Shown: positions 1-64,000 of the stretch, in pieces
Layout: each line of letters starts with the position of its first letter
How positions within the stretch are numbered: the stretch's first letter is position 1
Source: Hemileia vastatrix
Lineage: Eukaryota > Basidiomycota > Pucciniomycetes > Pucciniales > Zaghouaniaceae
DNA length: 64,000 nt
Assembly: GCA_030280995.1 (NCBI GenBank)
Contig: JASXTE010000007.1
Location: 14,632,501-14,696,500 of the forward strand
Direction: 5' to 3'
Program-made: the position numbers and the translations under genes
Notes under the pieces: generated by a model
Told to the model about the DNA's origin: nothing
Databases searched by the model: none
The model's input: only the letters and a program-made list of their open reading frames with translations

Positions 1-3000
1 GGTCCATTCCATCTGTCAGAAAACATTTTTCCCCACTGACTCTCCAAACTTCTATTATACACCAAAACTAAACAACCAGGTTTCAAGGGATTCCTGAGTC
101 TATGAGCCAACTTCTTGTCCCAGTATCTGACTGATTGATTTCTTATCTCCATAATCCAAGAGTATGCCTTCTCTTGAAATTCCTCTTTACATTCTAACTA
201 TTGCATCCTGGCACAGAGCAAATCTTCTGTTGAGCACACATCATCCCAATCAATTCCAGGATAATAGACGGCTTCCAAATCCACTGGTAGAACTTCTTTC
301 TGACCAAACATTAATTAATAAGGAGAATAGCTAGTTGTCCTTTGCACAGTGAACCTATCAACAAATAAAAACAAGGGTAAACAATGCCTCCATTTTTCAG
401 CACTATCTCCACATATCTTTACCAAGGCATTCTTGATAAATTGATGGCCTCTTTCAACCATGCCTTTAGCTTCAGGATAATAAGTTGTAGCCGCCCTGAA
501 TTTGGAACCAATACTCGCCACAGCTTTTTTGAATTCAGCTACAAATTCTGGCTCTCCATCAAAAGTCACAAACTTCATCAAACCATATCTAAATACCCAT
601 TATTTCTTCAAAAACTCTGCCACATTTTTGGAAGTCAAATTAACCAGAGGCGCTGCCTACACCCAACCAGATAAATCATCCCTGGAAACAATCAAGTAAT
701 TATACCTGCCCTCTTTAATGTGGACAGCATCCAAACTTACTCTTCCAAACACAGTTGATTCCCCAGTAGCACAGCTAACCTCTTTAGGTTTCAAGTGACT
801 TCTTCTTTGAAACTCCTCACAAGATTGAACACAACCCTGCACAGCCAACTTCATACCTGGCCACCAAAATCTGTCTTCTACTCTTCTGTAAGTCTCCCCA
901 AAGCCTCTATGACCAAGGTCTTCATGCAAAGACTTCAACACAAACTCTTGACCCTTCTTCTGAGTCACCACAACTTGAGGATTTAAATGCCTCCTCCTCA
1001 TCAACGTTCTTCCTGACACATAGAATCCAGGACTTTTCTTCTTGATTGCCATCCAAGTATTATCATTACAAATATCTGGCCTCTCCAAGGTCAACAGATA
1101 TTCAACCAAAAAAAAAAACCCCCAGTCTGACCACAGGTCTCATCTTCAATATACAATAACAAAACATCCAAGGGTACCACCCTTTCATCAAAGTCCCCAG
1201 TGTACACATGAGCCACATGACCGGCCCATCTGGGACACAAATCTCTAAACTTTTGTAGATCCCTTCCCTTCCACTGAATCCTATGAGAATCCAGTTCACC
1301 AACAAACACACCATTCTCCAGATTTGAGGCATCCCAAACAACAGCTTCATCTTCATCAAAAAAAACATCCTGATCACCAGAATCAAGATCAGAAACATCC
1401 AGTTTATCCTCTTGGCCGAGGACAGAACAATCATCCAGTTTAGCCTCATAGGGGAGGTGAGAAAAGTCTTCAGCACCCTTTTTGCTGGCTCTAACAACCA
1501 GTACATCTTTATCAAACTCTTCATGATCAGAATCTTCATCTGTGGGTGGTCTTCTTGACAACCCATCTGGAATTGTAAAAGTTTTACCTGGCTTGTGAAC
1601 CAGGTCAAAAGAAAAATGTTGAATAAACGCCACCCACCTAGTCATTGGAGCATTTGGAAGACTAGGTGTGTTGATAATTTAAACAAGAGATTTAGCATCC
1701 ACCTGCAGCTCAAAATTCTGTCCCCACAAAAAAGTTTGTAGCTTCTTTAGGATCTTTGCTACACCACACCACTTTAACTTTGGTTGAGAATACCTAGACT
1801 CATACCTTACTGGCCTGACCTTCCCAGTTTTATCTTCCTGAGACAAAACAGCACCAGCAGCAATATAACTTGAGTCCACTGCCAAAAACTTCTTTTCAGC
1901 TTCTCTACCATAATCCAACTTGTGAAGGATAATATCTTCACCCACCACTTTATTCAACTTCTGAAAAGCCAACTCACATTCTTCAGTCCATTCCCACTCT
2001 GCATCTTTCCTGGTCAACCTCCTTTAAGGTGAATCCAACAAAGAAAAATCCTTAATGAAGATCCTGACATACAAGCAAACTCCCAAAAATCCTCTGACTT
2101 CAGTAGTATTTTTAGGCCTTGGCCATGACTGAATTTTATTAACCTTCTTCTTTGCCATAATTCTCCCTTCTTTACATACAACATGCCCAGGAATTTCCAG
2201 AGCTGGAATACAACAACAAAACTTTGACCCAGAAATAGTCAAACCAGCCTCTTCAATTCTAAACAACACACTCTCTAGAGTAATTGCATATTCCCAAACA
2301 AACCTCCTTATACCTAGGTTTTCTTTCAGAACTTCATTTCCATAATCAGTGGAGGGTCCTTTGATTCCACCGTCATCAATAAAATTACCAGAATGAGTAG
2401 GTACCTCATCCTGTAAAATCCAAGCCATTTGAGCTTGATAAACTACCACTGAATTAGTTGCTCCTTGAGGCAACCTAGTGAGCTGAAATCTCCCCAGAGG
2501 AGTCTCAAATGTTGTGAGTGGCCGTGAATCAGTGTGAAGTTCCCTTTCATCATAACCACCCATAATATCACCCAAACCATAACACACCCTTCCAGCAAAG
2601 GCTTCCACAAAGTCTTCTGCACTTGGCAGCATGCCCGCATCCTTGATAGTAACTCTATTCAGGGCTCTAAGTTCATGAACCACCCTGAGTTTTCCATTCT
2701 GCTTTTTAACACAGAACACCAGACTTGAGTAACTAGAAGTTGATTTTTCATACAATCCAGTCCTGACTCTTTCGCTAATAATCTCCACAAAATCATCATG
2801 TATAGCAGCAGGAATTGGAATAGGCTTGATTTGCCAAGGTTCATGACAAACCACAGGAATCAAGTAAGGTTCCTCAAAAGAGTGTTTCAACACAACCCTT
2901 TCCTCTTCATCAAATGCCACCACCTTCTCCCTTAGCACAAAAACGTGCAACAAAAACTTCTTTTCCTCCTCAGAAAACCATCCATCAGGACCAAATTTAA

Positions 3001-4056
3001 AAACCTTCAACCTTTTCATTTTCACTCTAGAAGTTTCCTCAAAATCAGGAGGATTATTTACTAGAGGAGTAAAGTACAGATCTCTTGACAACAGAGGACT
3101 CTTCAGCGGAGGATTCAATCCTACAGCCTTAGGCTCATCGACAGGCCTAATCTTCTGCGTTACCTTATTGTACTTTGTGGCTCTACCATCAACTTGAGGG
3201 ATCTTCAGGACATCTTCTTCACCAGACCTGGAACAAAAACCAAGGGTTTCCCTATTGTTCACATGTGTGGCCAAGGTATTGTTTTGAAAGGTGTAGAAGA
3301 AACCCTGGCAGTCCACAATCGTGGGTACTTACTTTTAGACCCCAATCTCACCACTCCAAAACTTTTCCACAATCCCACATCATCATCTTCACTTCCATCT
3401 ACCAAATATTCAAATCATGATTCATGTTTAGAATCACATTTCCTACTACTGTGCAGTTTATCCTCATGCAGGAGGCTTAAAACTAGATCTTCCTGATCTT
3501 CATTCTTCAAAAATTTGTGCAGTTTACCTCTTTCTGGAGGCCCAAAACAAGATCTTGCTGATCTTCACAAAGATAATTTTTGTCTTCTTTCTTCATTATC
3601 TTCAGATTTTTTTCTTGATTTTCTTGAATTATCTTGAAATTTATATTTTCTTTTCTTGGGTTTTTTTCTTGCCTACAAAAATAACCAGGGTTTTTCCCAA
3701 TGCTCACAGACGTGGCCAAGGTAATGTTTTTGAAAGGTGTAGAAGAAACCCTAGCGGTGCACAATTGGGAGGACTTACTTTTAGACCCCAATCTCACCAC
3801 CCCAAAGCTTTTCCGTATATCTTTCAATAAAGATATATAACCAATCTTCTTTTTTGAATATGAGTTAAAACTAATTGAGAGTCTTGAGAGAGAACAGAGA
3901 CTTGATAAAAAACTTGATGAATACTTTCAGAGAAGAGAAACATTAAAAAGAGAAAGTTGAAAATCCACTTGGTATATCTCCAAGGGAGCTGACCTACTAC
4001 AACCTGGGATTTACTCACCATGGGGAGAGGTTGTAGCACTTGGGTGATCATCCCTT
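1..4056 (-). pseudogene. pol: pol of element 1 (RT, RNase H, integrase), broken
   Basis: Gypsy pol remnant. Minus-strand pieces in order: a pre-RT segment (3827-3507) with the repeated S-S-T-P-F-K-N-I-T peptide; reverse transcriptase (3316-2024) with LGDIMGGYD and the FIDDGG catalytic box; RNase H (2017-1679) with AVDSS; a linker (1645-1110); the integrase zinc domain and core (1109-315) with H-x3-H and the DAVHI aspartate. The integrase C-terminal part (RYWDKK, RNPLKPG, NRSLESQWG) is readable down to position 1. The second CEEC cysteine has changed (CEEF) and the second DDE region reads TFDGEPEF. Stops at 2024 and 1679 and a frame change in an A-run near 1108-1118 break the frame. It would have made cDNA and integrated it; here it cannot. 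Confidence 0.88.
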
Positions 4057-4057
4057 A

Positions 4058-6439
4058 TCATTCTAAAATAGACAGACTCTCTCTAGAGCCTGAACCACAC
4101 TCCAAAAATCCTGAGGGGACACCTACTTCCTTTCTCCTCCTACAAGAATCTATGCATTGACACATTGAAGACAAACCAGGCCTGGTTTCCCAACCATCAT
4201 CTCCAGGAGATGATAACCTCATGTGAAGCCTCCTTTCATCTTCACCAGTTAAATCCAAACTAATCTTCATGTCAAATTGATAGCCAATTCTTTCCTGGAA
4301 ATCCATCAAGAATGGCGTGCTTAAAACTGCTTTTGCATTACCTTTAGCAATGTGAAAATGAGCCGTTCCGGAGGCTCCACCAACATCCAACTTAAAAGAT
4401 TTGGAGGTTCCCATGAACTCTGTTACATGACCACCTATATCTCTTAAATTTCCACCAATTCCAGTTTTGATGGGGAGGCCCAAATGAGTGGCTTCAAACA
4501 AGGAAATCAGGTTAATCTGTGAGCCTGAATACACTAATTCCCTAGCCTTCCTGCCATTCAAAGTGACATTGATATATCCTAGAGGTGCAGAAAAATGAAT
4601 TTCAAACCTCTCTCCATACTTCTCCGCAGAATCACATATGTATTCCAATTCCCCAGAAGAAACCCTTCTCCTGGTCAGCAACTTTTTCTGTCTATCAGCC
4701 AACCCAGGACTGATAGCATATAACTCCCCATAAGTGAGAAAACCCTGACCCTGATTCATCCTATCAAGAACAGAGTCCAAAACATTAGATTGGACAGAGA
4801 CTACTTGCCTGTCAAAGTGAGCCCTTTGCTTCACTACCTTGGTTCTATAATTTTCCTGAGGACCAGAACCACCAACAAATTTCCCATCTACAGGAATCAA
4901 ACCAGATCCCTCAACAGAACCTCTGACCCCAGCAGGCCTTGGCAATGAAGCCAACAGAACCCCCTCCTCCAAATCAGAGTCCAAATCCATAGCCTTTGGC
5001 TCACTATTAAGGTCCGATTCTCCAAAAATAAGTGGGCCCATATTTGCAATCCCCTTCTGCATCTTATAAAGCTCCTCTTTGCTGTACTTCTTCCTAGCTG
5101 CACCCAGCTTAGGATCCGCCTTTGATGTCTTAGGCTTTGGAGGGGCCTGAGAAATGCTCTCAGGCCTTCCCACCTTGCCTACCTCAATGTCATAAAAACC
5201 AGCCAAGCACTCACCACTTGACTGTCCTCCGCAAGAATATAATTCTAATCCACCAAAGGAAGTAGAAAAAGAGACTTTGTTCACCTCCTTCACATTTCCC
5301 TTTCCGTATTCATCTTGCTTAGTAGAGGAATTCCCCTGATCAGGAATCTCCTCAAATCTTGTCCTCTGCTGATTGAGACCAGTGCCTCTCATGACCATGT
5401 CCACAGGAGCCTTCCCCTCACTGGGATTGACAAACTAACCATCAGGGAACTTGAATACCCTGCCATCAAATTCTACTTTGCCCTCTGACACATCTCTGTT
5501 AAGGGCCCAACAGTCATTGGACTTATGTCCTCTCCTTCCGCAATAAGAACAAACCCAAGGGTTGCTCCTACCAGCCCGCCTATCAAATTCCCTGGGCTGT
5601 GAAGGCACCTTATTGGCCTTCTTTGCCTCCTGCAAAAAAATATGAAGCTTTTTTGTCATATCAGCCAACATCTCCACCACTAGATCCCTCTCCTGTTTGG
5701 GAACCTTCACCATATTCTTCTCTTACCTCTCTACCTTACTCTCCTCTTCAGCCAAAGCCTCACTGACTTTTCTGACATATTTGGAGCACCCTTCTTGGTA
5801 GGTGTCCACTTCCAATAGCTTCAGATGTGCCTCCACTGCCTCCTTCACCTTGTCCAAGGCAGGCAGCTTTTGATCCCAATTAGAGAGAGTCTTCATCAAG
5901 TCTTTCCTTTATAACTCTTTTAACACATCCATCCTGACATCTCTAGCCAGGGCAGACCAAAAAACATCTTTGGCAGCATTTTCATGCATTAGCTTCTCCA
6001 CTTCCACCAAGTTTTCCACCACAGGATCAAACTGTAGCAGAAACTTCCTGTAACTGTGTAAGTTAACAACACTTCCATAAGACTTCCACTCACTGAAAAC
6101 CTTATTCAGATCCACCATAGTGAACCTGACGCCCCACCTATCTACCATTTCCATACACAATAACTTCCAATCTCTCTTCTTCTGGCCAGAAATGGCCACA
6201 ACCTCTATCTCCACCGCCCTATCTCCAATGGAGAAGATGATTTACTTAACCATATCCAGGTAGGAAGCACCGTCAACACTAGCAGCATTTTCATACTTCT
6301 CTATAAACCACTTATCATCATCCCCATTAAACTTGGTACCATCCCAAGTTTTGATCCTAACACATTCCCTAACCATCACAGCAGGTGGACCATCCACCCC
6401 ACTGACAGTCACCACAGGAATTGCAGATCCAGAAGCCAT
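4058..6439 (-). pseudogene. gag: gag-protease of element 1, four premature stops
   Basis: Capsid/nucleocapsid polyprotein fused to aspartic protease, all in one frame from MASGSAIP (6439) to the natural end at 4058. The start is the methionine shared by every copy (MASG/MANG). In order: gag capsid-like region (KTWDGTKFNGDD, KRDWKLLCMEM), lysine-rich linker, one CCHC knuckle (CSYCGRRGHKSNDC, about 5560-5520), then protease. The protease site is altered: other copies read D-S-G-S-Q-I-N-L-I, this one reads Y-S-G-S-Q-I-N-L-I near 4530, so the catalytic aspartate is lost. Premature stops lie at 6242-6244, 5909-5911, 5723-5725 and 5435-5437; no frameshift was seen, so decay is by point mutation. 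Confidence 0.88.
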
Positions 6440-6512
6440 TCTTCAAGGCAAAAACACCAAAAAGAGCCAATCACAGGAAACAAACAATCCAAAGAAATAA
6501 CAGATCTGTATA

Positions 6513-6529
6513 CCCCACGTTGGGTGCCA
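6513..6529 (-). other. Primer-binding site of element 1 (tRNA-Lys type)
   Basis: The plus strand reads CCCCACGTTGGGTGCCA, four bases from the LTR end (TGTAGACA, 6534). It matches the 3' end of cytosolic tRNA-Lys(CUU), CCCCACGTTGGGCGCCA, with one mismatch. Confidence 0.85.
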
Positions 6530-6533
6530 GAAA

Positions 6534-7615
6534 TGTAGACAATCCTATAGTACTAGCTATAGGCCTTGACCAAGGAAGTTGGAGTAAAACCAGAAGAAAA
6601 ACCCCTGTTCCTTAAGAAAAATAGAGTGAGATTTACCTGTTACAGTAAATTGGTTCCTGTTACCACAAAATCCCTTTTCCAAACACACTTGACTGCTGAT
6701 CAGTCAAGAAAGTAGTCTCCAGACAGACTACCAAACCAAAGAACTGAAATGCAGACTAATGTCCACACCAGAGAAAGAAATGATACTTGATGTAGGTTTC
6801 AAATCCACACCAGAGACAGCAATGATACTTGCAATATCTTGTAAGACTATAACAGAGAAAAAAGTTGCTAAGCTAAGTTAAATGAACAACTTAATTGCAA
6901 CAAAAACATCCAAATTGTGGCCAACAACAGTGAAAACTGAGTGAGGAACAAGGATATCACCGTCAGATGGTTGAATGATAATTCAAGTTTCCCCCCAAAC
7001 TGTCTTCCTCACTATATACACACAGACTACTAATCAAGAGCACATGCACACCTTCAAATCCAGCGTTCCTGACCACCAAATTGTATAAAGCCTCCCTAGA
7101 AGCGCTTCCAGCCCTCTAGAACTGAGGCAGACGGTCCGCCCGCCACTGGGAAGCCCGCCTGAAGTGGCCTGACTACCCTGAAGCCAGAAAACCACCAAAA
7201 ACACCCAAACTACTTAGAACTACTAAAACCCTTAAAACACAGAGTTACACCACAACAACATTGAAACATGAAATGTAGAGAAGATTCTGCTCTTTCCAAT
7301 GGTACTAAGAGCATAACCCTAAGACTTAAGGTTAGCCCATAAAACATGAAATACAAAATTCAACAGCAATCTTTTTTAAAAATGAAAAGTGAGAATTTAT
7401 CCCCCAAATACTTATGCTATGAAAAATGTCTCCAAGTCATATAATATAGAGAAAAACCAGGGCTATCCAATGGTAGCCACCAGATTCTTGTAGTCTCAAT
7501 ATTTGCTGCTTAATTCTAGAAAGATACTTAAATATTTGAAAGAATTCCACTTAAGGCATACCAAAATACCACCAAATAAACCAACAAAGGGCTCCACCAA
7601 TTTTGGAAGACCACA
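6534..7615 (-). repeat. 5' LTR of element 1
   Basis: 1082 bp, bounded on the plus strand by TGTAGACA and GGAAGACCACA, so in element sense it starts TGTGGTC and ends TGTCTACA. It contains the two-unit tandem repeat of a roughly 46-bp unit (TCCACACCAGAGA core, near 6755-6850) seen in all LTRs of the family. In element sense the TGTATATAGTGA stretch near 7010-7025 is a TATA-like candidate. The border to element 0 is abrupt at 7616. Confidence 0.88.
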
Positions 7616-8625
7616 ACAGATGAAGAATGTTGAATAGATGTTGTAGGAGGGTCAACAAGATGAAGGTATGGATTTTTATGGTCATCCTCTAAATGGTGTT
7701 GAGAAGATGAAGGAGAAGGAGGAGGTTCCTGTGATCTGGTTGTGGCAGCAGGGCTGTTGTTGATGTTTTTGTTTATATTATTGCTTGGTGCCGGTTTGTT
7801 AGATACTGGCGGAGGAGTGTCAGGCTGGTTGAAGGAAGGACCAGGAGAAGTTGATCTGGTAGCTGATTGTGATCTGCTTGATGAAGATCTAGAAGAAAGA
7901 GAACTATCAGAAGAATGATTGGCCGCCAGAGGAGAGGTGAAGTTAGTTCTTCTTGAAGTCACACAAGTTTTTTGTTTAGGGGCAGTGTTGGGTGTTCTGG
8001 TGTTTTCAGGGGGTCCTCTATCAGGCCTTCTAGAGATGTTGTAAATTTTGGTGTTATCAGATGAAGAAATGGTGGTGGTACGCATTTCTCTGGGAGCATT
8101 AGGAGGTTGTTGTGTAGAGTTGTTAGTGTTTGCTGGAGGATATTGGCTGTTATCTGGCTAAATTTGGGAGTTTTGAGCCTGACTTTTGCTTTCTTGAAAA
8201 GCGGGCAGGCTGCTTGAAGTTAGGACGGCCACCTGGACGCATTCTAGCAGCCTGAAAGCTGAATTTTCTGAGACAAAAGCAGATTCTTGAAAAGATAAAT
8301 CAGGTCTTTTAGGAAGTGTTTTGGGAATAGAATGGTGTGATCTTCTAGAAGGAGCAGAAGATAAAGAGGAAGAAGCGTGTCCAAGTTCTGGTGACCTGGT
8401 GGGGATCTGGAAATATTTTTATGTGAAGGTGAAGGCAGAGGTATTGGATAGTTGGTATCTCTTTCCCATCTTCTCTTTTTAGAGTTTTAGAATTCACAGG
8501 CTCTGTTATAGAATTTGGCCTGTGGAGTAGGGAGAGTGAATGTGGATGCACTGTTTACAAGCATAGTCCTTTGAGGAAGTGAAACAGGAAAGGTCCAATG
8601 GATCAAAATCTGGGGATCCATACAT
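7616..8625 (-). pseudogene. Antisense gene B of element 0, broken
   Basis: Transcribed opposite to the element's gag-pol. It starts at the conserved methionine (8625) preceded by a splice-acceptor-like ACAG. The N-terminus keeps D-Y-A-C-K-Q-C-I-H, but a deletion removes the following M-C-R-P-C stretch and shifts the frame, so the cysteine array is destroyed. Downstream (8085-7616) is the Ser/Pro/Asn-rich middle part, open in another frame, with S-x-N-x-S-S-D-S-S and E-N-T-R-T-P motifs. The gene stops abruptly at 7616 where element 1 inserted, so the C-terminal exon is missing here. Confidence 0.7.
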
Positions 8626-8773
8626 GATCTGTGAAGAAACATTAATGAAGAGAAAAGTGATGAATGTGAAATTTATCGGTGAAGTGTAGATTATGAAGAA
8701 AGAGTGGAAGTTCAGCAGGTTGGCTGCAGAGCATATGTATGGAGGTGGCTCTGCCTTTTTTATGCAAAATGTG

Positions 8774-9270
8774 TGTAAGTCCGTCAAGACTTTAAACTGA
8801 ACACTGTGGAAGTCCATCAAGACTTTAAACTGAACATTGCCGCAGTCTGTCAAGACTTTAAACTGAACACTGGTCAGTCTATCAAGACTTTAAACTGAGA
8901 AATGGTACAGTCCCCCAAGACTATAAACTGAGGATTTTTTAATGGTTGAGTTCTTCAGGACTATAAACTGATGATGGGAGTTGGTGTTTCTGGCAGAGGG
9001 CATCCAAGGGGGAGTCTCTGAATTTTGCTAAGGCAAATGTGGGGGTAACTGATGAGCTGGCTGCTCTGTAGAACAGTTACCTCAGAATGTTAGTTTGTTT
9101 CTTTAGTCTTAAATGTTTTTATCTCTGGTTCTGTCTTTTTGATTTAGGTTTTTAGTCCCCCAAGATTATAAACTGAGGGTTTTGAGTCCCCCAAGACTAT
9201 AAAATGAGGGCTGTTAGTCCCCCAAGACTTAAAACTGAGGATTAGTCCCCCAAGACTGTAAACTGAGGAA
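8774..9270 (+). repeat. Hairpin-repeat stretch of element 0
   Basis: At least nine copies of the short dyad motif: 4-nt arm, 6-nt loop, complementary 4-nt arm, then A/T-TAAACTG. Examples are AGTCcgtcaaGACT, AGTCtgtcaaGACT, AGTCcccccaaGACT-like forms, and the wobble variants AGTTcttcagGACT and AGTCcccaaGATT. The longer hairpin with arms GGGGTAACTG and CAGTTACCTC lies inside at 9042-9083. Noncoding, between antisense genes A and B. Confidence 0.8.
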
Positions 9271-9348
9271 TTTTTTTATGATGATTGGCTACATTCAGGA
9301 AGTCTGGAGAGGTCAAGATTTTTTTTAATTTCCAAGCCAAGAGATTAA

Positions 9349-9984
9349 TCAAGAGTCAAGAGGCAGAAGAGAATCAAGAGATGTAATAAAATGTTCAGCA
9401 TTGGCTTTGAACTGGTGTATGAGGTTCTTCCTTTTCTCAAGATCCTGTGGAGTCCTAGCACAAGTGTATTTAAAGTAGTTTAGTATGAGATGCTTCTGTT
9501 GAGAAGAGTGTTGTTGAAATTTGTCCTTAATGGTTGGAAATGGATTAGGTGGGGTGCTTCAATGGTTCCCACATTTTTATCATCACTGTCTGGATGGAAA
9601 TGAACTGAAAATTTTTCAGATTGAATTTCAGTATGAAGAAGTATTGGGCTTACCATCAGAAGGACCAGGGATGGTAGAGCTAGTGGTTGTAGCAGGGTTG
9701 GCACTCTTTTTTGAAGGGTGTAATTTGTTGACCAGTCTGGGGATCAGGATGGATGGCCTGGATCTTTTGGTGCTGGTAGAAGGTGGATCAGGTTGAGGAG
9801 AAGGAGAAGATGCTGAAAAGGAAAATGGACCAGGTCTGAAACAAGTCTTCTTCCTAGAGTGACAGGCATCACAGGAAGTTCTGTAGGGATGAGCCGGTGG
9901 TGTGATGGTACAGACAAAATTGTTGTCAATGCTGTATTGGCAAGGACCCATGTCAGTAGCAGATTTAGAAAGAAAGCTGAACAT
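9349..9984 (-). pseudogene. Antisense gene A of element 0, two exons, frameshifted
   Basis: Start MFSFLSKSATDM at 9984. Exon 1 (9984-9654, 331 bp, the same length as in elements 2 and 4) encodes the cysteine array with the second cysteine replaced by serine (CQYS), then C...SC-x2-C-x6-C and a Pro/Ser tail. An intron with GT..AG ends (9653-9605) matches the intron of the other copies. Exon 2 starts in phase (HPDSDD acidic stretch) but soon leaves the family frame through a small indel and ends at 9480; the conserved residues continue in another frame to about 9349. Not functional as written. Confidence 0.75.
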
Positions 9985-10005
9985 GGTGGTTGTGATGAAG
10001 GAGAA

Positions 10006-11089
10006 TGTGGTATTCCAACATTGGCAGAGCCCTTTTTTGGTTAATTTGGCATTGATTTGATATGCCTTAAATGGCATTGTTTAATAATTAGGTGTTTTTC
10101 TGGAATTAACTCAGCAAATATTGGGACTATGGGGATGTGAATACTACCATTCGATAGCCCTGGTTTTTCTCTATACTTTATGTTTTTTTGACATTTTTTA
10201 TATTCTAATTATTAAGGGGATAATTCCCCATTTTTCTTTTAAAAATATAGCTGTTTAATTTTGTCTTTTGTGTTTTACATGCTAACCTTAAGTCTTAGGT
10301 TTAAGTGCCTAGTACTGTTGGAATGAGCTAAATTTTCTCTACATTATATGTCACAATTTTTTAATAGCCTAATTACATGTTTTGAAGGTTTTAGTAGTTG
10401 TAGATTTTTCTAAGTAGTTGGGTATTTTTGGTGGTTTTTGGTCGTTTTCTGACTTCAGGGTGGTCTGGTTGCCTTAGGCAGGCCTTCCTACTTTGGGCAG
10501 ACAGCCTGCCTTGGTGTTAGAAGGCTGGGAAGCATTTCTAGAGGGGTTTTATGCAATTTGGGGGTCAAAAACGCCAAATTTGTTGGTGTGCATGGCTCTT
10601 AGAGAGTGGTCTGTGTGTACATAGTGAATAAGACAGTTTGGGGCAACTTTAATTATCATACAACCATCTGGAGGTGATATCCTTGTTCCTCACTCAGTTT
10701 TTACTGTTTTTTGTCTACAATTGGCTGTGTTTGTTGCAAGTTTAGTTCTTCATTTAACTTATATTTGGAACCTGTTTTCTCTGGTGTAGCTTTGCAAGCT
10801 GCATCAAGTATTATTGCTGATTCCTGTGCAACAAGTGCACAGTGTTTGTTTTTCTGGTGTAGATTTTTTCTACATTTCAGGTTCTCTTTGGTCTGTAGTC
10901 TATCTAGGCTACTTTCTTGACTTTTAAAGCAGTCAAGAAGTGTTTTTGAAGGGGTATAGTAACAGTCTCTGATTTGCTGTAGCAAGTGAATCTCACCTGG
11001 TATTTCTCAAAGGGACAGGGGTTTTCTCTCCAGTTTTACTCCAACTCCCTTGGTCAAGGCCTATAGCTAGTACTATAGGATTGTCTACA
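10006..11089 (+). repeat. 3' LTR of element 0
   Basis: 1084 bp, starting TGTGGTATTCCAACATTGG and ending GGATTGTCTACA, the reverse complement of the LTRs of elements 1-4. The tandem 46-bp unit is more diverged here (TGGTGTAGCTTTGCAAGC region near 10780-10880). Right flank ATGTGATC. Confidence 0.88.
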
Positions 11090-11099
11090 ATGTGATCAA

Positions 11100-11453
11100 T
11101 GATATTTTTAAAGGTATACTTTCATCTAAAGCTAATATCAGAGTCCAAAATTGTATTTTGGTCTTTATTAAATTTTTATGAGAGATTTTGAGAAATGTAA
11201 CCTGATCTTTGGGCAAATATCAGAGTACACATAAGTGGGTTTACCATTATATTGTTTCTGGTAATTACATTGTATTTGAAGATTTAATAGGCATACCTTT
11301 ATCTGCAAGTAAAGATCTGGGTAACCATGTGTATTTTTTCTTCAATTCAAGATTATTATGAAAATTTGTAGAGATGTACCTTGACCACTGGCCATTAATC
11401 AGTGTCTGTCCTGGTATTTTTTCTCCACTGAAGTGGTCCAATTCTTTAATCAC
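11100..11453 (-). pseudogene. Possible gene fragment with two tandem diverged repeats
   Basis: Two stretches of about 180 bp are alignable by eye (11112-11240 and 11288-11415; shared blocks GGTATAC-TTTCATCT / GGCATACCTTTATCT and ATATCAGAGT / TTAATCAGTGT). Their minus-strand translations also align (LINGQWSRYIS versus LIFAQRSGYIS). The right unit is open for 62 codons (11453-11265); the left unit has stops. I do not recognise a family. It may be the eroded end of a repeat-containing host gene or a chance repeat. Confidence 0.3.
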
Positions 11454-13431
11454 ACCAATATTAATATTTTTTTAATTATTACATTTATATAAATATTGAC
11501 CTAATTTCAGCCTACTAGAGAATCTATTAATTATATATAATTCTTTTATTATCTTCTCTTTTTATCTACTTATTTGATCACCTCTGTCAGCTAGGCTGTA
11601 CCAGGAGCCCAGTAAATATTATTTTAATTTATTGGACCAGAAAGAGGGCATAAAACTATTTATTTTATGTTTATAAATTAATATTTTATTTCATAATAAA
11701 ATTATATAAGTGTCTTTGTCAGCCTGTATATCCCCAGGACTGAGTGAAAAGTGCTTATAAGTTATTTTAAACACATGAACTATACAGGGGAACAATAATT
11801 GAGAGTACACAAACAGTATACATAAGTAAAATTATGATAATATACAAAATATGCCATTATAACACCTTATATTCACACATATATCCACCTTTTATAGGTC
11901 TTGTGTACTTAATATTAAGTTTTAATATGTTAGGGTAATCTTAAGAACCTTAAGTATAAGGCTACTTATTTTTAAGTACACATAAAGATGTTATATTCAT
12001 TGTTTTACGCAAAAAACAAGAAATGTGCTTTATTTCACATAAAAAATGACTATATGTGCTATAAAATTGAGAATATCAAAATTGCGCTTTGACAGATCAA
12101 TTTGTCTCATTTAGGACTATTGATTTGGCTATTTAAATGCATAAAAACAAAACTTTTCAAATTTGGTGTTTTTTATGCCAGAAATGGCTTTTGTGTACTG
12201 GCCACATACTGCCTGCTTTTTTCCCATGTAAATAGCTTCATTTTTATCAAAGTTAGCTTTTTCAAACTATAATTAACCCACATTCTATGCCCACTGCGGG
12301 GAAATACACTAAAATAGGCAAGAGGTGCTTATTTAGTGTCCTAGCTTAATTAATAATGCATTGACCTTGTTTATATGCACTAATTTCATTAATAACCTCA
12401 TTCTTGGCGTCTTATTTCATCACCATGCTTAAATTTGCCTAATTTTAGTCAAGGATTTACCCGTGCAAGCGCCTGCCAAGGACTGCATGTAGTTACCCCA
12501 CATCTCACGCTCTTTTTTTAGTTTTTAGGTGGTTTCTCAGTCAATATTGATTATTTTTGGATGGGAATTTCATGTAGTATAATGTCAGGATTAGCCCCTT
12601 CATTTCTACAGTGAATCCCCCTTATTATTAAGCTATTATTAACCTTAAAAATTCCCCTTTAGTCTTTTATATTATTGTTTTATACGCATATACTCTCTTT
12701 TTGTCTTTTTCTTTAATTTTGATGGATTTCCCTTATTATCACATTATTTTGACGGTTGTTACTCTTCTAATTATGTCATGGGTTACTGGGGATATTGATG
12801 GGCATGTCTATTAGTTGTTTTGAGGCGTCATTAACTGTGTATTGGATGGTACATCAAGGGAATCATTGGGGAACTCAGTGTGTATAAAAGAAGGAGGTTT
12901 TTGAGTCTTGTTTCTACATTCTTTATCATTACAATTTACACCATATAGCCAAATCAATTACAATACACTTCAATTAGTTCTTTTATAAGACTTTTGAATA
13001 GTATCTGAACTATTAAACTGTATTTTTCAACCAACTAAAAAGATTGTAAGCCACATATAAAAATAGTGAGAGTTATATTACTGAGACCTTTATTCTGAAT
13101 TATATTTTACTATTTGTTGGATTTATACTACAGTATTCATATAGGACCATTTAAATTTTCTAGAAAAAGAATTTTCAAGCTAATTCACATCCTTTTATTG
13201 TATCTTAGCCTGACAACCTTATTAAATATAAGTCAAATTAGTGTTATATTAATTTTATTGTTATATAAATTATTTATACATTTAAATTAAGCATCATATA
13301 TTCTATATTCTATAAATTATGGTGCATTTTTATGTATTTAATAATTATAAATTGATAATTAATTAATTATAAACATATATTATAATTATAAGTGTAAAAT
13401 TTACTTATAATTTAATTAAATTTATATATTA

Positions 13432-13628
13432 GGGGGTATCAAAGTTAGAAATTTGTAATTATTTAAAAGGTATTTCACAACACAAAAAGAAAGTCATAAA
13501 CTTGACATTAATTCTATGTAAAAAGGTGTTTTGGGGGCACAATATAGCATATTTTAAAAAATAATCACGGTTGATTGGTGGAAAAAAGAAGTATTTTGTA
13601 ATGGAAGCTTTATAACTTTGATACCCCC
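13432..13628. mobile_element. MITE, 197 bp, TA target duplication
   Basis: Perfect terminal inverted repeats: GGGGGTATCAAAGTTA at the left end and TAACTTTGATACCCCC at the right end, flanked by TA on both sides (13430-13431 and 13629-13630). No coding capacity. The TA duplication suggests mobilisation by a Tc1/mariner-type transposase; that assignment is inference. Confidence 0.8.
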
Positions 13629-14610
13629 TATTAAATAAAACCTTTCATATCTTATTAAACATAAGTATTGGGCGCTTTTTTGACTCATATTTGTGTCATC
13701 AAAGTATTGAAAAATTTAAAACACTTTATTAAATAAATTATTAATGTTTTATTCTAAAAATTTGTAATTTTGTTAGAGTAAGTACTTATTTAAACTTAAA
13801 ATAATTATTACAATAATAAATGTAGTTAAAATAATTAATTACTTGTGTTTTATACTAAATTAATTAATTACATTATTTTTACGTGTTAAAATAAGTTTAT
13901 TTTTCATGTTTCATTTAAATTGTCTATTAAAACTATTTTTATGTGTTAAAATAGTTCATTTTTACGTTTCACATAAAATTTGTTTTTAAATAAAGGGTTT
14001 TCAGACATTTTTAAAATTAAATTAGTTGTTTTTATGTGTCTCAAACTTTTTTAATTACTCCCTAATGTTATTGTAACTGTTTGGGATTAAATTGGTAGAT
14101 TTTAGGCTCTTATTCATGTGTCTTAGTTATTTGTATCATGGGTTTCCCCTTACACTTACTCAAAATTGGTAACATATTATTTTTATTTTATCTTACTTTG
14201 TATATACTTTAATATGGAATTTCAGAGGGCCCCTTGCCTATATAAAGGCCTTGGGTAACCCCCTGTAGCCTCACCACTTATTACTTTATTTTTTTATTAT
14301 CATTAATATTATTATTAATATAAAATGTTATATTTACATTGGTTTTACTTATGGCGCTTTTTGGCCTCTTAAATCTATTATAATATATATATATAAAGGT
14401 TGCTTTAAGATTATTTAATATTAGCTTTTGTTACTTAAGTAGAGAGAATAAAAGACTTACCATATATCATCCCCTTAATAACTCGTTATAAGTTTTGAAA
14501 CTTCCCAAGTTCAATTATTATTAAATCATTGTTGTTACCATTTATTTACTTCTTTTACTTCTTCTCCTTCTTCTTCTTCCTTTCTTTTTCTCCTTCTTCT
14601 AGACGACCGG

Positions 14611-15039
14611 TGTAGACAATCCTATTAGATATAGGTCTTGACCAAGGGAGTTGGAGAAAAACCAGAGAGAAAATCACCTGTCCCTTTATAAAAATAAGTA
14701 AGATTTACCTGCTACAGTAAATTGGTTCCTGTTTTGCTAAAGACCCTTTTCCAATACACATGACTGCTTGATGAGCCAAGAAAGTAGTCACCAGACAGAC
14801 TACCAGACCAATGAACTGAAATGTAGACCAATGTCCACACCAGAGACAGCAAAGATACTTGATGTAGGCTGCAAATCCACACCAGAGACAGCAATAATAC
14901 TTGCTATAGCTTGCAAGACTATAACAGGAAAAACAGTTGCCAAATCTAAGTTAAATGAAGAACTCACTTGCAACAAACACAGCCAATTGTGGCCAGAAAA
15001 CAGTGAAAACTGAGTGAGGAACAATGATATCACCTCCGG
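14611..15039 (-). repeat. 3' LTR of element 3, left part
   Basis: Begins TGTAGACAATCC next to the CCGG duplication (14607-14610). It is cut at an internal CCGG (15036-15039) where element 2 inserted; the remainder resumes at 28096. Confidence 0.9.
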
Positions 15040-16133
15040 TGTAGACAATCCTATAGTACTAGCTATAGGCCTTGACCAAGGGAGTTGGAGAAAAACCAGA
15101 GAGAAAATCCCCTGTCCCTTTAGAAAAATAGAGTGAGATTTACTTGCTAAAGTAATTTGGTTCCTGTTTTTGCTGAAGCTCCTTTTTAACACACTTGACT
15201 GCTTGATGAGCCAAGAAAGTAGTCCCCAGATAGACTACCAGACCAAAGAACTGAAATGTAGAACAAAGTCCACACCAGAGACAGCAAAGATACTTGATGT
15301 AGGCTGCAAATCCACACCAGAGACAGCAATAATACTTGCTATAGCTTGCAAGACTATAACAGAGAAAAAAGTTGCTAAAGTTAAGTTAAATGAAGAACTC
15401 ACTTGCAACAAACACAGCCAATTGTGGCCAAAAAACAGTGAAAACTGAGTGAGGAACAATGAGATCACCTCCGGATGGTTGTATGATGATTAAGGTTTCC
15501 CCAAACTGTCTTATTCACTATGTACACACAGACCACTAACTAAGAGCCCATGCCCACCCACCAATCTGGCGCCTGTACCCGCCAAATTGCATAAAAAACC
15601 CTCCTGGAGCGCTCCCCAACCTCCTAAAACAGAGGCGGGCGGGCCGCCCGACATCGGAGATGCCGCCTGAGGCGGCCCGGCCTCCCTGAAGCCAGAAAAC
15701 CAATAAAAACCACTAATCTACTTAGAAATATTAGCTACAACTACTAAAACATTTAAAACACGGAATTTCACTATAACAACATTAAGACATTAAATATAGA
15801 GAAAAATCAGCTCTATCAAACGGTACTAAGCACTTAACCCTAAGACTTAAGTTTAGCCCATAAAACACGAAAAACATAATTAAACAGCAATCTTTTATAA
15901 ATGAAAAATGAGGAAATGGCCCCTTAAAACTCAGAATATGAAAAATGTCTTCAAGACATAAAATATAGAGAAAAACCAGGGCTATCCAATAATAGTACCC
16001 ACATACCCGCAGACCCAATATCCACAGAATAAAATCAGAAAAATACCAAATTCTTTAACAGATGTCAATTAAGACATGCACAATCAGCGCCAAATCACAC
16101 AACAAAGGCCCCTGCCAATGTTGGAAGACCGCA
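15040..16133 (-). repeat. 3' LTR of element 2
   Basis: 1094 bp from TGTAGACA to GGAAGACCGCA (one change from the usual GACCACA end). It contains the 46-bp tandem repeat (near 15270-15350) and a G+C-rich block (15630-15690) standing out from the AT-rich rest. It is nearly identical by eye to the partner at 26999-28091. Confidence 0.92.
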
Positions 16134-16143
16134 TCCTCCCTCC
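16134..16143 (-). other. Polypurine tract of element 2
   Basis: TCCTCCCTCC on the plus strand, i.e. GGAGGGAGGA in element sense, directly against the 3' LTR. It is the expected primer for second-strand synthesis. Element P has the same tract at 40598-40607, which confirms the LTR border. Confidence 0.85.
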
Positions 16144-16181
16144 AATTGAGAATTTCCGCATTCTTTCTTCATCCAACCACC

Positions 16182-16822
16182 ATGTTTAACCTTCTTCCCA
16201 AATCTGCCTCTGAAATGGGCCTTAGCCAATACTGCATCGACAATAATTTAATCTGCGCCATGACACCACCTGTCCATCCATACAGAACGTCCTGCAATGT
16301 ATGCCAATCCAGAAAGAAGACCTGCCACAGACCTGGCCCACTTTCTTCCACAACAGATTCACCTCCACCTCAACCTGGTCCTTCTTCTGCCAGCACCAAA
16401 AGATCTAGGCCATCCATCCTGATACCCAGATTAATCAAAAAGCTCCACCCTTCCCAAAAGAGTGCCACAACCCATAAAACAACTAGTTCCCCCATCCCTG
16501 GTCCATCTGATGGTAAAGAACATTCATTCCTTCCTTCAACTTTAAAACTGATAACTTCTCAGCTCCTTCCTCTTCTGATAGTGATGATAACAATGTAGGA
16601 TCCATTGCACCACCAACACCAACGCACTTCCCCACTATCAAGGCCAAGTTCCAACAACACACATCTCAACAGAAACAACTTCTGCTTCACTACTTCCAAT
16701 CCACTCCTGCTAGAGATCCACAGGACATTGAGAACAGAAGACACCTCATTCACCAGTTAAAGGCTAATTCTGAACACTTCATTTCATCTCTTGATTCCCT
16801 CTGTAATTCCACTAGTACTTGA
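16182..16822 (+). CDS. Antisense gene A of element 2: Zn2Cys6-like cysteine protein, two exons
   Basis: Encoded on the strand opposite to gag-pol, just inside the 3' LTR. Exons 16182-16512 and 16563-16822; the 50-bp intron has GTAAAG at its start, an ACTGAT branch-like site and CTTCTCAG at its end, and splicing joins the frames exactly (196 residues). Residues 15-50 hold the array x-x2-C-x6-C-x12-C-x2-C-x6-C with Arg/Lys between the last two cysteines; in this copy the first cysteine is serine (SQYC). A Pro/Ser stretch and a basic patch (TKRSRPSILIPRL) follow, then an acidic run (SSSDSDD) opens exon 2, then a Gln/His/Leu-rich helical tail. The spacing equals that of fungal zinc-cluster DNA-binding domains; DNA binding is inference. 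The start is the conserved MF[NS][LF]L methionine, not the upstream ATG in the LTR. Confidence 0.7.
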
Positions 16823-16879
16823 GTTTGATTCAGAAAAGAAAAATTGACCACACCCTCTATAGGATGTAACCACAAACAA

Positions 16880-17395
16880 CCCTCAGTTTCAAGTCTTGGG
16901 GGACTAGCCTCATTTCATAGTCTTGGGGGACTCAAAAACCCTCAGTTTAAAGTGTTGGTGGACTCAAAAACCTAAATCATAAACCCAGAACCAGATATCA
17001 ACCACATTAAGACACAAAGAAAAAACTAACATTCTGGGGTAATTGTGAATAGAGCTGCCAGCCCATCAATTACCCCCAAACTTGCCTTTGCTAAATTCGG
17101 AGGCTCCCCCTGTGGATACCCTCCACCAATATTTCAAACCAACTCCAACAACAAAACCCTTTTTCCTCAGTTTATAGTCTTGGGGGACTTACAACCCTCA
17201 GTTTAAAGTCTTGGGAGACTAACAAAGTGTTCAGTTTGAAGTTTTGACGTACTAATTCTTGATAAAATCTTGAAACCAGCCAGTTTAAAGTCTTGGAGGA
17301 CTAACAGGAACCAGATTTCAGTTTAAAGTCTTGATGGACTGACTTGATAGCATAGCTTTTTCAGTTTAGAGTCTTGATGGACTTACGGAATTTTG
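16880..17395 (-). repeat. Hairpin-repeat stretch between antisense genes A and B, element 2
   Basis: About nine copies of the short dyad in element sense, mostly AGTCcccaaGACT-type arms followed by NTAAACTG. On the plus strand they read CAGTTTAAAGTCTTGGNGGACT. One long hairpin with arms GGGGTAATTG/CAATTACCCC lies at 17036-17076. The last three copies (17280-17390) lie 150-250 bp upstream of antisense gene B, so they could also be promoter sites for it. Confidence 0.8.
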
Positions 17396-17534
17396 CATAA
17401 AATGGACGCAGCCAATTTCATGCAGCACACCTCTACAGCCAACCTGCTGAACTTCCACCTTCACTTCATCATCTACCCATCACTGACAAAAATCTCCTCC
17501 TATCCCTTTTCATCGTTTTTTCTCATTACAGATC

Positions 17535-19068
17535 ATGGCTGGATCTCCTGATGTTAACCCTTCTACTCTCCCTTTCTTCACTGCTCCCAAGGACTATGCC
17601 TGCAAACAGTGCATCCACATGTGCAGACCTTGCACATTCACTCTTCCGAATCCTGAATCCAAATTCCACAACAGGGCTTGTGACTCTTGTTATTCCAAAA
17701 AGAAAAGATGTGACAGAGACTCCAACTACCCTATTCCTCCGCCTTCACCATCTCATAAATACATCTCCAGATCCCCTACCAGATCCCCAGAGCTTGGTCC
17801 TTCCTCTTCCTCTCTATCTTCTGCTCCTTCCAGAAGATCCAGAAGCTCAGCATCCCGCACTCTTCCCAAAAGACCAGCCTGAGCCTCACAAGAAACTGCC
17901 TTTATCTCCGCTAAATTGGCTCCAAAAGCTTCATATATCAACTCCCAGGCGGCCCGCCCGCCTCACCAAACAGTGAAAATCAGGGCCAAAACCTCCAAAA
18001 ACGGCCAGAAAATAGCCAAATTCATCCAGACAACAACAACAACTCAACCCAACTACCTCCTACTGCTCCCAGAGCAATGCAATCCACCCTTCCAAAGTCC
18101 AAAAGCACCAAAATTTACCAGAATTCTAAGAGAACTGCCAGAGAACCCCAAGAAGAAACCAGAACACCACACACTGTTCCACAACAACAACTTCGTCCCC
18201 AACTAAGACAAAGAAAATACACCTCTCCTCTATCAGCCAACTACTCTTCTGACAGTTCCATCTCTTCAAATTCTCCATCCAGAAGAGAGCAGTCTGCTTC
18301 CAAATCCCCCTCTCCTGCTCCATCCTTTAACCAACCTGGTACTTCATCACCAGCACCTCCTCCAGCTGAATCCAACAGAAATAACAACCACAACAACAAC
18401 CACAATCTCACTGCTCCAACTAGGCCCCAGGAACCTCAGCATCCCAGTTCACCTTCTCAGGATCCTTCAGAGGAATACCATGAGAATCCATATCTTTCCC
18501 TAGTTGATCCACCCACTATGACCATCACGAAATTGTCAGAGATCCAAATCCCAGCTGCTTACAGATTTGATGAGCTTCCAATCTGTAAGTACCAAATTAA
18601 TTATTCCATTTCTTCAACAAAAATAATTACTGATCCAATTCTTCTTGTCTAGTTGGCACCCCTCCTCCTGAATCTATTATTGGAGTTGGCCAAACTCTTG
18701 AAACTTCTTTGACCCTGGATTATGGAGACATGAAGAAACACCTAAGCACCATGTGTTCCAATATGCTAAAGGCCTTTGCCCTCCATGGACCTTTAAATGA
18801 CTTTGAAAAATCCCTGAGAAAGCGCCTACTAGACGACCACTGGAAAATGTCTAGGATCATTAAACACACCCTCCAGCACTCCATTCCTGCTTCTTCTTCT
18901 TCCTCCTCTGAACTTCCCTCTAATCCAATCCCTGACCATTACAATCCCTATAATCTCTCCAGCAGGATGCACTTCAAAGAACACAGTGCTTCCCACAATC
19001 CCAACAAAAAACAAAAACGTCATCACAATCCGGACCAGCCTCCAGAAGCTTCATCGTCCAGACATTGA
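17535..19068 (+). pseudogene. Antisense gene B of element 2: cysteine-rich, Ser/Pro-rich, split gene with one nonsense codon
   Basis: Starts MAGSPDVNPSTLP at 17535 after an acceptor-like TTACAG. The N-terminal domain (residues about 18-62) holds C-x2-C-x6-C-x15-C-x2-C-x6-C with an extra cysteine in the first half and YSKKKRC in the second, a Zn2Cys6-like pattern. A Ser/Pro/Arg-rich tract follows (SHKYISRSPTRSPE). A stop at 17880 (TGA where element 3 has TTA) breaks this copy. The Ser/Asn/Pro-rich middle is open in another frame (18077-18584). A clear intron, 18585-18652 (GTAAGT..TACTGATCC..CTAG), leads to the last exon (18653-19068) with a helical segment (GDMKKHLSTMCSNMLKAF), an RLLDDHWKMSRIIKH segment and a basic tail. 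The same frame change before the middle part is present in every copy, so an unresolved intron is likely there. Confidence 0.65.
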
Positions 19069-20307
19069 GCTCCTGCAAAAAGATTAGAAACATAATAATA
19101 ATATAAAACAATTAATAAAAATAATTTCAGAATTTTTTTTTTTTTTTTTTATCTACTAATATACTAAAATTAAAAATTAATAACTAAAATTAAATGAAAT
19201 AAAATAAAATATAAAAATAATACAAATGGTAGCCCCCAGCCAGTTGATGAGCTGATCCCCTGATACCTTACCCACATCCAAGTGCACCTTGATGTGGATA
19301 CACAATTAATTCTTTTAAATGGTTAACAGAAAACAAAATTCAAAAAATTTAGAAATTCAGAAAATAATAAAAAATAATGAAGCACAGAAACACATGAAAT
19401 AAATAATAAATAAAAATAAGAAAATAGCATTGCCCGGCCAATTGATGAGCCTTTCCCCACCAATGCTTGCCCACATCCAGGTGACCCTGATGTGGTAACA
19501 CCCTATATTTTTGATTTTATAATTTTAAACAACCCCCATAAAAAAATTAAAAGAAAGAAAAGAGAAAAAAAAGAAAATAATCTTAAAACTGCTATCTAGC
19601 AATAACATAACTTCAAAATCAAAGAAAGTCCAGCTCCATAGATGGTGCAATAAGGGAAAGTCCGGTCCATAGAAATGATCACTGGGTGGGCTCCCTCCAA
19701 TAAGTAAAAATGATGGGAGACCACCAGTGATCCACCACCAATCTGAAAGAACCAAAGATAAAGAAGCCAGTCCCAAACCAGTTTAAAGTCATAGCGGACT
19801 TAAAACCTGAATAATAAACAACAGAACTATAATTCAACTAGGAAAAACAAAATACTTGAGACAGACATTCTGGGGTAACTGTTCTACAGAGCAGCCAGCT
19901 TATCAGTTACCCCCACACTTGCCAAAAAAGAATCTAGAAGCCCCCCCTGGGTACCTTCTAACAAAAACACAATGTCCAACACAAAAAACCAAAACCAATA
20001 AGAGTGAAGAGACCAGCACATGAAAACCAGAGGAAATTCCAGTTTAAAGTCATAGAGGACTAAAACCTGTGAAAAGAAACCAATACTAGGGTTCAACCAA
20101 ATTAAGAGAAAGGGTTGGAAACAGACAATCTGGGGTAACTGTTGATAGAGCAGCCAGCCCATCAGTCACCCCCACACTTGCCAAGATCAAATCTAGAAGC
20201 CCCACCCATGGGTACCTTCTAACAAAAATTTCCAACAAACAGATTCATAGCATCACCACAAAAAACCAAAATTAAAGAATGGTCCGTAGTTTATCCTCAT
20301 TGCGGAG
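19069..20307 (-). ncRNA. Structured 3' noncoding region of element 2
   Basis: No gene. After a T-run (19132-19152) and AT-rich DNA it carries two hairpins with arms CCACATC/GATGTGG (19272-19297 and 19471-19495), each next to a conserved CAATTGATGAG block. A long hairpin with outer arms GATCACTGG/CCAGTGATC lies at 19677-19732, short dyads at 19777-19799 and 20040-20062, and two GGGGTAACTG-type hairpins at 19874-19915 and 20132-20172. All recur at the same relative places in elements 3 and 4, and most recur in element P. The RNA role is inferred from compensatory changes; this is part of the element's transcript, not a stand-alone RNA gene. Confidence 0.6.
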
Positions 20308-23300
20308 TTAATCTGCTTCATGCCTAGTTCCTCTGGGATAAAACCTCTTCACTTGGTCTGCAGCCACCCTCTTTTTAAGACTGCACCATCCAACTCTTCC
20401 AAAACATAAGAACCTCCATACGCCTGAGATCTTACTCTGTAAGGTCCATTCCATCTGTCAGCAATCATTTTCCCCCACTGACTCTCCAAACTTCTATTAT
20501 AGACCAAAACCAAACAACCAGGTTTCAAGGGATTCCTGAGTCTATGAGCCAACTTCTTGTCCCAGTATCTGACTGATTGATTCCTAATCTTCATCATTCT
20601 AGAGTATGCCTTCTCTTGACATTCCTCTCTACATTCCAACTGTTGCATCCTGGCACAGAGCAAATCTTCTGTTGATTGCACGTCATTCTAATCAATTCCA
20701 AGATAAGAGACAGCTTCCAAGTCCACTGGTAGAACGGCTTTCTGACCAAACATTAACTCATAAGGAGAATAGGCAGTTGTCTTCTTCACAGTGACCCTAT
20801 CAGCAAATAAAACAAGGGTAAATAATGCCTCCACATTTCGGCACTATCTCCGCACATCTTCACCAAAGCATTCTTTATAACTTGATGGCCTCTTTCAACC
20901 ATGCCTTCAGCTTCAGGATAATAAGGTGTAGCCACTCTAACTTTAGAGCCAACACTTGCCACAGCTTCTTTAAATTCGGCACCAAACTCTGGCCTACCAT
21001 CAACAGTCACCAACTTCATCAACCCATACCTATAAATCCACTCTTTCTTCAAAAACTCTGCCACATTTTTGGCAGTCAAATTAACCAGAGACACTGCCTC
21101 AACCCAAACAGACAAATCATCCCTAGCAACAATCAAGTATTTATACCTGCCCTCTTTAATATGGACAGCATCAAGACTGACTCTTCCAAAAAAAGTTGAT
21201 TCACCAGTAGCACGGCCCATCTCTTTAGGTTTCAAGTGACTTCTTCTTTGACATTCTTCACAAGATTGAACCCAACCCTGCACAGCCAACTTCATACCCG
21301 GCCACCAAAATCTGTCTGCTACTCTTCTATAAGTCTCCCCAAAGCCTCTATGACCAAGGTCTTCATGCAAAGACATCAAAACCAATTCTTGATCCTTCTT
21401 CTGAGTCACCACCACTTGAGGATTAGGATGTCTCCTTCTCATCAAGCACCTTCCTGACACATAAAATCCAAGACTCTTCTTCTTGATTGCCAACCAAGTA
21501 TCATCATCACAACTATCTGGCCTCTCCAAGGTCAACAGATATTCCACCAAAATAAAATAAAACCCAGATTGACCCCAGGTCTCATCTTCAAAATCAAAAA
21601 AAACAACATCCAATGGTACAACTCTGTCATCAAAATCACCAGTGTGAACATGAGCCAATTAAGCAGCCCAACCAGGACACCAATCCTTAAATTTTGGCAC
21701 GTCCTTCTCTTTCCACTGAACCTTGTGAGAATCCAGTTCACTAACAAAAACACCCTTTTCCAATTTTGAGCTGTCCCAAATAACAACTCCATCTTCATCA
21801 ACAAAAAGATCCTGATCACCAGAATCAAGATCAGATCCAGCCAGTTTAGCCTCTTGGGGGAGGTCAGAAAAATCATCCAGTTTAGCGTCATGGGGGAGGA
21901 AAGGAAAATCCTCAGCACCCTTTGTGCTGGCCCTAATCACTGGAACATCTTTGTCAAACTCTTCAGAATCAGAATCCTCATCTGTAGGTGGCCTCCTTGA
22001 TAATCCATCAGGCATAGTAAAAGTTTTACTTGGTTTGCGTACCAGGTCAAAAGAAAAATGTTGAATAAATGCCACCCACCTAGTCATTGGAGCATTTGGA
22101 AGACTAGGTGTATTGATCATCTGAACCAAAGATTTTGCATCCACCTGCAGCTCAAAATGCTGCCCCCACCAAACCGTCTGTAGCTTCTTTAAAATTTTAG
22201 CTACGCCACACAATTCCAACTTAGGTTGAGAATACCTAGATTCCACCTCATTAAACACCACAGACTCATACCTTACTGGCCTGAACCTCCCAGTCTTATC
22301 TTCGTGAGACAAAACAGCACCAGCAGCAATATAACTTGAGTCCACTGCCAGATAAATCTTTCCAGCACCCACATCATAATCCAACTTGTGAAGAATTATA
22401 TCTTCACCAACAACCTTTTTCAGCTTCTGAAAAGACTCTTCACACTCTTCCGTCCATTCCCAATCTGCATCTTTTCTGGTCAACCTCCTTAAAGGTGAAG
22501 CCAACAAAGAAAAATCCTTAATGAAAATCCTGACATATACACATACACCCAAAAATCCTCTGACTTCAGTAGTATTTTTAGGCCTTGGCCATGCCTGAAT
22601 TTTATTAATCTTCTTCTTCGCCATAATCCTTCCCTCTTTACATACCACATGACCCAGAATTTCCAAAGCAGGAACACAACAACATAATTTTGACCCTGAA
22701 ATGGTCAAACCAGCCTCTTCAATCCTAAACAACACTCTCTCTAGAGTTATTGCATATTCCCACACAAACCTCCTTATTCCAGGGTTCTCTGATAACACCT
22801 CATTACCATAATCAGTGGATGGTCCTTTAATTCCACCATCATCAATGAAAATATCAGCATGAGTAGGAGCCTCATCCTGAAAAATCCAAGCCATCTGTGC
22901 TTGATAAACTGCCACTGAATTAGTTGCTCCTTGAGGCAACCTAGTGAGCTGAAATCTTCCCAAAGGAGTCTCAAAAGTTGTGAGAGGCCTTGAATCCGTA
23001 TGTAGTTCCCTCTCATCATAACCACCCATAATATCACCCAAACCATAACACACCCTTCCAGCAAAAGCTTCAACAAAATCCTCTGCACTTGGCGACATAC
23101 CAGCGTCCTTGTTAGTGACTCTATTAAAGGCTCTAAGATCATGAACCACCCTCAACTTTCCATTCTGCTTCTTTACACAGAACACCGGACTTGAGTAGCT
23201 GGACGTTGATTGTTCATATAACCCAGTCCTGACTCTTTCCCTAACAATCTCTACAAAATCCTCTCGAATTACAGCTGGAATCGGAATAGGTTTGATTTGC

Positions 23301-24538
23301 CAAGGCTCATGACTAACAACAGGAATCAAGTAAGGTTCCCAATAAGAGTGCTTCAATACACCCCTTTCCTCCTTAACAAATGCCACTGCTTTTTCCCTTA
23401 GCACAATAACGTGCAACAACAACTTCTTTTCTTCCTCAGAAAACCACCCATCAGGACCAAAATTAACAACTTTCAATCTTTCCACGGTCACCCTAGCCGT
23501 CTCTACAAATTCTGGAGGATTCTTCACCAAAGGAGTAAAGTACGGATCTCTTGAAAAAGGAGGTCTCTTCAAAGGCGGATTCAAACCCACAGAAATAGGC
23601 TCATTGACAGGCCTAATCTTCTGCGCTACCTTCTTATACTTTGCCGCTCCACCTTCAACTTGAGGGATCTTCAGGAAATCTTCACCACCAGACCTGGAAC
23701 AAAAACCAAGGGTTTCCCCATTGCTCACATGTGTGGCCAAGGTAATGTTTTTGAAAGGTGTAGAAGAAACCCTAGCGGAACACAATTGGGAGGACTTAAT
23801 TTTACACCCCAATATCACCAATCCAAAATGTTTCCGCAATTCCACATCTTCATCCTCACTTCCAACTTCCAAATCTTCAAATATTGATTCATCTTCTGAA
23901 TCACATATTCTAAAATTTTGCAGTTTATCCTCATGCTGGAGGCCCAAAAATTGATCTTGATGATCTTCTTTCTTCAAAATTTTCTGCAGTTTAACCTCAT
24001 GCTGGAGGCCCAAAAATAGATCTTGACGATCTTCACAAAATTTTTTTGCATCTTCTTTCTTCATTATCTTCAGATTTTTTTCTTGATTTTCTTGAATTAT
24101 CTTGAAATTTTTATCTTCTTTTCTTGAGTTTTCTTCTGTCCTACAAAAATAACCAGAGGTTTCCCCAATGCTCACAGGTGTGGCCCAGGTAATGTTTTTG
24201 AAAGGTGTAGAAGAAACCCTAGTGGTGCACAATTGGGAGGACTTACTTTAAGACCCCAATCTCACCTCCCCAAAACTTTTCCGCATATCTTTCAATAAAG
24301 ATATATAACCAATCTTCTTCTTTAAACTTGAATTAAAAATAATAATGAATCTTGAGTGAGAAAAGAGACTTGATAAAAAACTTGATGAATACTTTCAGAG
24401 AAGAGAAACATTAAAAAGAGAAAGTTGAAAATCCACTTGGTATATCTCCAAGGGAGCTGACCTACTACAACCTGGGATTTACCCATCTCAGGGAGAGGTT
24501 GTAGCACCAGGGTGATCAGCCCTCATTACTCGAAAAAA
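20308..24538 (-). pseudogene. pol: pol of element 2: RT, RNase H, integrase; nearly complete
   Basis: Begins at the slippery site (24538) in the -1 frame relative to gag. Order: a pre-RT region with the duplicated S-T-P-F-K-N-I-T peptide and L-Q-H-E-V/D-K-L repeats (24232-23700); RT (about 23500-22500) with LGDIMGGYDERELH, RLPQGATNS and FIDDGG; RNase H with AVDSS, KLELCG and VDAK (about 22350-22120); integrase zinc domain (LHEDLGHRG...CEECQ, about 21370-21240) and DDE core (DAVHI, TVDGRPEFG, EAEGMVERGH, about 21170-20890). The C-terminus has the RWNGPY motif (about 20440) and no chromodomain. The second DDE motif reads DGRPEF where other copies have DGGPEF. Defects: stop at 21659 (CAA to TAA), frameshift near 20808, stop near 20692 and a frameshift near 20385. 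An early stop also lies just after the frameshift site (TGA near 24490). Confidence 0.9.
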
Positions 24539-26907
24539 GACAGACTCTCAATAGAGCCTGAACCGCACTCCAAAAAACCAGAGGCAGAACCCACTTCCTT
24601 CCTTCTCCTGCAGCAGTCCATGCACTGGCACATTGAAGATAAACCAGGCCTAATCTCCCAACCATCCTCTCCATGGGATGATAACCTCATGTGAAGCCTC
24701 CTTTCTTCATCACCAGTCAACTCCAAACTGATTCCCAAATCAAATTGATAACCTATTTTTGCCTGAAAATCCATCAAGAATGGCCCACCCAAAACTGCTT
24801 TTACATTACCTTTAGCAATGTAAAAATGAACCTTCCCTGAGGCTCCTCCAACATATAACTTCACAAACTCTGAAGTTCCAACCAATTCAGTGACATGAAC
24901 ACCGATCCCTCTCAAATTTCAACAAATACCAGTTTTGATGGGGAGGCCCAAATGAGTTGCCTCAAACAAAGAAATCAGGTTTATCTGAGAACCTGAATCC
25001 AACAATGCCCTTGCCTCCCTGCCATTCAGAGTGACATTGACATATCCCAGAGGAGCAGAAAAATGAGTTTCCAACCCCTGACCAAACTTTTCAGCAGAAT
25101 CACAAATGAATTCTACCTCACCAAAAGAAACCCTTCTCCTGGTCAACAACTTCTTCTGCCTATCAGCCAACCCTGGACTGATAGCATACAATTCCCCATA
25201 AGATAGGGAAACCTGACCCTGGTTCATCCTTTCCAGGACAGAGTTCATAACATTAACTTGACCAGACACTACTGGCCTCTCAGAGTGAGCTCTTTGCTTC
25301 ACCACCTTGGTCCTAGAAGATTCTTGAGGACCAGCACCACCAACAGATTTACCATTAACAGGAACCAAACCAGATCCCTCACCAGAACCTCTGACTCCAA
25401 CAGGCTTTGGAAATGAAGCCAAAGGGACATCCTCCTCAGAGTCAGAATCCACCCCCATTGGCATTGGCTCAACATTCAGGTCCAATGCACCAAAACTAGG
25501 GGGGGCCATGTCAGCCATACCCTTCTGCATCTTTTACAGCTCCTCTTTGCTGTACCTATTCCTAGCTGCACTCAGCTTAGGATCACCCTTTGAAGCCTTT
25601 GGCTTTGGTTGGGCCTGAGAACTGCTCTTAGGCCTACCCACCTTCCCTGCTTCCACATCATAAACACCAGCCAAGCATTCACCACTTGACTGTCCACCAC
25701 AAGAATACAACTCCAAACCACCAAAGGAAGTATAAAAAGAGACCTTATTGACCTCCTTCTCCTTTCCCTTGATGTCCTCATCTACCTTAACAGAATAGTT
25801 CCCCTGATCAGGAATCTCCTCAAACCTTGGCCTCCTTTGATTGAGACCACCCCTTCTCCTGACCAAATCAAAAGGAGCCTGCCCCTCACTGGGCTTCACA
25901 AAAGAGCCTTCAGGGAACTTAAAAACCCTGCCATCAAACTCCACTTTTCCTTCAGACACATCTCTGTTCAGTGCCCAACAATCATTGGACCTGTGCCCCC
26001 TCCTACTGCAATAAGAGCAAACCCAAGGATCACTCCTACCAGCCCTCCTTTCAAAATCTCTTGGCTGAGAAGGTGCCTTATTAACCTTCTTGGACTCCTG
26101 GACAAAAATGTGCAGCTGCTTTGTAAGATCAGCCAACTGCTCCACCATTGGGTCCCTCTCCTGTTTGGGAACCTGCACCAAATTTTTCTCCTCCTTCTTC
26201 TCCCTAACTTCCTCTTCAGCCAAAGCCTCACTGACTTTGCTGACATACTTGGCACACCCCTCCTGATAGGTGTCCACAGCTAATAACTTTAAATGGGCCT
26301 CAACAGCCTCCTTCACCTTATCCAAGGCAGGCAACTTCTGGTCCCCATTAGAAAGAGTCTTCATCAATTCCTTTCTTGACAACTCGTTCAACACATCCAT
26401 CCTGACATCTCTAGCCAGGGCAGACCAAAAAACATCTTTGGCAGCATTTTCATGTGCCAGCTCCTCCACTTCCACCAAATATTCCACCACAGGATCAAAC
26501 TGTAGCAGAAACTTCCTGTAACTATGTAAGTTACCAACACCACCATAAGATTGCCATTCACTGACAACCTTGTTCAGATCCACCATAGTGAACCTGACAC
26601 CCCATCTATCCACCATTTCCCTACACAACAATTTCCAATCCCTCTTCTTGTAGCCAGACATGGCCACAATCTCCTTCTCCACTGACCTATCACCAATGAA
26701 GAACATAATCTGCTTCACCATTTCCAGGTAAGAAGCACCATCCACTCCAGCAGCAGTTTCATACTTCTCTAGAAAACACTTGACATCCTCCCCATTAAAC
26801 TTGGTACCATCCCAAGTTTTAATTCTCACACACTCCCTAACCATCACAGAAGGAGGACCATCCCCCCCACTGACAGTCACCATAGGAATAGAGGAACCAG
26901 AAGCCAT
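24526..26907 (-). pseudogene. gag: gag-protease of element 2, two nonsense codons
   Basis: One frame of 793 residues from MASGSSIP (26907) to the natural stop (24526). Capsid-like domain, residues about 20-190 (KTWDGTKFNGED, KRDWKLLCREMVDRWG); basic linker; a single CCHC knuckle near residue 296 (C-x2-C-x4-H-x4-C, 26020-25975); Pro/Gly-rich spacer; aspartic protease near residue 634 with intact L-L-D-S-G-S-Q-I-N-L-I. Nonsense codons at 25534-25536 (EL*KMQKG where others have ELYKMQKG) and 24919-24921. The ATG 21 bases upstream is in frame, but only MASG is shared by all copies. Translation past the stop would need the -1 shift at 24532-24538. Confidence 0.9.
24532..24538 (-). promoter_or_regulatory. 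-1 ribosomal frameshift heptamer, gag/pol of element 2
   Basis: In element sense T TTT TTC in the gag frame, followed by GAG TAA (gag stop). A one-base slip enters the frame that reads MRADHP..., the start of the pol frame. Element 3 has T TTT TTA at the same place, the same heptamer as HIV-1. Confidence 0.65.
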
Positions 26908-26977
26908 TCCTCCAGTCCAAAACACCAAAAAGAGCCAACCAAAGCAAACAGAGATTCCAAAGAACTAGCAAGTTCTA

Positions 26978-26994
26978 CCCCACGTTGGGCACCA
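26978..26994 (-). other. Primer-binding site of element 2
   Basis: CCCCACGTTGGGCACCA on the plus strand; one mismatch to the tRNA-Lys(CUU) 3' end. Four bases (GAAA) separate it from the 5' LTR. Confidence 0.87.
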
Positions 26995-26998
26995 GAAA

Positions 26999-28091
26999 TG
27001 TAGACAATCCTATAGTACTAGCTATAGGCCTTGACCAAGGGAGTTGGAGAAAAACCAGAGAGAAAATCCCCTGTCCCTTCAAAAAAATAGAGTGAGATTT
27101 ACTTGCTAAAGTAAGTTGGTTCCTGTTTTGCTAAAGCTCCTTTTTAACACACTTGACTGCTTGATGAGCCAAGAAAGTAGTCCCCAGATAGACTACCAGA
27201 CCAAAGAACTGAAATGTAGAACAAAGTCCACACCAGAGACAGCAAAGATACTTGATGTAGGCTGCACATCCACACCAGAGACAGCAATAATACTTGCTAT
27301 AGCTTGCAAGACTAAAACAGAGAAAACAGTTGCTAAAGTTAAGTTAAATGAAGAACTCACTTGCAACAAACACAGCCAATTGTGGCCAGAAAACAGTGAA
27401 AACTGAGTGAGGAACAATGAGATCACCTCCGGATGGTTGTATGATGATTAAGGTTGCCCCAAACTGTCTTATTCACTATGTACACACAGACCACCAACTA
27501 AGAGCCCATGCGCACCCACCAATCTGGCGCCTGTACCCGCCAAATTGCATAAAAAACCCTCTTGGAGCGCTCCCCAACCTCCTAAAACAGAGGCAGGCGG
27601 GCCGCCCAACGTCAGAGATGCCGCCTAAAGCGGCCCGGCCTCCCTGAAGCCAGAAAACCAATAAAAACCACTAATCTACTTTGAAAAATTAGCTACAACT
27701 ACTAAAACCTTTAAAACACGGAATTTCACTATAACAACATTGTGACATGAAATATAGAGAAAAATTAGCTCTATCCAATGGTACTAAGCACTTAACCCTA
27801 AGACTTAAGGTTAGCCCATAAAACACGAAAAACAAAATTAAACAGCAATCTTTTATAAATGAAAAATGAGGAAATGACCCCTTAAAACTCAGAATATGAA
27901 AAATGTCTTCAAGACATAAAATATAGAGAAAAACCAGGGCTATCTAATGATAGTACCCACATACCCGCAGACCCAATATCCACGGAATAAAATCAGAAAA
28001 ATACCAAATTCTTTAACAGATGTCAATTAAGACATGCACAATCAGCGCCAAATCACACAACAAAGGCCCCTGCCAATGTTGGAAGACCACA
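26999..28091 (-). repeat. 5' LTR of element 2
   Basis: 1093 bp, TGTAGACA to GACCACA, followed by CCGG (28092-28095) and then directly by the second half of the element 3 LTR. The join gives the false look of a 660-bp tandem duplication. Confidence 0.92.
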
Positions 28092-28095
28092 CCGG

Positions 28096-28753
28096 ATGGT
28101 TGTATGATGATTAAGGTTGCCCCAAACTGTCTTATTCACTATATACACACAGACCACTATCTAAGAGCCCATGCGCACCCACCAATTTGCCGCCTGTACC
28201 GGCCAAATTGCATAAAAAACCCTCCAGAAGCACTCCCCAACCTTCTCAAACAGAGGCGGGCAGGCCACCCGACGTCGGAGGTGCCGCATGAAGCGGCACG
28301 GCCTCCCTGAAGCCAGAGAACCACTAAAAAAACCCAATCTACTTAGAAAAACTAACTACAACTACTAAAACCTTTAAAACACGGAATTTCACTATAACAA
28401 CATTGGGACATGAAATATAGAGAAAAATTAGCTCTATCCAACGGTACTAAGCACTTAAACCAAAGACTTAAGGTTAGCCCGTAAAACACGAGAAACAAAA
28501 TTAAACAGCTATCCTTTTAAATGAAAAATGAGGAAATGACCCCTTTAAATCTAGAATATGAAAAATGTCTTCCAGACATAAAATATAGAGAAAAACCGGG
28601 GCTATCCAATGATAGTACCCACATACCCGCAGACCCAATATCCACAGAATAAAACCAGAAAAATACCTAATTCCTTAACAGATGTCAATTAAGACATGCA
28701 TATACAACGCCAAATCATGCAACAAAGGCCCCTGCCAATGTTGGATGACCACA
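28096..28753 (-). repeat. 3' LTR of element 3, right part
   Basis: Continues the LTR interrupted at 15039 (ATGGTTGTATGATGATTAAG) to GATGACCACA, then the polypurine tract at 28754-28763 (TCCTCCCTCC). Left plus right parts give 1087 bp, the family length. Confidence 0.9.
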
Positions 28754-28801
28754 TCCTCCCTCCAATTAAGAATGTCCACATTCTTTCTTCCTCAAACCAC
28801 C

Positions 28802-29444
28802 ATTTTCAACCTTCTTCCTAAACATGCCTCTGAAATGGGTCCTTGCCAATACTGCATTGACAATAATCTAATCTGTGTCATGACACCACCTGTCCATCCA
28901 TACAGAATGTCCTGAAATGTCTTCCAATCTAGAAAGAAGCCCTGCTACAGACCTGGTCCATTATCTTCTGCAACAGATTCACCTCCACCTCAACCTGGTC
29001 CATCTTCTACCAGTACCAAAAGATCTAGGCCATCTATCCTGATACCCAGATTAATCAAAAAGCTTCACCCTTCCCAGAAGAGTGCCACAACCCATAAAAC
29101 AACAAGTTCCATAATCCCTGGTCCATCTGATGGTAAAAAAAAACTTTCATTTCTTCCTTCAACTTTAAAACTGATGACTTCTCAGTTCCTCCATCTTCTG
29201 ATAGTGATGATAACAATGTAGGATCCATTGCACCACCAACACCAAACCACTTGCTCACCATCAAGGTCAAGTTTCAACAACACAAATCTCAACAGAAACA
29301 ACTTCTGCTTCACTACTTCAAATACACTCCTGCAAGAGATCCACAGGACATTGAGAACAGAAGACACCTCATTCACCAGTTCAAGGCTAATTCTGAACAC
29401 TTCATTTCATCTCTTGATTCCCTCTGTAATTCCACTAGTACTTG
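28802..29444 (+). pseudogene. Antisense gene A of element 3, start codon and cysteine array lost
   Basis: Same two-exon gene as at 16182. The start is ATT instead of ATG (28802-28804), and a TGA replaces the first cysteine codon of the second half of the array (PYRMS*). The intron is conserved (29133-29185, GTAAAA..ACTGATGACTTCTCAG). Exon 2 remains open (DSDDNNVG..., RDPQDIENRRHLIHQFK) to the stop at 29442-29444. Confidence 0.75.
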
Positions 29445-29499
29445 AGTTTGATTCAGAAAAGAAAAATTGACCACACCCTCTATAGGATGTAACCACAAA

Positions 29500-29940
29500 C
29501 AACCCTCAGTTTCAAGTCTTGGGGTACTAGCCTCATTTCATAGTCTTGGGGGACTCAAAAACCCTCAGTTTAAAGTGTTGGTGGACTCAAAAACCTAAAT
29601 CATAAACCCAGAACCAGAGATCAACCACATTAAGACACAGAGAAAAAACTAACATTCTGGGGTAATTGTGAATAGAGCTGCCAGCCCATCAATTACCCCC
29701 AAACTTGCCTTTGCTAAATTCGGAGGCTCCCCCTGTGGATACCCTCCACCAATCTTTCAAAACCAACTCCATCAACAACACACATTCCTCAGTTTATAGT
29801 CTTGGGGTACTAAACCAACAATGATCCTCAGTTTAAAGTCTTGGGGGACTATCCTTGAAACCATAAATTTTCAGTTTAAAGTCTTGATGGACTAAAAAAA
29901 ATTCCATTTTAGAGTCATAGAGGACTTCCAGAATCTTGCA
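29500..29940 (-). repeat. Hairpin-repeat stretch between antisense genes A and B, element 3
   Basis: Copies of the short dyad (on the plus strand CAGTTTAAAGTCTTGG..GGACT) near 29505, 29540, 29567, 29790, 29830, 29875 and 29910, and the long hairpin GGGGTAATTG/CAATTACCCC at 29659-29699. Confidence 0.78.
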
Positions 29941-30078
29941 TAAATTTGACCCAGACAATTTCATACAGAACTCACCTACAGCCAAACTGCTGAACTTCCG
30001 CCTTCACTTCATCATCTACCCATCACTGACAAAAATCTCCTTCTTATCTCTTTCCATCATCTTTTCTCACCACAGATC

Positions 30079-31110
30079 ATGGCTGGATATCCTGATGTTG
30101 ACCCCTCTACTCTTCCTTGCTTCACTGCTCCTAGGGACTATGCCTGCAAACAGTGCATCCACATGTGCAGACCTTGCACATTCACTCTTCCAACTCCTGA
30201 AGCCAAATTCTACAACAGGGCTTGTGATTCTTGTTACTCCAAAAAGAAGAAATGTGACAGAGATGCCCACTATCCTATTCCTCCGCCTTCTCCTTCTCAC
30301 AAATACATCTCCAGATCCCCTACCAGGTCTCCAGAACTTGGTCCATCCTCTTCCTCTCTATCTTCAGCTCCTTCCAGAATATCCAGAAGCTCAGCTTCCC
30401 GCACTCTTCCCAAAAGACCAGCCTTAGCTTCTCATGAAACTGCTTTTATAACTGCTAAATTAGCTCCAAAAGCTTCAAAATCAACCCCTAGGCTTCTAGA
30501 CCGTGTCCAGGCGGCCCGCCCGCCTCACCAAACAGTGAAAATCAGGGCCAAAACCTCCAAAAACAGCCAGAAAACAGCCAAATTCATCCAGACAGCGACA
30601 ACAACTCATCACAACTACCTCCTACTGCTCCCAGAGCAATGCAATCAACCCTTCCAAGGTCCAAAAGCGTCAAAATTTCTCAAATTTCTAAGAGACTTGC
30701 CAAAGGACCCCAGGAAGAAACCAGAGCACCCAGCACTGCACCAAGGCAACAACTTTGTCCCCAATCAAGGCAACGCAACTACACCTCTCCTCTGTCAGCC
30801 AACTATTCTTCTGACAGTTCCATTCCTTCAAAACCTCCATCCAGAAGAGATCAATCTGCTTCCAAATCACCCTCTCCTGCTCCATCTTTCAACCATCCTG
30901 GTACTCCATCACCAGTACCTCCTCCAACTGAACCAAGCAGAAATATTAAAAACAACAACAACCCTGCTGCTATAACTAGGCCCCAGGAAGATCAGTATCC
31001 CAGTTCACCTTCTCAGGATCCTTCAGAAGAAGACCAAGAGAATCCGTATCTTTCTTTGATTGATCCTCCTACTATGACCATGCCCAATTCTTCAGAAGTC
31101 CGAATTCCAG
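30079..31110 (+). pseudogene. Antisense gene B of element 3, 5' part, cut by element P
   Basis: Starts MAGYPDVDPSTLPC at 30079 after a CCACAG acceptor-like site. Cysteine array intact: C-x2-C-x6-C-x15-C-x2-C-x6-C with YSKKKKC (residues about 22-60). The first frame stays open well past the point where element 2 has its nonsense codon. The Ser/Pro/Asn-rich middle is open in a second frame (30639-31110; SPSPAPSFNHPGTPSP, ENPYLSLIDPP). The gene is cut at 31110 by element P and resumes at 41712. It would join the last exon through the intron at 41742-41810 if P were absent. Confidence 0.72.
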
Positions 31111-32244
31111 TGTGGTAGCCTAAAGTTTAGTATGGCACCTAAGTACGTAAATGGAGTTATTACGGCGTGCAAGATTGGTGTTATTATTTTTTATAAAAGG
31201 GTTTTATTTAATTTATTTGAGTTTTAAATATGAAGAAATTGGTCAAGAGCGAATGCCTACAGGAAAACAATTTATTTTACGGAGAAAACTTATTTTTACG
31301 GTCTGAAGAATTTATAAGTATCAAGTTGAGTCACTCAAGAACCTTTGGAAATTTTCCCAGAATTTTTACTATTTTTCTTATATTTTTTAAATGAATTTTA
31401 AAGTTTTATAGAAATACTTACGTGTTTAGAAATTACTTAACTTTAATAAATTTTCACGGGGTGATTAGAGCTGCGCAGACTACAAAAATTAGTTTGGAAT
31501 TTAAAGGGGAAGTGGCTATATCATGTGTAATTTTTCTAGATTTTTTATTATAGTTTCAAAGGTTCTAATTGAGTCCGCTTGGACTCCGCTTGGACTCCGT
31601 ACGGACTCCGTACAGGCTCCGGATTGACTCCGTACGGACTCCGGACAGGCTCCGGATTGACTCTGGGTGAGCTCTGGAGGGGAAAACTTAGGCACGTGAC
31701 TAGGAATACTTAAGAGCCTCTCAAACTCAAAATTGAGGGGGGGGGATACATCATACAGCTTAATCTTTAACTAACACAGTCTCATTTTTAATTACTCAAC
31801 AAATTTAATAAATTTTAATACCCTTATAACTTTATATTTTATATATAACATTTTAGAAATACTACTCAACAATTTAAATCACTTCATACAGGGTATCTTT
31901 AGAAAGGTCTTCATCACTGGGACTTGATTATCGCTGTCTCATAAAAACTCAAATTATAAAAAAAACATAAAAGTCAATCTTTACAGATCTTTCACTGGTA
32001 CACCTTAATTGTTGTTATCAGTATTTCTTTTCTCAACAGCCACTTTTATTTAAATCTCAATAAGCGTTAATTATTTTTGAGTTTCATTATTTTTATCAAT
32101 CAGATCCAAGTAGACTGGTTAGCTTAGTGATTTAGAATTCCCATTTTGTTATTTTATTGGAAGGACGGGGTTTTCAGCTAAATCCACATATCTCCTCCGG
32201 ATTCTGCTTACAGCAAGGCGACTGTAAGAGTTTACCTTACCATA
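31111..32244 (+). repeat. 5' LTR of element P
   Basis: 1134 bp. A TATA box (TATAAAAGGG, 31192-31201) is followed by a transcript-start-like region. At 31568-31675 lies a cluster of short direct repeats of a GGACTCCG unit (CTTGGACTCCG, TACGGACTCCG, CAGGCTCCGG), one block longer than in the 3' LTR. Ends TACCATA next to the PBS. Confidence 0.9.
31192..31201 (+). promoter_or_regulatory. TATA box in the 5' LTR of element P
   Basis: TATAAAAGGG about 80 bp into the LTR; the same sequence is at 40689-40698 in the 3' LTR. A good match to a core promoter, so the transcript of P would start a short way downstream. Confidence 0.6.
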
Positions 32245-32246
32245 GT

Positions 32247-32263
32247 TGGCGCCCAACGTGGGG
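32247..32263 (+). other. Primer-binding site of element P
   Basis: TGGCGCCCAACGTGGGG, an exact complement of the last 17 bases of tRNA-Lys(CUU) including CCA. One mismatch later TCGAA also matches the T-arm. Two bases separate it from the LTR. Confidence 0.9.
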
Positions 32264-32417
32264 TTCGAAATCTCTAGCTTTTTCTAGGACTTACTTGGAT
32301 CTAGGACTTTCTTAGCCTGCAAGAGGCTTATTCTCTGGAACTCTAATTGGATTTTGTTATTGGCCTGCAAGAGGCTTGTTATTTTAACGGTTGTTAACGC
32401 TTTTCTTATGTTTTGGG

Positions 32418-33599
32418 ATGTCTTCTACTAGTGGAACTGATGTGTTGGCTGCTGGTGTACCTGTTAGGGCATCAGTAAGGATTGTATCTTGGGTTGGGCC
32501 CAATTTTTCTGGAGATGATTTAGAAGGATTTTTACATAGGTATGAAACTGCAGCTGCTATTGATGGTGCTTTACCTTTGGATATGGTGAAGCAGATTAGG
32601 TTCTTTATCTTGGACAGAGAGGTGGAAAAGGAGGTTATTTCTATGGATGGTTATAAAGATAAAGATTGGAGAAAGCTCAAGATGGAAATGGAAAAAAGGT
32701 GGCCAAAAGTTTATTCTTTGGAGGATCTAAGGGATATAGCTAGGAAATGGGAATCAAAAGGTGGTGTAACATCTCTGCATCAGTATCATCAGTTTATGGT
32801 TGAATTTCAGGTGGTTCTGGATTATTTGTTGGAGTATGAAATTTTATTTCATGATAATGCATCAAAGTATGTTTTTTGGGATGCTATGGGGGAAAAGGTT
32901 AAGAAAGATGTTTTGATGGTGCTTATTAATGCGAATTTAATGAAGGATTGCCCAGATGGAGAAACTAGGATTCCTGGTATGGAGGTGCTAAAGAAGGCTA
33001 TTTTAGAACATCTGGATACTCATAATTCTGTTGATTTGGACTCTGGAAAAGAGGTTTTTCTTGCTCAAGAGATAGAAGAGGGCGGTTTAGAAGAATTAGC
33101 TTCTGTTGAATTTTTGGAATCAGCCATTCCTGAAGATTTTGTCCAGCCTGAAGATATTATTTTTGTTAACAATTCTGTTGGGAAAGAAGAGATTTTTGAA
33201 GATGAAGATATTGTTGTCATTAATGACAAAATTTTGGATGATGGGGATAATTTTGTGTTGAATGATTCGAAATCGGATTTAGAGGATTTTTTGCCTCAGG
33301 TTTTTTCTTCAGAAGCAGAGACTGTCTGCAATGAAGATATGGATATGGTGGATTTGTTACAATCTCAGGGAGAGATTGTGAAGGAGGATATGGTTTTCCC
33401 TGCACTAATAAAGAGTGTGGTGGTATTTGATAATAGAGTGCATAAATTGGATGCACTCATATATTGGATAAGGGTTGTTTATTTTTTATCTCCAATGGTA
33501 GGACAAATTATGGGGGTTTATTTTTGGGTTTTATGGAATCGGTGGATAAGCCCTTGGGGCAAAATTATGGATTATCTCCAGGGGATATCAAGAATTTAA
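32418..33599 (+). CDS. gag: gag of element P, no CCHC knuckle, degenerate protease site
   Basis: Capsid-type polyprotein, 393 residues from MSSTSGTD (32418); an in-frame ATG 27 bases upstream is less similar to the MASG start of the other family. The N-terminal half aligns with gag of elements 1-4 (LEGFLHRYETAAAIDGALPLDMVKQI-like block, EKEVISMDGYKDKDW, EKRWPKVYSLEDL). The second half is very acidic (EDEDIVVIND, DDGDNFVLND). It has no C-x2-C-x4-H-x4-C knuckle. Where the other family has A-L-L-D-S-G, this protein reads A-L-I-Y-W-I (near 33450-33467) by eye, so no working protease is visible. The hairpin motif CCTC(cgaaat)GAGG lies directly after the stop. Confidence 0.8.
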   Translation: MSSTSGTDVLAAGVPVRASVRIVSWVGPNFSGDDLEGFLHRYETAAAIDGALPLDMVKQIRFFILDREVEKEVISMDGYKDKDWRKLKMEMEKRWPKVYSLEDLRDIARKWESKGGVTSLHQYHQFMVEFQVVLDYLLEYEILFHDNASKYVFWDAMGEKVKKDVLMVLINANLMKDCPDGETRIPGMEVLKKAILEHLDTHNSVDLDSGKEVFLAQEIEEGGLEELASVEFLESAIPEDFVQPEDIIFVNNSVGKEEIFEDEDIVVINDKILDDGDNFVLNDSKSDLEDFLPQVFSSEAETVCNEDMDMVDLLQSQGEIVKEDMVFPALIKSVVVFDNRVHKLDALIYWIRVVYFLSPMVGQIMGVYFWVLWNRWISPWGKIMDYLQGISRI

Positions 33600-33655
33600 T
33601 TCCTCCGAAATGAGGATAAACTACCTAAACTGGGCTGAAATTTTCTTTTATTTTT

Positions 33656-36600
33656 ATGTCTTCAATTTTTTCAGGATTCAAATTATTATGGATGCCCTCA
33701 TTTTTTGGGGTAGCTGGGGCTGATCACTCTAATGTTGTAATCTCTCCTCAGGATGAGATCCCGGATTGCAATAGGTCAGCTCACTTGGAGATAAATCAAG
33801 TGGATTCTCAATTTTTTTCTTTTAATATTAATTTGGAGTGCAAATACGTTTTGGACTTTTCTATATGTTTATTGGATTTACCCTGTTTTTCTATTAAATT
33901 TAAAAATGGTGAAAAAGGCAAAATGGGCCAAATTAGGTTGGATAAAAATTGGAAGGGTATGTTTTATGAACTCCAGCAAGAGGTTAAACTGCAATTATCT
34001 CCTTCTATTATGGACCTCCAGCAAGAGGGTAAACTGAAAAAATCACATCAAAATCCAATAAAAAATCTCAGTATAATTAAAACTCAAAAAAATAATTTTT
34101 GTGAAAATTCAATTCCGGACCTCCAGCAAGAGGATAAACTGCCAACTTTATTTATGGGTGATTTACTGTTGGATAAGGGAAGCAAAGGTGTTTGAAAATC
34201 TGTTTATAAATTAGACAAGGGAAAGGAAAAAAGGGTAAAATTTAAAAATGAAATAAAATATTTTTCTAATTTTTCTTATTCTGATTCTGATGATGAAGAA
34301 GATTCATTTGATGAAATTTTTAATGGCGATACAAAAGAAAATGTTTTACCTCAAGTTTATTTAGATGTGGACGCAGCCAAATATAAGAAAGTAGCAAATA
34401 AAGTTCGACCTATTAATGAACCGCTACCTGCCAAATTAAATTCACCCTTGAGAAGACCAAGGTTATCAAGAGATCCTTATGAAAGTCCCTTGGTAAAGAA
34501 TCCGCCTGAATTTTCTGAGACGTCAAGAATCACTTTTGAGAGACTGGATGTTGTTAATTTTGGACCTGATGGTTGGTTGTCTAGAGAAGAGAAGAAGTTG
34601 TTGTTGGATGTGATGGTCAAGCGAGAGAAGGCCATTGCTTTTGTAGAAGAGGAGAGGGGTGTGTTGAAGCATTCCTATGGGGAGCCTTACAAGATTCCTG
34701 TGGTATGTCATGAACCGTGGCAGCAGAAACCAATTCCTATTCTGGCTGCATTAAAAGAAGCCTATATTGAAGTTGTCAGAGAACGGATACGCACTGGACT
34801 GTATGAGCAATCAACGTCAAGTTATTCTAGTCCGGTATTTTGTATCAAGAAACCGAATGGAAAGCTTAGAGTTGTTCATGATCTTAGGGAATTAAATAGG
34901 GTTACAATAAAGGATGCTGGGATACCACCTAGTGCTGAGGAGTTTGTTGAAGCATTTGCAGGGAGAGTGTGTTATGGTTTGGGAGATATTATGGGTGGAT
35001 ATGATGAGAGAGAGTTACATCCGGACTCAAGGCCTCTCACTACATTCGATACGCCACTAGGACGTTTACAGTTAACAAGATTACCTCAAGGAGCAACAAA
35101 TTCGGTTGCAGTTTATCAAGCTCAGATGGCTTGGATCCTTCAAGACAAAATTCCACAATATGCTGGAATCTTTATAGATGATGGAGGAATTAAGGGACCA
35201 ACAACTGAATATGATAACCAGGTGTTGGAAGAGAATCGCGGGATACGCAAATTCATTTGGGAGTTTGCAATTACATTAGAAAGAATCTTGTTTCGAATTG
35301 AAGAGGCTGGTTTAACTATTTCAGGTTCAAAATTTTCATGTTGTGTGCCAGCCTTAGAAATATTAGGCCATGTGGTATGTAGAGAGGGTAGGATTATGTC
35401 CAAGAAGAAAGTTAACAAAATTCAGTCCTGGCCAAGACCCAAGAATATGACCAAAGTTAGAGGGTTTTTAGGCGTTTGCGTATATGTTAGAATTTCTATC
35501 AAGGACTTTTCTTCATTAGCAGCTCCATTGAGACGGTTAACGAGAAAGGATGCAGACTGGGAGTGGGATGAAGAGTGTGAGAAGGAGTTTGTGAAGTTGA
35601 AGGAGGTTGTAGGGAAGGATTTAGTCCTGCACAAGTTGGATTATGGAAAAGAAGCTGGCAGAATTTATTTAGCAGTTGATTCAAGTCAGGTTGCAGCTGG
35701 GGCGGTTTTGTCTCAGATGGATAAAGCTGGTTACATCAGGCCAGTTAGGTATGAATCTGTAGTATTTACTGAGGTCGAATCAAGATATTCTCAACCAAAA
35801 TTGGAATTATGTGGTGTGGCAAAAATACTGAAGAAACTTCAGCAAATTTTGTGGGGGCAACATTTTGAGTTGCAAGTGGATGCAAAATTGTTAATCCAGA
35901 TGATTAATTCCCCAAGTTTACCGAACGCACCCATGACGAGATGGGTAGCTTTTATTCAACATTTTTCGTTTGATTTAGTTCATAAGCCTGGCAAGACTTT
36001 TACTATGCCAGATGGTTTATCAAGGAGACCACCCACTGAAGAAGATTCAGACTCAGAAGAGTTCGACGAAGATATACCTATTATCAAAGCCAGCACTAAA
36101 GGAGCTGAAGACTTTCCATACCTCCCCCATGAGGTTAAACTGGCAGGACTATTGTGTTTAGATTATGGTGATGATGACCTCCACCAAGAGGATAAACTGG
36201 AAAATAGTTTTTATGTTAATAAAGGTGTTGGAAAAGGTGTAGATAAATTCGGTAGAAAGGAGGTAGAAGAAGATGTGGTGTATGTAGAGGAAGATGGATT
36301 GGTATTGTGGGATGGTAGTAAGTTAAGGAATGGTGTATATGTTGGAGAATTAGAGAATTTAAATAAAAAGGTGGATAAAGAGAAAGAGGTATTTTCGAAT
36401 ACGGTTTACAAAGGATCCAAAGGTTCAGAAGAAAAACGTCGACATAGCTCGATTAAAGATTTATTTAGGGGTCAACGATTATTGGCTCATTCATGTGCAG
36501 GTGATATTGGTGATAGAGAAGTCCCTATTGATGTTATATTAATCGATTTTCAAGATGAAGTCTGGGGTCAGACTGGTTTTTATTTTTCGTAAGTCAAATA

Positions 36601-37858
36601 TTTGTTGACTTTAGAGAGGCCAGAAGAGTGTGAAGACGATGAATGGGTCGCTATCAAGAGGAAGTCATCTACGTTTTACCTATCTGGTCGACGTTTAATG
36701 AGGAGGAGGTATCCAAATCCTCAAGTAGTTATAACTCAACAGAAGGGGCAAGAATTAGTTTTGAAATCACTGCATGAAGATCTCGGGCATAGAGGCGTTG
36801 GAGAAACGTTTAGAAGAATTTCTGATCGATTTTGGTGGCCTGGCATGAAGATGGCTGTTAAACATTGGGTTCAGTCATGCGAAGAATGTCAAAGACGAAG
36901 TTATTTAAGGCCAAAAAAACCTGGACGCGTGACCGGTGAATATACGCTCTTTGGGAGAGTTAGTTTAGATGCCATACATATAAAAGAGGGACGGTATAAA
37001 TATTTAATAGTGGCCAGAGATGATTTATCTGGTTGGGTAGAGGCAGCGCCTCTTATTAATTTAACTGCCAAAAATGTGGCAGAATTTTTTTTGAATAATT
37101 GGGTATATAGGTATGGGGTGATGAAGTTGGTAACGGTAGATGGAGGTCCTGAATTTGGGACAGAGTTTAAAGAGGCCATATTGAAATTTGGATCAAAGGT
37201 TAGGGTAGCAACCCCATATTATCCTGAAGCTGAAGGCATGGTTGAAAGAGGGCATCAAGTTATTAAGGATGCTTTAGTTAAAATGTGTGGGACAAGTGCC
37301 GAAAAGTGGAGGCACTATTTACCTTTAGTTTTATTTGCTGATAGAATAACTGCCAAAAGGACAACCGGATTTTCACCTTATGAACTTTTTTTTGGACAGA
37401 AAGCAGTTTTACCGGTTGATTTAGAAGCTGAATCATATCTTGGAGTTGACTAGGACATGGTCAAAACTACTGAAGAATTATTGTGTGCAAGAATGATGCA
37501 GCTAGAAAAGAAAGAAGAATATTTAGAAAAGACATATTCGTGGATGATGAAGATCAGAAATCAATCAGTTAGATATTGGGATGAGCAGTTGGCACATCGA
37601 TTAAGGAAACCTTTGAACCCAGGTGATATGGTCCTGGTGTATAATAGGAGTTTGAAAAGTCAGTGGGGAAAGATGTTTGCAGATAGGTGGAATGGACCGT
37701 ATAAAATCAAGGAGCAAGTTTCCGGCGGTTCATATGTGTTAGAAGAGTTGAATGGAGTAGTATTGAAGAAGAGGGTAGCGGCCGATCAAGTGAAAAGGTT
37801 CTATCCTAGAGGCACCAGGAGTGCCAAATTCTTCCTCCGCAATGAGGATAAACTATGA
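33656..37858 (+). pseudogene. pol: pol of element P: RT, RNase H, integrase with three nonsense codons
   Basis: A single frame, -1 relative to gag, interrupted by TGA at 34193, TAA at 36590 and TAG at 37451 (a conserved Trp codon in the other family). Order: pre-RT region with three L-Q-Q-E-x-K-L repeats (33960-34145); RT (34560-35500) with VHDLRELNRVT, LGDIMGGYDERELH, RLPQGATNS and FIDDGG; RNase H (35650-35890) with AVDSSQVAAG, KLELCG and VDAK; an acidic linker with two more L-H/P-x-E-x-K-L repeats (36121, 36177); integrase with LHEDLGHRG...CEECQRRS, DAIHI, TVDGGPEFG, EAEGMVERGH and RWNGPY. The catalytic residues are all present. The C-terminus FFLRNEDKL is itself encoded by a copy of the hairpin motif. 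A ...TTTTTTCAG acceptor-like sequence at 33665-33674 may mean splicing near the gag/pol junction. Confidence 0.88.
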
Positions 37859-38050
37859 CAATTATCAAATTTTATTAACCTCCGCAATGAGGATAAACTA
37901 TAATATCAAAGAACTTTTATGGCTTCCTCCGCAATGAGGATAAACTATAATATCAATGAAACTTTATGGATTTCTCCGCAATGAGGATAAAATATGATGT
38001 TTATAAAAACCTTATTGACCTCCGCAACGAGGATAAACTATCTTCTTTAT
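37840..38050 (+). repeat. CCTC/GAGG hairpin array at the end of pol, element P
   Basis: Five copies about 45 bp apart: CCTC(cgcaat)GAGG then ATAAACTAT, starting near 37841, 37882, 37926, 37973 (TCTC arm, G-U pair) and 38021 (loop cgcaac). The first overlaps the pol stop codon. The spacers between copies are similar to each other (ATATCAA-GAAACTTTATGG type). Confidence 0.88.
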
Positions 38051-38870
38051 ATCAAAATGCTTTACTGTCGTTACACTGCATATGGGCGATGAAACTATGA
38101 TGAAACTTAACAAAATTCAAGAAGACCTTCTTTGAAATTTTCAAAAACTTAAAATTCTTAAAATATGGGTGAAGATAGTGTTGGAAAATTTTAAAAATTT
38201 ATTGGAAGAAGTGTTCACAGGGGAAACTTCTTAATTTAAACATTGGCAAGTGTGGGGGTAATTGATGGGCTGGCTGCTCTATACACAATTACCCCATAAT
38301 GTTCGTTTCCAAAATTTTCCCTGTTTCTAGTTGAATCCTGGCTTTGTCTTTTAATTATAGGAAGTCCACTAAGACTATAAACTGGAACGAATCAAGAGAC
38401 ACCGCTCTCAACACCGGATTCAAGATTCTTTTTATTTTATTTTGCTTTTGATTTTTTTATGTTAGATTGTGATTTCTTTTCTTTAATATATATTATGAAT
38501 TATTGTAAAGGTTATGCTCACTGGTGGTCTCTAATCATTTTTATAAATTGGAGGGAGCCCACCCAGTGATCATCATTATAAAAATTATCTTCTAAAAACT
38601 TTCATTTATTTTCTTTTCTTTTCAATTTCTCAAAATTGTGTAACCACATCAAGTTGCACTTGGATGTGGGTATGATGTCGAGGGTACGGCTCATCAAATG
38701 GCCGGGGGGCATCTTTTAAAATTTTATTTTGAAATTTTTTTATTATTATTACTATTTTTATCTTTCTTTTCACATTCGTTTATCTTTCTTTAAAAATTAA
38801 ATTTTAACTTTTATTTCAAAACTATCTTTTCTAAAATCTTTTATTTTAGGTTAAAAACAAAATTAAAATT
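38051..38870 (+). ncRNA. Structured 3' region of element P, first part
   Basis: Noncoding. Contains the long hairpin GGGGTAATTG/CAATTACCCC (38255-38295), an AGTC(cactaa)GACT dyad (38362-38375), the hairpin around 38516-38573 (arms CACTGG/CCAGTG), and the CCACATC/GATGTGG hairpin (38645-38670) followed by GGCTCATCAAATGGCCGGGGGG-like sequence. Each has a counterpart in the 3' regions of elements 2-4 in the same element-sense orientation. Confidence 0.6.
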
Positions 38871-39055
38871 AAAAAAAATAAAATAAAATAAATAAATAAA
38901 TAAAAATATATAAAATATAATAAAAAAATAAAAATAATAATAAAATAAAAATAAAATAAAAAAATAAAATAAAAATAAAATAAAGAAAATAAAAATAAAA
39001 AATAAAAATAAAAAAAAATAATAAAAAAATAAAAAAATAAATTAATTAAATCAAA
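38866..39055. repeat. A-rich low-complexity tract of element P
   Basis: AAAATA/AATAAA-type repeats on the plus strand (element sense). It lies in the hairpin-rich 3' region, as do the T-runs of elements 2 and 3 and the (TTTTTA)n array of element 4 (also A-rich in element sense), though on the far side of the CCACATC and GATCACTGG hairpins. No gene. Confidence 0.75.
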
Positions 39056-39177
39056 ATTATTATTATATTTCTTAGTTTATTTTTCAGTCTTCATTCTTTT
39101 TAGTTTATTCATTTAGTTTAGACAGGAAACAGGGTCTAGGGGAACTCAATACCTATGGGATTTTACTTCAAGACATA

Positions 39178-39950
39178 TTTTAGTCCTCCAAGACTTTAAA
39201 CTGGCTACTGTTCAAGACATTCTTTAAGGTTTTTTACACGTATTTTGGATCTGTTAGTCCTCCAAGACTTTAAACTGGCTACTGTTCAAGACATTCTTTA
39301 AGTTTTTTTTTATACGAATTTTGGAGCTGTTAGTCCTCCAAGACTTTAAACTGGCTACTGTTCAAGACGTTCTTTAAGGTTTTTTATACATATTTTGGAT
39401 CTGTTAGTCCTCCAAGACTTTAAACTGGCTAATTTTCAAGACTGTCATTAAAGATTATATATTGGAGTTGTTAGGTCCACCAAGACCTTAAACTGGGCTG
39501 TTATCAAGCTGTTGGGTCCACCATGATTTTAAACTGCATTTCTCATCAATCAAATGTTTGGTCCACCATGACTTTAAACTGGTAGTTCATTCATTGTTTA
39601 GTCCACTATGACTTTAAACTGGAAAATTAATATCTGCAGGATAATTCAACATTCATTGGTCCACTATGGCCTTATACTGGATTACTTGTCAATCAAATGT
39701 TTGGTCCACTATGACATTAAACTGGATTATCAAATTTATTCAATCTTTGGTCAAGCCTAGGCCTTACTTAGTAATTTATCAAGTTATTTATGCACCTAAA
39801 CGATCTTTGGTCCACCAAGACCATAAACTGGCAATCGATTATATGTTTGGTCCACCAAGACTTTAAATTGGAATGTCAATCTTGTTTGGATAACTCAATT
39901 CAATCTTTTAATTTATCACTGTCCCCTAAGACTCTAAACTGGTTATTCAA
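39178..39950 (+). repeat. AGTC/GACT and GGTC/GACC hairpin array of element P
   Basis: About fifteen dyads. The first four form a 74-bp tandem array (AGTC(ctccaa)GACT then TTAAACTGG, near 39183, 39257, 39331, 39405). Then come variants with changed arms: GGTC(caccaa)GACC at 39474 and 39809, GGTC(caccat)GATT at 39517, AGTC(cactat)GACT at 39600, GGTC(cactat)GGCC at 39659. Most arm changes keep pairing, including G-U pairs; GGTC..GACA at 39703 does not. The tail NTAAACTGG is nearly constant. Confidence 0.88.
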
Positions 39951-40597
39951 TTATTTCTGGAATTGGGTGCTGATAAGCTTTAGGAGGTTAAAATTTTAGG
40001 TGGTGATGATGCTAAGGAAAGCATGATGGTTAATTAGGTGAAATTTGTGGCGCTTTAACATGGTCTAAGGTTAATATTATTATTGGAAGCCTGGAAAAAG
40101 TATTTTATGGGTTTGCTGTATAGCAAAGTTTGAAAATTGTGATGAAGGAATCAGAAGTTAGGATGGTAGTTGGATTTTAGGGAATGATTTTTTAGTGCCT
40201 CATTGTTAGGCCATTTTTGGTGTGAAGCTTGGAGGACCTTATGGAGAGATTTGAATCATAGAATTCGGCTCAGTGGGGGGCCCTATGAGGTTGGAATCAC
40301 AAGTATTCGGCTCATAGGAAGATCCACTCTCTCAATGCTGTGACAAGAAGGAAGACTGGTATATGGGAGTCTGAAGGGATTGAAACCTTGCTCTCAGTAG
40401 TGGAATCATCACAAGATTTATATTATTTTATTTTATGTTATATCAAGCCAGAGAAGAAGAAACAATGTTTTTATTATAAAGAATTAAAAGAAGACCAGCT
40501 AAAATAAATTTATCAAATTATTTTATTAGAAAAGATAATTCTTTTGGAATTGCTCAATCACTTATGCAAAGTTTTACAAATGGGGACATTCTCAATT
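39951..40597. other. Element P sequence between hairpin array and polypurine tract
   Basis: About 650 bp without an open frame of note. It contains two similar blocks (CGGCTCAGTGG near 40267 and CGGCTCATAGG near 40310). Nothing else recognised. Confidence 0.5.
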
Positions 40598-40607
40598 GGA
40601 GGGAGGA
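40598..40607 (+). other. Polypurine tract of element P
   Basis: GGAGGGAGGA immediately before the 3' LTR (TGTGGTA at 40608). The preceding TTCTCAATT is shared with elements 2 and 3. Confidence 0.88.
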
Positions 40608-41707
40608 TGTGGTAGCCTAAAGTTTAGTATGGCACCTAAGTACGTAAATGGAGTTATTACGGCGTGCAAGATTGGCGTTATTATTTTTTATAAAAGGGTT
40701 TTATTTAATTTATTTGAGTTTTAAATATGAAGAAATTGGTCAAGAGCGAATGCCTAGACGAAAACAATTTATTTAACGGAGAAAACTTATTTTTACGGTC
40801 TGAAGAATTTATAAGTATCAAGTCGAGTCACTCAAGAACCTTGGGAAATTTTCCCAGAATTTTTACTATTTTTCTTATATTTTTTAAATGAATTTTTAAG
40901 TTTTATAGAAATACTTACGTTTTTAGAAATTACTTAACTTTAATGAATTTTCACAGGGTGATTAGAGCTGCGCAGACTACGAAAATTAGTTTGGAATGTA
41001 AAGGGGAAGTGGCTCTATCACTTGTAATTTTTCTAGATTTTTTATTAAAGTTTTAAAGGTTCTAATTGAATCCGCTTGGACTCCGCTTGGACTCCGTACG
41101 GACTCCGTACGGGCTCCGGATTGACTCTGGGTGAGCTCTGGAGGGGAAAACTTAGGCACGTGACTAGGAATACTTAAGAGCCTCTCAAACTCGAAATTGA
41201 GGGGGGGGATACATCATACAGCTTAATCTTTAACCACCACAGTCTCATTTTTAATTACTCAACAAATTTAATAAATTTTAATACCCTTATAACTTTATAT
41301 TTTATATATAACATTTTAGAAATACTACTCAACAATTTAAATCACTTCATACAGGGTATCTTTAGAAAGGTCTTCATCACTGGGACTTGATTATCGCTGT
41401 CTCATAAAAACTCAAATTATAAAAAAAACATAAAAGTCAATCTTTACAGATCTTTCACTGGTACACCTTAATTGTTGTTATCAGTATTTCTTTTCTCAAC
41501 AGCCACTTTTATTTAAATCTCAATAAGTGTTAATTATTTTATAGTTTCATTATTTTTTTCAATCAGATCCAAGTAGACTGGTTAGCTTAGTGATTTAGAA
41601 TTCCCATTTTGTTATTATATTGGAAGGACGGGGTTTTCAGCTAAATCCACATATCTCCTCCAGATTCTGCTTACAGCAAGGCGACTGTAAGAGTTTACCT
41701 TACCATA
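40608..41707 (+). repeat. 3' LTR of element P
   Basis: 1100 bp, TGTGGTA to TACCATA. Same as 31111-32244 except for a few substitutions and the absence of one block of about 33 bp in the GGACTCCG repeat cluster. Followed by CCGG (41708-41711) and the rest of element 3. Confidence 0.92.
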
Positions 41708-41711
41708 CCGG

Positions 41712-42229
41712 CTGCTTACAGATTTGATGAGCTTCCAATCTGTAAGTACCACATTAATTCATCTAATTTCTTCAACAAAAATAATTACTGATCCAATTCT
41801 TCTTGTCTAGTTGGCACCCCTCCTCCTGAAACTACTATTGGAGTTGGCCAATCTCTAGAAATTTCTTTGACCCTGGATTATGGAGAAATGAAACAACACC
41901 TAAGCACCATGTGTTCCAACATGCTGAAAGCCTTTTCCCTCCATTGACCTTTGAATGACTTTGAAAAATCCCTGAGAAAGCCCCTACTGGACGACCACTG
42001 GAAGATTTCTAGGATCATTAAACACACCTTCCAGCATTCCATTCCTGCCTCTTCTTCTTCCTCCTCCTCTGAACTTCAATCCAAACCCATTCCTGACCAT
42101 TACAACCCATATAATCTCTCCAGAAGGACGAACTTCAAAGAACACCGTGCTCTCCAAAACCCCAACAAAAAACAAAAACAACATCATGATCCAGACCAGC
42201 CTCCAGAAGCCTCATCATCCAGACAATGA
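41712..42229 (+). pseudogene. Antisense gene B of element 3, 3' part
   Basis: Resumes after element P with the AAYRFDELPI segment, then a 69-bp intron (41742-41810: GTAAGT, TACTGATCC branch-like, TTGTCTAG) and the last exon to the stop at 42227-42229. The exon encodes the conserved helical block (GEMKQHLSTMCSNMLKAF), the DDHWKISRIIKH block and a basic C-terminus (NKKQKQHHDPDQ). A TGA near 41946 (GGA in element 2) interrupts it. Confidence 0.72.
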
Positions 42230-43467
42230 GCTTCTGCAAAAACAATTAGAAACATAATAATAAAATAACACAACAAAATAATTTCAGAGATTTTTTTTTT
42301 TTTTTTTTACAGATTGAATTCTACTAAACTACTAATCATAAGAAAATTTGAAAATAAAATGTAAATGGACTAAATAGAATAATATGAAATAAATAATTAT
42401 ATAAAACAAATTGGTATCCCCCAGCCAATTGATGAGCTGATCCCCTGATACCTTACCCACATCCAAGTGCACCTTGATGTGGATACACAATAAAATATTT
42501 TAAATGATTAACAATAAAAAATTCAGAAATTAAAGAAGATAATAAAAGTAATGAAACACAGAATTAAATGAAATAAAAAAAAAGAAAATAGCATTGCCCA
42601 GCCAATTGATGAGCCTTTCCCCACCATTTCTTGCCCACATCCAGGTGACCCTGATGTGGTAACACCCTATATTTTGATTTTATAATTTTAAACACCCCCA
42701 TAAAAAAAATAAAAGAAAAAAAGAGAAAAAAGAAAATAATCTAAAACCACTATCTAGCAAAAACATAACTACAAAATAAAAGACTGTCCAGCTCCATAGA
42801 TGGTCCAGCAAGAGAATATCCTGTCCATAGAAATGATCACTGGGTGGGCTCGCTCCAATAAGTAAAAATGATGGGAGACCACTAGTGATCCACCGCCAAT
42901 CCAAAAGAACTGAAGATATAGAAGCCAGTCCCAAACCAGCTTAAAGTCATAGTGGACTTATACCTGAATAATTAACAACAGAACTAGAATTCAACTAGGA
43001 AAACAAAACACATGAGACAGACATTCTGGGGTAACTGTTATACAGAGCAGCCAGCTCATCAGTTACCCCCACACTTGCCACAAAAAAATCTTGAAGCCCC
43101 CCCTGGGTACCTTCAAACCAGCAAAACACAACATCCAACACAATAAACCAAAACCAATAAAAGTGAAGATTCCGGCACAAGAAAACCAAAGGAATTTCCA
43201 GTTTAAAGTTATAGAGGACTAAAACCTGTGAAAAGAAACCAATACTAGTGTTAAACCAAATTAAGAGAAGGGGTTGGAAACAGACAATCTGGGGTAACTG
43301 TTGATAGAGCAGCCAGCCCATCAGTCACCCCCACACTTGCCAAGGCTAAATCTAGAGGCCCCACACATGGGTACTTTCTAACAAAAGTTTCCAACAAACA
43401 GATGCATAGCATCACCACAAAAAAACCAAAATTAAAGAATGGTCCGTAGTTTATCCTCATTGCGGAG
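42230..43467 (-). ncRNA. Structured 3' noncoding region of element 3
   Basis: No gene. Same order as element 2: T-run (42290-42308), CCACATC/GATGTGG hairpins (42459-42484, 42633-42657), GATCACTGG hairpin (42836-42891), short dyads (42938-42960, 43198-43221), GGGGTAACTG hairpins (43028-43069, 43291-43331; the second pairs through a G-U in GGGGTGACTG), and the CTC(cgcaat)GAGG dyad at 43449-43468. Confidence 0.6.
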
Positions 43468-46400
43468 TCAATCTTCTCCATGTCTAGTGCCTCTGGGATA
43501 GAATCTCTTCACCTGGTCTGCAGCCACTCTCTTTTTCAAGACTGCACCATCCAACTCCTCCAAAACATAAGAACCTCCAGACGCATGAGATCTGACTCTG
43601 TAAGGTCCATTCCATCTTTCAGCAAACACTTTTCCCCACTGACTCTCCAAACTTCTATTATACACCAAAACCAAATAACCAGGTTTCAAGGGATTTCTGA
43701 GTCTATGAGCCAGCTTCTTTTCCCAGTACCTGACTGATTGATTCCTAATTTTCATCATTCTAGAGTATGCCCTCTCTTGACATTCCTCTTTACATTCCAA
43801 CTGTTGCATCCTGACGCAGAGCAAATCTTCTGTTGAGTGCACGTCATCCCAATCAATTCCAAGATAAGAGACAGCTTTCAAGTCCACCGGTAGAACAGCT
43901 TTCTGACCAAACATTAACTTGTAAGGAGAATAGCCAGTTGTCCTCTTCACAGTGACCCTATCAGCAAATAACACCAAGGGTAAATAATGCCTCCACTTTT
44001 CAGCGCTATTCCCACACATCTTTACCAAAGAATTCTTGATAACTTGATGGCCTCTTTCAACCATGCCTTCAGCTTCAGGATAATAAGGTGTAGCCACTCA
44101 AACTTTAGAACCAACACTAGCCACAGCTTCTTTAAAGTCAGCACCAAACTCTGGCCCACCATCAACAGTAACCAACTTCATCAACCCATACCTATAAATC
44201 CACTCATTCTTCAAAAACTCTGCCACATTCTTGGCGGTCAAATTAACCAGAGACACTGCCTCAACCCAACCAGACAAATCATCCCTGGCAACAATTAAGT
44301 ATTTATACCTGCCCTCTTTAATATGTACAGCATCCAGACTGACTCTTCCAAAAACAGTTGTTTCCCCAGTAGCACGGCCAACCTCTTTAGGTTTCAAGTG
44401 ACTTCTCCTTTGACATTCTTCACAAGATTGAACCCAACCCTGCACCGCAAACTTCATACCTGGCCACCAAAATCTGTCAGCTACTCTTCTATAAGTCTCC
44501 CCAAAGCCTCTATGACCAAGGTCTTCATGAAAAGACTTCAACACAACTTCTTGACCCTTCTTTTGAGTCACCACTACTTGAGGATTAGGATGTCTTCTCC
44601 TCATCAGCCTTCTTCCTGGCACATAGAATCCAGGACTCTTCTTCTTGATTGCCAACCAAGTATCATCATCACAAATATCTGGCCTCTCAAAGGTCAACAG
44701 ATATTCCACCATAATGAAATAAAACCCAGACTGACCCCAGGTCTCATCTTCAAAATACAACAAAACAACATCCAAGGGTACAACTCTGTCATCAAAATCA
44801 CCCGTGTGGACATGAGCCAATTGGCCAGCCCAACCAGGACACCAATCCATAAATTTTGGCACATCCTTCTCTTTCCATTGAATCTTATGAGAATCCAGTT
44901 CACTAACAAAAACACCCTTCTCCAATTTTGAGCCATCCCAAACAACAACTCCATCCTCATCAACAAAAACATTCTGATCACCAGAATCAAAATCAGATCC
45001 AGCCAGTTTACCCTCTTGGGGGAGGTCAGAACAATCATCCAGTTTAGCCTCATGGGGGAGGTGAGAAAAATCTTCAGCACTCTTTGTGATGGACCTAGCC
45101 ACTGGAACACCTTCATCAAACTCTTCAGAATCAGAATCCTCATCTGTAGGTGGCCTCCTCAATAATCCATCAGGCATCGTAAAAGTTTTGCCCAGTTTGT
45201 GTACCAGGTCAAAAGAAAAATGCTGAATAAATGCCACCCACCTAGTCATCGGCGCATTTGGAAGACTAGGTGTATTTATCATCTGAACCAAAGATTATGC
45301 ATCCACCTGCAGCTCAAAATGCTGCCCCCACAAAACCATCTGTAGCTTCTTCAAAATTTTTGCTACACCACACAACTCCAACTTAGGCTGAGAATACCTA
45401 GATTCCACCTCATTAAACACCACAGACTCATACCTTATTGGTGTGACCCTCCCAGTCTTATCTTCGTGAGACAAAAAAGCACCAGAAGCAATATAGCTTG
45501 AGTCCACTTCCAGATAAATTTTTTCAGCATCAACACCATAATCCAACTTGTGGAGAATAATATCTTCCCCAACCACCTTCTTCAACTTCTGAAAAGCATC
45601 TTCACACTCTTCAGTCTATTCCCAGTGTGCATCTTTCCTGGTCATCCTTCTTAAAGGTGAAGCCAACAAAGAAAAATCCTTAATGAAAATCCTAACATAA
45701 ACACACACACCCAAAAATCCCCTGACTTCAGTGGTATTTTTAGGCCTTGGCCATGCCTGAATTTTATTAATCTTCTTCTTCGCCATAATCCTTCCCTCTT
45801 TACATACCACATGACCCAGAATTTCCAAAGCAGGAACACAACAACAGATTTTTGACCCTGAAATGGTCAAACCAGCCTCTTCAATCCTAAACAACACTCT
45901 CTCTAGAGTTATTGCATATTCCCAGACAAACCTCCTTATACCTGGGTTCTCAGCTAACACCTCATTATTATAATCAGTGGATGGTCCTTTAATTCAACCA
46001 TCATCAATGAAAATATCAGCATGAGTAGGGGCCTCATCCTGCAAAATCCAAGCCATTTGTGCTTGATAAACTGCCACTGAATTGGTTGCTCCTTGAGGCA
46101 ATCTAGTGAGCTGCAATCTTCCCAAAGGAGTCTCAAAAGTTGTGAGAGGCCTTGAATCCGTGTGAAGTTCCCTCTCATCATAAACACCCTTAATATCACC
46201 TAAACCATAACACACCCTTCCAGCAAAAGCTTCAACAAAGTCCTCTGCACTCAGTGGCATACCAGCGTCCTTAATAGTGACTCTATTCAAGGCTCTAAGA
46301 TAATGGACCACCCGCAATTTTCAATTCTGCTTCTTTACGCAGAGAACCGGACTTGAGTAACTTGAAGTCGATTGTTCATATAACCTGGTCCTGATTCTTT

Positions 46401-47662
46401 CCCTAACAATCTCTACAAAATCCTCTCTGATAGCAACTTTAATCGGAATAGGTTTGATTTTCCAAGGTTCATGACAAACCACAGGAATCAAGTATGTTTC
46501 CCCATAAGAGTGCTTCAACACACCCCTTTCCTCTTCAACAAATGCCACAGCTTTCTCCCTCAGCACAATAACGTGCAAAAACAACTTCTTTTCTGCTTCT
46601 GACAACCACCCATCAGGACCAAAATTAACAACCTTCAACCTCTCCGCAGTCACTCTAGCCGTCTCTACAAATTTGGGAGGATTCTTCACCAAAGGAGTAC
46701 AGTACGGATCTCTTGACAAAGGCGGGTTCAAACCCACAGGCATAGGCTCATTGACAGGCCTAATCTTCTGCACCACCTTCAACTTGAGGGATCTTCAGGA
46801 CATCTTCACCACCAGACCTGGAACAAAAACCAAGGGTTTCCCCATTGCTCACATGTGTGGCCAAGGTAATGTTTTTGAAAGGTGTAGAAGAAACCCTAGC
46901 AGTGCACAATTGGGAGAACTTACTTTGAGACCCAAACATCACCACTCCACAACTTTTCCGCAATCCCAAATCTTCATCTCCACTTCCATCTTCTAAATCT
47001 TCAAATCTTGATTCATCGCCAGAATCTACTCTTCTTGAATATTGCAGTTTATCCTCTTGCTGGAGGCCCAAAAATAGATCTTGATGATCTTCGTTCTTCA
47101 ATATCTTCTGCAGTTTAACCTCATGCTGGAGGCCCAAAAATAGATCTTGATGATCTTCACAAAAATATTTTGAATCTTCTTTCTCCATTATCTTCAGATT
47201 TGTTTCTTGATTTTCTTGAATTATTTTGAAATTTTTATCTTCTTTTCTTGAGTTTTCTTCTGACCTACAAAAATAACCAGGGGTTTCCCCAATGCTCACA
47301 GGTGTGGCCCAGGTAATGTTTTTGAAAGGTGTAGAAGAAACCCTAGCGGTGCACAATTGGGAGGACTTACTTTTAGACCTCAATCTCACCCCCCCAAAAC
47401 TTTTCCGCATATCTTTCAATAAAGATATATAACCAATCTTCTTTTTAAAACTTGAATTAAAAATAATTAAAAATCATGAGAGAGAACAGAGACTTGATAA
47501 AAAATTTGATGAATAATTGCAGAGAAGAGAAACATTAAAAAGAGAAAGTTGAAAATCCACTTGGTATATCTCCAAGGGAGCTGACCTACTACAACCTGGG
47601 ATTTCCTCACCTTGGGGAGAGGTTGTAGCACATGGGTGATCAGCCCTCATCACTCTAAAAAA
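43468..47662 (-). pseudogene. pol: pol of element 3, nonsense codons and a deletion
   Basis: The pre-RT part (47419-46760) holds the duplicated S-T-P-F-K-N-I-T unit and L-Q-H/Q-E-x-K-L repeats. A small deletion near 46780 shifts into the main frame, which then runs 46782-43468 with nonsense codons at 46321, 45994, 45616, 45295 and 44098. RT keeps LGDI, but the next residues are altered (KGVYDE for MGGYDE), and FIDDG is followed by a stop. RNase H (VDSS, KLELCG, VDA), integrase HHCC (LGHRG...CEECQ), DDE (DAVHI, TVDGGPEFG, EAEGMVERGH) and RWNGPY are readable. The natural end at 43468 gives RFYPRGTRHGED, so this copy preserves the family's true integrase C-terminus. Confidence 0.9.
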
Positions 47663-50031
47663 GACAGACTATCAATAGAGCCTGAGCCACACTCCAAAAA
47701 ACCGGAGGCAGCACAAACTTCTCTCCGTCTCCTGCAACCATCCATACACTGGCACATTGAAGATAAGCCAGGCCTGGTCTCCCAACCATCCTCTCCAGGG
47801 GATTATAACCTCATGTGAATTCTTCTTTCATCTTCACCAGTCAACTACAAACTGATTCCCAGTTCATATTAATAGCCAATTCTTGCCTGGAAATCCATCA
47901 AGAATGGCCCACCCAAAACTGCTTTTACATTATTTTTAGCAATGTAAAAATGAACCTTCCCTGAGGCTCAACCAACATCTAACTTCACAAATTCGGAAGT
48001 TCCGACCAATTCAGTGACATGGCCACCAATCCCTCTCAAGTTTCCACCAATACCAGTTTTGATGGGGAGGCCCATATGAGTTGCCTCAAACAAGGAAATC
48101 AGGTTTATCTGTGAACCTGAATCCACCAATGCCCTTGCCTCCCTGCCATTCAGAGTGACATTGACATATCCCAGAAGAGAAGAAAAATGAGTTTCCAACC
48201 CCTCACCAAACTTTTCAGCAGAATCACAGATGTATTCTACCTCCCCAGAAGACACCCTTCTCCTGGTCAACAACTTCTTTTGCCTATCAGCCAACCCCGG
48301 ACTGATAGCATACAATTCCCCATAAGATAGGGAAACCTGACCGTGATTCATCCCTTCCAGGACAAAGTACATAACATAAGATTGGCCAGAAACCACTGGC
48401 ATCTCAAAGTGAGCCCTTGGCTTCACCACCTTGGTCCTAGAATTTTCCTGAGGACCAGCGTCACCGACAGATTTACCCTCCACTGGAAGCAAACCTGATC
48501 CCTCACCAGACCCTCTAACTCCAGCAGGCTTTGGCAATGAGGCCAAAGGGACATCCTCCTCAGATTCAGAATCAACATCCATAGGCATTGGCTCACCATT
48601 CATGTCCAATGTGCCAAAACTTGGGGGGCCCATATTAGCAATCCCCTTCTGCATCTTGTACAGCTCCTCTTTGCTGTACTTCCTCCTAGCTGCACCCAGC
48701 TTAGGATCCGATTTAGAAGCCTTAGGCTTTGGTTAGGCCTGAGAACTGCTCTTTGGCCTTCCCACCTTACCTGCCTTTACATCATAAACACCAGCCAAGA
48801 ATTCACCACTTGACTGTCCACCACAAGAATACAATTCCAAACCACCAAAAGAAGTAGAAAAAGAGACCTTATTGACCTCCTTCCCCTTTCCCTTGACATC
48901 CTTATTCTCCTTACCAGAAGACTTCCCTTGGTCAGGAATCTCCTCAAACTTTGGCCTCCTTTGGTTGAGACCACCCCTCCTCCTGACCAAATCCACAGGA
49001 GCCTGCCCCTCACTGGGCTTAACAAAAGAACCGTCAGTGAACTTGAAAACCCTGACATCAAACTCCACTTTTCCTTCAGACACATCTCTGTTCAACACCC
49101 AAAAATCATTGGAACGTTGCCCCCTCCTACTGCAATAAGAGAAAACCCAAGGATCACTCCTTCCAGCCCTCCTTTCAAACTCTCTAGGCTGAGAAGGTGC
49201 TTTGTTGGCCTTCTTAGCCTCCTGCACAAAAATGTGAAGCTGTTTTGTCAGGTCAGCTAACTGTTCCACCATTGGGTCCCTCTGCTGTTTTGGAACCTTC
49301 ACCGAATTCTTCTTCTCCTTCTTCTCCCTAACTTCCTCATCAGCCAAAGCCTCACTGACTTTGCTGACATACTTTGCACACCCCTCCTGATAGGTGTCCA
49401 CAGCCAACAATTTCAAATGGGCCTCAACAGCCTCCTTCACCATATCCAACGCAGGCAACTTCTGATCCCCATTAGAAATATTTTTCATCAATTCCTTTCT
49501 TGACAGCTCCTTCAACACATCCATCCTGACATCTCTAGCCACGGAAGACCAAAAAACATCCTTGGCAGCATTTTCATGTGCCAGCTTCTCCACTTCCACC
49601 AAGTATTCCACCACAGGATCAAATTGCAGCAGAAATTTTCTGTAACTGTGTAAGTTACCAACACCACCATAAGATTGCCATTCACTGACAACCTTGTTCA
49701 GATGCACCATAGTGAACCTGACACCCCGTCTATCAATCATCTCCCTACACAGAAACTTCCAATCCATCTTCTTGTAGCCAGACATGGCCACAATCTCCTT
49801 CTCCACTGCCCTATCACCAATGAAGAAAATAATCTGCTTCACCATGTCCAGGTAAGAAGCACCATCCACACCAGCAGCAGTTTCATACTTCTCCAGAAAC
49901 CACTTCACATCCTCTCCATTAAACTTGGTACCATCCCAAGTTTTAATCCTTACACATTCCCTTACCATCACAGCAGGAGGACCATCCCCCCCACTGACAG
50001 TCACCACAGGAATAGCAGAACCAGAAGCCAT
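47650..50031 (-). pseudogene. gag: gag-protease of element 3, several nonsense codons
   Basis: Single frame from MASGSAIP (50031) to the natural stop (47650-47652). Capsid-like region intact; the knuckle has lost two cysteines (FSYCSRRGQRSNDF, near 49140), so zinc binding is unlikely. The protease keeps A-L-V-D-S-G-S-Q-I-N-L-I (near 48110-48135). Nonsense codons at 48733-48735 and 47968-47970, with further ones near 47870 and 47845. No frameshift seen. Confidence 0.87.
47656..47662 (-). promoter_or_regulatory. -1 ribosomal frameshift heptamer of element 3
   Basis: T TTT TTA in the gag frame, then GAG TGA. Slipping one base back gives ...FFRVMRADHP, the pol frame. Same place as 24532-24538 in element 2. 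Confidence 0.7.
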
Positions 50032-50102
50032 TCTTCCAGTCCAAAACACCAAAAAGATCCAATCAAAGAAAACAGAGATTCCAAAGAACTAGCAGGTTCT
50101 AC

Positions 50103-50119
50103 CCCCACGTTGGGCGCCA
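50103..50119 (-). other. Primer-binding site of element 3
   Basis: CCCCACGTTGGGCGCCA on the plus strand, an exact match to the 3' end of tRNA-Lys(CUU), four bases from the 5' LTR. Confidence 0.9.
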
Positions 50120-50123
50120 GAAA

Positions 50124-51215
50124 TGTAGACAATCCTATAGTACTAGCTATAGGCCTTGACCATGGGAGTTGGAGAAAAACCAGAGAGAAAATCCCTTGTC
50201 CCTTTAGAAAAATAAGTGAGATTTACCTGCTACAGTAAATTGGTTCCTGTTTTGCTAAAGACCCTTTTCCAATACACTTGACTGCTTGATGAGCCAAGAA
50301 AGTAGTCACCAGACAGACTACCAGACCAATGAACTGAAATGTAGACCAATGTCCACACCAGAGACAGCAAAGATACTTGATGTAGGCTGCAAATCCACAC
50401 CAGAGACAGCAATAATACTTGCTATAGCTTGCAAGGCTATAACAGGGAAAACAGTTGACAAAGCTAAGTTAAATGAAGAACTCACTTGCAACAAACACAG
50501 CCAATTGTGGCCAGAAAACAGTGAAAACTGAGTGAGGAACAATGATATCACCTCCGGATGGTTGTATGATGATTAAGGTTTCCCAAAACTGTCTTATTCA
50601 CTATATACACACAGACCACTATCTAAGAGCCCATGCGCACCCACCAATTTGGAGCCTGTACCAGCCAAATTGCATAAAAAACCCTCCAGAAGCGCTCCCC
50701 AACCTTCTAAAACAGAGGCGGGCAGGCCGCCCGACGTCGGAGGTGCCGCCTGAAGTGGCACGGCTTCCCTGAAGCCAGAGAACCACTAAAAACACCCAGT
50801 CTACTTTGAAAAACTAACTACAACTACTAAAACCTTTAAAACACGTAATTTCACTATAACAACATTGAGACATTAAATATAGAGAAAAATCAGCTCTATC
50901 AAACGGTACTAAGAACTTAACCCTAAGACTTAAGGTTAGCCCGTAAAACACGAAAAACAAAATTAAACAGCTATCTTTTTAAATGAAAAATAAGGAAATG
51001 ACCCCTTAAAACTTAGAATATGAAAAATGTCTACAAGACATAAAATATAGAGAAAAACCAAGGCTATCCAATGATAGTACCCACATACCCGCAGACCCAA
51101 TATCCACGGAATAAAACCAGAAAAATACCTAATTCCTTAACAGATGTCAATTAAGACATGCATAAGCAATGCCAAATCACGCAACAAAGGCCCCTGCCAA
51201 TGTTGGAAGACCACA
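50124..51215 (-). repeat. 5' LTR of element 3
   Basis: 1092 bp, TGTAGACA to GACCACA, followed by the CCGG target duplication (51216-51219). It shares variants with 14611-15039, its partner. Confidence 0.92.
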
Positions 51216-51219
51216 CCGG

Positions 51220-51690
51220 CTTACAATCCTCATATTTCTTTTACATTAATACATCTACATTGGCAAAAGATTCTATTATATTTTCAAGCTTTATGTTACT
51301 GCACTTGTGTTATCTATGTCATTAAAATTGGCTTCACTATCATCTACATATCTTTACTTCAGTCTCAATAAATAAATATACATAGTTAAAACAAACATTT
51401 TACACCTGATTACCTCCTTTTGGTAAACTTCACTATCTATTTTTATATTGTTTTCCTTTATTTAATGGAACCTCGTTATTCAATTTTTTTACAGTGCTCT
51501 CACATTTATCCTTATCTACGCATCACTCTTTAGCCTTTTTTTTATTACATTCTTTACCCTCATTTTGTTCCTTCAACCCACAGCCATCATTTTACTCCAC
51601 CTTTTCACACTACTTTTCCAAAGTTTCAGAACCTACATTTTATATAATAAGTATTTTAATCTTTTAAAAATATCTTTGATATTATTTTTA
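51220..51690. other. AT-rich flank of element 3
   Basis: Unique sequence right of element 3; the uninterrupted site would join ...GACGACCGG (14610) to CTTACAATCC (51220). T- and A-rich, no convincing gene seen. Confidence 0.5.
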
Positions 51691-53371
51691 TTAAATATTT
51701 TTCTTACTATCTTTTTCATCTCTATTCTTCATAAGAGAATTTTTAACACTTTTTTGATAAGTTATGAGTTGTTCTTGATTCTTATCTGCCAGATCTTCTT
51801 TATGTAGTTTCATTTCAATTTTTTCTTTAAATAATTTTAGATTTGTCATTTTGTCTTTTGTTGAAACGTACTTTGGAATGTCTATTTCTAGAAGAGAAAA
51901 AATTCCAAGTCCTTTGAATAGCTTCTTGGCAACTTGAATTGATGATCCAAGATGATGTGGTCTTCCAACATTGGCAGAGGCCATTGTTAGTCTGTTTGGC
52001 GATGTTTGTCTATGTCTTAATTAGAATTGGTCACATAATTACATGTTATTTTTTTTACTCAGTGAATTTTGGGACTATGGGTATGTGGGTACTAAAATTG
52101 GATAGCCCCCAGTTTCTCTATTTTTTTTGTCTTGTGGAAATTTTTCAGATTTTAAGTATTAAGGGGTCATTTCCTCATTTTTCATTTCTAAAAGATAGCT
52201 GTTTAATTTTGTTTTCTTGCTTTACGGGCTAAATTTTAGTCTTAGTGTTAGGCTCTTAGTACCAATAAGTAGAGTTAATTTGGATCTATATTTTATGTCT
52301 TAATGTTCTCATAGTTTAATTTTGCGTTTTAAGGGTTTTAGTAGTTGTGGTGGATTTTTCTAAGTATTTTGGGATTTATTTGATGTTTTTGGTGGTTTTC
52401 TGGCTTCTGAGAAGTCTGCCCGCCTTGGTTATAGAAGGCTGGGGAGCATTTCTAGAGGGTTTTTATTCAATTTGGCTGTCAAAAGCACCAAATTTGTTGC
52501 TGTGCATGTATTTTCAGATGGGTGGTCTGTGTGTACATACTGGAAGATGACAGTTTGTGGAAACTTTAATTATCATAAAACCATCTGGTAATTATATCAT
52601 TGTTTCTCACTCAGTTTTCACTGTTTTTTTTCCACAATTGGCTGTATTTTTTGAAAAGTTATTTCTTCATTTAACTCAACTTTGGCAACTGGTTTCTCTG
52701 GTGTAGATTTGCACCCTGCATCAAGTATTATTGCTGTTTTCTGTGCAACAAGTTAACAGTGTTTTGGTTTTCTGGTGTGTATCTTTCTGCATTTCAGGTT
52801 CTCCTTGTTCTGTGGTCTATCTAGGCTACTTTTTTGACTTGTTAAGCAGTCAAGAAGTTTGTTGGAAGGGGTATTGTAACAGTCTCTAATTTTCTGTAGC
52901 AAATAAATCTGACCTGGTAATTCTCAAAGGGACAGGGGTTTTTCTCTCCAGTTTTACTGCAACTCCCTTGGACAAGGCCTATATCTAGTACTATAGGATT
53001 GTCTACAACATATGAGCCCTTCTTCCTCTTTACATTTTGATGTGTAATGCAGTACCTGATTTTCTGGCCAAAGTATCAACCATAGTCCATCACATTTGTT
53101 GAAGTTTATTTTCTTCTCCTACTCTGGGAAAATAAACTCTCCTCCTTCTTTCTGTGGTTTATTCTTATTGTATGGGTGCTCATCAAGTTCATTTTCATAA
53201 TTATTTTTGGGGTACCGAATCCCAAATGCATATTGACTCCCATCCCTATTGCAGTGTGGAGTGATACTGTATCCATTAACATTAATCTGCAAGGTCCATG
53301 TCAGATTTCCAAAAAAAGGGTCATCTTCCTCTTCCCAACCCAGTATATTTAACTCCTTTGCCAATAAACAT
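51691..53371 (-). pseudogene. TET/JBP-like 2OG-Fe(II) dioxygenase, broken by solo LTR and element 4
   Basis: Minus-strand coding remnant in two parts. The right part (53364-53012) reads FFGNLTWTLQINVNGY, ITPHCNRDGSQYAFGIRYP, GGEFIFPE and, past one stop, INFNKCDGLWLILW and LHYTS. The left part (51955-51691) reads LGSSIQVAKKL then a Lys-rich tail. The order of an H-x-D-like site, a YAFG strand, GGEF-FP, CDG-W and a distal His, then LG-S-QV-K-L, fits the Tet-like oxygenase domain abundant in basidiomycetes and tied there to KDZ transposons. The metal-site aspartate is Asn here (HCN). The N-terminus is cut by element 4 at 53371. The family call is recognition by eye. Confidence 0.5.
51956..53007 (+). 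repeat. Solo LTR of the element 0-4 family, plus orientation
   Basis: 1052 bp, TGTGGTCTTCCAACATTGG to GGATTGTCTACA. No PBS follows on the right and no polypurine tract precedes on the left, so it is not an element end. Flanks ATGA and ACAT do not match, so it may come from recombination between copies or the duplication has decayed. It interrupts the TET/JBP-like frame. Confidence 0.82.
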
Positions 53372-54461
53372 TGTAGACAATCTTATAGTACTAGCTATAG
53401 GCCTTGACTAAGGGAGTTGGAGAAAAATCAGAAGAAAAACCCCTGTCCCTTTAGAAAAATAGAGTGAGATTTACCTGCTACAGTAAATTGGTTCCTGTTA
53501 CCACAAAAGCCCTTTTCCAAACACACTTGTCTGCTTGATCAGTCAAGAAAGTAGTCACCAGACAGACTACCAAACCAAAGAACTAAAATGAAGACCAATG
53601 TCCACACCAGAGAAAGCAATGATACTTGTTGTAGGTTGCAAATCCACACCAGAGACAGCAATAATACTTGATATAGCTTGCAAGACTATAACGGAGAAAA
53701 AAGTTATTAAGATAAGTTAAATGAAGAACTTACTTGCAACGAACACAGCCAATTTGTGGCCAACAACAGTGAAAACTGAGTGTGGAACAAGGATATCACT
53801 GCCAGATGGTTGAATGATAATTAAGGTTGCCCCAAACTCCCCTTTTCACGATATACACACAGACTACTAATCAAGAGCCCATGCACACCTGAAAATCTGG
53901 TGTTCCTGACCACCAAATTGCATAAAACCTCCCTAGAAGCGCTTCCAGCCCTCTAGCATTGAGGCAGGCAGTCCTCCAGGCACTGGAAAGCCTGCCTGAG
54001 GCGGCCTGACCACCCTGAATCCAGAAAACCACCAAAACACCCAAACTACTTAGAAAAATCACCTACAACTACTAAAACCCTTAAAACACATAATTACACT
54101 ACAACAACATTGTGACATGTAATATAGAGGGAATTACGCTCTTTCCAATGGTACTAAGCACTTAACCCTAAGACTTAAGGTTAGCCCATAAAACACAAAA
54201 AATAAAATTCAGCTGCAATCTTTTAAAGATGAAAAGTGAGAATTTATCCCCCAAATAATTATGCTATGAAAAATGTCCTCAAGACATAAAATATAGAGAA
54301 AAACCAGGGATATCCCATGGTAGCCTCAAGAAACCTGTAGTCCCAATATTTGCTGCGTAATTCTAGAAAAATACCTAATTATTTAAACACCACCATTCAA
54401 GGCATACCAAAATACCACCAATTAAACCAACAAAGGGCTCCGCCAATGTTGGAAGACTACA
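53372..54461 (-). repeat. 3' LTR of element 4
   Basis: 1090 bp, TGTAGACAATCTT to GAAGACTACA, followed by the polypurine tract TCCTCCCTCC (54462-54471). More similar by eye to the LTR of element 1 than to elements 2 and 3 (e.g. TGTTACCACAAAAGCCC type). Confidence 0.9.
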
Positions 54462-54508
54462 TCCTCCCTCCAATGGAGAATGTCCACATTCTCCTAACAA
54501 CAACCACC

Positions 54509-55145
54509 ATGTTCAGCTTTCTTTCCAAATCTGCTACTGACATGAGCCCCTGCCAATACTGCATTGACAATAATCTCATATGCTTCATCTCACCACCAGA
54601 TCATCCCTACAAAACCTCCTGTGATGCCTGCCACCCTAGAAAAAAGACTTGCTTCAGACCTGGTCCATTGTCTTCTGCAACTTCTTCACCTTCTCCACAA
54701 CCTGACCCACCTTCTACCAGCGCCAAAAGATCCAGGCCTTCTATTCTGATCCCCAGACTGGTCCACAAATTAAACCCTCCAAAAAAGAGCTTTCACACTA
54801 CTACTACCACCACTTATACCATCCCTGGTCCATCTGATGGTAAACACAAAATTTCTTCATACTGAACTCCAATCTGACCAAATTTCAGTTAATTTTCCTC
54901 TTGACAGTGATGATGACAATGTAGAGACCATTGAAACACCTCTGCCTAACCCATTGTCTACCATTAAGGACAAATTACAACAACATTCTTCTCAACAGAA
55001 GCATCTCCTATTAGACTATTTCCAATCCACTCCTGCTAAGAACCCACAGGATCTTGAGAAAAGGAAGAACCTCATACACCAGTTCAAATCCAATGCTGAA
55101 ACTTTTGCCACATCTCTTGATTCTCTTCTGCCTCTTGACTCTTGA
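54509..55145 (+). CDS. Antisense gene A of element 4: intact Zn2Cys6-like protein, two exons
   Basis: Best copy of the gene. Exon 1 54509-54839 (331 bp, identical length to elements 0 and 2), intron 54840-54888 (49 bp; GTAAAC, CTGACC branch-like, TTTCAG), exon 2 54889-55145. The spliced frame is 195 residues with no stop. Residues 15-50 carry a full C-x2-C-x6-C-x12-C-x2-C-x6-C array (CQYC...C...SCDAC...C) with Arg-Lys-Lys before the last cysteine, matching the spacing of fungal Zn2Cys6 binuclear clusters, although the basic residues sit in the second half instead of the first. Next a Pro/Ser linker, a basic patch (AKRSRPSILIPRL), an acidic run (LDSDDD) and a Gln/Lys/Leu helical C-terminus. 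Possible nuclear DNA-binding or element-regulatory protein (inference). Confidence 0.75.
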
Positions 55146-55224
55146 TTAATCTCTTGGCTTAGAAATTAAAAAAATTCCTGACCTCTCCAGACTTCCTGAA
55201 TGTAGCCAATCATCATAAAAAAAT

Positions 55225-55665
55225 TCCTCATTTTACAGTCTTGGGGGACTAATCCTCAGTTTTAAGTCTTGGGGGACTAACAGCCCTCAGTTTATAGCCT
55301 TGGGGGACTCAAAAACCCTCAGTTTATAGTCTTGTGGGACTCAAAACCTAAATCAAAAAGACAGAACCAGATATCAAAACATTTAAGACCCAAAGAAATA
55401 AACTAACATTCTGGGGTAACTGTTCTACAGAGCAGCCAGCTCATCAGTTACCCCCACACTTGCCTTAACACAATTCAGAGACTCCCTCTTTGTATGCCCT
55501 CTGCCAGAATCACACCAACTCCCATTATCAGTTTATAGTCCTGAAGGAATCAACCATTAAACCATCCTCAGTTTGTAATCTTGGGGGACTGTACCAGTGT
55601 TCAGTTTAAAGTCTTGACGGACTGCCTGCACTTTTCAGTTTAAATTCTTGAAGGACTTATGCATA
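55225..55665 (-). repeat. Hairpin-repeat stretch between antisense genes A and B, element 4
   Basis: About eight short dyads (plus strand GTTT-A-AGTCTTGGGGGACT type at 55230, 55257, 55287, 55320, 55530, 55570, 55600 and 55635) and the long hairpin GGGGTAACTG/CAGTTACCCC at 55413-55454. Confidence 0.78.
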
Positions 55666-55802
55666 ACAAGGGTGGAACCGCCTCCATGCACAATGCACCA
55701 CTGCCAACCTTCTGAAATTCCACTCTTTCTACACCATCTACACATCACTGATAAATATGTTAATTTATCTCTTTTCTTCCTACTATTGCTCCATCACATG
55801 TC

Positions 55803-57316
55803 ATGGCAGGATCACCTAGTTTTAAACCATTGGAACCTCCCTGCTTCACTGCTCCAAAAGACTATGCTTGCAAACAGTGCATCCACATGTGCAGACCTTG
55901 CACTTACACTCTTCCTACTCCTCAGGCCAAACTCTATAACAGGGCCTATGATTCTTGCAACTCCAAAAATAAAAGGTGTGACAGAGAACCCAATTACCCA
56001 ATACCTCCGCTTTCACCTTTACATAAATATATATCCAGATCACCTACTAGTTCACCAGAGTATGGGCCTGCCTCTTTATCCTTGTCTTCTGCTCCTTCCA
56101 GAAAATCACAGCGCTCTACTCCCAAACCCAAGCCCAAAAGACAAGCTTTATCATCCCAAGAATCTGCTTTCCTTTCTGAAACATCATCAAAAATTGCGCC
56201 AAAATCAGCTCCTAGGCTGCTAGACTGCGTCCAGGCAGCCCCGCCCACCTCATCAGAAAAAAAATCAGGTTCAAAACATCCAAATTCAGCCAAAAAAACA
56301 ACCAAATTCTTCCATCTAACACCAATAACTCAACACCAAAACCTCCTAATGCTTCCAGAGTAATGCGTACCTCCGCAATTTCTTCTTCTATTAACACCAG
56401 AACAACCAACACTTCTTCTAAACACAAAACTCCTGTTGCTCCAGGAGAAAACAACTTCACTTCTCCTCTGGCCTCCAATTATTTTTCTGATAACTCTTTT
56501 GCTTCTGAATCTTCATCCAGAAGATACCAATAAGCTTCCAGATCATCATCTCCTGGTCCTGCCCTCAAACTAACTGGCACTCCTCCACCAGCATCAAGTA
56601 ACCCTTCAACAAGCAATAATATAAACAGTGACAACTACAACAGCCCTGCTGCTGCAACCAGAGCCCAGGAACCTCTTTCTCCTCCTTCATCTTCTCAACA
56701 CCATTCAGAGAATTACACAGAAAATCCATACCTAAATCTGGTGGACCCTCCTACAATACCTATTCAATACTCTTCAGCCATCCATATTCTAGCTGCATAC
56801 AAATTTGAACATCTCCCAATCTGTAAGTAGCAAAATAAAATAACAAAATAGGATTTATTCAACAGAGGAAAAATTTCTGAACCAATTCTTCTGCTTTTTT
56901 TTTGAACTCCGCTGCCTGAAACTGCATTTTGAACTGGCCAACCCCTAGAAACTACCTTGACGCTGCATTACACTAATATGAAGCAACACCTTAGCATGAT
57001 GTGTTCAAACATGCTTAAAGCCTTTTCCCTTCATGGTCCATTGAATGATTTTGAGAGGAATCTGAGAAAACAACTCCTTGATGACCACTGGAAGATGTCA
57101 CAAATTATCAAGCACACTATCCAGCACTCCATTCCTAATTCTTCTTCTTCTTTCTAAAATTTACCTCCCAACCCAGTTCCAGCCCATTATAAGCCCTATA
57201 CCTTCTCCAGCCACCTGCATCACAATGAACACAGTTCTTCCTCTATTCCAAGCAAGAAACAAAAACGCCACAACCATCCGGACCAACCGCCAGAGGCTTC
57301 TTCATCCCGTCATTAA
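55803..57316 (+). pseudogene. Antisense gene B of element 4, broken
   Basis: Starts MAGSPSFKPLEPPC at 55803. The first half of the array is intact (C-x2-C-x6-C with extra Cys); in the second half the first cysteine is Tyr (AYDSC), so the cluster is incomplete. The Ser/Pro tract and Lys-rich region follow to a stop at 56361. The middle part is open in the second frame from about 56360, with a TAA near 56530. The last intron has GTAAGT at its start (56822) but its acceptor is lost: CTTCTGCTTTTTTTTTG replaces CTTCTTGTCTAG. The last-exon motifs (TNMKQHLSMMCSNMLKAF, DDHWKMSQIIKH) remain to the stop at 57314-57316. Confidence 0.7.
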
Positions 57317-57377
57317 ATAAAATATTTTAAACAAAATTAATAACTAGAAAAAATAATAACAGGTAACAGATATATAA

Positions 57378-59140
57378 AAATTTATTTTATTTTATTTTTA
57401 CTTTTATTTTTATTTTTATTTTTATTTTTATTTTTATTTTTATTTTTATTTTTATTTTTATTTTTATTTTTATTTTTATTTTTATTTTTATTTTTATTTT
57501 TATTTTTATTTTTATTTTTATTTTTATTTTTATTTTTATTTTTATTTTTATTTTTATTTTTATTTTTATTTTTATTTTTATTTTTATTTTTATTTTTATT
57601 TTTATTTTTATTTTTATTTTTATTTTTATTTTTATTTTTATTTTTATTTTTATTTTTATTTTTATTTTTATTTTTATTTTTATTTTTATTTTTATTTTTA
57701 TTTTTATTTTTATTTTTATTTTTATTTTTATTTTTATTTTTATTTTTATTTTTATTTTTATTTTTATTTTTATTTTTATCTTTATTTTTATTTTTATTTT
57801 TATTTTTATTTTTATTTTTATTTTTATTTTTATTTTTATTTTTATTTTTATTTTTATTTTTATTTTTATTTTTATTTTTATTTTTATTTTTATTTTTATT
57901 TTTATTTTTATTTTTATTTTTATTTTTATTTTTATTTTTATTTTTATTTTTATTTTTATTTTTATTTTTATTTTTATTTTTATTTTTATTTTTATTTTTA
58001 TTTTTATTTTTATTTTTATTTTCATTTTTATTTTTATTTTTATTTTTATTTTTATTTTTATTTTTATTTTTATTTTTATTTTTATTTTTATTTTTATTTT
58101 TATTTTTATTTTTATTTTTATTTTTATTTTTATTTTTATTTTTGTTTTTGTTTTTATTTTTATTTTTATTTTTATTTTTATTTTTATTTTTATTTTTGTT
58201 TTTATTTTTATTTTTATTTTTATTTTTATTTTTATTTTTATTTTTATTTTTATTTTTATTTTTATTTTTATTTTTATTTTTATTTTTATTTTTATTTTTA
58301 TTTTTATTTTTATTTTTATTTTTATTTTTATTTTTATTTTTATTTTTATTTTTATTTTTATTTTTATTTTTATTTTTATTTTTATTTTTATTTTTATTTT
58401 TATTTTTATTTTTATTTTTATTTTTATTTTTATTTTTATTTTTATTTTTATTTTTATTTTTATTTTTATTTTTATTTTTATTTTTATTTTTATTTTTATT
58501 TTTATTTTTATTTTTATTTTTATTATTATTATTATTTTTATATTTATTTTTATTTTTATTTTTATTTTTATTTTTATTTTTATTTTTATTTTTATTTTTA
58601 TTTTTATTTTTATTTTTATTTTTATTTTTATTTTTATTTTTATTTTTATTTTTATTTTTATTTTTATTTTTATTTTTATTTTTATTTTTATTTTTATTTT
58701 TATTTTTATTTTTATTTTTATTTTTATTTTTATTTTTATTTTTATTTTTATTTTTATTTTTATTTTTATTTTTATTTTTATTTTTATTTTTATTTTTATT
58801 TTTATTTTTATTTTTATTTTTATTTTTATTTTTATTTTTATTTTTATTTTTATATTTATTTTTATTTTTATTTTTATTTTTATTTTTATTTTTATTTTTA
58901 TTTTTATTTTTATTTTTATTTTTATTTTTATTTTTATTTTTATTTTTATTTTTATTTTTATTTTTATTTATATTTATATTTATATTTTTATTTTTATTTT
59001 CATTTTCATTTTTATTTTTATTTTTATTTTTATTTTTATTTTTATTTTTATTTTTATTTTTATTTTTATTTTTATTTTTATTTTTATTTTTATTTTTATT
59101 TTTATTTTTATTTTTATTTTTATTTTTATTTTTATTTTTA
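57378..59140. repeat. (TTTTTA)n hexamer array, about 1.75 kb
   Basis: Some 290 nearly perfect hexamer units. Interruptions are few: a TTTTTATC unit near 57780, TTTTCA at 58021, TTTTTG units at 58141-58152 and 58197, an ATT trinucleotide patch at 58523-58535, TATATT variants at 58850 and 58967-58990. It sits where elements 2 and 3 have only a T-run after antisense gene B. Open frames through it (Lys-Ile or Phe-Leu repeats) are artefacts. Confidence 0.95.
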
Positions 59141-60262
59141 ACTACTAAACTACTAACATACTAAAAAAATGAAAAAAAAATTAAGATGAAATAGACAAAA
59201 TAATATGAAATAAATAATTATTACAAATGGTATCCCCCAGCCAATTGATGAGTTGTTCCCCTAACACCTTACCTACATCCAAGTGCACCTTGATGTGGAT
59301 ACACAATTAAATATTTTTAAATGATTAATGATAAAAAAAATAAGAAATTAAATAAAATAAAAAAATGAAACACAGAAATGAATGAAATAAATAAAAAAAG
59401 AAAATAGAATTGCCTGGCCAATTGATAATCCTTTCTTGACCAATGCTTTCCCACATCCAGGTGACCCTGATGTGGTAACACCATAATTTTCCTTATTTTC
59501 CCTCTTTACATCCTAATAACCCCCATAGAAAAATTAAAAGAATAAAAGAGAAAAAAAGAAAATAATCTAAAACTACTATCTAGCACAACCATAAACACAA
59601 CCATATGAAAAAAGAAAATTAAAAGTCCAATCCAAAGAAATGATCACTGGGTGGGCTCCCTCCAATAAGTAAAAATAATGGGAGACCACCAGTGATCCAC
59701 CGCCACTCCAAGGAAACAAAGAGCACGTCCAAAACCAGTTTAAAGTCATAGTGGACTAAAACCTGAATAGTAAAACCAGAACTAGGATTCAACTAGGACA
59801 AACAAAATACTTGAAACAGACATTATGAGGTAACTGTTCTACAGAGCAGCCAGCTCATCAGTTACCCCCACACTCGCCAAAATAAAATCTAGAAGCCCCT
59901 CCTGGGTACCTTCTAAAAACACAACATCCAGCACAGAAAACAAAACCAATAAGAATGAAGAGTCAGTCACTTGAAGACCGAATGAATTTCCAGTTTAAAG
60001 TCATAGAGGACTAAAACCTGTGAAGAAAAACTAATGCTAGGGTTCAACCAAATTAAGAGAAAGGGTTGGAAAGAGACAATCTGGGGTAACTGTTGATAGA
60101 GCAGCCAGCCCATCAGTCACCCCCATTCATGCCAAGCCAAAATCTAGAGGCCCCATCCATGGGTACTGTCTAACAAAAAGTTTCCAACAAACAGATGCAC
60201 AGAATCACCCCAAAAAAATTCAAAATTAAAAAATGGCCCGTAGTTTATCCTCATTGCGGAGT
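59141..60262 (-). ncRNA. Structured 3' noncoding region of element 4
   Basis: No gene. Same hairpin order as elements 2 and 3: CCACATC/GATGTGG (59275-59300, 59453-59477), GATCACTGG (59641-59696), short dyads (59735-59758, 59990-60012), GGGGTAACTG type (59827-59868, weakened to GAGG; 60083-60124), and the CTC(cgcaat)GAGG dyad at 60239-60262, where the pol deletion begins. Confidence 0.6.
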
Positions 60263-61033
60263 GAAGAAACCCTAGCGGTGTACAATCGGGAGGACTTACT
60301 TTTACTCCCTAATCTCACCACTTCAAAGCTTTTCCGCAATCCCACAACCTCATCGCCACTTCCATCTACCAATTCTTCAAATCTTGATTCCTCTTCAGAA
60401 TCACATCTTCTACAACTGTGCAGTGTATCCTCATGCAGGAGGCCCAAAACATGATCTTGCTGATCTTCATTCTTCAAAAATTTGTGCAGTTTAACCTCTT
60501 GCTGGAAGCCCAAAACAAGATCTTACTGATCTTCACAAAAATGACTTTTGTCTTCTTTCTTCATTATCTTCAGATTTTTTTCTTGATTTTCTTGAATTAT
60601 CTTGAAATTTTTATTTTCTTTTCTTGGGTTTTCTTCTTGCCTACAAAAATAACCAGGGTTTTCCCCAATGCTCACAGACGTGGCCAAGGTAATGTTTTTG
60701 AAAGGTGTAGAAGAAACCCTAGTGGTGCACAATTGGTAGGACTTACTTTTACTCCTCAATCTCACCACTCCAAAGCTTTTCTGCATATATTTCAATAAGG
60801 ATATATAGCCCATCTTCCTTTTTGAACTTGAATTAAAATTGATTGAAAATTTTGAAAAAGATCAATGACTTGATAAAACACATGAAGAATACTTGAAAAT
60901 AAGAGAGACATTAAAAAGAGAAAGTTGAAAATCCACTTGGTATATCTCCAAGGGAGCTGACCTACTACAACCTGGGATTTCCTCACCTTGGGGAGAGGTT
61001 GTAGCAATTGGGTGATTAGCCCTCATCATTCTA
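60263..61033 (-). pseudogene. pol remnant of element 4: pre-RT region only
   Basis: Contains both copies of the S-T-P-F-K-N-I-T-type unit (60813-60523 and the partial one at 60300-60263) and L-Q-Q/H-E-x-K-L repeats (60513-60226 region: FQQEVKLHKFL, LLHEDTLHSC). RT, RNase H and integrase are absent. A MRANHPIATTSPQGEE stretch (61025-60975) marks the start of the pol frame, which overlaps the gag end. Confidence 0.8.
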
Positions 61034-63385
61034 AAAAAATAGATTCTCTCTAGAGCCTGCGCCACACTCCAAAAATCCTGAGGCGGCACCTACTTCATTT
61101 CTCCTCCTACAACAATCCATGCATTGACACATGGAAGACAAACCAGGCCTAGTTTCCCAACCAACATCTCCAGGAGATGATAACCTTATGTGAATTCTTC
61201 TTTCATCTTCACCAGCTAGCTCCAAACTGATCCCTATTTCAAACTGATAAACAATTCTTGCCTGGAAATACATCAAGAATGGCCCGCCTAAAACTGCTTT
61301 TACATTACCTATAGCAATGTAAAAATGAGCCTTTCCGGAGTCTCCACCAAGATCCAACTTCACAAATTCGGAAGTTCCAACCAATTCAGTGACATGGCCA
61401 CCAATACCAGTTTTGATGGGGAGGCCCATATGAGTTGCCTCAAACAAGGAAATCAGTTTAATCTGTGAACCTGAATCCACCAATTCCCAAGCCTTCCTGC
61501 CATTCAAAGTAACATTGACATATCCTAGAGGTGCAGAAAAATGCATTTCCAACCTCTCTCCAAACTTCTCCGCAGAATCACATATGTATTCCACTTCCCC
61601 AGAAGAAACCCTTCTCCTGGTCAGCAACTTTTTCTGTCTATCAGCCAACCCAGGACTGATAGCATATAACTCCCCATAAGTGAGAGAAACCTGACCCTGA
61701 TTCATCCTATCTAGAACAGAGTCCATAAAATTAGATTGTCTAGAAACTACTTGCCTCTCAAAGTGAGCCCTTGGCTTCACTACCTTGGTCCTGGAATTTT
61801 CCTGAGGACCAGCACCACTAACAGATTTCCCCTCTACAGGAATCATACCAGATCCCTAACTAGAACCTCTGACCCCAGCAGGCCTTGGCAATGAAGCCAA
61901 CGGAACCTCCTCCTCAGAGTCAGATTCCACATCCATAGGCATTGGCTCACCATTAAGGTCCAATACTCCAAAACTAGGGGGGCCCATATTTGCAATCACC
62001 TTCTGCATTTTATACAGCTCCTCTTTGCTGTACTTCTTCCTAGCTGCACCCATCTTAGGATCCGCCTTTGCTGCTTTAGGCTTTGGAGGGGTCTGAGAGC
62101 TGCTCTTAGGCCTTCCTACCTTGTCTGCCTCCACATCATAAACGCCAGCCAAGCACTCACCACTTGACTGTCCTCCACAAGAATACAACTCTAGTCCACC
62201 AAAGGAAGTAGAAATGGAAACTTTATTCACTTCCTTCCCTTTCCCCTTTCTGTCATAATCTTGCTTAATAGAAGAATTCCCCTGATCAGGAATCTCCTCA
62301 AATCTTGGCCTCCGCTGATTAAGACCAGCCCTTCTCCTGACCATGTCCACAGGAGCCTGCCCCTCACTGGGCTTGACAAACTGACCATCAGGAAACTTGA
62401 ATACCCTGCCATCAAATTCTACTTTGCCCTCTGACACATCTCTGTTCAGAGCCCAACAATAATTGGACTTATGTCCTCTCCTTCTGCAATAAGAGCAAAC
62501 CAAAGGGTCACTCCTTCCAGCCCGCCTATCAAATTCCCTGGGCTGCGGAGGTGCCTTATTGGCCTTCTTAGCCTCCTTCACAAAAATAAGGAGCTGTTTG
62601 GTCAGATCAGCCAACTGCTATACCACTGGGTCCCGTTCCTGTTTGGGAACCTTTACCATATTTTTCTCTTCTTTCCCCACCTTACTTTCCTCTTCAGCCA
62701 AAGCCTCACTGACTTTGCTGACATACTTGGTGCACCCTTCTTGATAGGTGTCCACTGCCAATAACTTCAGATGGGCCCCCACCGCCACCTTCACCTTGTC
62801 CAAGGCAGGCATCTTCTGATCCCCATTGGAGAGAGTCTTCATCAAGTCCTTCATTGATAACTCTTTTAGCACATCTATCCTGACATCTCTAGCCAGGGCG
62901 GACCAAAAAACATCTTTGGCAGCATTCTCATACGCCAGCTGCTCCACTTCCACCAAGTATTGCACCACAGGATCAAACTGTAGCAGAAACTTCCTGTAAC
63001 TGTGTAAGTTACCAACGCCACCATAAGATTGCCACTCACTGACAACCTTATTCAGATCTTCCATAGTGAACCTGATGCCCCATCTATCAATCATATCCCT
63101 ACACAGTAGCTCCCAATCTCTCTTCTTGTAGCCAGACTTGGCCACAACATCCTTCTCCACCACCCTATCTCCAATGAAGAAGATGATTTGCTTCACCATA
63201 TCCAAATGAGAAGCACCGTCAACGCCAGCAGCAGTTTCATACTTCTCTAGAAACCACTTGACATCATCACCATTAAACTTGTTACCATCCCAATTTTTAA
63301 TCCTTAAACCTTCCCTAAACATCACTGCAGGAGGACCTTCCCCCCCACTGACAATCACCATAGGAATAGAAGATCCATTAGCCAT
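61031..63385 (-). pseudogene. gag: gag-protease of element 4, two nonsense codons
   Basis: Frame from MANGSSIP (63385) to the natural stop at 61031. Upstream codons to 63472 are also open but are leader sequence in the other copies. Capsid-like domain (KNWDGNKFNGDD, KRDWELLCRDMIDRWG), CCHC knuckle with intact spacing (CSYCRRRGHKSNYC, near 62490-62450), protease L-V-D-S-G-S-Q-I (near 61480) intact. Nonsense codons at 62618-62620 and 61856-61858. The pre-stop run is CTATTTTTTTAG, one T longer than in elements 2 and 3, so the slippery context differs. Confidence 0.87.
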
Positions 63386-63457
63386 TCTTCCAGACAAAAA
63401 TACCAAAAAGAGCCAATCACAGGCGACAAGGACTCCAAAGAAACAACAGATCCGTAT

Positions 63458-63474
63458 CCCCAAGTCCGGCACCA
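63458..63474 (-). other. Degenerate primer-binding site of element 4
   Basis: CCCCAAGTCCGGCACCA where intact copies have CCCCACGTTGGGCGCCA; four mismatches by eye. Position relative to the LTR is conserved. Confidence 0.65.
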
Positions 63475-63478
63475 GAAA

Positions 63479-64000
63479 TTTAGAAAATCCTATAGTACTA
63501 GCTATAGGCCTTGACCAAGGGAGTTGGAGAAAAACCAGAAGAAAAACCCCTGTCTCTTTAGAAAAATAGAGTGAGATTTACCTGTTACAGTAAATTGGTT
63601 CCTGTTGCCACAAAAGCCCTTTTTCAAAAACACTTGACTGCTTGATCAGTCAAGAAATTAGTCACCAGACAGACTACCAAACCAAAGAACTGAAATTTAG
63701 AACAATGTCCACACCAGAGAAAGCAATGATACTTGATGTAGGTTGCAAATCCACACCAGAGACAGCAATAATACTTGATATAGCTTGCAAGACTAAAACA
63801 GAGAAAACAGTTGCTAAGATAAGTTAAATGAAGAGCTTACTTGCAACAAACACAGCCAGTTTGTGGCCAACAACAGTGAAAACTGAGTGTGGAACAAGGA
63901 TATCACCTCCAGATGGTTGAATGATAATTAAGGTTGCCCCAAACTCCCCTTTTCACTATATACACACAGACTACTAATCAAGAGCCCATGCACACCTGCA
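63479..64000 (-). repeat. 5' LTR of element 4, continues past the window
   Basis: First 522 bp in view. The terminal TGTAGACA has become TTTAGAAA. Includes the 46-bp tandem repeat (63710-63790). The target duplication partner lies outside the window. Confidence 0.85.

What the first reader, a model, noticed from the sequence alone, without database searches (positions are those of the whole stretch)
37840..39950. A dispersed small hairpin with covarying stems and a fixed NTAAACTGG tail
Seen directly: dozens of copies of a unit made of 4-nt arm, 6-nt loop, complementary 4-nt arm, then NTAAACTGG. Arms change together: CCTC/GAGG, AGTC/GACT, GGTC/GACC, with G-U forms such as GGTC/GATT and AGTT/GACT. 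The inner TC/GA pairs are constant while the outer two pairs vary with pairing kept. It occurs in five element copies of one family and in element P, which has unrelated LTRs. Compensatory change argues for selection on a folded RNA (Gag recognition, packaging, RNA stability) or on a dyad read as DNA. I know of no described retrotransposon motif like it.
Basis: partly seen in the sequence, partly recalled or inferred. Interest (0 to 1): 0.88.

Follow-up and report, generated by a model that had tools for sequence, protein, structure and literature searches.

The report
Virus-like RNA knots in fungal retrotransposons
Retrotransposons in a large rust-fungus-like genome carry rows of a tiny folded RNA shape that closely resembles the knot some plant and fungal viruses use to stop RNA-degrading enzymes, which suggests, but does not yet prove, that these jumping genes protect their RNA in the same way.

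Summary
The repeated unit is real: 59 exact and 18 one-mismatch copies in the window, against 0 and 6 in the reversed control; all 59 exact ones are on the sense strand of their element. It is more than a hairpin: the last tail bases pair with the hairpin loop, so the unit reads as a small H-type pseudoknot. Over five sets of homologous copies, pairing positions change at 0.079 per site, unpaired ones beside them at 0.212, the surroundings at 0.180; the contrast is weak in the reported 3' UTR itself (0.079, 0.107, 0.106). Stem, loop and tail match the published coremin motif, a viral RNA that stalls the exonuclease Xrn1 (PMC10520033). A minority of units fit its tested hexaloop rule; most are a second form with a three-base-pair loop-tail pairing instead. 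Best explanation: arrays of Xrn1-blocking RNAs in Ty3/Gypsy elements. Against it: no Xrn1 test, no consistent second hairpin, only moderate tree-corrected covariation. My searches listed no such RNA in a retrotransposon. The canonical form also turned up in phage-like contigs and Bacillota genomes.

The parts
31111..41707 (+). Element E1 (Ty3/Gypsy LTR retrotransposon), nested in an older element of family A
   Evidence: LTR pair 31111-32244 / 40608-41707, 94.6% identical; RT, RNase H and integrase domains in its ORFs; primer-binding-site-like and polypurine stretches at LTR edges, my reading
32391..33599 (+). E1 gag-like ORF, 402 aa (by position; no domain match); a canonical unit begins 3 nt after its end
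   Evidence: no Pfam match
33602..33624 (+). Canonical (TA-class) unit CGAAAT/UAAACUAC just after the gag-like ORF
33970..34142 (+). Three TG-class units before the RT ORF (33970, 34015, 34120); the loop-tail pair of 34015 (G with A) and the outer stem pair of 33970 (A with G) are not standard
34367..36592 (+). E1 pol ORF with RT and RNase H
36121..36200 (+). Two TG-class units (36121, 36178), in frame in the RNase H-integrase spacer
36602..37453 (+). E1 integrase ORF (H2C2 and rve domains); ended by an in-frame TAG in this copy
37834..38041 (+). Five TA-class units (37834, 37879, 37926, 37973 with one mismatch, 38019), loops CGCAAT/CGCAAC, tails ending TAT; the first overlaps the end of pol
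38363..38385 (+). TG-class unit AGTC/GACT in the 3' UTR
39182..39428 (+). Four TG-class units in a 74-nt tandem repeat (39182, 39256, 39332, 39406)
39474..39942 (+). Nine TG-class units (39474, 39515, 39560, 39600, 39658 with two mismatches, 39703, 39809, 39849 with one, 39920) with AGTC/GACT, GGTC/GACC, G-U forms and broken outer pairs at 39703 and 39920
40608..41707 (+). E1 3' LTR; the array lies in the UTR between pol and this LTR
1399..3475 (-). Family A, first copy: units in the RNase H-integrase spacer (1421, 1457) and PR-RT spacer (3475); coordinates are 5' ends on the minus strand
8778..9266 (+). Family A 3' UTR distal array (plus-strand fragment), ten units, three of them with one mismatch
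16883..17383 (-). Family A 3' UTR distal array
19778..20308 (-). Family A proximal 3' UTR units 19800 and 20061 (TG class) and 20308 (TA class, at the end of pol, outer pair A with G)
21841..24008 (-). Family A coding-spacer units 21863, 21899, 23942, 24008, in frame in the 857-aa ORF
29565..29926 (-). Family A 3' UTR distal array of the element that E1 interrupts (exact and one-mismatch units; two-mismatch units at 29528 and 29555)
42936..47132 (-). Family A, interrupted copy: units 42958, 43220, 43468, 45025, 45061, 47066, 47132
55228..55657 (-). Family A 3' UTR distal array
59735..60508 (-). Family A units 59757, 60012, 60262 (TA class), 60442, 60508

Best explanation
Each unit is a coremin-like exoribonuclease-blocking RNA. 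In the element's transcript the 4-bp hairpin forms, and the tail after UAAAC folds back to pair with the 3' part of the loop, giving a compact pseudoknot. Two forms occur. The TA class (loop YGNNA, tail UAY) is the form whose hexaloops CGCAAU and CGAAAU were shown to stall yeast Xrn1 in vitro. The TG class (loop N3-Y4-A5 pairing with U-G-N) replaces the rule for loop base 2 by a third Watson-Crick pair. A 5'-3' exonuclease (Xrn1) degrading the decapped retrotransposon RNA would stop just before a unit. With units after the gag-like ORF, in the pol spacers, at the end of pol and in rows in the 3' UTR, this would leave a ladder of stable 3' fragments. Their use would be to keep template or RNA-binding sequences intact, or to tie up Xrn1 and RNA silencing as viral fragments do. 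Shown here: constraint that follows the fold, sense orientation, placement and match to the coremin consensus. Inferred: folding in the cell, stalling of Xrn1 and benefit to the element.
For: Canonical consensus TCYGNNADGANNNTAAACTAY: 7 window sites, 0 in 100 shuffles. Published: hexaloops CGCAAU and CGAAAU resist Xrn1, UAAACUAC spacer, a spacer mutation abolishes it, scanning ribosomes are blocked; coremin RNA represses Xrn1 in vitro (passages). Constant inner UC/GA and variable outer pairs, as in coremin (the inner pairs are part of my search skeleton). Loop-tail coupling in the window plus 20 evenly spaced stretches, 108 distinct contexts: of 93 TG-tail units 80 have l3-X paired (C-G 52, U-A 14, G-C 14) and 8 more are C with A, all 8 followed by GG, leaving 5; of 15 TA-tail units 15 have loop base 2 = G and base 4 = A. 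With all loci: 186 of 205, then 13 C-A all with GG, and 40 of 41. Rates over five sets of homologous copies: pairing positions 0.079, free 0.212, outside 0.180. Against 500 column shuffles: 92.2% of cells paired against 74.6%, covariation 0.386 against 0.132, 0 of 500; slid structures at most 38.0% and 0.205. Among 3313 homologous unit pairs l3-X co-changes most of 66 column pairs (61 against 5.2 expected), a1-b4 third, a2-b3 fourth. Ten of 11 units with an A-U loop-tail pair have a C-G or G-C homologue among the hits shown (chosen for having A and T; L051 and L052 share flanks).
Against: No Xrn1 assay, no probing, no RNA data. hp2, 'absolutely required' for coremin, is not consistently present: 30% of 76 units against 21% of shuffles, p 0.045. 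The TG class breaks the YGNNAD rule; CAGAAA, CAAGAA and CCGAAA loops failed in the virus context, and 93 of 108 contexts are TG class. Five E1 canonical units end in U, not C, and 38019 has loop end C, which failed as CGAAAC. In the reported E1 3' UTR the rate contrast is weak (pairing 0.079, free 0.107, outside 0.106), and an earlier cruder count for the E1 distal array was 0.169 inside against 0.195 outside; two of five measures do not beat shuffles (pairs changed on both sides 3 against 3.7; further pair types 9 against 10.1). Tree-null support is moderate. Some non-pairs also co-change (a2-l3 is second; in the collapsed set of 273, l3-X is third, a2-b3 eighth, a1-b4 not in the top 14, and only 7 of 20 loop-tail double changes are paired on both sides). 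Genome-wide, single changes (A with G 241, C with T 372) far outnumber A-U (11), and the C-G total was never obtained, so no excess of doubles is shown. Related structured RNAs could equally bind Gag.
Confidence: 0.57

Rival explanations
1. Gag (or a host protein) binds the pseudoknots: dispersed packaging or localisation signals, as proposed by the first reader. The many copies would raise avidity during particle assembly.
For: Sense-strand, many copies over gag-pol and 3' UTR, two element families with unrelated LTRs. Yeast Ty3 RNA assembly depends on P-body factors including Xrn1 (passages), so binding and decay could be linked.
Against: Does not predict the match to the coremin consensus, including loop bases and UAAACUAY, which was defined by Xrn1 stalling in viruses that have no retrotransposon Gag.
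Confidence: 0.22
2. Translation control: units after the gag-like ORF and at the end of pol stall scanning or terminating ribosomes or stimulate recoding between gag and pol.
For: Canonical units sit just after the gag-like ORF (33599/33602) and at the pol end; coremin blocks scanning ribosomes in vitro.
Against: Most units are in 3' UTR arrays away from any recognised start or stop; TG-class units lie in frame inside pol, where they would only hinder translation.
Confidence: 0.08
3. A repeated peptide: the coding units encode L-x-[QHN]-[ED]-x-K-L repeats and the protein, not the RNA, is selected.
For: Six of the seven E1 units checked (33970 to 37834; not 33602) and four in a family A ORF use one reading frame.
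Against: Most units are noncoding; in the plus-strand array successive units are 28 to 40 nt apart as well as 33. None of the 120 listed homologues (506 passed the cut) holds the peptide, though their alignments to E1 mostly end before the RNase H-integrase spacer. Slow and fast positions follow pairing in noncoding family A arrays too.
Confidence: 0.03
4. A DNA-level repeat: protein binding sites (insulator-like arrays) or plain tandem-repeat spread with no function.
For: Tandem arrays spread by duplication, so copy number alone proves nothing; a 74-nt tandem repeat carries four of the units. In the E1 3' UTR the units are not clearly slower than their surroundings at non-skeleton positions.
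Against: Different families, coding and noncoding contexts share the 23-nt unit; in the family A sets free positions drift while pairing positions do not; loop-tail coupling has no meaning in duplex DNA.
Confidence: 0.1

Closest known systems
Coremin motif / xrRNA-C of benyviruses, cucumoviruses, umbra-, enamo-, hypo- and chrysoviruses (PMC10520033, PMC5869530)
   Same: 4-bp hairpin with UC/GA next to the loop, hexaloops CGCAAU and CGAAAU, spacer N-UAAACUAC, placed in 3' UTRs, near stop codons and in coding sequence, sometimes in repeats
   Different: Here in LTR retrotransposons; up to 25 exact copies in one 10-kb stretch; no consistent hp2; most copies use a second loop-tail code (N3-Y4-A5 with UGN) not described in what I read; the tetraloop form gave 0 matches in the genome
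Flavivirus and tombus/polerovirus xrRNAs (named in PMC10520033 and PMC5760640)
   Same: Proposed function; pseudoknot fold that a 5'-3' exonuclease meets first; can be in series in 3' UTRs
   Different: Those are described as larger ring-forming folds; no Rfam family matched the window at gathering score
Minimal H-type pseudoknots such as polerovirus frameshift signals (recalled, no call)
   Same: Short stem, 2-nt first loop, 3-bp second stem, A-rich last loop
   Different: Frameshift context was not searched for in detail; the 3' UTR arrays are noncoding
gypsy insulator arrays of Drosophila (recalled, no call)
   Same: Many copies of a short motif in a Ty3/Gypsy UTR
   Different: Those are double-stranded protein binding sites without paired arms

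Membership tests
Coremin xrRNA (xrRNA-C) | 4-bp hp1 with UC/GA next to the loop | tested here: met
   All four pairs formed in 50 of 59 exact window units (the inner two are part of the search skeleton)
Coremin xrRNA (xrRNA-C) | Loop YGAD or YGNNAD | tested here: inconclusive
   Met by 7 window sites, and base 2 = G in 15 of 15 TA-tail contexts; not met by most TG-tail contexts (88 of 93 lack the G). The TG class is therefore not filed as coremin
Coremin xrRNA (xrRNA-C) | Spacer ending UUAAACUAC | tested here: inconclusive
   UAAACUAC in 4 window units (20308, 33602, 43468, 60262), UAAACUAU in 4 exact E1 units, UAAACUGN in the TG class; the base before UAAAC is not always U
Coremin xrRNA (xrRNA-C) | Second hairpin hp2 directly downstream | tested here: inconclusive
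   Hairpin below -2 kcal/mol in 30% of 76 units against 21% of shuffles, p 0.045; found after 20308 and 43468, not after 33602, 37834 or 60262
Coremin xrRNA (xrRNA-C) | Stalls Xrn1 in vitro | not testable with these tools
   Needs an Xrn1 digestion assay
Flavivirus-type xrRNA | Match to a curated structured RNA family | tested here: not met
   No Rfam family of any kind at gathering score in the window; which xrRNA families that library holds was not checked
Ty3/Gypsy LTR retrotransposon (carrier) | LTR pair with RT, RNase H, integrase | tested here: met

The most novel reading that the evidence does not exclude
Retrotransposons evolved their own exoribonuclease-resistant RNA: a second, hp2-independent lock in which the loop pairs with the tail through a variable third base pair. 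They deploy it in rows to make a ladder of decay-proof RNAs that occupy Xrn1 and blunt silencing. The same minimal fold is also used in mRNA leaders by phages of Bacillota, where RNase J is the 5'-3' exonuclease, so one tiny RNA knot serves RNA viruses, phages and retrotransposons.
Probability: 0.28. Interest if true: 0.93.

Novelty: new variant of a known kind. Interest (0 to 1): 0.82.

Why it matters
The exoribonuclease-resistant RNAs in the papers I saw are viral; my searches listed none in a retrotransposon or other genome-resident element (capped lists, open-licence papers only). If true, a 748-Mb genome holds a large natural variant library: 12,595 copies of one 17-base piece of the unit. 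It could help to settle how coremin works, for which no structure had been solved by 2023, because the loop-tail pairing can be read from sequence. It would also offer a mechanism by which retrotransposons escape 5'-3' decay, and the phage hits would extend the fold to bacteria.

Tried and rejected
Rfam: no match in the window; tRNA/tmRNA: none. Collections for the TG class: 0 hits; the CCTC/GAGG form gave 4 hits in viral contigs, about what I would expect by chance (my rough estimate, about 5). Peptide reading set aside. hp2 tests marginal to negative. One search is set aside because it included loci chosen for A-U pairs; one search repeats it without them. One search is replaced because its unit definition favoured conservation; its weak E1 result is told above. 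mixes in loci fetched around a C-G form (L005-L012, L033-L042); one search repeats it without them. The whole-genome double-change test stayed incomplete: the C-G total was asked for and not answered. A second homologous-protein search could not be made. The stem-swapped viral scan, meant as a negative control, gave 19 hits; it is told as such in the report.
Full report
The window lies in a 748-Mb genome of 791 contigs. The highest-ranking named relatives of its pol ORF are from rust fungi (Puccinia striiformis, Austropuccinia psidii, best 120 of 506 listed). Two Ty3/Gypsy families make up much of it. E1 (31111-41707) has its own LTRs and sits inside a copy of family A. Family A elements run mostly on the minus strand, with ~1.1-kb LTRs and, as I join the pieces, a ~4-kb 3' UTR.

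The unit. With the tested pairs left free, the skeleton occurs 59 times exactly and 18 times with one mismatch; the reversed sequence gives 0 and 6. All 59 are in sense orientation by my element borders. Units lie just after the gag-like ORF (33602), in the PR-RT and RNase H-integrase spacers, at the end of pol (37834; 20308), and in rows in the 3' UTR. Of 20 evenly spaced 10-kb stretches of the same contig, 8 hold exact units, 52 in all, 25 of them in one stretch.

The fold. Beyond the 4-bp stem, loop bases 3-5 can pair with the tail bases after UAAAC. In the window plus those 20 stretches there are 108 distinct contexts. Ninety-three end in UGN, and 80 of these have base 3 paired with N (C-G 52, U-A 14, G-C 14). 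Eight more are C opposite A and all 8 are followed by GG, which would allow pairing past a bulge; 1 of the 14 U-A units is followed by GG. Five are unexplained. The other 15 end in UAN, and all 15 have G at loop base 2 and A at base 4. With every fungal locus except those chosen for A-U pairs the figures are 186 of 205, 13 of 13 and 40 of 41, but part of that set was fetched around a C-G form.

Is it selection? Column shuffles ignore relatedness; there 3 of 5 measures beat all 500 shuffles and 2 do not. With a tree-based null of my own (R-scape-like, not R-scape) the window gives 2-5 of 400 per pair, but the best pair fails to exceed the maximum over all column pairs in 30 of 400 nulls. With 108 distinct 25-mers the family-wise figures are 35 (a2-b3), 94 (l3-X), 222 (a1-b4) and 620 (l4-G) of 1000, and the four pairs together 2 of 1000. 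Substitution rates are the clearer evidence, with a gap. Over five sets of homologous copies, pair-forming positions that were not part of the search changed at 77 of 976, unpaired positions of the same units at 103 of 485, and the surroundings at 0.180 per site. The contrast is strong in the four family A sets (pairing/free/outside 0.112/0.314/0.219, 0/0.054/0.148, 0.056/0.246/0.167, 0.083/0.292/0.152), though in the second the free positions are slow too, and weak in the E1 3' UTR (0.079/0.107/0.106). Of stem-pair changes 17 keep pairing and 7 break it; of loop-tail changes 13 keep and 3 break. These cells are not independent, since each pair of copies was read in both directions. Among 3313 homologous unit pairs l3-X co-changes most (61 against 5.2), but a2-l3, not a pair, ranks second, and in the collapsed set of 273 only 7 of 20 loop-tail double changes are paired on both sides. 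Eleven units genome-wide fit my A-U pattern; ten have a C-G or G-C homologue among the up to six best hits shown, in six it is the top hit, and two share flanks. Singles are far commoner (241 and 372) and the C-G total is missing, so no excess of doubles is claimed.

What it is. The coremin motif of plant and fungal RNA viruses has a 4-bp hairpin, loop YGAD or YGNNAD, the spacer UUAAACUAC and a small hp2, and it stalls Xrn1. Hexaloops CGCAAU and CGAAAU were tested and resist (PMC10520033, parts 1-5 of 6 read). The window holds 7 sites fitting the consensus with final Y, none in 100 shuffles. Coremin RNA also represses Xrn1 in vitro (PMC5869530, passages). The TG class departs from the published loop rule in a coupled way: base 2 is freed, base 4 becomes a pyrimidine and the tail UAY becomes UGN. 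I read this as a second loop-tail lock. hp2 is not consistent, so the TG class is coremin-like, not filed as coremin.

How it would work. Decapped element RNA met by Xrn1 would be trimmed to the first unit, leaving stable 3' fragments. In yeast, Ty3 assembly needs Xrn1 and other P-body factors (PMC4589538, passages), so an element tuned to Xrn1 is plausible. None of this was tested here, and I did not check whether this genome encodes Xrn1.

Beyond the fungus. To see whether viral contigs hold coremin at all I scanned for the canonical hexaloop with a GTC/GAC stem and found 40 (my rough chance estimate was about 2). A stem-swapped pattern (GAC/GTC), meant as a negative control, gave 19: either the stem may vary with pairing kept, or loop and tail are common for another reason. 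GGC/GCC gave 1, a changed tail 0, the tetraloop 1, and the TG class 0. No mismatched stem was scanned. The pair outside the pattern (a1-b4) is standard in 31 of 34 viral GTC/GAC contexts and 16 of 19 GAC/GTC contexts, with U-G, U-A, C-G, A-U and (once) G-C forms. In bacterial genomes a pattern with a1 fixed as T gave 8 hits, all in Bacillota by their titles (phylum recalled); whether they lie in prophages was not checked beyond one tail protein. In 45 of 49 sites no ORF of 100 aa or more spans the unit, and in 28 of 49 an ORF starts downstream within 100 nt (mechanical ORFs, some contexts near-identical). Of 10 such proteins 4 match head scaffolding, 1 major tail, 1 single-strand DNA binding, 1 DNA binding, 1 a family of unknown function, 2 nothing. 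hp2 is not consistent there either (29% against 17%, p 0.18). A Lactobacillus phage record related to one hit region does not hold the unit in the stretch fetched. Bacillota use RNase J1 (recalled), which a flaviviral xrRNA can block (PMC5760640, passages). One search for xrRNA with RNase J1 and bacteriophage listed no such phage element (10 of 12 listed).

Literature. Searches for coremin, xrRNA or Xrn1-resistant with retrotransposon, transposable element, retroelement or mycovirus listed no retrotransposon xrRNA. What they listed were viral papers, reviews, prime-editing papers and, mostly an unrelated database name. Searches (30 of 140; 25 of 50; 10 of 5,317) were capped lists. Apart from one reference passage, passages of a review and the papers named above I saw listings only. 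Subscription papers and bioRxiv are mostly not held, and the 2019 coremin structure paper was not available.

Noticed in passing
L054-L102, L103-L121 (viral contigs and bacterial genomes): Coremin-consensus hairpins in phage-like contigs and Bacillota genomes, mostly outside long ORFs and often shortly upstream of a gene such as head scaffolding, with an outer stem pair that varies in step.
   Followed up: partly
L075:478-563: A canonical unit lies directly upstream of an Rfam GP20-b RNA match (14 of the loci were scanned).
   Followed up: no
57381-59139: A 1.76-kb near-perfect (TTTATT)n array inside a family A 3' UTR region.
   Followed up: no
14607-15474 and other LTR copies: 42-nt tandem repeats and a 435-nt direct duplication within family A LTRs.
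   Followed up: no
33970-37856, 21841-24008: Coding units encode L-x-[QHN]-[ED]-x-K-L peptides in one frame (six of seven E1 units checked, four in a family A ORF); absent from the 120 listed homologues.
   Followed up: partly
L001:4007-4029, L004:4011-4033: Two contigs, L001 levivirus-like by my reading of its ORFs, carry a CCTC/GAGG + TAAACTGA unit near the 3' end, in L001 just after the last ORF; the number of hits is at my chance estimate.
   Followed up: partly
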